A stretch of 39,723 nt of DNA from Verrucomicrobiota bacterium (lineage in GTDB: Bacteria > Verrucomicrobiota > Verrucomicrobiia > Limisphaerales > UBA8199), in contig JARKQH010000284.1 of the NCBI GenBank assembly GCA_029974925.1, forward strand, positions 1 to 39,723, in the 5' to 3' direction. Below, piece after piece: positions 1 through 39,723 of this stretch (its first letter is position 1; every line of letters starts with the position of its first letter). The translations under genes were made by a program, and so were the position numbers. Below the pieces are notes generated by a model. The model saw only the letters and a list, made by a program, of their open reading frames with translations. It was not told where the DNA came from and searched no databases.

Positions 1-1235
1 GCCTGAGCCGCCAGCGTCTCGACGACCACTCTTAAATCCGCCGGAAGGGGCTGTTGGGTGTGATTGGCCAGATTCAGACAGCCGAGGAGCGTCTGTTGGT
101 GAATAAGGGGAATGGCTGCGAAACCGCCGATCCCTTCCTTCTCGAGCGGCCGGTTTTCGCCCTCGAGGACCTCGTTTTGCAGACCGTAAACAGGCTTGCC
201 CGCGCGCACCAACCGGCTGCGCTGTGAGTCCGCGGGGTAGTGCGAAACCGCGGCGATGAACTCCGGGGACAGCCCCCGGCTGGCAGCGAGGCAAAGGCTC
301 CCGTCTTTGGGGTCAACCAGATAGACTCCGCCGCAATCCACGCCTTCGAGGCGGACGGCCTGCTCCAACAGCACCTCCAACGCGCGCTTGAGCTCGCTGG
401 TGGCGCTGAGTTCAACCGCCAGGTCCCGTTGAAGCTGCACTGCGAGTTCGGCGCGCTTCCAGTCGGTATGGTCAATCGAGACGCCCACCAAGCGGATCAT
501 GCGGCCGGTCGCATCGCAAATCCTCCGCCCTTTGGCGAGAATCCAGTAATAGCGGCCATCCTGCATGCGAACGCGGTATTCCTGTTCAAAAGGTTCATTG
601 CGCTGGGTGATTTGCTGCAAGGCCCGGGCCAGCCGGTCCCGGTCCTCCGGGTGAACCTGCCCGAGCAATGCGGCCGAAGAGGAATAGGGCTCGAGGTTTT
701 CGCCCCGAGCCACCGAGGCGGCGTTGTTCGAGTAGGTGATCCGGTCCGTGGCCGGGTCGTATTCCCAAGTAACCATGCGGGCCGCATCCAAGGCGAAGGC
801 GAGACGTTCGCAAGCCTCTTTGTGCTGCAACGCCTCGGTTTTGTACTGGGCGGTCTTGGCCTCGACCAGGCGCGCCAGGTTGCGCGCCAGTCGCGCGGTT
901 TCGGCGACCAGCCAGCCGATGCCTCCCAGGATTGCCAGCCGCGTCAGCGTGTTCCAGGCCAGGACTGCCGGTTGCGGGCTGCCGCGCGTGCTGAACCACT
1001 CCACCCAACCAATAATCAGGGCGGAAAAGAGGGCGATGAGGCCGGCGCCCGTTCTGCCCGCGCACCAACCGGCGTAGGCCACGCCGAACACGTAATACAG
1101 CGTGAAGCTCATTCGCGGCGGCATCAGCGAGTCCACCATCCCGAGCCCCAGCGCGTAAAGAACCCCCAGCGCGATGGCCAGGCCCGGCGAAGTTCGAAGC
1201 AGCCGCGGGCCAGAGGAGGTGTGATTCGCTTGCAT
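1..1235 (-). CDS. Membrane-bound PAS/GAF sensor protein (C-terminal part beyond window)
   Basis: The minus frame is open from an ATG at 1235 to the left edge (about 411 residues, no stop), so the gene is partial. The first 115 residues hold several hydrophobic stretches, consistent with an N-terminal multi-pass membrane sensor. A short helical linker follows, then a PAS domain at about residues 140-245 with a typical PAS/PAC ending (EQEYRVRMQDGRYYWI, then a DATGR turn). A GAF domain starts at about residue 265 and is recognisable by GGVYLVDPKDGSL, AAIPLI and the end VVVETLAAQA. This layout is typical of sensor histidine kinases or diguanylate cyclases, but the output domain lies outside the window, so the class is not determined. 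It is divergent from hisH. A long plus-strand open frame over this gene is a shadow. Confidence 0.8.
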   Translation of the reverse strand, partial: MQANHTSSGPRLLRTSPGLAIALGVLYALGLGMVDSLMPPRMSFTLYYVFGVAYAGWCAGRTGAGLIALFSALIIGWVEWFSTRGSPQPAVLAWNTLTRLAILGGIGWLVAETARLARNLARLVEAKTAQYKTEALQHKEACERLAFALDAARMVTWEYDPATDRITYSNNAASVARGENLEPYSSSAALLGQVHPEDRDRLARALQQITQRNEPFEQEYRVRMQDGRYYWILAKGRRICDATGRMIRLVGVSIDHTDWKRAELAVQLQRDLAVELSATSELKRALEVLLEQAVRLEGVDCGGVYLVDPKDGSLCLAASRGLSPEFIAAVSHYPADSQRSRLVRAGKPVYGLQNEVLEGENRPLEKEGIGGFAAIPLIHQQTLLGCLNLANHTQQPLPADLRVVVETLAAQ

Positions 1236-1397
1236 GGCCCAATGTTAGCAAAACCTCGCTTTGCTGTTAATGGCCTTTTCTGGCACGCCCCGTGCGGGGC
1301 GGACTCAACCCGGTGGAAGGCCTCGGCGGCCCTGCAGGACTTCCGCCCCATGGTGGATTTTATGGCGGGCAAAGCCGATCGTGGGTATGGTGGAAAG

Positions 1398-2021
1398 GTG
1401 ATTGCGTTAATGGATTATGGTTCCGGCAACCTGCGCAGTGTTCACAAGGCGCTGCTGAAGGTGGGGGCGGAAGTGCGGATTGCCCGGGGGGGCGGCGACC
1501 TGGCTGAGGCGCAAGGCGCCGTGTTGCCCGGCGTGGGCGCATTCGACGACTGCATCCAGGCTCTCGATCGGCAGGGTTTGTTATCCGCCACGCGCGATTT
1601 CATCGCGTCGGGGCGCCCTTTCCTTGGGATTTGCGTGGGCTACCAGGCGCTGTTCGAGCGGAGCGAAGAGTTCAACAGTTGCGCGGCCGGGTTGGGGATA
1701 TTCCGGGGCAAGGTGGTGCGGTTTTCGGGGGCGAACGGCCTGAAGGTGCCGCAGATTGGGTGGAACCAGCTCGAGGAAATCAACCCGGCGTGCCCCATTT
1801 ACGCGGGCGTTCCGGAGGGCAGCTACGTTTATTTTGTGCATAGCTTCTATCCGCAACCGGCCGACGCGGGGATTGTGGCGTCGCGAACCCGCTATGGCGA
1901 GACGTTTGCCTCCTCGATCTGGCGGGACAACGTGTTTGCCACGCAGTTCCATCCCGAGAAAAGCCAGACCGTCGGATTGCGGCTTCTCGGCAACTTTGTG
2001 AAGTTGTGCCAGGGGGCGTGA
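1398..2021 (+). CDS. hisH: Imidazole glycerol phosphate synthase, glutaminase subunit HisH
   Basis: Class I glutamine amidotransferase that hydrolyses glutamine and passes ammonia to HisF for imidazole ring formation in histidine biosynthesis. The N-terminus reads IALMDYGSGNLRSV, the usual HisH opening. The nucleophile is Cys79 in GICVGYQ, and the remaining triad residues are His185 and Glu187 in TQFHPEKS. I chose the GTG at 1398 (207 residues) because homologues begin with an MIAL/IDYGSGN-like sequence. In-frame ATGs at 1350, 1362 and 1410 are alternatives, and no start has a strong ribosome binding site. No hisF, hisA or other his gene lies next to it in this window, so the histidine genes appear at least partly scattered. 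Confidence 0.93.
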   Translation: MIALMDYGSGNLRSVHKALLKVGAEVRIARGGGDLAEAQGAVLPGVGAFDDCIQALDRQGLLSATRDFIASGRPFLGICVGYQALFERSEEFNSCAAGLGIFRGKVVRFSGANGLKVPQIGWNQLEEINPACPIYAGVPEGSYVYFVHSFYPQPADAGIVASRTRYGETFASSIWRDNVFATQFHPEKSQTVGLRLLGNFVKLCQGA

Positions 2022-2079
2022 GGCCTCCCACCTTGCGCGCCGCCGCCGGGGTGCGGGGAAATTTATTTGGGCGCATCCC

Positions 2080-2106
2080 TTGACTCTGACACAGACGTGC
2101 TATTTT
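2080..2106 (+). promoter_or_regulatory. Candidate sodA promoter with extended -10
   Basis: A TTGACT -35 box at 2080-2085 is followed after 15 bases by TATTTT at 2101-2106, preceded by TGC (2098-2100), which makes an extended -10. The short spacer is offset by the TG motif. The element sits in a local AT-rich stretch about 60 bases before the sodA start. Prediction from sequence only. Confidence 0.5.
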
Positions 2107-2168
2107 GTTGGGTTAAGTGAGAAATTTTACTGGAATACAAAATTAGCAAAACATTACAGGAATACGAT

Positions 2169-2798
2169 ATGGCACACGAACTCCCTCCGCTTCCGTACCC
2201 AAAGGAAGCCCTTGAACCGCACATTGACGCGCAAACAATGGAAATCCATCACGGCAAGCATCACGCGGCTTACGTGGCGAACCTGAACAAGGCGATTGCC
2301 GGGAAGCCCGATTTGGAGAGCCAGACGGCTGAGGCGCTGATTCGCAATCTTGAAGCGGTGCCCGCAGACATTCGCACGGCCGTTCGCAACAACGGCGGCG
2401 GTCATGTGAACCATGCGATGTTCTGGAAGCTGCTCGGCCCCAACGCCGGCGGGGCGCCCACCGGAAAGCTGGCGGAGGCCATCCAGGCAACGTTCGGCAG
2501 CGTGGAAGCGTTTAAGGAAAAGTTTGAGGCCGCGGGTCTGGCGCGTTTTGGCAGCGGCTGGGCCTGGCTGGTGGTGAACCAGGGGAAGCTGGAGATTGTG
2601 TCAACGGCGAACCAGGACAACCCGATCATGGGAAAGGCGATTGCCGGGGCGGAAGGCACGCCGATTCTGGGGTGTGACGTTTGGGAACACGCCTATTACC
2701 TCAAGTATCAGAATCGCCGCGGGGATTACCTCAAGGCGTTTTGGAATGTGGTGAATTGGGGCGAAGTGGCCCGGCTCTACGAGGCGGCCCGGAAGTAA
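2169..2798 (+). CDS. sodA: Superoxide dismutase, Mn-type of the Fe/Mn family
   Basis: Converts superoxide to hydrogen peroxide and oxygen. The 209-residue protein has the full family length. The four metal ligands are visible: His27 (in MEIHHGKHH), His82 ([11 protein letters not shown]), Asp170 and His174 ([13 protein letters not shown]). GGG before the second ligand and the TANQDNP motif are typical of manganese rather than iron enzymes, though cambialistic activity cannot be excluded. There is no signal peptide, so it should be cytoplasmic. An AGGAA sequence lies just upstream of the ATG. The gene has its own candidate promoter (2080-2106) and a strong intrinsic terminator directly downstream, so it is probably a single-gene transcript. 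Confidence 0.96.
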
Positions 2799-2819
2799 CT
2801 TCCCGGCTCAAGACGAATC

Positions 2820-2847
2820 AACACGCCGCGACCGCGGCGTGTTTTTT
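2820..2847 (+). terminator. Rho-independent terminator of sodA
   Basis: A perfect 10-bp GC-rich stem (2820-2829 with 2834-2843) has a 4-base loop and runs into six T residues (2842-2847). It lies about 20 bases after the sodA stop. Its T-tract overlaps the stop codon of the convergent glnS gene (2846-2848), so the space is shared between the two gene ends. Confidence 0.9.
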
Positions 2848-4654
2848 ATTTCCGCGCCTCCTTGGCCCAAGTGTCCTTCAGGGTGATGGTGCGATTGAAA
2901 ACGGGCCGGTCGGGCGTGGCATCCGGGTCGAGGGCGAAGTAGGCCAGCCGTTCGAACTGGTAGCGGAGGTCCGGCCGGGCTTCTTTCAGGCTCGGCTCGC
3001 AGCGCGCGGTGAGCACCTCGAGCGAGTTGGGGTTGAGGTGTTTCTTGAAGTCGCCGTCCGCATCCGGCTCCGGCACCGTGAACAAGCGGTCGTAGAGGCG
3101 AACCTCGGCTTCGATGGCGTGGGGAGCGCTGACCCAGTGGATGGTCCCTTTGACTTTGCGGCCGGCGGTGGGGCCGCCGGTCTTGCTGCCGAGGTCGGCG
3201 GTGCAGCGCAATTCGATCACCTGGCCGGTCGCATCCTTGATCACCTCGTCGCACTTGATGATGTAGGCGTACTTCAAGCGCACCTCGCCGCCGGGCCGCA
3301 AGCGGAAGTATTTCGGCGGTGGGGCCTCCATGAAATCGTCGCGCTCGATGAACAGCTCGCGAGTGAAGGGAACCTGGCGGGTGCCCGCCGCCGGGTCTTC
3401 GGGATTGTTGACGGCCTCGAGCTGCTCGGTCTGGCCCTCGGGGTAATTGGTGATCACGACCTTGAGCGGACGAAGCACCGCGAGCCGGCGGAGGGCCCGG
3501 CGGTTAAGGTCTTCGCGGATGGCATATTCCAGGACGGCGACGTCGGTCAGGGCGTTGTATTTGGTAATACCGATGTTGTAGGCGAAGGCCCGAAGGGCTT
3601 CGGGCGTGACGCCGCGCCGGCGCAAGCCGCTGATGGTGGGCATGCGGGGGTCATCCCAGCCGGCGACCAGGTTCTCATTCACCAGTTGCATGAGCTTGCG
3701 CTTGCTCATGACGGTATAACCAAGGCTCAGGCGCGCGAACTCGAACTGGCGCGGGCGCGGCCGGGGCAGGTCGAGGTTCTCCAAAATCCAGTCGTACAGG
3801 GGCCGATGCACCTCGAATTCCAGCGTGCAAATGGAGTGGGTGATGCCTTCGATGTAGTCGCTGAGGCAATGGGCGAAATCGTACATCGGATAAATGCACC
3901 ACTGGCTGCCGGTGTGGTGATGTTCGGCATGCCGGATGCGGTAGAGCACCGGGTCCCGCATCCAGATGTTGGGCGAGGCCATGTCAATTTTGGCCCGCAG
4001 GGTGCGGGTTCCGTCCGGGAACTCACCGTTTTTCATGCGCTCGAACAGGTCGAGGTTTTCCTCGACGGAACGGTTGCGCCAGGGGCTTTCCTTTCCGGGG
4101 CGGTCGGGCGCGCCGCGGTAGGAGTCCGTATCGGCGGGCGAGAGATCACACACGTAAGCCAGGCCCTTGCGGATGAGGACCAGCGCGTACTGGTACAGGG
4201 GCTCGAAGTAGTCGCTGGCGTAGAACGGCTCGACGGCCAGGCTGCTGCCGGGAGCGACCGGAGGCAAATAGTAATCGGTGCGGCCGTCAACCTGCCGTCT
4301 TTCGGCGGTTTGGCCCTTGGACTTGAGGCCCAGACGGTCGTCCGCCCACGCGCTGATCAGCCATTGCACGTCCGCCGTGATGGATTCCACATATTCCACC
4401 TCCTCCTTGGCCGGGTTGGTGTCATCCATCCGGAGATTGCAAATCCCTCCAAACTCGCGGGCGATGCCGAAATTCAGGCAGATGGACTTGGCGTGGCCGA
4501 TATGCAGGTAGCCGTTGGGTTCGGGCGGAAAGCGGGTGTGAATCTGCGGGTATTTGCCGGCGGCAACGTCCGCGGCAACGATGTCGCGAATGAAGTCGGA
4601 AGGGCGCGTCTGGCTGGCGGCGCCTTCGGAAACATTCTGGTTCGAATTGGCCAT
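2846..4654 (-). CDS. glnS: Glutaminyl-tRNA synthetase
   Basis: Class I aminoacyl-tRNA synthetase charging tRNA-Gln in the cytoplasm. The 602-residue protein carries the HIGH motif at residues 51-54 in a [15 protein letters not shown] context and the KMSKS-type loop as VMSKR at 315-319. The spacing and the [11 protein letters not shown] motif are those of GlnRS rather than GluRS. The C-terminal third is the anticodon-binding beta-barrel. It is somewhat longer than the E. coli enzyme (about 554 residues). A direct GlnRS implies this organism does not rely only on the GatCAB transamidation route for Gln-tRNA. The gene is convergent with sodA. A plus-strand open frame of about 700 codons across it is antisense shadow. 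Confidence 0.97.
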
Positions 4655-4837
4655 ATCAAAGTCGCCCCAAGCTACACAGGCAGACCCGAAACCGGAAACA
4701 AAAAGGTGCGGCCGGACCCGGCGGACAAGCCAGGGGAAAGGACAACACCGCCTCGCGCCCTCGGGACCGTTGTTCGAGAGCGGGAGGCGGAAGCACCGGC
4801 GCCGTGAACGACGCCGGACTGATACGAGGGGGGTGGT

Positions 4838-5653
4838 CTAACGCCGGCGTCGAATCCCGAGGAATGCCAGGAGGCCCGCGCCCAGCAGCGCCAGGGCGCT
4901 GGGCTCGGGAATGGCGCTCAGTTCGAAATCGTCCACGACAAAGGCCTGGCCACCGCCGGCAGGGTTGGCGTAGGCATTAACCATTGAAACCATCACCCGA
5001 ACATTCGCCGTGCCTGCCGGAGCGGTTGCCGACAACGTGAATTGTTTGTAGCTGAAGGGCTCGCCATTGGGAGTCCCCAGTCCCGCCGCCGCCAGATCGA
5101 GGACCGCCCCGCCGAGGGGGGAGCTGGCCGCGTCAAAGAACTGAATGCTGAACAACGATTCCGTCGGACTGCCGGGAATCAGCCCCGAGTAGTTCGGCTC
5201 GGCCCCTGCCCAGCCGCTTAGCACATACGTCAGACCCGGCGTGCCGGGAACATCTTGATACAAGCGGCCGTGGGCGAGGTCGCCGGTGCTCAGGTTGCCA
5301 GTGAACGGTTTGAAAAACACGCCGTAGTCACCCACCGTGACGGGCGTCGGAGCCGGTCCAGCCCAGGGTTCGGAGGAAAGCTCGTCCTCGTAAGGGCCGG
5401 TGTTGTTCCGGAAGCCCTCGTTGACCCAAAGGGCAGGTTTCGGCAGAAAGAAGCCGGGCACAATTTCCTGCTGGTAGGTCTGGTCGAGATTGCCGTTGGA
5501 GAGCAGGTTGGCGTTGGAGGTGCTGGTTGCCAGGGCCGCCGAGGCGGCAGCCAGGATTCCGACCAACCACTTGTGGGCCACCGAATAATTTGATCGAGCG
5601 GCCCCGCGGTGCCTCTGCTCTGTCAGGCCGGTGTGGCGCAGGTTTCTTGTCAT
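4838..5653 (-). CDS. PEP-CTERM sorting-domain secreted protein
   Basis: Predicted exported protein of 271 residues. I chose the ATG at 5653 because AGAAGGA lies six bases upstream; an in-frame start at 5701 has no such site. The N-terminus has a long basic region followed by a hydrophobic segment (about residues 30-50, WLVGILAAASAALA), consistent with a signal peptide. The body looks like a beta-sandwich, with DLAHGRLYQDVPG, TYVLSGWAG and a closing FVVDDFELS. The C-terminus is a classic PEP-CTERM tail: IPEPS, a hydrophobic helix (ALALLGAGLLAFLGI) and RRRR. Such tails are handled by exosortase and mark proteins for surface or matrix display. No exosortase or polysaccharide cluster is in this window. 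The specific ligand or role is unknown. Confidence 0.88.
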   Translation of the reverse strand: MTRNLRHTGLTEQRHRGAARSNYSVAHKWLVGILAAASAALATSTSNANLLSNGNLDQTYQQEIVPGFFLPKPALWVNEGFRNNTGPYEDELSSEPWAGPAPTPVTVGDYGVFFKPFTGNLSTGDLAHGRLYQDVPGTPGLTYVLSGWAGAEPNYSGLIPGSPTESLFSIQFFDAASSPLGGAVLDLAAAGLGTPNGEPFSYKQFTLSATAPAGTANVRVMVSMVNAYANPAGGGQAFVVDDFELSAIPEPSALALLGAGLLAFLGIRRRR

Positions 5654-6077
5654 AATAGTCCTTCTGTTTTTGTTGTTGTTGCTTTTGGGTTCTGGCAGCA
5701 AGCCGAAGCATTGCTGTCTGCAATGGGGGTTTCTGAAAGGTTGCAGTTATTCAGTCCGGTTCATTTGGCGCCGGCACAACGCACGCATCGCGGAGGCAGG
5801 GGACCGCCCCGCTCCGAAAAACAATTCGTCGCGCCGCTGAAGTTCTGCCGGGCCATGCCTACACTATGTCAAGGGCAGGCCGCTTTGTCAAGGATCAAAT
5901 GCCCGCGGTCAGGCAACCAAGCCACCCGACCGCGGAGGGAACAGAAGCCTGCCCAGTCGTTGCTGGCTCGCAGGTGATTGCGGAACAAAGACTTGAGACT
6001 CGGCCAGGTACAATCGGGACAAAAAGGGTTTCGCCTTGGAAGCATCTCCCCGCCCTATCCGCCATTATTAGAAAAAA
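5654..6077. other. 424-base intergenic region between the PEP-CTERM gene and lysA
   Basis: No convincing coding frame. It contains a candidate minus-strand promoter (5863-5891) and an 8-bp perfect inverted repeat (5903-5910 with 5928-5935, loop of 17 bases, with a short GGC/GCC pairing inside). The repeat sits just upstream of that promoter and downstream of the lysA stop, so it could be an operator or a 3' hairpin of lysA. It has no T-tract. A short T-run on the minus strand directly follows the lysA stop, but without a stem. Confidence 0.5.
5863..5891 (-). promoter_or_regulatory. Candidate promoter of the PEP-CTERM gene
   Basis: On the minus strand, a perfect TTGACA -35 (5891-5886) is followed after 17 bases by CATAGT (5868-5863), which matches four of six -10 positions. 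A second perfect TTGACA (5872-5867) lies inside the spacer. The element is about 210 bases upstream of the chosen start at 5653, leaving a leader of about 200 bases. Sequence prediction only. Confidence 0.45.
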
Positions 6078-7376
6078 TCAGCGCAACCAGTCAGCGATCT
6101 TTTCGTGGGCGAAGATGGCCTTGATGGGCTGGCGTTCGCGAACGACTGCAACGCGCCGGCCATTGACGAGAACTTCCGGGGCGAGGCTTCGGGTGTTGTA
6201 GTTGGAGCCCATGACCGAGCCGTAGGCGCCGGCGCTGAGCAACGCCAGGTATTCGCCCTCGCGGACGCGAGGCAGGGGCCGGTCCTGGCAGAAGTAATCG
6301 CCGGATTCGCAGATCGGACCGACCACATCGGACTTGACGCGGGCGCCGCCGCGGCGGTTTAGGGACACGATCTCGTGATACGCGTCGTAGAAGGCGGGCC
6401 GGATGAGATCGTTCATGGCGGCGTCCACGATGAGAAAGGTTTTGCGGCCGGTGCGTTTGATGTATTCGACGCGGGTGAGCAACACCCCGGCGTTGCCGGA
6501 GATGAACCGGCCGGGCTCCATGAGAACGCGCAGTCCCAGCGGCTGGAGAAGCGGAACCAGCCGGGCGGCGTATTTTTCCGGCGTGATGATTCCGCGGGCG
6601 GCCGGGGAGCGCCACCAAGCGGGCGAACCGCTCGCGAGGGCAGGCTGATAAACTATGCCCAAGCCGCCGCCGATGCTGAAGAACTCGAGACCGTGGCGGT
6701 CTCGGAGGCGGGCCACCAGCGGGGCGACTTTCCTGACCGCCTGTTCAAAGGGGCCGACTTCGGTGATCTGGGAGCCGATGTGCATTTGCACGCCGCGCAG
6801 ATGGAGGTTCTTGAGGCGGGCGGCGCGGGCGTAGAGCGCCTCGACCCGCTCGAAAGCGACGCCAAACTTGTTCTCGTACGTTCCGGTGGTGATTTTCTTG
6901 TGGGTACCGGCCTCCACGTCGGGATTGACGCGCACGGCCACCGGCGCGCGTTTTTTGAGCCGGGCCGCGATGCGGTTGATGCGATGCAGTTCCGGTTCGC
7001 TCTCCGCATTGAACGTGTAAACCCCCTGGCGCAGGGCGAACTCGATTTCCGCTTCGCTTTTGCCCACACCGGCGAAGGCACATTTGGCGGGGTCGCCGCC
7101 CGCCGCGATAACGCGCTCGAGCTCGCCGCCGCTGACAATGTCAAAGCCGCTGCCGAGCCGGGCGAGGGCGCGCAGGACGGAGAGGTTGGAGTTGGATTTG
7201 ACGGCGAAGCACACCAAGTGGTCCACGCCGGCCATGGCGGTGTCGAGCTTGCGAAAGTGGCCGGCCAGGGTGGCCTGGGAATAAACGTAAAGCGGCGTGC
7301 CATACTTGCGGGCAAGCCATTCAAGGGGCACCTGCTCGCAAAACAACCTGGGGCCAACGTAATGAAATTGATGCAT
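6078..7376 (-). CDS. lysA: Diaminopimelate decarboxylase
   Basis: PLP-dependent decarboxylase of meso-diaminopimelate to L-lysine, the last step of lysine synthesis. Family marks in order: the PLP lysine (K60 in CFAVKSNSN), HIGSQI, the glycine-rich GGGLGI phosphate-binding loop, EPGRFI, and the CESGDYF segment that supplies active-site residues from the partner subunit of the dimer. I favour the ATG at 7376 (432 residues), which starts MHQFHYVG. An upstream in-frame ATG at 7412 would add 12 residues but lies against the edge of a strong hairpin (7413-7433). No lys or dap gene is adjacent. Confidence 0.95.
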   Translation of the reverse strand: MHQFHYVGPRLFCEQVPLEWLARKYGTPLYVYSQATLAGHFRKLDTAMAGVDHLVCFAVKSNSNLSVLRALARLGSGFDIVSGGELERVIAAGGDPAKCAFAGVGKSEAEIEFALRQGVYTFNAESEPELHRINRIAARLKKRAPVAVRVNPDVEAGTHKKITTGTYENKFGVAFERVEALYARAARLKNLHLRGVQMHIGSQITEVGPFEQAVRKVAPLVARLRDRHGLEFFSIGGGLGIVYQPALASGSPAWWRSPAARGIITPEKYAARLVPLLQPLGLRVLMEPGRFISGNAGVLLTRVEYIKRTGRKTFLIVDAAMNDLIRPAFYDAYHEIVSLNRRGGARVKSDVVGPICESGDYFCQDRPLPRVREGEYLALLSAGAYGSVMGSNYNTRSLAPEVLVNGRRVAVVRERQPIKAIFAHEKIADWLR

Positions 7377-7412
7377 ATAAACGAAATCGGTTGCGGTCGC
7401 CTGACATGACAA

Positions 7413-7433
7413 GCGCCGGGGGACACCCGGCGC
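7413..7433. repeat. Perfect 8-bp inverted repeat upstream of lysA
   Basis: GCGCCGGG at 7413-7420 pairs perfectly with CCCGGCGC at 7426-7433, with a 5-base loop. It lies in the 45-81 base gap between the Pro/Ala-rich gene (stop at 7458) and lysA. There is no T-tract, so it is a weak terminator candidate. It may act as a transcript boundary or stabilising hairpin. Confidence 0.55.
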
Positions 7434-7457
7434 CAGCCTGCTCTATGTCCTATCGCC

Positions 7458-8501
7458 TTATTTGGCCAGAATGCGAGCGCGCTCGGCGTGGTACTGTTCC
7501 GGCGTCAGTTCGTCGGCGCGGTATTTGCGAAGCAGTTCGGCCAACTGCTGCTGTTTGGCTTCGGAAATCGGCAAGGGCGGGCCTTGGATGGGCGTGAAGC
7601 CATAAATGTCTTTTTGCGGCTTGACGGGGGCCGCGACAGGGCCGGCCGTGGGCTTGGGCGCCGGCGTGGTAGGAACCGGGGCCGGCCTGGCCGCCACAGT
7701 CGGAGCGGGAGTCGGCGACGGTTTAACCGCCACTGCGGGCGCGGGCCGCGGTGGAGGCAACTCAACCAGTTTCTTGCGCATGTCCTCCCGAGCGCGGGCA
7801 ATGGCCGCTTCGTCCGCAGCGGGTGGGACCGTCACGACCGCGGGCAACGGCGGCACGGGAGCGGCTGGAGTCACAGCCGGAGCCGGAGCTGCCACAACGG
7901 GCGGCTGAACCGGCGGCAGAGGAGTGACAGCGGGCGGTTGTCCCTCAAGCTCGCTCATCTTTTTCCGCAAGGCTTCGCGCGCTTTGGCAACCGCTTCGGG
8001 GTCCGCCGCGGGCGGAACTTGGACAACCGGGGCAGCGGCAGGCTGGGCGACCGGGGCCGGAACGGGCTGCGCCGCCGGCGCGGGAGCGGGTTGAGCGACT
8101 GGAGTGGGAACGGGCTTGACCGGCGCCGGGGCGGGAACCGTCGCAACGGGCGGCTTCGGCTGCGTTTCACCCATTTTCTGGCGGACTGCCTCGCGGGCGC
8201 GCTCGATGACCGCAGGATCAGCCGAGGGAGGCAATTGGACCGCAACCGGGGCGGGTTGAACTGCCGGCGCCGCGGCGGGAGCCGGAGCAACGGGAGCCGG
8301 TTTGGGCTGAGCAGGGGCCGGAGCAGCGGGTGCCGCAGGAGGAGGCTGGACGGGAGCCGCTTGGGCCTCGTTCATTTTCTGCCGCAGAGCGGCCCGGGCT
8401 TTGGCTTGTGCCTCGGTGTCGTCGCCCTGAACATGAAGCGACCAAGCCAGCACCCCGACAAGAGCCGCGCAGACAACCAACGGTGTTCTTGAAATCTGCA
8501 T
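7458..8501 (-). CDS. Secreted Pro/Ala-rich protein with four helical repeats and SHOCT-like C-terminus
   Basis: I do not recognise a named family for the whole 347-residue protein. Residues 1-26 form a signal peptide (VVCAALVGVLAWSLHVQG). Four similar segments follow at about 28-46, 94-113, 166-185 and 229-247, each of the form A.AREALRKKM.E, and all but the first are preceded by PP(A/S)AD. Pro/Ala/Val-rich linkers of about 45-55 residues separate them. The C-terminal 35 residues (EAKQQQLAELLRKYRADELT onward, then PEQYHAERARILAK) resemble a SHOCT short helical oligomerisation domain. The architecture suggests an elongated periplasmic or surface protein whose short helices bind or oligomerise. 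The reverse strand has a long Arg/Gly-rich open frame that is only a composition shadow. Confidence 0.72.
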   Translation of the reverse strand: MQISRTPLVVCAALVGVLAWSLHVQGDDTEAQAKARAALRQKMNEAQAAPVQPPPAAPAAPAPAQPKPAPVAPAPAAAPAVQPAPVAVQLPPSADPAVIERAREAVRQKMGETQPKPPVATVPAPAPVKPVPTPVAQPAPAPAAQPVPAPVAQPAAAPVVQVPPAADPEAVAKAREALRKKMSELEGQPPAVTPLPPVQPPVVAAPAPAVTPAAPVPPLPAVVTVPPAADEAAIARAREDMRKKLVELPPPRPAPAVAVKPSPTPAPTVAARPAPVPTTPAPKPTAGPVAAPVKPQKDIYGFTPIQGPPLPISEAKQQQLAELLRKYRADELTPEQYHAERARILAK

Positions 8502-8649
8502 ACCGGTTTTCTATGACAAATCCTTTCCCGACGCAACAGCTTTCCCAAGAGTTTCTGGCGGCCCAGCCACCAGTCGTCCGGGGGGGGACCAGTCCAGCCC
8601 CGCACCCGTGCCCCGCACCGCCGTCCTGTGCATGGCAGGGGCCGGGCTG

Positions 8650-9069
8650 TCAACCGTCGCCCATGACGGTCACAACGATGGTGCGCCGGCGGGGTTTGAT
8701 GTCGCATTCGAGATGGAAGATTTGTTGCCAGGTGCCCAGTGCCAGGGCGCCCTCCTTGATCGGCACGGTAAGCGACGGACCGAGGACCGTTGCCTGAAGA
8801 TGGGAATGGCCGTTGCCGTCGTGCCAGGCCTGCTCGTGTCCGTAATCGCGGCTCGGAGGGAACAGCTTGTCCAGCATCGCCGGCAGGTCCCGTTCCAAGC
8901 CGGGCTCGAATTCGATGGTCCCCACCGCCGCAGTGCTGCCGACATTGAAGACATGAACGAGACCGCAGCGCACTTTGGAGTCGGTGACAATCCGGGCAAT
9001 CTCACCGGTGAGGTCGTGCATGTGGCGGTGGCCGGAGGTCTGAACCTGAATTTCACGCTGGTAGAACAT
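8650..9069 (-). CDS. YjbQ/UPF0047 family protein
   Basis: A 139-residue protein matching the YjbQ (UPF0047) family, also annotated as secondary thiamine-phosphate synthase on the basis of weak activity in E. coli; the physiological role is unsettled. I chose the ATG at 9069 because the family starts with a MFYQREI-like sequence. The frame continues upstream without matching the family. Conserved elements are HMHDLTGEI, the glycine and histidine region DGNGHSHLQATVLGPS, and LALGTWQQIFHLECD near the end. The histidines form the family's likely metal or ligand site. It is divergent from the TPR gene at 9350. There is no signal peptide. Confidence 0.88.
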   Translation of the reverse strand: MFYQREIQVQTSGHRHMHDLTGEIARIVTDSKVRCGLVHVFNVGSTAAVGTIEFEPGLERDLPAMLDKLFPPSRDYGHEQAWHDGNGHSHLQATVLGPSLTVPIKEGALALGTWQQIFHLECDIKPRRRTIVVTVMGDG

Positions 9070-9349
9070 GCCGCAAGCGTATCTTAAAAACTCCGGCAAA
9101 ACCAGAGAGCTTTCCGGGTTCATGACGGGGCCGGGCCCCGTCCCGTGCCGGTAAAGCCCAATCTCGTCTTGGAGAATCCGCTGGTCAAAACGCAAATGGA
9201 CGCGGGGGTTGCCTGGAATTCCGGACTTGGGACAATCTGGGTTCAAACGCGCCACCTCCTCCATCGTCCAAACGACAGTCCGGCCATGTTCAGGGCATAT
9301 TCAGGCTTGCGTTTTGGCTCGCCGGCTTGGAAGATGCTGGCCCTTTTAT

Positions 9350-10060
9350 ATGGAATCAGACGCAACAGAGCTGGCGGGATTTTGGAAGGCCTACGCCTGG
9401 GCCGAGAAGCACAAGAAAGAAGTGATTTACGGCGCCGTGGGTGTGGCCGTGGTGGGCCTGATCGTGTTTTTTGTGGTTTGGCAGCAGCGGGAGAAAGCCG
9501 CCGCGGCCCGCCATGCAATTTCCCGAGCCTATTTTGATCAGATGGTTTCGGGCAATGCGGCAGGGGGCGACCCGGAGGCGTATTTGAAAGTGGCGTCCGA
9601 GCACCCCAACACGGACGCCGGAGCGCGAGCCCTGCTGCTGGCAGCCGCCGGCTACTTTACGCAGGGCAAGTTTGCCGAGGCGCAGGCGCAGTTCCAGAAA
9701 TTCGCCAGCGAGTATCGGGAGAGCCCGCTGGTAGGGCAGGCGCTGCTGGGCTCGGCCATCTGTCTGGAAGCCCAGGGAAAAACGAACGAGGCCATCAGCG
9801 CCTACAAGGACCTGGTGGAGCGCCGCCCGAACGAGCCGTGGATTGCACAGGCGAAGTTCAACCTGGCGAATCTCTACGAGGCTCAGGGCAAGGCGGATCA
9901 GGCCGCCACCTTGTTTGAGGATGTCAGTCGGGCCGCGCCGTTCGGTTCGCTGGGGTCGGAAGCGGGAATCCGGCATGAGGAACTGCTGGCCCGGCATCCG
10001 GAACTGGCCCCCAAACCGGTCGTCAGCACCAACGCCCCCTTGCAGATCGAAGCCAAGTGA
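9350..10060 (+). CDS. Membrane-anchored tetratricopeptide-repeat protein (YfgM-like)
   Basis: The 236-residue protein has a short cytoplasmic start (MESDATELAGFWKAYAWAEK), one transmembrane helix at about residues 27-45 (VGVAVVGLIVFFVVW), then TPR-like helices to the end, for example QGKFAEAQAQFQKFASEY, GKTNEAISAYKDLVERRPNE and LYEAQGKADQAATLFEDV. The order resembles YfgM, an ancillary subunit of the SecYEG translocon with periplasmic TPRs, and related TPR_21 proteins. This functional link is inferred from layout only. The ATG at 9350 was chosen because upstream residues are unlike the family. It precedes ugd by 51 bases containing an inverted repeat and may be co-transcribed with it. Confidence 0.8.
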   Translation: MESDATELAGFWKAYAWAEKHKKEVIYGAVGVAVVGLIVFFVVWQQREKAAAARHAISRAYFDQMVSGNAAGGDPEAYLKVASEHPNTDAGARALLLAAAGYFTQGKFAEAQAQFQKFASEYRESPLVGQALLGSAICLEAQGKTNEAISAYKDLVERRPNEPWIAQAKFNLANLYEAQGKADQAATLFEDVSRAAPFGSLGSEAGIRHEELLARHPELAPKPVVSTNAPLQIEAK

Positions 10061-10070
10061 AGTGATTGCC

Positions 10071-10092
10071 GGCGCGCCGAGAAGGGCGCGCC
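10071..10092. repeat. Inverted repeat between the TPR gene and ugd
   Basis: GGCGCGCC at 10071-10078 is repeated at 10085-10092. Each copy is self-complementary, so the pair can form an 8-bp hairpin with a 6-base loop. No T-tract follows. It could be an RNA processing or stability element in a TPR-ugd-nudix transcript, or chance in GC-rich DNA. Confidence 0.4.
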
Positions 10093-10111
10093 CCGCCGGG
10101 CCAGGCTGTCC

Positions 10112-11401
10112 ATGAAACTCAGTATTATTGGCACCGGTTATGTCGGCCTGGTAACGGGCGCCTGTTTCGCCGAGGTGGGGCACCAGGTGATTTGCGTGGA
10201 TAGCGACGCGCAGAAGGTGGCGCTGCTCCAGCAAGGAGGAATTCCCATTTACGAGCCGGGGCTTGAGGACCTGATCCCCCGGAATGTGCAGGCTGGCCGC
10301 CTGCGCTTTACTACCCGCACGGCGGACGGTGTGGAGGGTTCGGACGTCATCTTTATCGCCGTGCCGACACCGCCGCTGCCGGATGGCTCGGTGGACTTGA
10401 GTTTTATCGAAAAAGTCGCCCGCGAGATTGCCAGCGCCATGACCACCTACAAAATCGTGGTGGACAAGAGCACCGTGCCGGTGAAAACGGGCGAGAAGGT
10501 GGCAGAGACGATCAAGCGTTACGGCCGAAACCAGGTGGAATTTGACGTGGTGAGCAACCCCGAGTTCCTGCGGGAGGGTTTTGCGGTGGAGGACCTTATG
10601 AAGCCGGACCGGGTGGTGATCGGGGTGAGGTCGCCGCGGCCGGTGGCGGCAATGCGGGAGGTTTACGCGCCGTTTGAAGCGCCGATGATTGTCACGGACA
10701 TCAATTCAGCGGAATTGATCAAGCACGCTTCGAACTCCTTCCTGGCGATGAAGATTTCTTACATCAACGCCTTGTCCGTGATCTGTGAGGCGACCGGGGC
10801 GAACGTGCAGGAGGTTGCCAACGGCATGGGCATGGACGCCCGGATCGGGCGCCGGTTTTTGGAGGCGTCGCTGGGATTTGGCGGGAGCTGCTTCCCGAAG
10901 GACTTGAGCGCCTTCATCAAAATCGCGGAGGAAATTGGCTACGATTTCCGGCTCCTGAAGGAGGTGCAACGGATCAACGAGGAGCAAATGAGCCGCTTTG
11001 TGAAGAAGATCAAAGACACGCTTTGGGTTCTGAAAGACAAGCGGATCGGGGTGTTGGGGCTCGCGTTCAAGCAAAACACCGATGACGTGCGGATGTCGCC
11101 GGCGATTGAGTTGTGCCGGCGGCTCCAGGCGGAAGGAGCCCTGCTGCGCGTGCATGATCCCCAGGCCATGGAAAAGGCGCGGGCCGTTTTGCGGGATGTG
11201 ACCTACGTGGCGGACATGAACGAGGTGGCGGAAGGGTGCGACGCCTTGGTGATTGCGACCGAGTGGGAAGCATTCAAGAAACTGGACCTGCTGCGGGCGC
11301 GCAACGCGCTGTCGCATCCCATCCTGTTCGACGGCCGGAACCTGTTCGATGTGGCGGAGATGGAGCGGCTGGGGTTTATTTACAAGAGCATCGGCCGATG
11401 A
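10112..11401 (+). CDS. ugd: UDP-glucose 6-dehydrogenase
   Basis: NAD-dependent four-electron oxidation of UDP-glucose to UDP-glucuronate, a precursor of acidic polysaccharides and modified lipids. The 429-residue protein starts with the Rossmann motif IIGTGYVGLVTGACFAEVG. The thioester-forming cysteine is C260 in GFGGSCFPKD, and the catalytic helix around NSAELIKHASNSFLAMKISY is intact. The C-terminal UDP-binding domain begins near IGVLGLAFKQNTDDVRMSPA. Length and motifs are those of the bacterial UDP-GlcDH family. The stop codon overlaps the start of the Nudix gene (ATGA), indicating translational coupling. Confidence 0.96.
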   Translation: MKLSIIGTGYVGLVTGACFAEVGHQVICVDSDAQKVALLQQGGIPIYEPGLEDLIPRNVQAGRLRFTTRTADGVEGSDVIFIAVPTPPLPDGSVDLSFIEKVAREIASAMTTYKIVVDKSTVPVKTGEKVAETIKRYGRNQVEFDVVSNPEFLREGFAVEDLMKPDRVVIGVRSPRPVAAMREVYAPFEAPMIVTDINSAELIKHASNSFLAMKISYINALSVICEATGANVQEVANGMGMDARIGRRFLEASLGFGGSCFPKDLSAFIKIAEEIGYDFRLLKEVQRINEEQMSRFVKKIKDTLWVLKDKRIGVLGLAFKQNTDDVRMSPAIELCRRLQAEGALLRVHDPQAMEKARAVLRDVTYVADMNEVAEGCDALVIATEWEAFKKLDLLRARNALSHPILFDGRNLFDVAEMERLGFIYKSIGR

Positions 11402-11871
11402 AAGCGGGCGCCCCGGAGCAGGACCCAATCGAGGTGGCGGCGGCGCTGGTGTTTCGCGATGGCAAGCTCCTCATCACGCAGCGCCATCCGGACGCCCACC
11501 TCGGAGGATTGTGGGAATTCCCCGGTGGCAAGCGCGAGGCGGGGGAATCCTACGAGGCGTGCCTGGTGCGGGAGCTCCGCGAGGAACTGGGCATCGAGGT
11601 GCGCGTGGGACCCCGCATTGCCGCCCTGACGCACAACTATCCCGAGAAAGCGGTGCACCTGGAGTTTTTCCATTGTCAGTGGACCGCCCATGAACCGCAG
11701 GCACTCGAATGCCCGGCCTTCAAATGGGTCACACGCGAGGAGCTGGGGAACCACGCGTTCCCGGCGGCGGACGCGCAGCTCCTGGCCAGACTCGGCACGG
11801 AACTTCGATTGTGGCAGGCCACGGACCAGCCGCCCGAGCCCGACGGCGCTCCCCCGCCGGCTCAGCCGTAA
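11398..11871 (+). CDS. mutT: MutT-type Nudix hydrolase
   Basis: A 157-residue Nudix hydrolase. The complete Nudix box is present, from GKREAGE to REELGI (G-x5-E-x7-RELREELGI), supplying the metal-binding glutamates. The N-terminal IEVAAALVFRDGKLLITQR and GGLWEFPGGK match the MutT/8-oxo-dGTP diphosphatase subfamily, which cleans oxidised nucleotides from the pool. Exact substrate is inferred. The start ATG overlaps the ugd stop by four bases. The end is convergent with, and overlaps by ten bases, the NDP-kinase gene on the other strand. The last 20 residues are Pro/Ala-rich tail. Confidence 0.9.
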   Translation: MKAGAPEQDPIEVAAALVFRDGKLLITQRHPDAHLGGLWEFPGGKREAGESYEACLVRELREELGIEVRVGPRIAALTHNYPEKAVHLEFFHCQWTAHEPQALECPAFKWVTREELGNHAFPAADAQLLARLGTELRLWQATDQPPEPDGAPPPAQP

Positions 11872-13028
11872 ACCTGTTCGATCACCTGCCGGAAAAGGTT
11901 CTCGCCCACCTGCACGATTTTCATTTCGCGCTCGGCGTTTTCCGGCGAATCGCTGGCATGCGCGGCGTTGATCATCACGCTCTGGCCAAATTCCCTGCGG
12001 ATGGAGCCGGGCGGGGCCTTCGAGGGGTCGGTGGGCCCGAGCACGTCCCGGATTTTGCGCACGGCATCCACGCCTTCGTAAACGAGGGCGATGCATTTCT
12101 CGCTGCCGGGCTTGTTCATTTCATCCGGCGGACACTCCGAGGGAGCGCGGCCTGACATGAACCGGACAATGTTCTCGAATTGGTTGTCGCCGAATGCCGG
12201 GCTCAGAACCGCGCCGAGCTGGCGCTCTTCTTCCGGCCCGATCTTGAATCCCATCTCCCGTTCAATGGCCGCCTTGGCGCGGGCCGCGACCATATCCTTC
12301 AACTTGGTCCGCAACACCTCCCGGACGGGGCCGTAAAACTCAATGGCTTGGGATACGCTCATCCGGTGAAGCTTGACGCCCACAATAAACAACCCCGTGC
12401 GTGAAAAGAAATCTATCATGTTCCCGGGACGGCCAGTGGGAAATCGGAAGTTCTCCGGTTTGATCAAAACCAGCGTCCGCTGCCCGGTTTCACCCGGCTG
12501 ATATGCAATGACGTTTTCCAGAACGCCGCCGTCGGTATCCGAGTACTTGGCCCAAACCTTGAGCTTGGACTCCGCTTCCTCCCGAGTGGGAGCGGCCAGC
12601 ACGGCTGGTTCGAAGTAGCGAACCTGGCCGTCGTCGCCGACGATCAGATCGCCGTAAGTGTCCCGGATGGTTTCGCCACTCCGCCGGTTCAGACTGATAT
12701 GGCCCACCACCGAGCGGGTTCGCCTCACGGCATCCTCGCCTTGGAACAGCAGCATCATCACCCGCCGGCGCCGGCCGGTTTTGGGGTCGGGTGCGAAGTT
12801 TTGCAGGATATAGTCGCGGAGCATCTCCTGAATCTTGCGATCCTGTGGATCGTCAGCGGAGATGATTTGATCCGCGTATTCGTTGACCAGTTCCTGACTG
12901 GGGGCAAACATCCGGGCGGCCACCAACTCGACGCCCGTGCGCGCGATGAGGCGGCTGATGATGCCGCCCGTACGGGATTTATGAAGAGAGTAAGGGGTTA
13001 TGATTACGTATGAAAGCTCTTGAGGCAT
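11862..13028 (-). CDS. ndk: Double-domain nucleoside diphosphate kinase with a degenerate N-terminal domain
   Basis: The 388-residue protein is about 2.7 times the usual NDPK length (about 140). The C-terminal half (about residues 190-388) is a recognisable NDP kinase: LVLIKPENFRFPTG, YEGVDAVRKIRDVLGPTDPS, PPGSIRREFGQS, and the phospho-accepting histidine H357 in INAAHASDSPENAE. It has an extra segment of about 50 residues and one of about 17 residues before the YEG strand. The N-terminal half has the same fold signature (VIITPYSLHKSRTGG, FQGEDAVRRTRSVVG, SGETIRDTYGD), but the lysine of the KPD motif is Thr-Pro and the catalytic histidine region is replaced by FEPAVLAAPTREEAES, so it should be inactive. 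The ATG at 13028 was chosen; a GTG at 13034 directly abuts the upstream stop. Confidence 0.88.
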   Translation of the reverse strand: MPQELSYVIITPYSLHKSRTGGIISRLIARTGVELVAARMFAPSQELVNEYADQIISADDPQDRKIQEMLRDYILQNFAPDPKTGRRRRVMMLLFQGEDAVRRTRSVVGHISLNRRSGETIRDTYGDLIVGDDGQVRYFEPAVLAAPTREEAESKLKVWAKYSDTDGGVLENVIAYQPGETGQRTLVLIKPENFRFPTGRPGNMIDFFSRTGLFIVGVKLHRMSVSQAIEFYGPVREVLRTKLKDMVAARAKAAIEREMGFKIGPEEERQLGAVLSPAFGDNQFENIVRFMSGRAPSECPPDEMNKPGSEKCIALVYEGVDAVRKIRDVLGPTDPSKAPPGSIRREFGQSVMINAAHASDSPENAEREMKIVQVGENLFRQVIEQVYG

Positions 13029-13034
13029 AAACAC

Positions 13035-13235
13035 TTAAGTATTTGGCGGAGGATCAGCCGCCGGAGGTGTATCGGTCGGAGCCGGGGCGGATTTTCCCCC
13101 CAGGATTTTGAACATCACAGTGCCGCAGGTCGGGCATTTGCCTTTGATGGCTTTTCGCCCGTTTTTCATCGTCTCTTCGACCGCATCCACAATTTCCTTC
13201 TTGGATTTACACTTGACGCAGTATCCTTCGGGCAT
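13035..13235 (-). CDS. DUF5679 zinc-ribbon small protein
   Basis: A 66-residue protein with two CxxC pairs (C6/C9 and C34/C37) in YCVKCKSKKEI and GKCPTCGTVMFKI, separated by a basic MKNGRKAIKG segment. This matches the DUF5679 family as I know it, a small zinc ribbon of unknown function. The C-terminal tail (about 20 residues) is Pro/Ala/Thr-rich. Its TAA stop directly abuts the possible GTG start, and lies six bases before the ATG start, of the double NDP kinase downstream, so the two are probably translated from one transcript. Confidence 0.82.
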   Translation of the reverse strand: MPEGYCVKCKSKKEIVDAVEETMKNGRKAIKGKCPTCGTVMFKILGGKSAPAPTDTPPAADPPPNT

Positions 13236-13554
13236 AAAAAAGTTCGCTGCCTTGGCGCTCCATGCGCCCCGGCAGTTACACGCTCAGGCTATCGGGCGGA
13301 CTCCGGGGCGTCAACAGCGAAAGCAAGGTGCCGGAGAGCAAGGCGCCGGACTGGAGGAGAGCCGCGGGCATGAATGGAACTGAAGCAGATATCGTTGAAC
13401 ACCAATCTTTTAAGACGATTCCTCCTCGAGGTGGCCTGGCGATGCCCCCCGATGGGGCGTTGGCCCATGCTGGTGTCGAACGGGCCTTTGGCCCTCTGGG
13501 TGGCAGCACAGGCCAGCGCCACGGCGCGGCATCAAACCAGCCTGGTGGCGGCAG
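13236..13554. other. 319-base intergenic region with hairpins
   Basis: No gene recognised; short frames here on both strands have low-complexity content and no family match. Two compact hairpins are visible: GCCCC/GGGGC at 13444-13448 and 13454-13458, and GGGCC-TTT-GGCCC at 13482-13494. The region should also hold the promoter of the DUF5679-ndk pair, but I do not find a clear -35/-10 pair. The hairpin segment may be a dispersed intergenic repeat (see findings). Confidence 0.4.
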
Positions 13555-15036
13555 CTACTGGGTCAGCGGGAGGTCGCGAAGGGCGGTTTTAAGGATTTTG
13601 CCCGTGCCATTGCGTGGAAGGGCAGGAAGAATCGTAATGCACTGGGGAATCTTGTAATCCGCGAGCTTCCGTTTGAGGAAGAGTTGCAGTTCCCGCGTAT
13701 CCACCTGAACGCCGTCGTTCAGTGAGACAAATGCGACGGGTTTTTCGCCCCGACGAACGTCGGGCTTGCCAATGACGGCGGCCTCCCGGATGCCTGGGAA
13801 GTGGTAAATAACCTCTTCAATTTCGCGTGGATACACATTAATGCCGTTGACCAGAAGCATGTCTTTTTTCCGGTCGGTGATGTAGAGGTAGCCCTCGGAG
13901 TCGAGGTACCCGATGTCGCCGGTCAACAGCCATTCGCCCCGGAACGTTTTGGCAGTTTCCTCCGGATTGTTCCAATAACCGAGCATGACATTGCCGCCCC
14001 GGACACAGACTTCGCCAACGTGGTGAGGCGGAAGACGGCGGCCCTGGTCGTCCTGGATGCTGACCTCGACGTTGGGAATGGGGAGCCCCACCGAGCCGGC
14101 CTTCCGCTTGCCATGAATGGGATTCTTGCTGACCACAGGGCTGGCTTCGCTCAGGCCGTAACCTTCGATGAGGGGGCGCCGGAACTTGGCTTCAAACTCC
14201 TCGATGACCTTCTTGGGGAGCGGGGCGGCGCCGCTGATGAAGACCCGGATGGGCAGTTCCAAGTGGCCGGGAATGTTGACCAGGCTCCGATAGAACTGGG
14301 GAATGGCCGGGAGGATGGACGCCTGGCGGGTGACGAGCTCTTCCAGGACATTCTTAACCGGATGCAAAGACTTGACGAGGATAATCGAGCCGCCGGCAAT
14401 GAGGGGGAGAAGCATGCCGACCGTAAGCATGTAACTGTGAAACAGCGGCAACAGGACGCCGAAACGGTCGGCCGGGACGGTTTCGAGCACTCGTCTGCAA
14501 CTCTCCACGTTGTGGAGCAGGTTGCCGTGGGAGAGCATGGCGCCTTTGGGGTGCCCGGTGGTGCCGGACGTATAAATCAGGGCGGCAAGGTCGGAAGGCT
14601 TGCGGCCCACCGCCGCGTGGGACAAGTCGGGCACTTCGCCGGCCAGCATGGCGACGGGGAACAGTTTGAGGTTCGGCCGGGCAGCTTCCAAGGCCCGATG
14701 ATGCGAACCGAGGTCGGCATCAGTGAAAAGCACATCAATACCCGCATCAGCGAGGATGTAGTTGACCTCTTCCGGCTTGAGGAAGGAGTTGATCGGAACC
14801 GCGGCGGCTCCGGCCCGGAGAATGCCAAGAAAGGCCGGAATAAACTCAGGGCAATTCTTGAGCCAGAGGCCGACGCGGTCGCCGGGTTTTACGTTAAAGC
14901 GGTTCTGGAGACAGAACGCCGCATAGGCGGCACGTTGGGCCAGGTCACTGAACGTAAACTCGGCATCGCCCCAGTAGAGGGCGGTTTTGCGCGCGTGCTC
15001 GTGAGCCGACCGAGCGAAAGCGGTAACCAGGTTCAT
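13555..15036 (-). CDS. Long-chain acyl-CoA synthetase-like AMP-binding enzyme
   Basis: Adenylate-forming enzyme of 493 residues, most like medium/long-chain fatty acid-CoA ligases. Core motifs in order: YTSGTTGHPKGAM (from residue 155, the ATP phosphate loop), EGYGLSEASPV, LTGDIGYLDSEGYLYITDR, KDMLLVNGINVYPREIE, and the C-terminal catalytic lysine K480 in PRNGTGKILK. It would activate a carboxylic acid to acyl-AMP and then acyl-CoA, feeding beta-oxidation or lipid remodelling; chain length cannot be read from sequence. I chose the ATG at 15036 (CAGGTTC just upstream) because the residues before it lack family similarity. It is divergent from the RNase D gene. Confidence 0.9.
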   Translation of the reverse strand: MNLVTAFARSAHEHARKTALYWGDAEFTFSDLAQRAAYAAFCLQNRFNVKPGDRVGLWLKNCPEFIPAFLGILRAGAAAVPINSFLKPEEVNYILADAGIDVLFTDADLGSHHRALEAARPNLKLFPVAMLAGEVPDLSHAAVGRKPSDLAALIYTSGTTGHPKGAMLSHGNLLHNVESCRRVLETVPADRFGVLLPLFHSYMLTVGMLLPLIAGGSIILVKSLHPVKNVLEELVTRQASILPAIPQFYRSLVNIPGHLELPIRVFISGAAPLPKKVIEEFEAKFRRPLIEGYGLSEASPVVSKNPIHGKRKAGSVGLPIPNVEVSIQDDQGRRLPPHHVGEVCVRGGNVMLGYWNNPEETAKTFRGEWLLTGDIGYLDSEGYLYITDRKKDMLLVNGINVYPREIEEVIYHFPGIREAAVIGKPDVRRGEKPVAFVSLNDGVQVDTRELQLFLKRKLADYKIPQCITILPALPRNGTGKILKTALRDLPLTQ

Positions 15037-15113
15037 GAACCTGAACCCTAAAGCGATTGGCCGGGAGGAAGCAAGCCCTGACTTGCAGGCATGTTTCGAC
15101 TTCCCCTGGGGCG

Positions 15114-16193
15114 GTGCGCGCCTATATTGGCGCGGTGGTTGACACGGAAGAGAAGCTGGCCGATTTGCTCCCAATCCTGACTGCGGCTGCGTGGGTTGCG
15201 GTGGACACGGAAGCCGACAGCCTGCACGCCTATCCCGAGAAGGTCTGCCTGATCCAAATCAGCACGGCAGAGGGCGACCGGCTGGTGGACCCGCTGGCCG
15301 GTCTGAATTTGGAGCCCTTCCTGGCTGCACTGGCCGGGCATGAGCTGATCATGCACGGGGCGGATTATGATTTGCGGCTGCTCAGCAAACATCACGAGTT
15401 CATCCCCAAAGCCATTTTCGACACCATGCTGGCGGCGCGGTTGCTGGGGTTGCGCCAGTTCAGCCTGGGGCACCTGGTGGAGCAATTCCTGGGGGTGAAG
15501 CTCGAGAAAGGCCCTCAGAAAGCCAACTGGGCAAGGCGGCCTTTAACCGAACGGATGGAGTCCTATGCTCGCAATGACACGCGGTATTTGAAGCCGCTGG
15601 CGGACCGGTTGGGTGCCGAACTCAAGGCCCGCGGGCGGCTCGAATGGCACCGCGAGGCCTGCGCCCAGCTTATCCGGGATTCCAGCCGGCCCCGCTCGTC
15701 GGACGTGGACTCGGCTTGGCGCGTCAAAGGCAGCCACGCGCTGGACAGGCGGGGGCTGGCGGTGCTCCGGGAGCTTTGGCAATGGCGTGAAGGGGAGGCG
15801 GTCGCAGCCAACAGACCTCCCTTTTTCATCCTGAGCCATGAGCTGCTGGTTGACCTGGCAGCCGCCGCAGCCGCGGGAAGGCCGCTTAACCCCCTGTTCC
15901 CAGCGCATCTGTCGCCCCGCCGGCGCGCCGGCATGGAAAAGAGCGTCGCGCGCGCACTGGCTCTCCCCCCGCAGGAACATCCCCAGCTCTTGCGGCCAAA
16001 GGGCCGGAGACCGAGCGAGCCGGAACGGCGCCGCTTCCTGGAACTGCAGCGGCGCCGGGACCTGCGGGCGGCGGAGTTGGGCCTGGACCCGACGCTGATC
16101 GCCAGCCGCGCGACCCTTTCAGACCTTGCGCATGATTGGGATAAGCACGCAGCGGACCTGATGACGTGGCAGAGGAAACTGCTTGGACCCTGA
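15114..16193 (+). CDS. rnd: Ribonuclease D (3'-5' exoribonuclease with HRDC domain)
   Basis: DEDD-family exonuclease for tRNA and stable-RNA 3'-end trimming. With the GTG start at 15114 the protein has 359 residues. Exo motif I is VDTEADSLH (D31, E33), motif II is in MHGADYDLRLLS, and motif III is YARNDTRYL with the DEDDy tyrosine. An HRDC domain follows (LDRRGLAVLRELWQWREGEA). The C-terminal part is rich in Arg/Leu helices. The start is uncertain: in-frame TTG at 15057 and GTG at 15135 are possible, none with a strong ribosome binding site. It is convergent with the ribosomal operon. Confidence 0.9.
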   Translation: MRAYIGAVVDTEEKLADLLPILTAAAWVAVDTEADSLHAYPEKVCLIQISTAEGDRLVDPLAGLNLEPFLAALAGHELIMHGADYDLRLLSKHHEFIPKAIFDTMLAARLLGLRQFSLGHLVEQFLGVKLEKGPQKANWARRPLTERMESYARNDTRYLKPLADRLGAELKARGRLEWHREACAQLIRDSSRPRSSDVDSAWRVKGSHALDRRGLAVLRELWQWREGEAVAANRPPFFILSHELLVDLAAAAAAGRPLNPLFPAHLSPRRRAGMEKSVARALALPPQEHPQLLRPKGRRPSEPERRRFLELQRRRDLRAAELGLDPTLIASRATLSDLAHDWDKHAADLMTWQRKLLGP

Positions 16194-16261
16194 GCGGGGC
16201 CCGCCCGGGGAGCGGAAAGGGTCGGCGGACAAGCCTACGGCGGGAACCGGACCCAGGAATG

Positions 16262-16293
16262 AAAAAACCCGCCTGGGGAACAGGGCGGGTTTG
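16262..16293 (-). terminator. Rho-independent terminator of the ribosomal operon
   Basis: On the minus strand a stem built from AAACCCGCC and GGCGGGTTT, closed by CTG/CAG with one bulged base, is followed by a run of six T residues (16267-16262). It lies about 28 bases after the rplQ stop and ends the long rplB-rplQ transcription unit. Confidence 0.85.
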
Positions 16294-16320
16294 TGAGAAA
16301 ACGGACCGGGGCTCCGCCGG

Positions 16321-16755
16321 TTACTTGGATTCGGCCGGCTTGGCTTCCTCGGCGGGCTTGGCCGAGGCGGCCTCGGCAGGGGCGGCAACGGCCGCGGTGG
16401 CGGGTTCGACCCATTCCAGGATGGCCTTCTGGCCGGCGTCGCCCTGACGCTGATTCAACCGAATGATCCGGGTGTAGCCTCCGCGCCGGTCTTTTTGGGC
16501 GGGAGCAATTTCGTTGAAGAGAATCTTGACCGCGTCTTCCTGATGGAGACGGGCGGCGGCCAGGCGGCGGTCGTGGAGGGTGCCGCTTTTGCCGAGCGTG
16601 ACCATCTTTTCAGCCACGGACCGCGCGGCTTTGGCCTTGGCGAGCGTGGTGGTGACGCGCTTGTGCTTGATGAGGCTGCAAACCAGGTTGGCCAGCATCG
16701 CGTTGCGATGCTCGCCGGTGCGGCCCAGCTTGGCTGTTCGCTTGAGGTGTCGCAT
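16321..16755 (-). CDS. rplQ: 50S ribosomal protein L17
   Basis: Large-subunit protein near the exit tunnel. The N-terminal region MRHLKRTAKLGRTGEHRNAM and SLIKHKRVTTTLAKAKAARS is highly typical. The core ends at IRLNQRQGDAGQKAILEWV. It is followed by an Ala/Glu/Pro/Lys tail of about 28 residues not found in E. coli L17, giving 144 residues. It is the last gene of the operon, 12 bases after rpoA, as in many bacteria. Confidence 0.97.
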   Translation of the reverse strand: MRHLKRTAKLGRTGEHRNAMLANLVCSLIKHKRVTTTLAKAKAARSVAEKMVTLGKSGTLHDRRLAAARLHQEDAVKILFNEIAPAQKDRRGGYTRIIRLNQRQGDAGQKAILEWVEPATAAVAAPAEAASAKPAEEAKPAESK

Positions 16756-16767
16756 ATAAAAACTCTC

Positions 16768-17790
16768 TTACCGTGAGCCCAGAATCGGGTTCTCCTCCTT
16801 GGGCAGATCCAGCAGGTCCGGCTCGAAGGTCATCCCCAGGGTGAGACCCAAGGCGGCGAGCTTTTCCTTGATTTCATTGAGCGACTTCTTGCCGAAGTTG
16901 CGGTATTTGAGCATCTCCTGCTCGGTCTTCATCGCCAACTGGCCGACGGTGGTGATGTTGGCATTGTTGAGGCAGTTGGCCGCCCGGACGCTGAGCTCGA
17001 TTTCGTTGACACTCATGTTGAGCAGCTTCTTGAGCTTGGTCTTCTCCTCGTCCTGCTTGTCCACCACTTCCTCGAACTCGACGGCGTTCTTGTCGTAACC
17101 GACAAAGACGTCCAGGTGATGCTGGAGGATGGCGGAAGCCTGGGTCAGGGCGTCGTCCGGGGAAATCCGGCCGTCAGTCCAGATCTCGAGGATCAGGCGG
17201 TCATAGTCGGTTCGTTGTCCGACGCGCGCGTTTTCGACCGCGTAGCGGACGCGGGTGACCGGCGAGAACAGGGAATCAATGGCAATGACACCGATGGGCT
17301 GATTGGGCTTCTTGTTCTCGTCGCCCGGAAGGAAACCGCGCCCGACCTTGATCTCGAGCTCCATCTCGAACTTCTTCTTTTTGTCGAGGGTGCAGATGTG
17401 CTGGTCGGGATTGACCAGTTCGAGGTTTTGGTTGAGTTGGATGTCAGCCGCGGTGACGGGACCCTCTTTGTTGACCGACAGCAGCACCGTTTGCGGCTCG
17501 CGTGAATGCGACCGGAAAAGGATCTTCTTGAGGTTCAGGACGATATCGGTCATGTCCTCCACGACTCCGTCAATCGTGGCAAATTCGTGCATGGCGCCAT
17601 CCACCTTGATCGAGCTGATGGCCGCGCCTTCAAGCGAGGAGAGCAGCACCCGACGGAGGGAGTTGCCGATGGTGTGGCCATAGCCGGTTTCAAAAGGTTC
17701 GGCGATGAACTTGGCATAGGTCTCCGTGGCGGTTGCCTCTTCCTTGATCAACCGCTTGGGCATTTCGAAGCGTCCGAGACGTACTGGCAT
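16768..17790 (-). CDS. rpoA: DNA-directed RNA polymerase subunit alpha
   Basis: The 340-residue alpha subunit initiates assembly of RNA polymerase and contacts promoter UP elements and regulators. The N-terminal dimerisation domain (FETGYGHTIGNSLRRVLLSS) and the C-terminal domain (ELSVRAANCLNNANITTVGQ, then NFGKKSLNEIKEKL) are both complete and joined by a Glu/Lys-rich linker. The arginine of VRAANCLN corresponds to the DNA-contacting residue of alpha-CTD. AAAGGA six bases before the ATG is a good ribosome binding site. The 125-base gap to rpsD upstream is the widest in this part of the operon and could hold an internal promoter, but I see no convincing one. Confidence 0.98.
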   Translation of the reverse strand: MPVRLGRFEMPKRLIKEEATATETYAKFIAEPFETGYGHTIGNSLRRVLLSSLEGAAISSIKVDGAMHEFATIDGVVEDMTDIVLNLKKILFRSHSREPQTVLLSVNKEGPVTAADIQLNQNLELVNPDQHICTLDKKKKFEMELEIKVGRGFLPGDENKKPNQPIGVIAIDSLFSPVTRVRYAVENARVGQRTDYDRLILEIWTDGRISPDDALTQASAILQHHLDVFVGYDKNAVEFEEVVDKQDEEKTKLKKLLNMSVNEIELSVRAANCLNNANITTVGQLAMKTEQEMLKYRNFGKKSLNEIKEKLAALGLTLGMTFEPDLLDLPKEENPILGSR

Positions 17791-17915
17791 ATTGTTCCTT
17801 TCAACAATTTTAAACTGGCTGTTCCGGCATTCATTCCCGCCGTGCCGGCCCAGCCCGTATAATTGTTTGGGTCACGGGCCCCAGGCACCCGCCCGGACCC
17901 GCTTCCCGGTTTGGT

Positions 17916-18524
17916 TTAGCGGGAATAAAATTCGACGACGGCCTGCTCGTTGGCGATGGGCTGGATTTCCTCGCGGGTGGGCAGGCGCATGACCACGCCT
18001 TTGAGCGCCTCGCGGTTGAGCGACAGCCACTCCGGCACGGCACGGCTGGCGGCAATCTCCAGGTTGCGCGTGGCAAGCTGGCGGGCGGCGTTGGCGTCCT
18101 TGATTTCGATCACATCGTTCACTTTGAGGCCGTAGGAAGGGATGTTGACTTTCCGGCCATTGACCTTGACGTGGCCGTGACTGACAAGCTGCCGGGCGGC
18201 GGCGCGGGTGTTGGCAAATCCCAGATGGTAGCAAACGTTGTCGAGACGCGTCTCGAGAATCTGGAGCATTTGCTCTCCGGTGACACCCCGGCGCTTGAGA
18301 GCGCGTTCATAGACGCCGCGAAACTGGCGTTCCAACAAGCCGTAGTAATAGCGCAGCTTCTGCTTTTCGATCAAACCCAGGGCGTAGTCGGTGTGCTTGC
18401 GCCGCGACTTGGGACCATGCACACCCGGACCGTAGTTGCGCCGCTCGAGGTATTTCGAGGGGCCGAAAATGGGGACGCCGAAGCGGCGGCTGATGCGAAC
18501 GCGGGGACCTGTATAACGAGCCAT
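17916..18524 (-). CDS. rpsD: 30S ribosomal protein S4
   Basis: Primary 16S rRNA-binding protein. Start at the ATG 18524 (MARYTGPRVRISRRFG), 202 residues. The N-terminal region lacks the zinc-binding cysteines (C-minus form). The S4 RNA-binding domain is seen as LDNVCYHLGFANTRAAARQL then GHVKVNGRKVNIPSY. Frame upstream of 18524 is non-homologous. It sits between rpsK and rpoA as in most bacteria, where S4 often also controls translation of this unit. Confidence 0.97.
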   Translation of the reverse strand: MARYTGPRVRISRRFGVPIFGPSKYLERRNYGPGVHGPKSRRKHTDYALGLIEKQKLRYYYGLLERQFRGVYERALKRRGVTGEQMLQILETRLDNVCYHLGFANTRAAARQLVSHGHVKVNGRKVNIPSYGLKVNDVIEIKDANAARQLATRNLEIAASRAVPEWLSLNREALKGVVMRLPTREEIQPIANEQAVVEFYSR

Positions 18525-18565
18525 AGATGAAATGAACCAGTGCTGTTGCTTTCGTGGAAAAGGCT

Positions 18566-19186
18566 TTAGACGCGGCGCTTTTTCCGGGGCCGGCATCCGT
18601 TGTGGGGCACCGGGGTGACGTCTTTGATGGTGGTGATTTCCAAACCGATGGCCTGGAGCGCGCGGATTGCGGATTCGCGGCCCGAGCCGGGGCCTTTGAC
18701 CCGCACTTCGACTTCCTTCATCCCGTGGGACATCGCCTGGCGGGCCGCATCCTGGGCGACCTGCTGGGCGGCGTAGGCGGTGCTCTTGCGGGAGCCCTTG
18801 AACCCGACCCGGCCGGCGGTGGACCAGCCGATCACATGGCCCTGCATGTCCGTGATGCTGACGTGGGTGTTGTTGAAAGTCGCCAGAATGTTGGCGATGC
18901 CGCTGACGATGTTTTTCGCGCCTTTGGCCTTGATGATCTTCTTGCCCGCCAGGTCGTCGGCCAGCAACTCGGCGGCAGTGGGGGCCGCCACCGGAGCCGC
19001 CTGCACCCCTTCAGCCGGCTTGGGCGCTTCCGCCGGGGCAGCCGCCTCACCCTCAGCCGCCTTCCGGGCGGCTTTGGCTGGTTTTTCCTTTTCCTCGGCG
19101 GCGGGTTTGGCCGCGGCCTTGTCCGCAGCAGCTTCGGTTTTGGCTTCCTTCTTGGGAGCCGCTTTCTTTTTGGGTTCGTCAGCCAT
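18566..19186 (-). CDS. rpsK: 30S ribosomal protein S11 with long N-terminal extension
   Basis: The C-terminal 128 residues are standard S11 ([33 protein letters not shown], and the end [15 protein letters not shown]), the platform protein near the mRNA exit channel. In front lies an extension of about 77 residues rich in Ala, Lys, Glu and Pro (starts [20 protein letters not shown]), giving 206 residues against about 129 in E. coli. The ATG at 19186 fits the gap to rpsM. The extension is probably disordered and may reach out of the platform. Start choice matters: no ATG lies near the usual S11 start, so the extension is likely real. Confidence 0.95.
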
Positions 19187-19222
19187 GTTAAATCACAATG
19201 GAGGTTTGGTCTGGGCTCGAAA

Positions 19223-19618
19223 TCAATGGATGCCGGTCTTGGCGGCCGGATTGCGAACGACGCCGACGGTCTTGCGCGGCCCTTTGCGGGTGCGCGCGTT
19301 GGTCTGGGTGCGCTGCCCGCGAACCGGCAGGCCGCGCAGGTGGCGGATGCCGCGGTAACACTTGATGCCCTGGAGGCGTTTGAGGTTCATGCCGATTTCG
19401 CGACGGAGATCGCCCTCGATGACGTATTTGCCGTCCTGGATGGCATGAACGATTTGAGACAACTGCTGTTCGGTGAGGTCCTTGGCGCGGATGCTGGGAT
19501 CAATGTTCGCGCGCTGGAGGATTTCCCGGGAGTTGCTGGGGCCAATGCCGTAAATATAACGCAAGGCAATGTCAATGCGCTTGTTCGGCGGAACTTCAAC
19601 ACCAATGATACGAGCCAT
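19223..19618 (-). CDS. rpsM: 30S ribosomal protein S13
   Basis: Head protein of the small subunit that contacts the P-site tRNA and bridges to the large subunit. The 131-residue sequence opens [20 protein letters not shown] with the GIG turn (YIYGIG) and has the typical C-terminal [20 protein letters not shown]. Length is slightly above E. coli (118). Positioned after rpmJ as expected for the alpha operon. Confidence 0.97.
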
Positions 19619-19659
19619 AATTTGTTTGGTAAAATCCTGTCAATGCCGCACGCCGCCCC

Positions 19660-19773
19660 CTACCCTTGCCGTTGTTTGTGGCGGGCGTTGGTGCAAATCA
19701 CCCGAATGACGCCCTTGCGCCGGATGATTTTGCAGTTTTCGCAAAGTTTTTTGACGGATGCGCGAACTTTCAT
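19660..19773 (-). CDS. rpmJ: 50S ribosomal protein L36
   Basis: A 37-residue gene read directly from the minus strand, starting [20 protein letters not shown] and ending NARHKQRQG. The zinc ligands C11, C14, C27 and H32 are all present (C-plus form). It lies between infA and rpsM, the standard position. Confidence 0.96.
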
Positions 19774-19809
19774 AAAGCCAATCTGTCTTGCGGGCCCGGG
19801 GCTCGGCGT

Positions 19810-20049
19810 TCAAACGCCGCCCTCCGCCCGACTCTTCTCTGTTATCAGGATGCGTCCCTCCGACAAGTCGTAGGACGACAATTCCAACTTCACCGTTTCA
19901 CCCGGCCGGAGGCTGACCGCCGCCCGCCGGGCTCGACCCGGCACAAAGGCAGTTACCTCATGTCCGTTCGGCAATTCCACCCGCCAGGTCCCATTGGGGA
20001 GAACGGCCTTCACGATGCCTTCGACGACGAAGGTATTCGAGACGGACAT
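19810..20049 (-). CDS. infA: Translation initiation factor IF-1
   Basis: A small OB-fold protein of 79 residues that occupies the A site during initiation. Core matches are VEGIVKAVLPNGTWRVELPN then GHEVTAFVPGRARR and VKLELSSYDLSEGRI. The middle, with ARRAAVSLRPGE, is more divergent than in proteobacterial IF-1. The start ATG at 20049 lies inside the 3' end of map, a 40-base overlap in a different frame, which suggests coupled translation. Confidence 0.93.
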   Translation of the reverse strand: MSVSNTFVVEGIVKAVLPNGTWRVELPNGHEVTAFVPGRARRAAVSLRPGETVKLELSSYDLSEGRILITEKSRAEGGV

Positions 20050-20792
20050 GTCAGGATCTCCGGTTCGGTTTCGGTGATCAGGACCGTATGCTCAAAATGA
20101 GCCGATAATGAACCATCTTGAGTGACCACTGTCCAGCCATCATTCAGGATTTTTACGCCGGGCAAGCCGGCGTTTATCATCGGCTCGATGGCAATCGTCA
20201 TGCCCGCCCTCAGGCGGGGTGAGGACTTGCCATCCACAAAATTGGGCACCTGCGGCTCTTCGTGCATCGAGCGGCCCACCCCGTGGCCCACGAACTCCCG
20301 GACCACGCTGAAGCCGTTGCCTTCCACGTACTTCTGGATGGCGCGCGAGATGTCCATCACCCGGTTGCCCGCCACAGCCTGCCCGATCCCCTCATAAAGG
20401 GCTTTCTCACAGACATCCATGAGCCGCTGGGCCGCAAGATCGCAACCCCCGACTGCCACGGTTCTTGCCGTGTCTCCGATGAAGCCGTTGTAAACCACGC
20501 CGACATCGAGACTTACGATGTCCCCGAAACGGAGTTGCCGCGGACCGGCCAAGCCATGAACCACCTGATCATTGACCGAGATGCAAATCTGGCAGGGATA
20601 CTTCCGATACCCCAGAAACGCGCTCCTGGCACCGTAGTGCTTGATCCGAGACGCAGCAAAAGCATCCACCTCGGCGGTGGTTACACCGGGCTGGATGAAC
20701 GCCGCGACCTCGTCAAGCACCGCGCCTGCCACCGCACAGGCGGGGCGCATCGCTTCCAGATCGCGCTCGGTTTTGAGAATAATCATCGGCAT
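20010..20792 (-). CDS. map: Methionine aminopeptidase, type I
   Basis: Removes the initiator methionine from nascent proteins. With the ATG at 20792 (GGAG eight bases upstream) the protein has 260 residues. The five metal ligands are D96 (SLDVGV), D107 (GDTAR), H170 (VGHGVG), E203 (IEPM) and E234 (FEHT), and H79 of the VVHG motif is present. The last dozen residues (CPSRIPSSSKAS) are encoded by the same DNA as the start of infA in another frame. Location between secY and infA is common, although adk, which often lies in between, is missing here. Confidence 0.96.
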   Translation of the reverse strand: MPMIILKTERDLEAMRPACAVAGAVLDEVAAFIQPGVTTAEVDAFAASRIKHYGARSAFLGYRKYPCQICISVNDQVVHGLAGPRQLRFGDIVSLDVGVVYNGFIGDTARTVAVGGCDLAAQRLMDVCEKALYEGIGQAVAGNRVMDISRAIQKYVEGNGFSVVREFVGHGVGRSMHEEPQVPNFVDGKSSPRLRAGMTIAIEPMINAGLPGVKILNDGWTVVTQDGSLSAHFEHTVLITETEPEILTCPSRIPSSSKAS

Positions 20793-20901
20793 TAAAGCAC
20801 TCCGACCGGGCAGCATCCCACTTCGGGCATTTTACACCCGATTTGGCAAAGATTCGAGCCCATTTCGCCGCACGATCACGTTAAACAGACAAAGAACAGA
20901 A

Positions 20902-22314
<1,413 letters not shown>

Positions 22315-22404
22315 GGTCAGGTGGGCCGCAAGGCATGCCCGCGGCCGATCGGGCCGCCGGCAACCCGGGCTTCAGAGTCAATGGGGGTGCGAAACATCAC
22401 AAGC

Positions 22405-22878
22405 TCAGGATTTCGGAGCTTCGGCGGGGGTGGCACTCACGATTTCGCAAGTGCCGCCCTTGGCCTCGATTTTGGCGCGGGCGGAAGCACTGAACGCATG
22501 GGCCACAACCGACAATTTGCGCGTCAGTTCGCCCTGCCCCAGGATTTTGATGCCGTCGGCCCGGCCGTTGGCCAGCCCCAAGGTTCGCAGCGCGGCTTCG
22601 TCCACCCGGGCGCCGTCTTCAAACCGGTTGAGGTCCTCGAGGTTGACCGGGAGATAGCGCGTGGCATGGCGCGCGTTGTTGAACCCGCGCTTGGGGATGC
22701 GGCGAATGAGCGGCATCTGGCCGCCTTCGAACCCGATGCGGATGGAACTGCCCGAGCGGGCGGTCTGGCCTTTGCCACCCCGGCCGCTGGTTTTCCCGTG
22801 GCCGCTGGACTCACCCGAGCCCAGCCGCTTGCGGCGATGCTTGGCTCCCGGACGAGGTTTCAGATCATGTAAACGCAT
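22405..22878 (-). CDS. rplO: 50S ribosomal protein L15
   Basis: A 157-residue large-subunit assembly protein. The N-terminal glycine- and arginine-rich part (LHDLKPRPGAKHRRKRLGSG, GHGKTSGRGGKGQTARSG) and the FEGGQMPLIRRIPKRGF motif are diagnostic. It starts only six bases after the rpsE stop, leaving no room for rpmD, which normally sits between them. Confidence 0.96.
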   Translation of the reverse strand: MRLHDLKPRPGAKHRRKRLGSGESSGHGKTSGRGGKGQTARSGSSIRIGFEGGQMPLIRRIPKRGFNNARHATRYLPVNLEDLNRFEDGARVDEAALRTLGLANGRADGIKILGQGELTRKLSVVAHAFSASARAKIEAKGGTCEIVSATPAEAPKS

Positions 22879-22884
22879 AAGAAA

Positions 22885-23586
22885 TCAGGCTGCAGGTTGG
22901 CTTTCCGCCGCGGGGGCGGGGGGCGCGGATTCCGGCGCGACAACCGGCGGAGTCTTCTTGATCTCGAGGCCGCGGTCGCTGTAGATGCTTTCGCGCAGGC
23001 GCAAACTCAACAACGCGTTGAGCGTGGCCTTCACCACGTTGGCTGCGTTTTTGGAACCGAGGGACTTGCTGAGCACGTCCTTGATGCCCGCGGATTCCAG
23101 CACCGCCCGGACCGTCTTGCCGGCAATGATTCCGGTGCCCGGCGACGCCGGCCGAAGCAGGACCTTGGCCCCGCAATAGCGGGAAAAAACCTCATGGGGG
23201 ATGGTGCCCTCTTTCAAGGCCACCTCCATCATCTGGCTCCGCGCCGATTCACCGCCTTTCCGAATCGCATCGGCCACTTCGCCTGCCTTGCCCAAGCCAA
23301 CCCCGACGCGACCCCGCTTGTCGCCGACGACGACCAAGGCGCTGAAGTTAAAGCGACGGCCACCCTTCACCACTTTGGCGGACCGATTGATGAACACGAC
23401 TTTTTCCGTCAGCTCCTGCTCGCTCCCCTCCCCGGCGGACTCGGTTTCGGCGGCGGCCCCACGGGGACGGCGGGAGCGGCCCGCACCGCGTGGCGGGCGC
23501 GGGACAGGCTGGACCTCGGGGGCCACAGTCTGCTCCTCCGTTTCAAAGGTCGTGTCTTCCGGGTGGATTTTGGTTTCGTTATCCAT
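22885..23586 (-). CDS. rpsE: 30S ribosomal protein S5 with terminal extensions
   Basis: S5 helps decoding accuracy. The core (about residues 58-210) has [59 protein letters not shown] and [18 protein letters not shown]. An N-terminal stretch of about 57 residues that is acidic then Arg/Pro-rich, and a Pro/Ala-rich C-terminal tail of about 20 residues, raise the length to 233 (E. coli 167). The operon position between rplR and rplO is as expected. Confidence 0.96.
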
Positions 23587-23592
23587 TTGACG

Positions 23593-23958
23593 TCAGAATT
23601 TTAGTCCGGCTTCGCGGGCGGCCTCGGCCAGCGCCTTGACCTTGCCGTGGTAACGGGCGCTGCCGCGGTCAAAAACAATTTCAGTAATCCCCTTTTCCTT
23701 GGCCGCCTGGGCCGCCAGGGCGCCGATGATCTTCGCGCTGGCGACATTGGCCGCCAGCTTGTCACGGTCGGGGGCGGCTTTGCTGAGGGTGGAGGCCGCG
23801 GCCAGCGTCACCCCCGCCTCGTCATCTATGAACTGGACGTGGATATTTTTGTTGGTGAAGCACACCGACATGCGCGGACGCTGGCGCGTGCCGCTGATCT
23901 TCTTGCGAACACGCCAGCGGCGCCGCAAGGCCAATTGATGTTTCTGTTCAGTTCTCAT
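23593..23958 (-). CDS. rplR: 50S ribosomal protein L18
   Basis: A 121-residue 5S rRNA-binding protein. The basic start (LRRRWRVRKKISGTRQRPRM) and SVCFTNKNIHVQFIDDEAGV, then the ending VFDRGSARYHGKVKALAEAA, are the normal family pattern. It is followed six bases later by rpsE. Confidence 0.96.
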   Translation of the reverse strand: MRTEQKHQLALRRRWRVRKKISGTRQRPRMSVCFTNKNIHVQFIDDEAGVTLAAASTLSKAAPDRDKLAANVASAKIIGALAAQAAKEKGITEIVFDRGSARYHGKVKALAEAAREAGLKF

Positions 23959-24005
23959 TCCAGGTGAACACGGTCTTGGCCGTGTTTCAAAATGCTCTTT
24001 GACGA

Positions 24006-24542
24006 TTATTGAACGGTCTTGCCTTCCTTGCGCTGCACCCGTTCGTCGCTGTAACGCACCCCTTTGCCCTTGTAAGGCTCCGGCGGGTAGAAGCTGCGCA
24101 GTTCCGCGGCCACCTGCCCCACCAACTGCCGGTCCGGCCCCTCGATGGTTAACTTGGTATTGTCCTCGACCGTCACCTTGACCTGGTCGGGAATGGGGTA
24201 ATTGATCGGATGCGAATATCCCAGGATCAGGTTGACGTTCTTGCCCTGGACGGCGGCTTTGAAACCGACTCCGTGAATTTCGAGCTTTTTGACAAAGCCC
24301 TCGCTGACTCCGCGCACCATGTTGTTCAAGAGGGCCCGGCTCATGCCGTGGAGGGCTTTGGCCTGGGCGTCATCCCCTTGGCGGGCGACAATAATCCTGC
24401 CGCCCTCGACTTTGGCGCTGGTGCGCGCCGGAAGCTGCCAGCTAAGTTTGCCCTTGGGCCCCTCGACCAGCACCTGTTGTCCCTTCACGTCCACCTTGAC
24501 CTTGGGGGGCAGGAGGATGGGTTGTTTGCCGATGCGTGACAT
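24006..24542 (-). CDS. rplF: 50S ribosomal protein L6
   Basis: A 178-residue protein near the factor-binding site of the large subunit. It begins MSRIGKQPILLPPKVKVDVK and ends with YKGKGVRYSDERVQRKEGKT, both strongly conserved. The two repeated L6 domains are complete, the second with NLILGYSHPINYPIPDQVKV. Length equals E. coli L6. Confidence 0.97.
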   Translation of the reverse strand: MSRIGKQPILLPPKVKVDVKGQQVLVEGPKGKLSWQLPARTSAKVEGGRIIVARQGDDAQAKALHGMSRALLNNMVRGVSEGFVKKLEIHGVGFKAAVQGKNVNLILGYSHPINYPIPDQVKVTVEDNTKLTIEGPDRQLVGQVAAELRSFYPPEPYKGKGVRYSDERVQRKEGKTVQ

Positions 24543-24583
24543 GTTAGTTAAAAACGAGTTGAAAATTCAGAACGGGGCGTGAA

Positions 24584-24970
24584 TTACCAAACGTAGCAGA
24601 TCAGTTCGCCCCCCAGGTTTTTCTTGCGGGCCTGGGTGCCGGTCAAAATTCCTTCCGAGGTGGAGAGGATGGCGATCCCCAGTCCGCCACGGACCCGCGG
24701 AATCTCATCCACGCCGACGTAACGCCGGAGGCCGGGACGGCTGATGCGACGCAGCCCTTCGATGATCCCGCGCTTGCCTTGATACTTGAGACGAAGCTTC
24801 AGCGTTTTGATACGGGCGCCTTCCACCGCGGCATCGGCGATGTAGCCCTCGCGCTTGAGGATGCCCGCGATGCTTTCCTTGAGCCGCGAGTGCGGGACGT
24901 CCACGGTCGGCCGCAACGCCCGCTGGGCGTTGCGGATGCGGGTCAGCATGTCGGAAATCGGATCGTTCAT
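24584..24970 (-). CDS. rpsH: 30S ribosomal protein S8
   Basis: A 16S rRNA central-domain binder of 128 residues with the ATG at 24970 (MNDPISDMLTRIRNAQRA). The C-terminal signature GLGIAILSTSEGILTGTQAR and final CYVW are typical. In E. coli this protein represses its own operon by binding mRNA; no such site was sought here. Upstream frame extension is non-homologous. Confidence 0.97.
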   Translation of the reverse strand: MNDPISDMLTRIRNAQRALRPTVDVPHSRLKESIAGILKREGYIADAAVEGARIKTLKLRLKYQGKRGIIEGLRRISRPGLRRYVGVDEIPRVRGGLGIAILSTSEGILTGTQARKKNLGGELICYVW

Positions 24971-24975
24971 AGCAA

Positions 24976-25245
24976 TTACCAACTGGCCTTCGTGACGCCG
25001 GGAATCAGTCCGCTCAACGCTGCTTCGCGGAAAGTCAGGCGCGAGCAGCCAAACTTGCGAAGGTAGCCGTGGCGGCGGCCGCTCATCGAGCAACGGTTGA
25101 CCACGCGGACGGGGCTGGCGTCACGCGGGAGCTTGGCCAGGCTGGCGTAATCGCGCTTGGCCTTGAGTTCGGCCCGCAGCGCGGCGTACTTCCTGACCGT
25201 CTCGGCTTTCCGTTTGTTCCGTTCAATCCATGCAGTTTTGGCCAT
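24976..25245 (-). CDS. rpsN: 30S ribosomal protein S14
   Basis: An 89-residue S14 of the longer, zinc-free type (only two separated cysteines, no CxxC pairs). The C-terminal signature [20 protein letters not shown] then [20 protein letters not shown] is clear. Five bases separate it from rpsH. Confidence 0.96.
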
Positions 25246-25269
25246 AATGCGAATAAAAAAGGGGTTGGC

Positions 25270-25815
25270 TCAGCGGCCTTCGGCGAAAGGCATGCCCATG
25301 AGTTTCAGCAGGTCCAGCGCCTCGTCGTCGGTTTTGGCGCTGGTCACAATCGTGATGTCCATCCCTTGCTGCCGCTTGATTTTGTCCAGGTCAATCTCCG
25401 GAAAGATCGTCTGGTCCGCCACGCCCAGCGAGTAATTGCCCCGCCCGTCGAAGGAGCGCGAGGACAGCCCGCGGAAGTCCCGAATCCGGGGCAACGCCGT
25501 GGCGATGAGGCGGTCAAAGAACTCGTACATCACGTCGCGGCGGAGGGTGACGTGGCAGGCGACCGGCTGGCCCTGCCGCAGCTTGAAGTTGGCAATGCTG
25601 CGGCGCGACTTGCTGATGGCCGGTTTCCGGCCGGTGATCAGCGCCAAGTCCTTGGCCGCGTCGTCCAGGGCGCTCTTCTCCAGCGAGGCGCTGACACCCA
25701 TGTTGATGACAATCTTTTCCATCCGCGGCACCTGGTGCGGGTTGGTGTACTGGCGCTTCTGCTTGAGCGCCGGCACCACTTCGTTGATGTATTTTTGGTA
25801 AAGTCTGGCTTTCAT
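25270..25815 (-). CDS. rplE: 50S ribosomal protein L5
   Basis: A 5S rRNA-binding protein forming the inter-subunit bridge in the central protuberance. The 181-residue sequence includes NPHQVPRMEKIVINMGVS, the GQPVACHVTLRRDVMYEF motif and the C-terminal IDLDKIKRQQGMDITIVTSA. Standard length. Confidence 0.97.
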   Translation of the reverse strand: MKARLYQKYINEVVPALKQKRQYTNPHQVPRMEKIVINMGVSASLEKSALDDAAKDLALITGRKPAISKSRRSIANFKLRQGQPVACHVTLRRDVMYEFFDRLIATALPRIRDFRGLSSRSFDGRGNYSLGVADQTIFPEIDLDKIKRQQGMDITIVTSAKTDDEALDLLKLMGMPFAEGR

Positions 25816-25885
25816 TCGCTAATTTCCGGACCGGGCCGGAGCTGGGGAAATCACAAGTCGCATGCGGTTGGGGGCGGGCATGGGT

Positions 25886-26161
25886 TCAGGAGGCGGCGGG
25901 GGCCGCGCTGCGCTTGGCCGCCCGGGCGTCGAAGCGGTCGGCCTTCATCACGTTGGAAATGTGAATGGTGCCTTCGCGTTCAACGATCTGCCCCTGCGGA
26001 TACTGCTGGCTCTTGCGCATGTGCTTCTTGATCATGCGGACGCCCTCGACGATCAGGCGCTGTTTCTTGCCGTCAACCGTGATCACCCGCCCGCGCTTGC
26101 CTTTCTCGGCGCCGGCGATCACGACCACTTCGTCGCCTTTCTTCACGTGGAAACTGTGCAT
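25886..26161 (-). CDS. rplX: 50S ribosomal protein L24
   Basis: A KOW-motif assembly initiator protein, 91 residues from the ATG at 26161. FHVKKGDEVVVIAGAEKGKR is the KOW segment, followed by VEGVRMIKKHMRKSQQYPQG and EGTIHISNVMKAD. The short Ala/Ser C-terminal tail is a local addition. Upstream residues in the same frame overlap rplN and are not homologous. Confidence 0.95.
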   Translation of the reverse strand: MHSFHVKKGDEVVVIAGAEKGKRGRVITVDGKKQRLIVEGVRMIKKHMRKSQQYPQGQIVEREGTIHISNVMKADRFDARAAKRSAAPAAS

Positions 26162-26192
26162 AATGTTGCTGCTGGATGCCCGGCCGCCGCGG

Positions 26193-26558
26193 TCAGATGA
26201 CCTCGGGGGCGAGGGACACAATTTTCATAAATTTCAGGTCCCGCAACTCGCGGGCGACCGGCCCGAAAATGCGGGTGCCGCGCGGGTTGAGTTCCTTGTC
26301 AATGATCACGATGGCGTTGCTGTCAAAGCGGAGGTAGGAACCGTCCTCGCGGCGAATCGCGTTGCGCGTGCGGACCACCACGGCATCCACGACATCGCCC
26401 TTCTTGACCGTGCCGTCGGGAGCGGCCTCCTTGATGTGGGCCTTGATGATGTCCCCGATGCGGGCGTAGCGCTGGTTGCGGCCCAGGACCCCGATGGCCG
26501 CCGCGCGCTTGGCGCCCGTATTGTCGGCCACATCCAGGATGGAACGAACCTGTAACAT
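26193..26558 (-). CDS. rplN: 50S ribosomal protein L14
   Basis: A 121-residue beta-barrel protein of the subunit interface. It starts [20 protein letters not shown] and carries [20 protein letters not shown] and [20 protein letters not shown], all diagnostic. Standard length and position. Confidence 0.97.
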
Positions 26559-26570
26559 AGATAAATCTCC

Positions 26571-26879
26571 TTAGGCGGTTGCCGGCGTGAGTTCCGCGGC
26601 GCGCTCGATAATCTCGACCAGGCGCCAGCGTTTGGTTTTGGACACCGGGCGGGTTTCCTCGATGCGAACCCGGTCGCCGGGCCGGGCCTCGCCTTTTTCG
26701 TCGTGGGCGTAAAACTTCTTGTAACCCGTCACCACCTTCTTGAAGCGGGGGTGCGGATAACGCCGTTTGACCACGACGATGATGGTTTTGGCCATCTTGT
26801 TGGAGATGACCTCACCCACACGCTCCTTGCGGTGACCGCGGGCGGGGGCAGCCGGGGGTGTAGTTACGGAGTCAGACAT
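26571..26879 (-). CDS. rpsQ: 30S ribosomal protein S17
   Basis: An OB-fold 16S rRNA-binding protein. The core starts at [20 protein letters not shown] and includes [20 protein letters not shown] and [19 protein letters not shown]. An N-terminal addition of about 16 residues (Ser/Thr/Pro/Ala) and a short tail make it 102 residues (E. coli 84). Confidence 0.96.
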
Positions 26880-26888
26880 AGCAATCGG

Positions 26889-27095
26889 TTAGGCCGCTTT
26901 GCGACGCAGCGCGGAAATTTGGGTTTCGATGCGGGCGATGTCGCGCCGCAGGGTGCGGAGCCGGGCGGGCTTTTCCAACTGGGCGCTCGCCTGCTGCAGC
27001 CGCAGGTTGAAAATCTCCTGCCGCAGGTTGCGGCTATCGGCCAGCAGCTCCGGCAGCGTCTTTTCCTGGATCTCTTTGCGTTTGGTTTTCTTCAT
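26889..27095 (-). CDS. rpmC: 50S ribosomal protein L29
   Basis: A 68-residue helical protein at the tunnel exit that helps form the docking site for SRP and trigger factor. The sequence KTLPELLADSRNLRQEIFNL then LRTLRRDIARIETQI matches the family, with the usual two-helix layout. Nine bases before rpsQ. Confidence 0.94.
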   Translation of the reverse strand: MKKTKRKEIQEKTLPELLADSRNLRQEIFNLRLQQASAQLEKPARLRTLRRDIARIETQISALRRKAA

Positions 27096-27110
27096 GGCGG
27101 CAAGCGCGGG

Positions 27111-27530
27111 TTACCCGACCCGGTGGCGGGAAATAAACTTGGTTTTGATGGGCAGCTTGGTGGCGGCCAGACGCAGCGACTCCCGCGCCACCGCCTCCGT
27201 GACCCCGTCCACCTCGAACAGCACGTTGGCCGGACGAATCACCGCCACCCAGGATTCGAGGGGGCCTTTGCCCTTGCCCATACGGGTCTCGAGCGGCTTC
27301 TTGGTGAAGGACTTTTGGGGGAATACCCGGATCCACATCTTGCCATGGCGCTTCATGTTACGGGCGATGGCGACCCGGGCGGATTCGATTTGTTTGGTGT
27401 CGAGCCAGCAGCGCTCCATGGCCATCAGGCCATACTCTCCAAAGGCAACCGTGTTGCCCCGCGTGGCCAGGCCAGCGCGGTTGCCACGGTGCATCTTGCG
27501 ATACTTGACTCTTTCGGGCATCAAGGGCAT
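27111..27530 (-). CDS. rplP: 50S ribosomal protein L16
   Basis: A 139-residue protein next to the A-site tRNA. Signatures: ERVKYRKMHRGNRAGLATRG, MERCWLDTKQIESARVAIAR, KMWIRVFPQKSFTKKPLETR and MGKGKGPLESWVAVIRPANV. It is the arginine-rich bacterial form and its length is normal. The start ATG at 27530 gives MPLMPERVKYRK; an in-frame methionine three codons later is an alternative. Confidence 0.97.
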   Translation of the reverse strand: MPLMPERVKYRKMHRGNRAGLATRGNTVAFGEYGLMAMERCWLDTKQIESARVAIARNMKRHGKMWIRVFPQKSFTKKPLETRMGKGKGPLESWVAVIRPANVLFEVDGVTEAVARESLRLAATKLPIKTKFISRHRVG

Positions 27531-27546
27531 AGGTCAATCCTCAAAA

Positions 27547-28218
27547 TCAGATGGAGCTCGCTACCGGTTCAGGCTGGGGCTGGGCCTTCTGCTTCTTGGT
27601 GTCCCCCTTGCAAACCCAGCATTTGATGCCGAGTTTTCCGTAAACCGTGCGGGCCTCGGCAAAGCCGTAGTCAATTTCCGCCCGCAGCGTGTGCAGCGGC
27701 ACCCGGCCCCAGTGGTACTGCTCGACCCGGGCCAGTTCCGCCCCGCCCAGCCGCCCCGCGCAACGAATCTTGATTCCCTCGGCCCCGAAGTCCTTCGCCG
27801 TTTGGAGCGCTTTCTTCATCGCCCGGCGGAACGAAACGCGGCGTTCAAGCTGCAGCGCGACGTTTTCGGCCACTAATTGGGCGTCGGTCTCGGGCTGCTT
27901 GATTTCCACAATATCCACGTAGATTTCCTTCCCGGTCATCCGGCTGAGCTCCTCCTTGAGCTTGTCAATCTCCGCGCCCTTCCGTCCGATGACGATCCCC
28001 GGCCGGGCGGTCAGAATGGTGATCCGGCAGCGATTGGCGGCCCGTTCAATCAGAATCTTGGGCACCGACGCCGATTCGAGCTTTTTCTTGAGCAGCTCGC
28101 GAATCTCGCGGTCTTCGGTCAGCAGTTTGCCGAATTCCTTCTTGCCGGCGAACCACTTGGAACGCCAGTCGCGGTTGACCGCGACCCGAAGGCCGACTGG
28201 ATTGGTTTTTTGTCCCAT
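27547..28218 (-). CDS. rpsC: 30S ribosomal protein S3
   Basis: A 223-residue head protein of the mRNA entry channel with helicase-related function. [20 protein letters not shown] opens the protein, a KH-2 RNA-binding domain is marked by [20 protein letters not shown], and the C-terminal domain has [20 protein letters not shown] and [21 protein letters not shown] short Lys/Gln/Pro tail ends the protein. Confidence 0.97.
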
Positions 28219-28227
28219 AGGTGCGAG

Positions 28228-28581
28228 TTATTCGTCTGACAAAACAATCTTGATATGGCAGTTGCGCTTGAGAATGGGCCCGGCGGAGCCGCGGGCCTTG
28301 GGGGTGAACCGTTTGTAGGTGGACGCGGTTTGAGCCACGGCTTCCTTGACGCGCAGACGGTCGGTTCGCAACTGGCTGTATTCTTTATGGTGCGTCTTCA
28401 AATCCTCGGCGTTGGCGATGGCGGATTTCAGCGTCTTGGCCACGAAACGGGCGCCTTTCCGCGGGGTGACGGCCAGAGCCGCCTGGGCGTGGGCCGCCGA
28501 CAATCCCTGAATCTGGCGCACCACTTCGCGCATTTTCTGCGCCGACATGCGCACATTCTTGGTGATGGCTTGGACTTGCAT
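28228..28581 (-). CDS. rplV: 50S ribosomal protein L22
   Basis: A 117-residue protein lining the nascent chain exit tunnel. KNVRMSAQKMREVVRQIQGL is the conserved start, and the tunnel loop with KRFTPKARGSAGPILKRNCH is intact. Ends HIKIVLSDE. Starts four bases after the rpsS stop. Confidence 0.96.
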   Translation of the reverse strand: MQVQAITKNVRMSAQKMREVVRQIQGLSAAHAQAALAVTPRKGARFVAKTLKSAIANAEDLKTHHKEYSQLRTDRLRVKEAVAQTASTYKRFTPKARGSAGPILKRNCHIKIVLSDE

Positions 28582-28585
28582 ACGG

Positions 28586-28867
28586 TTACTTGGCTTCGGC
28601 CTTGGCGGTGTGGGCGCCGTGTTTCTTGAAGGTGCGCGTCAACGAGAATTCCCCGAGCCGGTGGCCAACCATGTTTTCGGTGACGAACACCGGGTTGAAC
28701 ACCTTGCCGTTATGCACGTTGAAAGTCAGGCCGACAAAATCCGGCGTGATCATCGAGCGCCGCGACCAGGTCTTGATCGGCGCTTTGGATTTGGCTTCTT
28801 TGGCCTTCTGGATTTTCTCCAGGAGGTGGAAGTCAACAAACGGACCTTTCTTAATGGAGCGTCCCAT
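28586..28867 (-). CDS. rpsS: 30S ribosomal protein S19
   Basis: A 93-residue head protein that pairs with S13. [40 protein letters not shown] and [20 protein letters not shown] are all diagnostic of S19. Located between rplB and rplV as in the S10 operon. Confidence 0.97.
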
Positions 28868-28879
28868 AAGGGGTAAATC

Positions 28880-29734
28880 TTACTTTTGTTTCATCGGCCG
28901 GCCATCCCGCCGCACCAGAATGAAGCGGTTGGAGGCTTTCTTCTTGTGCCGTGTCCGATAGCCCTTGGCCAGCAAGCCCCACGGCGAGGTCAATTGCTGC
29001 CAGCCACCGCCCGACTTGGCCTTTCCGGCGCCGCCGCCATTGGGGTGATCCACCGGGTTGCGCGCCACGCCGCGGTTGATGGGGCGAATGCCCAGGTGCC
29101 GCGAGCGGCCGGCTTTGCCCAGCACGACGTTCTCGTGTTCCGGGTTCCCCACCTGGCCGATGGTGGCATAACAATTCTCGTTCACCCGCCGGATTTCGCC
29201 CGACGGAAGACGGATTTGCGCATAACCTTCGTCGCGGGACATCAGGGTGGCCGACGAGCCGGCGCTGCGCACCATCTGGGCGCCGCGCCCGGGGGTCAGT
29301 TCGATATTATGAATCGGCAGACCCACTGGAACAGTCCGCAGGGGCAGGCAATTGCCCACCTCGGCGGGGGCGTTGGGGCCGCTCATCAGCTTGGCGCCGA
29401 CCTGCAAACCCAACGGCGCGAGGATGTAGGCCTTCTCGCCGTCCGCGTATTGAAGCAGCGCCAGACGGGCCGACCGGCCGGGATCATACTCAATCGCCGT
29501 CACCGTCGCCTCCACCCCGTGTTTCTTCCGCTTGAAATCCACCAGGCGGATTTTCTGCTTGTGGCCGCCGCCAATTCCGCGCGCGGTCACCCGGCCATAG
29601 ACATTGCGCCCGCCGGTGCGCTTGCGGATCTCGACCAGGCTCTTTTCGGGCTTGGTCTTCGTAATGTCGCTGTAGTCCGAATATGCGACGTAGCGCAATG
29701 ACGGAGTCAGCGGTCTAAATGTCTTTACTGGCAT
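28880..29734 (-). CDS. rplB: 50S ribosomal protein L2
   Basis: A 284-residue protein needed for subunit association and peptidyl-transferase assembly. The RNA-binding region SAGSSATLMSRDEGYAQIRL and the loop NPVDHPNGGGAGKAKSGGGW are present; the first His of the HP.GGG loop is kept and the second position of the usual HPHGGG is Asn. It is the first gene of this operon: upstream is a 266-base non-coding region and then a gene on the other strand, so rpsJ, rplC, rplD and rplW are not linked here. No strong ribosome binding site precedes the ATG. Confidence 0.97.
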   Translation of the reverse strand: MPVKTFRPLTPSLRYVAYSDYSDITKTKPEKSLVEIRKRTGGRNVYGRVTARGIGGGHKQKIRLVDFKRKKHGVEATVTAIEYDPGRSARLALLQYADGEKAYILAPLGLQVGAKLMSGPNAPAEVGNCLPLRTVPVGLPIHNIELTPGRGAQMVRSAGSSATLMSRDEGYAQIRLPSGEIRRVNENCYATIGQVGNPEHENVVLGKAGRSRHLGIRPINRGVARNPVDHPNGGGAGKAKSGGGWQQLTSPWGLLAKGYRTRHKKKASNRFILVRRDGRPMKQK

Positions 29735-29862
29735 AAATCAATAACGTTTCCCAAGTCAGCCACTTGGAGAGCGGAGCCATCATTCCTGCCGCCCGAGGGG
29801 CGACCAGTTATCGGTTCCGCAGGTTATGCTGTCCGAACCCCTTCCGGGGAAACGGAGCGGGG
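29735..29862 (-). promoter_or_regulatory. Structured 5' leader of the rplB operon (candidate)
   Basis: About 120 bases between the candidate promoter and the rplB start. Two stems can be drawn on the minus strand: a GGTTC/GAACC pair enclosing about 17 bases (near 29813-29840) and a CGCCC-CTC-GGGCG hairpin (near 29790-29803). Leaders of ribosomal operons often bind a product protein for autoregulation. That role here is inference; I do not recognise a known leader motif. Confidence 0.3.
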
Positions 29863-29890
29863 AATATAGCAAACCCGGGTCCGGGCGCAA
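29863..29890 (-). promoter_or_regulatory. Candidate promoter of the ribosomal protein operon
   Basis: On the minus strand TTGCGC (29890-29885) is followed after 16 bases by TATATT (29868-29863), preceded by TGC, giving an extended -10. It lies about 130 bases before rplB, the first gene of the operon, in a gene-free stretch. Sequence prediction only. Confidence 0.5.
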
Positions 29891-30000
29891 TAGGTTTTTG
29901 CATTTTTTTTGCGCCCCATTTTCGTCCCCCTGCACCGAGCCCCCGCCGGGCTGCAAAAAGCGGGTGACACCGGGACTGAAAAAGGTCATATAAACCGCCG

Positions 30001-32028
30001 ATGAAGACCCTTCTGCAAGCTGGCAAATGCGCAATGACCGGGCTCTGCCGTCGGTGCGTGATGCTGATGACCCTGGCGTTGGCCGCCACCGTCGTATCCG
30101 GCGCCCCGCCCCACGAGCCGATGCCCACCTTGCGCGTCCAAACCGACCGTCCCGGCGCCCGCATTAACGCCGCCATGTGGGGACTGTTTTTCGAAGACAT
30201 CAATTTCGGGGCGGATGGCGGCCTCTATGCCGAGTTGGTCAAGAACCGCTCTTTCGAGTTTCCCAATCCCCTGATGGGCTGGACCCCGCTTCACCCAGCC
30301 GGCGTCGAAATCCGGCAGGATGCCCCACTGAACGACGTCAACTCCCATTACGTTCGAGTCACGGCCAACGAGCGCCCGGCTTCGGGTCTGGTCAACGAAG
30401 GCTTTCGCGGCATCGGACTTCACGGCGGCAAGGCCTACGAGTTCTCCGCGTGGATTCGAGCGGCAGGCGGCTCGCCGGTCCTGACGGTGGAGCTGGTGTC
30501 CGGTGAGGGCCGGGTTTTGGCCGCCACGCGTCTGAAGAATTTCTCCCCGGGCTGGAAACAATACTTCGCGCGGCTGCGCCCGCAACAAACCGACTTCAAG
30601 GCACAGTTGCGAATCCAGGTTCAGGGGCCGGGCGCACTGGATCTGGACATGGTCTCGTTATTTCCGCGCGACACGTGGAAGGGGCGTCGCGGGGGCTTGC
30701 GGGCGGACCTCGTGGAGATGCTGGCGGCGATGAAGCCGGGATTTCTGCGCTTTCCCGGCGGCTGCATTGTTGAAGGGCGTTACTTGACCAACCGTTACGA
30801 CTGGAAAACGACCCTCGGCGCTCCGGAGACACGCAAGCTGATCATCAACCGCTGGAACAACGAATTCCGTCACCGCCCCGCCCCGGACTATTATCAATCC
30901 TTCGGGCTGGGCTTTTTCGAGTATTTCCAGCTTTGCGAAGATTTGGGGGCCGAGCCGATGCCCATTCTCAACTGCGGCATGGCCTGCCAGTTTAATTCCG
31001 GCGAGCTCGCCCCGCTGGAGGAACTGGACTCGTACATTCAGGACGCCCTGGACCTGATCGAATTTGCCAACGGCCCGGCCTCCACCCGCTGGGGCTCGCG
31101 ACGCGCGGCCATGGGCCATCCCGCGCCCTTTTGCATGAAACTGCTGGGCATCGGCAATGAGCAATGGGGACCTCAGTACATTGAACGTTACGCGCGCTTT
31201 GCCCGCGTGCTCAAGCAACGGCATCCGGAAATCCAATTGATTTCCAGCGCGGGGCCGGCTCCCGCCGATGACCGTTTCACCTTCGCCTGGAACAAACTGC
31301 GCGAACTCAAGGCCGACATTATTGATGAGCATTGCTATGCCGCGCCAAAATGGTTTTTCGACAATGTCCACCGCTACGACCATTACGACCGCCACGGTCC
31401 CAAGGTCTTCATGGGCGAATACGCGGCGCAAAGCGTGGCCATTGCCAGCCCCGACAACCGGAACACCCTCGAGTGCGCCCTGGCCGAGGCCGCCTACATG
31501 ACCGGCATGGAACGCAACGCGGACGTGGTGCGCATGGCCTCCTACGCGCCCTTGTTCGGGCACGCCGAAGCCTGGCAATGGACCCCCAACCTGATTTGGT
31601 GCGATAACCTCCGCGTTTACGGCACCCCCAATTACTACGTCCAGTTGTTGTTCAGCCGAAATCGGGGCGATGTCGTCCTGCCGCTCGACCTGTTCGACGG
31701 CAACGCCACCGGTGCAACGCCGGCGGACCGCCCGCCGCGCCTGTTCGCCAGCGCCGTCCTGGACGAGCGATCGCACGAAGTGATTCTCAAGGTTGTCAAT
31801 CCCTCGGACCAGGCGACCCCCGCCAGAATTCTCCTGGCTGGCTGCGCCAAGGCGGGCCCCGTCGTCCACGCCCACGTGCTTCGCGGGCGAAGCCTGAACG
31901 AACAGAACTCTTTCGAAGACCCCATCCGCATCGCCCCCGTCACGCAACGGCAACGAATCAATGGTCCCGCCTTCGAGACGACCCTCCCGCCGTATTCCTT
32001 CACCGTGTTGCGCGTTCGCGCCCGCTGA
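30001..32028 (+). CDS. GH51 alpha-L-arabinofuranosidase, secreted
   Basis: Releases terminal arabinose from arabinan or arabinoxylan side chains. The 675-residue protein has an N-terminal signal sequence (VMLMTLALAATVVSGA, cut near residue 35), the GH51 start INAAMWGLFFEDINFGADGG, a CBM-like beta-sandwich insertion at about 95-220, the (beta/alpha)8 catalytic domain, and a C-terminal beta domain. The acid/base is E387 in GIGNEQWG and the nucleophile is E473 in FMGEYAA, the spacing expected for clan GH-A. ATG at 30001 is the first start; ATG at 30034 would still leave a signal peptide. No ribosome binding site is visible. It stands divergent from the ribosomal operon, 85 bases before the protease gene. 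Confidence 0.92.
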   Translation: MKTLLQAGKCAMTGLCRRCVMLMTLALAATVVSGAPPHEPMPTLRVQTDRPGARINAAMWGLFFEDINFGADGGLYAELVKNRSFEFPNPLMGWTPLHPAGVEIRQDAPLNDVNSHYVRVTANERPASGLVNEGFRGIGLHGGKAYEFSAWIRAAGGSPVLTVELVSGEGRVLAATRLKNFSPGWKQYFARLRPQQTDFKAQLRIQVQGPGALDLDMVSLFPRDTWKGRRGGLRADLVEMLAAMKPGFLRFPGGCIVEGRYLTNRYDWKTTLGAPETRKLIINRWNNEFRHRPAPDYYQSFGLGFFEYFQLCEDLGAEPMPILNCGMACQFNSGELAPLEELDSYIQDALDLIEFANGPASTRWGSRRAAMGHPAPFCMKLLGIGNEQWGPQYIERYARFARVLKQRHPEIQLISSAGPAPADDRFTFAWNKLRELKADIIDEHCYAAPKWFFDNVHRYDHYDRHGPKVFMGEYAAQSVAIASPDNRNTLECALAEAAYMTGMERNADVVRMASYAPLFGHAEAWQWTPNLIWCDNLRVYGTPNYYVQLLFSRNRGDVVLPLDLFDGNATGATPADRPPRLFASAVLDERSHEVILKVVNPSDQATPARILLAGCAKAGPVVHAHVLRGRSLNEQNSFEDPIRIAPVTQRQRINGPAFETTLPPYSFTVLRVRAR

Positions 32029-32064
32029 GGACCTTGCGACTGTTCCCCGGCGCGCCGGGCGGAA

Positions 32065-32098
32065 TTGACTTTCCCCCTGCCGCGTCCCGCTCTAGCAT
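32065..32098 (+). promoter_or_regulatory. Possible promoter of the tricorn-like protease gene
   Basis: A TTGACT box at 32065-32070 is followed after 20-22 bases by TCTAGCAT (32091-32098), a poor -10 at unusual distance. A 14-base palindrome (32046-32059) lies just upstream. Only the -35-like box is convincing. Confidence 0.25.
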
Positions 32099-32113
32099 CA
32101 ACCCCACTTTGAA

Positions 32114-35100
32114 ATGACCAAACGAGCTTTTTTTGCCATCGCACTTGCGGGCGCGTTGCTTTCCCCCCGGGCGGGCACTTGGGCCCAGGAGACGGTTAAC
32201 ACCACGCCGGACGCGCGCATGCTCCGCTACCCGGACGTGTCCGCCACCCACATCGTTTTCGTTTACGCGGGGGACATTTGGGTCGTGCCCAAGACCGGCG
32301 GCCAGGCCCAACGGTTGAGTTCCCCCCGGGGTGAGGAAACCTTCCCGCGATTCTCCCCCGACGGCAGCCAGATCGCCTTTAGCGGCAACTACGACGGCAA
32401 CACGGATATTTACGTCGTGCCGGTCACCGGCGGGCTGCCCCGGCGGCTGACCTACCACGGCGGCCTGGACCGCATGCTGGAATGGTACCCGGACGGCAGG
32501 AAGTTGCTGTTCGCTTCCTCCCGAACGAGCGAGAAAGACCGGTTCAACCAACTGTATTCCATCTCGGTGGAGGGAGGGCTGCCCGAAAAGCTGCCCGTCC
32601 CCTACGGCGAATTTGGCGCCATTTCCCCCGACGGCCGCACCCTCGCCTACGTGCCCATCACGGTGGATTTTGCGACCTGGAAGCGCTACCGCGGCGGCAT
32701 GAACCCCGCCATCTGGCTCTTTGACCTGAAGACCTTCACCGCCCGGAATCTCACCGGCAACCAGGCGGGCAACTCCCAGCCCATGTGGCACGGCTCGACC
32801 CTCTACTTCGTCTCCGATCGCGACAAAAACAAGCGGGCGAATCTTTGGGCCTACGACCTCAACACGAAAAACTTCCGCCAAATCACCACCTTCGAGGAAT
32901 TCGACGTTCATTTCCCCAGCATCGGCCCCGAAGATATCGTCTTCGAGAACGGCGCGCGCCTTTACCTGTTGAACCTCGCCACCGAGAAACTCACCGAAGT
33001 CAGCGTCCAGGTCCTCACGGACCGCGCCACGCTCAAACCGCGCACCGAAAACGTGGCGTCGTTGGCGCGCGACCCGGACATTTCCCCCTCAGCCAAACGG
33101 GTCGTGTTCACGGCCCGCGGCGAGTTGTTCACCGTCCCGGCGGAGCACGGTGTCATTCGGAATCTCACGCGCAGTTCCGGCGTGGCGGAACGCTACCCTG
33201 TCTGGTCGCCCGACGGCAAAACCATCGCCTATTTCAGCGATCGCACCGGGGAATATGAGCTGACCGTGCGGCCTGCCGACGGCTCCGGCGCCGAAGAAGT
33301 TCTGACCCGCCTGGGCCCGGGCTTCCGCTACCGCCCCTCCTGGTCGCCCGACAGCAAGAAAATCATGTTCGTGGACCAGGCCATGCGCATCCACCTCCAC
33401 GATTTGGAAAAAAAGGAAACCACCGAGGTTGCCCGGCAATTGTGGCACTATCATGACGCCCTGGCGCGCATGCGCTTTGCCTGGTCCCGGGACAGCCGCT
33501 GGGTGGCTTTTGCCAAGGACCTCGACAACCTGCACACCGCCATCGTGATCTATGACACGCGCGAAAGAAAGCTGCACCAGGTGACCAGCGGTTACTACGA
33601 CGATGACAACCCGGTTTTCGACCCGGACGGGAAATACCTTTACTACCGCTCCGGCCGCAGCTTCTCCCCCCTTTACAGCGACCTGGACAACACCTGGGTC
33701 TATCCCAACACCCATCTGTTGATGGCTGTCTCGCTGCGCAAGGACGTGCCCAGCCCGCTGGCGCCCCGCAACGACGAGGAGCCGGCCAAGGACAAGCCGG
33801 CCAAAGACCCGGACAAGAAACCGCCGGCCGACGACTCGGATGCGAAGCCGGAGGATGCCGCCAAACCGGAAGCCGGCGCTGACGCAAAGGAAAAGTCCGA
33901 AGCCAAGGATGAATCCAAGGAGGCCAAGCCCGAGACCAAAACGGAACAGAAGCCGGAGAAGGAGCCCAAGGCGCTGGAAATTGACCTGGCCGGCTTGGAA
34001 GACCGCGCGGTGGTGCTCCCTGCCAAGGCGGGCCGGTACGACGACCTCATCGCGGGCAGCGGCAAATTGCTGTACCGCCGCCTGCCCCGCGCGGGAGCCG
34101 CCGAAGAGCGGAGCACGCTCGTGCTTTACGACCTTGAGAAACGCGAGGAAAAGACCGTCCTGGATGATGTGGACGACGTCATCCCCACGGCGAAAGGCGA
34201 CAAGCTCCTCGTGCGGCGCAAGGGCGAGTACTGCATTATCGAGCCAAAGGAAGGCCAGAAGTTCGAGAAAAAGCTCAACCTGGCCGGATTGGAGACGGTG
34301 GTGGACCCCGTGGCCGAATGGGAACAATTGTTCACCGAAGCCTGGCGCTTGGAGCGCGACTATTTCTACGACCCCAATCTCCACGGGGTGGACTGGAACC
34401 TCATGCGGGAACGTTATTCGGCCCTCCTCAAGGACGCGGTCACGCGGTGGGATGTCAATTACCTGATTGGCGAGCTCATCGGCGAACTCAACTCCTCCCA
34501 CACCTACCGCAGCGGTGGGGACGTGGAAAACCCGCCCCAGCGTCCCGTGGGTTACCTGGGCGTGGATTATGCCCTGGAGAACGGCGCTTACCGCATCAAA
34601 AAAATCATCGAAACGGCGTCATGGGACGCCGAACAACGCAGCCCGCTCAAGGCCCCGGGCGTGAATGTCAAGGAAGGCGATTACCTCCTCGCGGTCAACG
34701 GACAGCCGCTGGACATCTCGCAGGAACCCCATGCCGCATTCCAGGGCCTGGCTGACAAACCCGTGATCCTGACGGTAAACGACAAGCCTTCGCCGGACGG
34801 CGCGCGCGAGGTGCTGGTCCAGACGCTCTCGAGCGAATACCGGCTGCGGCACCTGGCCTGGATCGAAAGCAACCGCAAGCGCGTCGAGGAAGCCACCGGC
34901 GGCAAAGTGGGCTATGTCTATGTCCCCGACACCGGCCGCGGCGGACAATCCGAACTGGTGCGGCAATTTCGCGCCCAGTTCAACAAGGCCGGCCTGATCA
35001 TTGACGAGCGCTTCAACAGCGGCGGCCAGATCCCCGACCGCTTCGTCGAATTGCTCGCCCGCAAGACGCTCAACTACTGGGGCGTGCGGGACGGCGCGGA

Positions 35101-35509
35101 TTGGGCCTGGCCCCAAGTCGCGCACTCCGGCCCCAAGGCCATGCTCATCAATGGCTGGAGCGGCTCCGGCGGGGATTGTTTCCCGTTCTACTTCAAGAAG
35201 GCCAAACTGGGGCCGTTGGTCGGCACCCGCACCTGGGGCGGCCTCATCGGCATGACAGGCAACCCCCTGCTGATTGATGATGGACGCGTTACCGTCCCCA
35301 CCTTCGGCATCTACGATACCAACGGGAATTGGATCATCGAGGGCCACGGGGTGGATCCGGACGTGCCCGTGGTGGATCACCCCGGCCTCATGGCCAAGGG
35401 CCGTGACCCGCAGCTCGAGCGGGCGATCACCGGGGTGATGAAGGCCCTCAAGCGGAATCCGCCAACCGAAGTCAAAAAACCCCAATACCCCGTTCGCGCC
35501 GGGCGTTAA
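32114..35509 (+). CDS. Tricorn-type S41 serine protease, secreted
   Basis: A 1131-residue protein with a signal peptide (FFAIALAGALLSPRAGTWA, cut near residue 24). WD/TolB-like beta-propeller repeats cover about 35-535 (PRFSPDGSQIAFSGN, PVWSPDGKTIAYFSD, RPSWSPDSKKIMFVD). A linker of about 75 residues made mostly of Lys, Glu, Asp, Pro and Ala follows (about 545-620), then the C1 region, a PDZ domain (about 810-890) and the S41 protease domain. Tricorn catalytic residues align: H796 in NSSHTYR, nucleophile S1018 in GWSGSGGDCFP, and E1076 in WIIEGHG; the S-to-E distance (58) equals that of archaeal tricorn as I recall it. Likely degrades peptides in the periplasm. Confidence 0.93.
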   Translation: MTKRAFFAIALAGALLSPRAGTWAQETVNTTPDARMLRYPDVSATHIVFVYAGDIWVVPKTGGQAQRLSSPRGEETFPRFSPDGSQIAFSGNYDGNTDIYVVPVTGGLPRRLTYHGGLDRMLEWYPDGRKLLFASSRTSEKDRFNQLYSISVEGGLPEKLPVPYGEFGAISPDGRTLAYVPITVDFATWKRYRGGMNPAIWLFDLKTFTARNLTGNQAGNSQPMWHGSTLYFVSDRDKNKRANLWAYDLNTKNFRQITTFEEFDVHFPSIGPEDIVFENGARLYLLNLATEKLTEVSVQVLTDRATLKPRTENVASLARDPDISPSAKRVVFTARGELFTVPAEHGVIRNLTRSSGVAERYPVWSPDGKTIAYFSDRTGEYELTVRPADGSGAEEVLTRLGPGFRYRPSWSPDSKKIMFVDQAMRIHLHDLEKKETTEVARQLWHYHDALARMRFAWSRDSRWVAFAKDLDNLHTAIVIYDTRERKLHQVTSGYYDDDNPVFDPDGKYLYYRSGRSFSPLYSDLDNTWVYPNTHLLMAVSLRKDVPSPLAPRNDEEPAKDKPAKDPDKKPPADDSDAKPEDAAKPEAGADAKEKSEAKDESKEAKPETKTEQKPEKEPKALEIDLAGLEDRAVVLPAKAGRYDDLIAGSGKLLYRRLPRAGAAEERSTLVLYDLEKREEKTVLDDVDDVIPTAKGDKLLVRRKGEYCIIEPKEGQKFEKKLNLAGLETVVDPVAEWEQLFTEAWRLERDYFYDPNLHGVDWNLMRERYSALLKDAVTRWDVNYLIGELIGELNSSHTYRSGGDVENPPQRPVGYLGVDYALENGAYRIKKIIETASWDAEQRSPLKAPGVNVKEGDYLLAVNGQPLDISQEPHAAFQGLADKPVILTVNDKPSPDGAREVLVQTLSSEYRLRHLAWIESNRKRVEEATGGKVGYVYVPDTGRGGQSELVRQFRAQFNKAGLIIDERFNSGGQIPDRFVELLARKTLNYWGVRDGADWAWPQVAHSGPKAMLINGWSGSGGDCFPFYFKKAKLGPLVGTRTWGGLIGMTGNPLLIDDGRVTVPTFGIYDTNGNWIIEGHGVDPDVPVVDHPGLMAKGRDPQLERAITGVMKALKRNPPTEVKKPQYPVRAGR

Positions 35510-35521
35510 CCGGACAGAAAC

Positions 35522-35815
35522 ATGACCCCAACCCAGGTGCTTTGGATCTACATCGTGCTGCTGGTAATCGGCGGCCTCATCGGCTTTTTCAAGGCCAAGA
35601 GCCGCGTTTCACTCATCATGTCAGTGGTCTTCGCCGCTGCCCTGAGTCTGTGCGCCGCGGACATCATCTTCAAATCCTACGTGGCGGATATTCTCCTGGC
35701 CATGCTGCTGGTGGTTTTCACGATGCGCCTGACCAAGACCAAAAAATTTATGCCGGCCGGCATGATGCTCGTCATTACCCTCGCTGCCCTGGCCCTCCGC
35801 CATTTGCGGTTTTAG
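35522..35815 (+). CDS. TMEM14 family small membrane protein
   Basis: A 97-residue protein with three or four hydrophobic helices: WIYIVLLVIGGLIGFFKAKS, LIMSVVFAAALSLCAADIIF, ILLAMLLVVFTMRLTKTKKF, and AGMMLVITLAALALR. The GGxxGF.KAKSR.SL start and the FMPAG segment before the last helix match the TMEM14/UPF0136 family. In eukaryotes members move fatty acids or porphyrins; bacterial function is unknown. It starts 12 bases after the protease stop, so it is likely in the same transcript. Its stop overlaps the stop of the convergent SpoIID-like gene. Confidence 0.85.
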   Translation: MTPTQVLWIYIVLLVIGGLIGFFKAKSRVSLIMSVVFAAALSLCAADIIFKSYVADILLAMLLVVFTMRLTKTKKFMPAGMMLVITLAALALRHLRF

Positions 35816-38800
35816 CGCGGCAACACCACGACCCGGTAAAACCCCGCGGGCCCGGCCAGGGTGTTGGTGAACCGTGCCTGCCCTGTGCTGGCAACGATGT
35901 CTGGCGTCAGGTCATTCCACTGACCCGTCCCGAGCTGTTCGCGGTATTGCACCCGGTACCCCTGGCCCGGAATCGCGCTCCAGCTCAACACCACACTCCC
36001 CGCCTCCACCCCGCCGGTTTGAAGCGCCGGCCGTGGCGCGACCTGGATATTAAAGGTTCGGCTGGCGCTGAGCGGGGGCGTCCCATTGTCCTCGACCCGC
36101 ACGGTTACGGGGTGGACCAGGTTGGCTTGGGCATCCCCAGGGGTCCAGTGGAACAAACCGGACACCGGGTCAATCCCAGCGCCCGCCGGAGCCCCCGGAC
36201 TGAGACTGTAAGTGAGGGTGTTGGCCGGCAGGTCGCCATCCGTGCCCTGGCAATCAATGGCCAGCGCCGTGCCCGCATGCACGGCCTGATCGCTGATCAA
36301 CGGCAGCGCCGGTGCACTGTTCACCTCGGCAACCGTCACGCTGAAGCTGTTCGTAGCGCGGAGCGCGCCCGGACTGTCGTCCGTTGCCACAAGGGACACC
36401 CCGTAGGTGCCGGGCCCATCGCTCTCGGTCGGGGTCCAGGTGAAGAGCCCCGTGACAGGATTCACCGCGGCGCCCGCCGGCGCGCCGGGAGCCAGGGAAT
36501 ACGTGACGGACCGGTCCGTCACCACCGCGAAGTTGTCCAAATAGAGGTTATACACGCCCAGGCCGGCCATCGGCACAATCGCCAGGTGTTCCAACACCCC
36601 CAGACCCGAGGCGGTGGAGAGCACGCCATTCCCACCCGTGAAGCTGAAAACCGGCTCGTGGGGAAGATCAAACGTCAAGGTGGTCCAATTGCTGGCCGCA
36701 ACCACCCGCGTGGGCACCGGCGCGGTGCCGGATTTCCCGGTCGCCCCCACCCACTCAATACTGCTGCCGCTGGTGCCGCCGTCCGCACCAATCGCGGTGC
36801 CGGCGGGGGTAACGGTTTCGCGGCAGCCCACCGCAATCCCGATCGGCTTGTCCGTATAAATGTCGAAGCGCAACTTGCGGGTGAAATCAATCACCGGGTT
36901 GGGCAGCGTGGCCGCCCCGGAAGTCGTCAGCCGCAGCCACGGGTCGCTGGCATTGGTAAACTGGCAACTGACCCGCAGCACCAAACCGGTGCCGTGTCCG
37001 TTCGTCACGTAGGTGTCCGTGACCGCCGCCAGGTCCGGGGCCGACCCCACAAATGACGAGGTGGACCCCGAATATCGCGGATAACGGAACAGCACCACGC
37101 CGTTGGCCGTTTCGCTTATGAACGGCTCAAAATCCGTGATCAATTGGATGCCTTCGGAGGCCGTGGCGACGGCCGGCAGCGACAGCGTGTCCAGCTCGGC
37201 GACGGCCTGGGAACCGATGGGATTCCAAACGGGCGGCATCCCTGGCGTCGTGGCCCCGGCCACCGCGCCGTAACCACTGGCCCCGCCGGCGTTGTAAGCC
37301 TGCACCCGATAAAACCACGTGCTGCCCGGTGCCAGGTTCCGGTCTGAAAAGCTCACCGTGTTGGCGTCCAGCGTGGCCAGACGTATCCAGGGGCCGGTGC
37401 TGGCCGGAGCGCGCTCGACCCGGAATCCGGCCTCCACGTCGTCGCTGTCCGTCCAGCTCAAGTTGATTTGCGACGGGCTCACGGCCGTCGCGGTCAGGCC
37501 GCCGGGCGCCGCCGGGACCGAGAAAACCCGCTCGAGATAGTTCTCCGCGGACCATCCAATGGTCGGCCCGGCATCGTTCCATTGCACCTGGTACCACGTG
37601 AACCCTTTGCCATCATTGGTCACAACCACCGGACCGCCAAGGATCACCCCGGTTGCGCCCGCCGCCTTGGTGGTGACCAGCGCGCAGGCCGTTCCGTTGG
37701 TAATCGTCCCCCCGGCGCACGCGCGCACATCCAGCGTTTTGAGCGCCTTCACATCGTCCCCAACCACCAGGCTCGCTCCTTTGACGAAGGAAAGCGTCGG
37801 GTAATAGTGCTGCACAATCCAGGTCCAGCTCCGGCGCGGATAGCCGTTCGGCGTCGCGTCGCTGGTCGTCCGCCCCGCCATTCGCCGCCCCGTCGCCCAA
37901 CGCGCCGTGCCCCACTGGCACATGCCTCGTCCATGCCCGTACGTGGTTTCGCCCGCGCAGACCGGATCGTATAAACAGCCGCCGGTGGGGGCGGTGAAAC
38001 CGTCGCCGCAGCTCGCGCCCAGTTGGTTGTTCTCCGCCGAGTACTCCGTGCCGGCAATCGCCGTGCCCGAGAGCAGCACCCAGTCCGCCGTGTAAGTGAC
38101 CGCCCGGTCGGTGAGGGAATTGAAGTTGGCCGGGTTGTAAACCTGGCAGGCGCTGGTGCCGCAAATGTCATACGTGCTGGTGCTCCCGGCGTTGTTGATC
38201 CGGCTGATCGCGTAACATCGGGCCGCCACCGCCCCGGCGTTCAAACTGTTGCTTCCCCCCAAAATGTTGCCCCAGCTTGCAATCCATTCCGAAGGCAGCA
38301 CCGCCCGCGTGTAATACGTCAGGCTCACGTAATCAATCGTCACGTTGTCCGACCGCAGCACCCGGATGTTGCGCGGCACCCGCACGGTCGCGTTGGTCGC
38401 CGCGGTGGCAAATTGAATTAGCGGTTCGTCAGCAGCCGGCGCCTCGCCGGACTCGACCGTCTCGGTATCGCTCCCCGGCCCGGCCGCCGGCGCACCGGTC
38501 GTTCCCGGCGCCCGCCGCCGCGACAGACTCTCGTCCACCACCACACGGCCCCCGCCCCGCTCCAGCCGAATGCGGTAGGTCCAGTCCCCCCGCGACCACA
38601 GCTCCAAAGGCCGGCGCTCTTCCGTCCGGTAACCCGCTTTCTCGAATTCCAGACCGGCCTCCTGGCCCGCCGCCGGCACCGGCACGTGCAGTCGGAAGAA
38701 CCCCCGCCGGTCGCTGGCCGCGGCAACCCCGCTGGGCCATGACTTGACGACAACTCCCGCCAGCGGCGCGCCCGAATCCTCGTCCACAATGAAGCCCTGA

Positions 38801-39267
38801 ATGAGGGTCGCCCCCTCGCGCACCAGGCCGGCTATGACATCCGGATGCAGCTCCGCCGGCTCTTCCACCGGGTCCAGCAGAAACTGCAGCCGATACGGGT
38901 TGTCCGCCTCCAGTTGAAACTCGCCAGCCACCGGCCGGTAACCTTCCGCCATCGCCCGCAACGCGTAACGCCCGCGCGGAAGCCGCAACGCCGCGCGCCC
39001 CGCCGCGTTGACGTCCTCCCGCCGCAGGCGCGTCTCAGGCTGCCCGGCGCCCAACCCCCGGGCGGCCACCTCTTCCGGCTGCACCGCGTAACCCGTGGCG
39101 CTGTCCAGGAACCGGAGTTGGACACCTGGGTGAGTCGGACTGGCCGCCAACTCCGACGCGCTGTCTCGTGCCCAAGCTTCGTACAAGCCCGTTTGCACCG
39201 CCGCCCAAACAGCCATCACCGCCCAGCCCTTACCAGACAAAATCGAAGTCAAAACGCGGAAAAACAT
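35812..39267 (-). CDS. Large secreted multidomain protein with SpoIID/LytB domain
   Basis: The 1151-residue frame starts at ATG 39267 (GAGGA ten bases upstream); signal sequence GWAVMAVWAAVQTGLYEAWA. Order: two carboxypeptidase-regulatory/PEGA-like domains (about 48-250); a Pro/Gly/Ala linker; SpoIID/LytB domain (about 310-490) with YTRAVLPSEWIASWG, AVAARCYAISRI, CQVYNP and GHGRGMCQWGT; an SH3-like segment; FnIII (about 584-672); an Ig-like domain (677-705 plus 917-975) split by a beta-sandwich (706-916, from LITDFEPF to LYLDNFAVV); a second Ig-like domain (980-1075); and a C-terminal beta region with LSWSAIPGQGYRVQYREQ, common in secreted verrucomicrobial proteins. SpoIID domains cleave or bind peptidoglycan glycan strands. 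The glutamate in PSEW is at the position of the SpoIID catalytic Glu. Likely a cell-wall-acting or adhesive exported protein; substrate unknown. Confidence 0.85.
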   Translation of the reverse strand: MFFRVLTSILSGKGWAVMAVWAAVQTGLYEAWARDSASELAASPTHPGVQLRFLDSATGYAVQPEEVAARGLGAGQPETRLRREDVNAAGRAALRLPRGRYALRAMAEGYRPVAGEFQLEADNPYRLQFLLDPVEEPAELHPDVIAGLVREGATLIQGFIVDEDSGAPLAGVVVKSWPSGVAAASDRRGFFRLHVPVPAAGQEAGLEFEKAGYRTEERRPLELWSRGDWTYRIRLERGGGRVVVDESLSRRRAPGTTGAPAAGPGSDTETVESGEAPAADEPLIQFATAATNATVRVPRNIRVLRSDNVTIDYVSLTYYTRAVLPSEWIASWGNILGGSNSLNAGAVAARCYAISRINNAGSTSTYDICGTSACQVYNPANFNSLTDRAVTYTADWVLLSGTAIAGTEYSAENNQLGASCGDGFTAPTGGCLYDPVCAGETTYGHGRGMCQWGTARWATGRRMAGRTTSDATPNGYPRRSWTWIVQHYYPTLSFVKGASLVVGDDVKALKTLDVRACAGGTITNGTACALVTTKAAGATGVILGGPVVVTNDGKGFTWYQVQWNDAGPTIGWSAENYLERVFSVPAAPGGLTATAVSPSQINLSWTDSDDVEAGFRVERAPASTGPWIRLATLDANTVSFSDRNLAPGSTWFYRVQAYNAGGASGYGAVAGATTPGMPPVWNPIGSQAVAELDTLSLPAVATASEGIQLITDFEPFISETANGVVLFRYPRYSGSTSSFVGSAPDLAAVTDTYVTNGHGTGLVLRVSCQFTNASDPWLRLTTSGAATLPNPVIDFTRKLRFDIYTDKPIGIAVGCRETVTPAGTAIGADGGTSGSSIEWVGATGKSGTAPVPTRVVAASNWTTLTFDLPHEPVFSFTGGNGVLSTASGLGVLEHLAIVPMAGLGVYNLYLDNFAVVTDRSVTYSLAPGAPAGAAVNPVTGLFTWTPTESDGPGTYGVSLVATDDSPGALRATNSFSVTVAEVNSAPALPLISDQAVHAGTALAIDCQGTDGDLPANTLTYSLSPGAPAGAGIDPVSGLFHWTPGDAQANLVHPVTVRVEDNGTPPLSASRTFNIQVAPRPALQTGGVEAGSVVLSWSAIPGQGYRVQYREQLGTGQWNDLTPDIVASTGQARFTNTLAGPAGFYRVVVLPR

Positions 39268-39620
39268 TGGGACAGGTCCTCTTGTCGGCCAACACACTTC
39301 ATACTGCATGCCAGAATCTAACCTCAATCCCCAACGAAGCAATCACGCATCCCGCAGACAAGCGCGCGGCAATCCATCGAACCCTGTGACTCCCTCGCGC
39401 CCGCCGTGCGAATCCCCCGAATGAAGTGCCTGAGCCGTATCCAGGCAGGTCCCACGACCCGGATGGCGCCGAGGGCATGGACGTAAAGAGGTGGGAGGGG
39501 ATTGCCGCCGGGGGCGTCGCTGCTGCTGCGAACTGATTCTGGCCGGCGTTCCGGAACACCGTTTGGCCGGCCTGCAATCCGTACTGCTATCCTGAAAAGT
39601 TTTGTTTTTTTGCGAACATT
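39268..39620. other. 353-base intergenic region
   Basis: No recognised gene. A minus-strand frame at 39299-39577 has no family features and I judge it non-coding. Two inverted repeats are visible: TGCCTG/CAGGCA near 39428-39448, and GGCCGGC (39541-39547) with GCCGGCC (39566-39572) enclosing the palindrome GTTCCGGAAC. A T-rich stretch lies at 39599-39611. The region should contain the promoter of the SpoIID-like gene. Confidence 0.4.
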
Positions 39621-39723
39621 TTAGGCCGCCATTTTCGTAAGATCTTCAACGCTAGCATTCCGCGCGGTCAATAGAGCGGTGATAACGCGACGGCCTTTGG
39701 CTGAGACGTGGTACAAATGCCTT
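39621..39723 (-). CDS. C-terminal end of a gene cut by the window edge (winged-helix-like tail)
   Basis: On the minus strand one frame enters from the right edge and ends at TAA (39623-39621). The last 33 residues include HLYHVSAKGRRVITALLTAR and end LTKMAA. The Y.VS.KGR..I.ALL pattern looks like the last strand and helix of a winged helix-turn-helix. The other two frames have earlier stops. Too short to name a family. Confidence 0.5.
   Translation of the reverse strand, partial: RHLYHVSAKGRRVITALLTARNASVEDLTKMAA

Follow-up and report, generated by a model that had tools for sequence, protein, structure and literature searches.

Why does a putative cell wall enzyme of a Verrucomicrobiota bacterium carry one domain inside a loop of another, and is this arrangement a recent accident or an inherited feature? 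The question is raised by an open frame on the minus strand (positions 35812..39267) of the window, by which we mean the whole 39,723-nucleotide stretch of DNA that was analysed. The frame encodes a SpoIID protein of 1,151 amino acids with a split domain; an alternative in-frame TTG start lies at 39342.

A predicted wall enzyme with a nested domain

All domains described here are encoded on the minus strand. The protein contains two CarboxypepD_reg-like domains (residues 86-131, 38875..39012, and residues 156-218, 38614-38802; Pfam PF13620/PF13715), a SpoIID domain (residues 310-398, 38074..38340) and a fibronectin type III domain (residues 587-666, 37270..37509; Pfam PF00041). For the SpoIID domain, the Pfam profile PF08486 scored 41.9 bits at a cut-off of 23, and the NCBIfam profile TIGR02669 stayed below its cut-off (57.3 versus 83.3 bits). 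The conserved catalytic-type glutamate in the motif PSEW aligns with the PDB structures 4rwr and 5i1t, and we infer that it corresponds to position E88 of Bacillus subtilis SpoIID. Together with a C-terminal GHGxGxxQ motif it is invariant in six aligned sequences out of ten SpoIID matches. SpoIID of Waddlia is reported both to bind and to cleave glycan strands (PMC6635528). Judged from its sequence, the window protein is a predicted wall-acting enzyme.

After the fibronectin domain follows a cadherin-like (He_PIG) domain in which an insert of 211 residues breaks the chain at the B-C loop. Its first part (residues 678-706, 37150..37236) runs up to strand B, its second part (residues 918-981, 36325..36516; Pfam PF05345) continues from strand C onward, and between them lies a guest beta-sandwich of the carbohydrate-binding-module kind (residues 707-917, 36517..37149). 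An intact He_PIG repeat adjoins the split domain (residues 983-1078, 36034..36321). The initial annotation had read the outer segments as one cadherin- or Ig-like domain. The segments that it quoted were located at residues 678-697, 701-706, 709-716, 908-916 and 918-937, one residue further along than it had placed them, and the intact neighbour is real, three residues further along.

The joined-profile score, a shuffle test and an AlphaFold2 model all agree with this reading. Pfam recognised PF05345 in the right-hand part by itself, with 33.8 bits against a cut-off of 24 (profile positions 36-96). A local He_PIG profile, trained with all inserts and 60 residues on each side masked, gave 71.4 bits for the joined outer parts, compared to 6.9 for the left and 62.4 for the right part alone. 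The real left part scored higher (73.0 bits) than all 1,000 of 1,000 shuffled left parts (maximum 71.8), a difference that is clear but small. For the composite model of outer parts and insert, the pLDDT was 92.3 and the pTM 0.85. In this model the outer parts jointly align to the cadherin repeat 8egw_A (Z 12.0, 93 residues, 2.0 Å, range 2..309), and cadherin, Rib and SraP repeats match them with Z 11.3-12.0 over 88-96 residues spanning about 1..309. The inner part has a different fold, with 9cyn_B as its match (Z 13.5, range 31..246). Structure prediction could have revealed outer parts that do not form one domain, or a single continuous fold, and it showed neither. As modelled, residues 678-706 and 918-981 are one cadherin-like domain and residues 707-917 a separate beta-sandwich.

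The nesting goes along with the loss of a motif. In cadherins, DxD is a calcium site. Of 59 uninterrupted repeats, 53 have the whole motif, compared to 1 of 31 split copies, in which the positions were picked by eye. The split domain of the window reads ATASE there; the guest sits in the very loop of the first cadherin-like repeat in which uninterrupted repeats bear DxD.

The guest resembles carbohydrate-binding modules in fold

Modelled alone, the guest reached a pLDDT of 96.1, and its fold and structural matches bear out the carbohydrate-binding or galactose-binding-like sandwich proposed in the initial annotation. The matches include a xanthanase module (6fhn, Z 12.2), a laminarin-binding module (8qx6, 11.7) and CBM11 (1v0a, 11.0), which are alike in fold over the whole guest. 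In contrast to these modules, the guest shares only 15-18% identity with them, has no Pfam CBM match, is nested in another domain and remains a putative binder.

Sequence searches with the insert alone returned no usable match: nothing in Pfam or NCBIfam matched the window copy at E<=1, and neither the single sequence nor a 70-row profile found a match in the PDB, so that sequence does not place the guest in a described CBM family. Among 70 sampled copies, six weakly matched the xyloglucan-binding domain SGBP_B_XBD of Pfam (best E 7.9e-4). One host protein (L065) passes the whole-protein cut-off of this family (28.7 versus 26.4 bits), with the best stretch in one guest copy. A search of titles and abstract starts in the open-access literature found no description of the guest or of such nesting, which is weak evidence of absence.

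The best structural match by Z is the flagellar sheath protein FlaA1 (9cyn_B, Z 13.3, 164 residues), which differs in its biological setting and shares 11% identity with the guest; NDUFAF1 is also among the matches (Z 10.7). Both share the fold and are not known for sugar binding, which counts against a glycan-binding role. They would rather fit a structural or protein-binding domain that acts without sugar, like FlaA1 or NDUFAF1/CIA30, as a spacer or a lateral contact between stalks, and it agrees with this that the window copy matches no Pfam family. We consider such a role unlikely: nine of the ten top-ranking structural matches are either free CBMs or belong to carbohydrate-active enzymes as modules, and the xyloglucan-binding-domain matches, including the one above cut-off, also speak against it. 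We read the guest, on the basis of its model, as an undescribed carbohydrate-binding-module-like domain.

The nesting is old and mainly inherited

The initial annotation had suggested recent shuffling, and this part of it is contradicted by the distribution of the guest. A search over 196 genomes at E<=1e-30 yielded ten SpoIID matches in eight genomes from six taxonomic families. In nine of them, that of the window included, the guest sits in the same loop, and the tenth (G163, L090) breaks off with its contig ahead of the repeat. Among the ten matches in 196 genomes, the search for homologues with the repeat uninterrupted found no SpoIID relative whose site is empty.

The wider sample comprises 70 guest copies and 42 host proteins. 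It stems from a search in which up to 15 candidates per genome were scored; a search of three genomes free of this limit showed that one of them (G063) holds further copies outside the sample. All 70 copies come from one order, although the sampling was at the level of the phylum. The same loop is used in 31 copies (29 by profile, two by eye), 29 lie near the first strand of the repeat (by eye), one is in a third loop, seven are C-terminal and two stand alone. Since some copies are C-terminal and others are proteins of their own, the guest does not need a host loop. The five kinds of position require six changes on a quick tree of the 70 copies, compared to a minimum of four and a shuffled mean of 30, which likewise argues against a recent event. 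The site near the first strand was also considered as a clean insertion within the repeat and dropped, as no spanning domain was found by profile.

That the arrangement arose by recent chance shuffling, or that an artefact of assembly or annotation fused two genes in frame, is very improbable. Such an origin would fit the patchy distribution of the SpoIID gene, which at E<=1e-30 is absent from the other nine genomes sampled from this taxonomic family, and the single occurrence of the guest in the window's own genome, permuted kin aside. It is opposed by the 30 other copies from other genomes that share the same-loop arrangement, by the conservation of position along the tree and by the insert borders, where no exact common word longer than 7 nt occurs within 60 nt of both, and thus no insertion scar. 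Guest relatives were found neither in plasmid or phage records at E<=0.01 nor in viral contigs, in a search sensitive to close relatives only, and nothing thus points to a mobile carrier. The nesting is old and for the most part inherited, with a few relocations between sites.

Guest copies recur beside wall enzymes

SpoIID, Amidase_2 or M23 enzymes are present in 23 of the 42 sampled hosts, i.e. in the window protein and 22 others. In detail, the hosts comprise nine SpoIID, 13 Amidase_2, one M23, two GHL10 and two M15-like proteins, 11 without a recognised wall enzyme and four that are cut. GHL10, to which DigH presumably belongs, we take to be a wall enzyme; the M15-like hosts were assigned by motif, by eye (Pfam E 0.0068 and 0.15). 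One amidase host also bears LGFP repeats. In two genomes, SpoIID, Amidase_2 or M23 occurred in 6/8 He_PIG frames with a guest and 0/16 without (Fisher 2.1e-4), frames which are partly paralogues and thus not independent; the guest list was re-checked and all candidates were scored.

The 11 hosts without a recognised wall enzyme count against a wall-glycan ligand. The guest might instead bind exopolysaccharide or an environmental polysaccharide rather than peptidoglycan and keep wall enzymes in the surface matrix. The closest solved modules indeed belong to enzymes whose substrates are polysaccharides of plants, algae or bacteria, one host (L061) contains a malectin domain, and the two stand-alone copies end in PEP-CTERM-like sorting tails (by eye), a signal that is reported to be linked to exopolysaccharide (PMC1569441). 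We nevertheless regard this as the less probable ligand, as the recurrent partners are at least three unrelated kinds of peptidoglycan enzyme (SpoIID, Amidase_2 and M23).

Permuted relatives

Five weak matches (L026-L030) belong to a putatively permuted family. The guest's relatives seem to include a circularly permuted form, which is also present in the window's genome; in the L114 protein the permuted domain would span residues 326-535. A further match in that genome (on C30, E 0.4) was dropped as chance, as were L031-L034, of which L031-L033 are in frames that, by eye, do not resemble coding sequence and L034 has an internal stop.

Tentatively, the copies may represent an undescribed wall-glycan-targeting family, confined in our sample to one Verrucomicrobia order and relocated to at least two cadherin-like loops, C-termini and stand-alone proteins, together with a sister family that is cut at one beta-hairpin, circularly permuted and accepting an FN3-like guest. 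If this is true, nesting and permutation would be a standing mode of architecture that fixes how binding modules are presented beside wall enzymes. Recurrent nesting with loss of DxD and a permuted sister family would also offer a natural series for domain insertion and rearrangement under a kept fold.

Proposed function and comparison with known systems

The reading that we favour, with some reserve, is that of a SpoIID wall enzyme with a stalk of fibronectin and cadherin-like repeats and an old, inherited nested guest, similar to carbohydrate-binding modules, which would anchor the enzyme on glycan. The SpoIID part would act on the wall, and the guest may bind wall glycan, perhaps strands stripped of peptides, and keep the enzyme on its substrate. 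In domains of the guest's fold the chain ends are usually close together, so that both linkers can enter one loop, and attachment at both ends would fix the orientation of the guest on the stalk. The nested module thus probably helps wall-cutting enzymes to keep hold of sugar strands. Should glycan, stripped or intact, prove to be its ligand, the SpoIID, amidase and M23 enzymes of Verrucomicrobia would have a wall-targeting module in common, one that might also serve to probe wall glycan.

The outer parts are like other He_PIG repeats (PF05345) in profile and fold, and an intact copy adjoins them; unlike ordinary repeats, their B-C loop is broken and its DxD motif is lost. With the wall-targeting modules SPOR, LGFP and LysM the guest would share the role of holding wall enzymes on glycan, while the SPOR fold differs from its own. 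The SPOR domain is reported to bind denuded glycan (PMC6895207). The integrin alpha-I insertion (PMC12422189) likewise places a ligand-binding domain within a domain of another protein; the proteins are unrelated, and the host here is a bacterial wall enzyme.

A domain inserted into a cadherin-like repeat of a SpoIID protein

The 1,151-residue host protein is read from minus-strand positions 39267-35812 and comprises, according to Pfam, carboxypeptidase-regulatory-like domains, a SpoIID domain (residues 310-398), an FN3 domain (587-666) and an intact He_PIG repeat (991-1077). Its SpoIID part retains the PSEW glutamate and the GHGxGxxQ motif and scores under the NCBIfam cut-off. Tail to tail with this gene lies a Tricorn-like S41 protease (32114-35509, plus strand), close by an alpha-L-arabinofuranosidase with its own CBM_4_9 domain (30001-32028, plus strand), and the contig also holds genes for ribosomal proteins L2, L6 and S5, SecY and an M24 metallopeptidase (20010-29734, minus strand).

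The initial annotation described an Ig-like domain split by a beta-sandwich. The segments it named are present, with their numbering shifted to one residue later (678-706 and 918 onward), and enclose a stretch from 709 (LITDFEPF) to 916 (LYLDNFAVV). The right-hand part was by itself enough for a Pfam match to He_PIG (33.8 bits, over profile positions 36-96). A local He_PIG profile was trained on sequences in which all inserts, together with 60 flanking residues to either side, had been masked; it gave the joined outer parts 71.4 bits, versus 6.9 for the left and 62.4 for the right part alone. When the left part was shuffled 1,000 times, the joined score peaked at 71.8 and never reached the real 73.0, a margin that is small because this part is short. 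In a composite AlphaFold2 model of residues 674-982, derived from 31 sequences with the same nested arrangement (pLDDT 92.3, pTM 0.85), the outer parts together aligned as one domain with the cadherin-like repeats of 8egw_A (Z 12.0, 93 residues, 2.0 Å), with further matches to 5uz8 (Z 11.9) and Rib-long 6s5w (Z 11.4); these alignments span model positions 1 or 2 to 309. The inner part matched a different fold (9cyn_B, Z 13.5, 31..246). The Pfam match, the local profile scores, the shuffles and the model alignments all support a split domain, and the strand order of the model places the insert in the predicted B-C loop.

In cadherins, the DxD of the B-C loop helps calcium binding. This motif occurs in 53 of 59 uninterrupted repeats (those of 81 with the columns filled) and in 1 of 31 split copies (positions picked by eye); the split repeat of the window has ATASE at the expected place. 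The guest domain therefore occupies the former place of the DxD-bearing loop, where two linkers would fix it more rigidly than a tandem placement.

The insert has a predicted carbohydrate-binding-like fold

Searched alone, the insert (residues 707-917) matched neither a Pfam nor an NCBIfam family (E≤1) and no PDB sequence (E≤10), and a 70-row profile of the insert family did not match PDB sequences either. Its own structure model (pLDDT 96.1, pTM 0.92) aligned over the whole length with FlaA1 (Z 13.3, 164 residues, 3.5 Å), a xanthanase module (Z 12.2), laminarin-binding and mannanase CBMs (both 11.7), CBM11 (11.0) and NDUFAF1 (10.7), and Foldseek returned the same kinds of fold. Based on these alignments, the modelled fold is that of a carbohydrate-binding module or galactose-binding-like domain, as had been guessed. 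Scanned singly, 6 of 70 family copies showed a weak match to a xyloglucan-binding domain (best E 7.9e-4); one host protein (L065) passes the whole-protein cut-off of this family, with the best stretch lying within one copy.

Distribution and age of the arrangement

With up to 15 candidates scored per genome, relatives of the insert were found in 25 of 196 genomes drawn from the order at E≤0.01 (16 at E≤1e-10). Among 387 genomes drawn phylum-wide, the sole match at E≤1e-10 was the window's own genome. Scanning genome contigs turned up four loci, each under a Verrucomicrobia or Pedosphaera title. From 40 fetched regions and the window we took a sample of 70 copies in 42 reading frames; first-round matches spanning ≤170 positions were dropped before profile building, and the second round again yielded 70. 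A search scoring all candidates revealed further long copies in one genome (G063), which holds several dozen guest domains: at E≤1e-4 it has 44 matches, a number that also counts the permuted ones. In the window's genome there is a single plain copy.

The sampled copies lie in the same B-C loop (31 of 70; 29 by profile test including the window, two by eye), beside the first strand of a repeat (29, by eye), in a third loop (one, in L065, profile junction about 65) or at the protein C-terminus (7). The remaining two are solitary, with what look by eye like a signal peptide before them and a PEP-CTERM-like tail after them. C-terminal and solitary copies indicate that the domain can stand alone.

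The SpoIID protein itself had 10 matches in 8 of the 196 genomes at E≤1e-30. When we looked among them for an uninterrupted repeat, nine (window counted) had the insert within the same reading frame and at the same loop, and the tenth was cut by a contig end. A quick tree of the 70 copies, many of whose deeper branches are weak, accounts for the five kinds of position with 6 changes, where 4 is the minimum and shuffling gives a mean of 30; on it the window clusters with a pair of SpoIID copies (support 99) that belong to a genome from a different family. Taking conservation and few changes together, we regard the arrangement as old and inherited, with few relocations; the "recent" shuffling suggested earlier finds no support. 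At the same threshold, the SpoIID gene is patchy, occurring in the window's genome and five other families of the order and in none of 9 other sampled genomes of its own family, which transfer or loss could explain.

A candidate circularly permuted sister family

In weak matches of the order draw and at a second place in the window's genome, the second half of the domain precedes the first. This order was seen with the plain profile in all 11 proteins examined. A doubled profile crosses the natural ends in nine of them, in five only within part of the domain, and did not report L113 and L115. In the L114/L029 protein it aligned unbroken, starting at position 99, crossing the natural ends and stopping at 293 (84.9 bits; plain profile, two pieces of 30.4 and 41.5 bits), and it did likewise in L120 (108.9 bits), L116 (96.8) and L119 (87.3). 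With a profile of four, the permuted form was identified in 14 genomes of the 196 from the order (E≤1e-15): 15 copies are contiguous, and 5 contain an interrupting FN3-like stretch (by eye), one of the latter in the window's genome; this count leaves out three rows covering the first half of plain copies only. Phylum-wide, that genome was the sole match. These sequence patterns point to a candidate circularly permuted sister family. Its members (L110:164-2398, minus strand, on contig C419 of the window's genome, and L111-L120) share, by eye, a signal peptide, an N-terminal part and an Ig-like part.

Host enzymes and proposed role

Pfam was run in full on 37 of the 42 host proteins, and N-terminal pieces of five were rescanned at a looser limit. 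Enzyme domains were SpoIID (9), Amidase_2 (13), Peptidase_M23 (1) and GHL10 (2); two hosts (L046, L052) are M15-peptidase-like by eye (Pfam E 0.15 and 0.0068, below cut-off), the motif lying in the N-terminal 260 residues. Eleven have no recognised wall enzyme (two of these, the solitary-domain proteins, were judged by eye), and four, which start at a contig end, lack the enzyme part in the available sequence. Two further hosts likewise begin where a contig does: one has SpoIID, the other is counted among those eleven. One amidase host carries LGFP repeats. Five proteins ending in the guest (L050, L066, L069, L071, L082) share, by eye, an N-terminal part of about 250-330 residues that has no Pfam match.

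As a control, we considered 24 reading frames with He_PIG (E≤1e-5) from two genomes. SpoIID or Amidase_2 was present in 6 of 8 frames with the guest, which were reconfirmed by the search scoring all candidates, and SpoIID, Amidase_2 or M23 in 0 of 16 without it (Fisher, 2.1e-4, a figure that overstates independence because the guest-bearing frames are partly paralogues). Published work describes Waddlia SpoIID as a peptidoglycan-binding protein that cleaves glycan strands (PMC6635528), and DigH as an enzyme that degrades glycan stripped of peptides (PMC12288456). We infer that the guest, as a putative glycan-binding domain, probably anchors such enzymes and keeps them on the wall glycan.

Altogether, the initial observation is confirmed and its fold guess right, while "recent" is unsupported. 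The guest family appears to be undescribed in the domain libraries searched, and no published description of the domain or its nesting was found in the accessible parts of the open-access literature; nested domains and carbohydrate-binding modules are both already known kinds.
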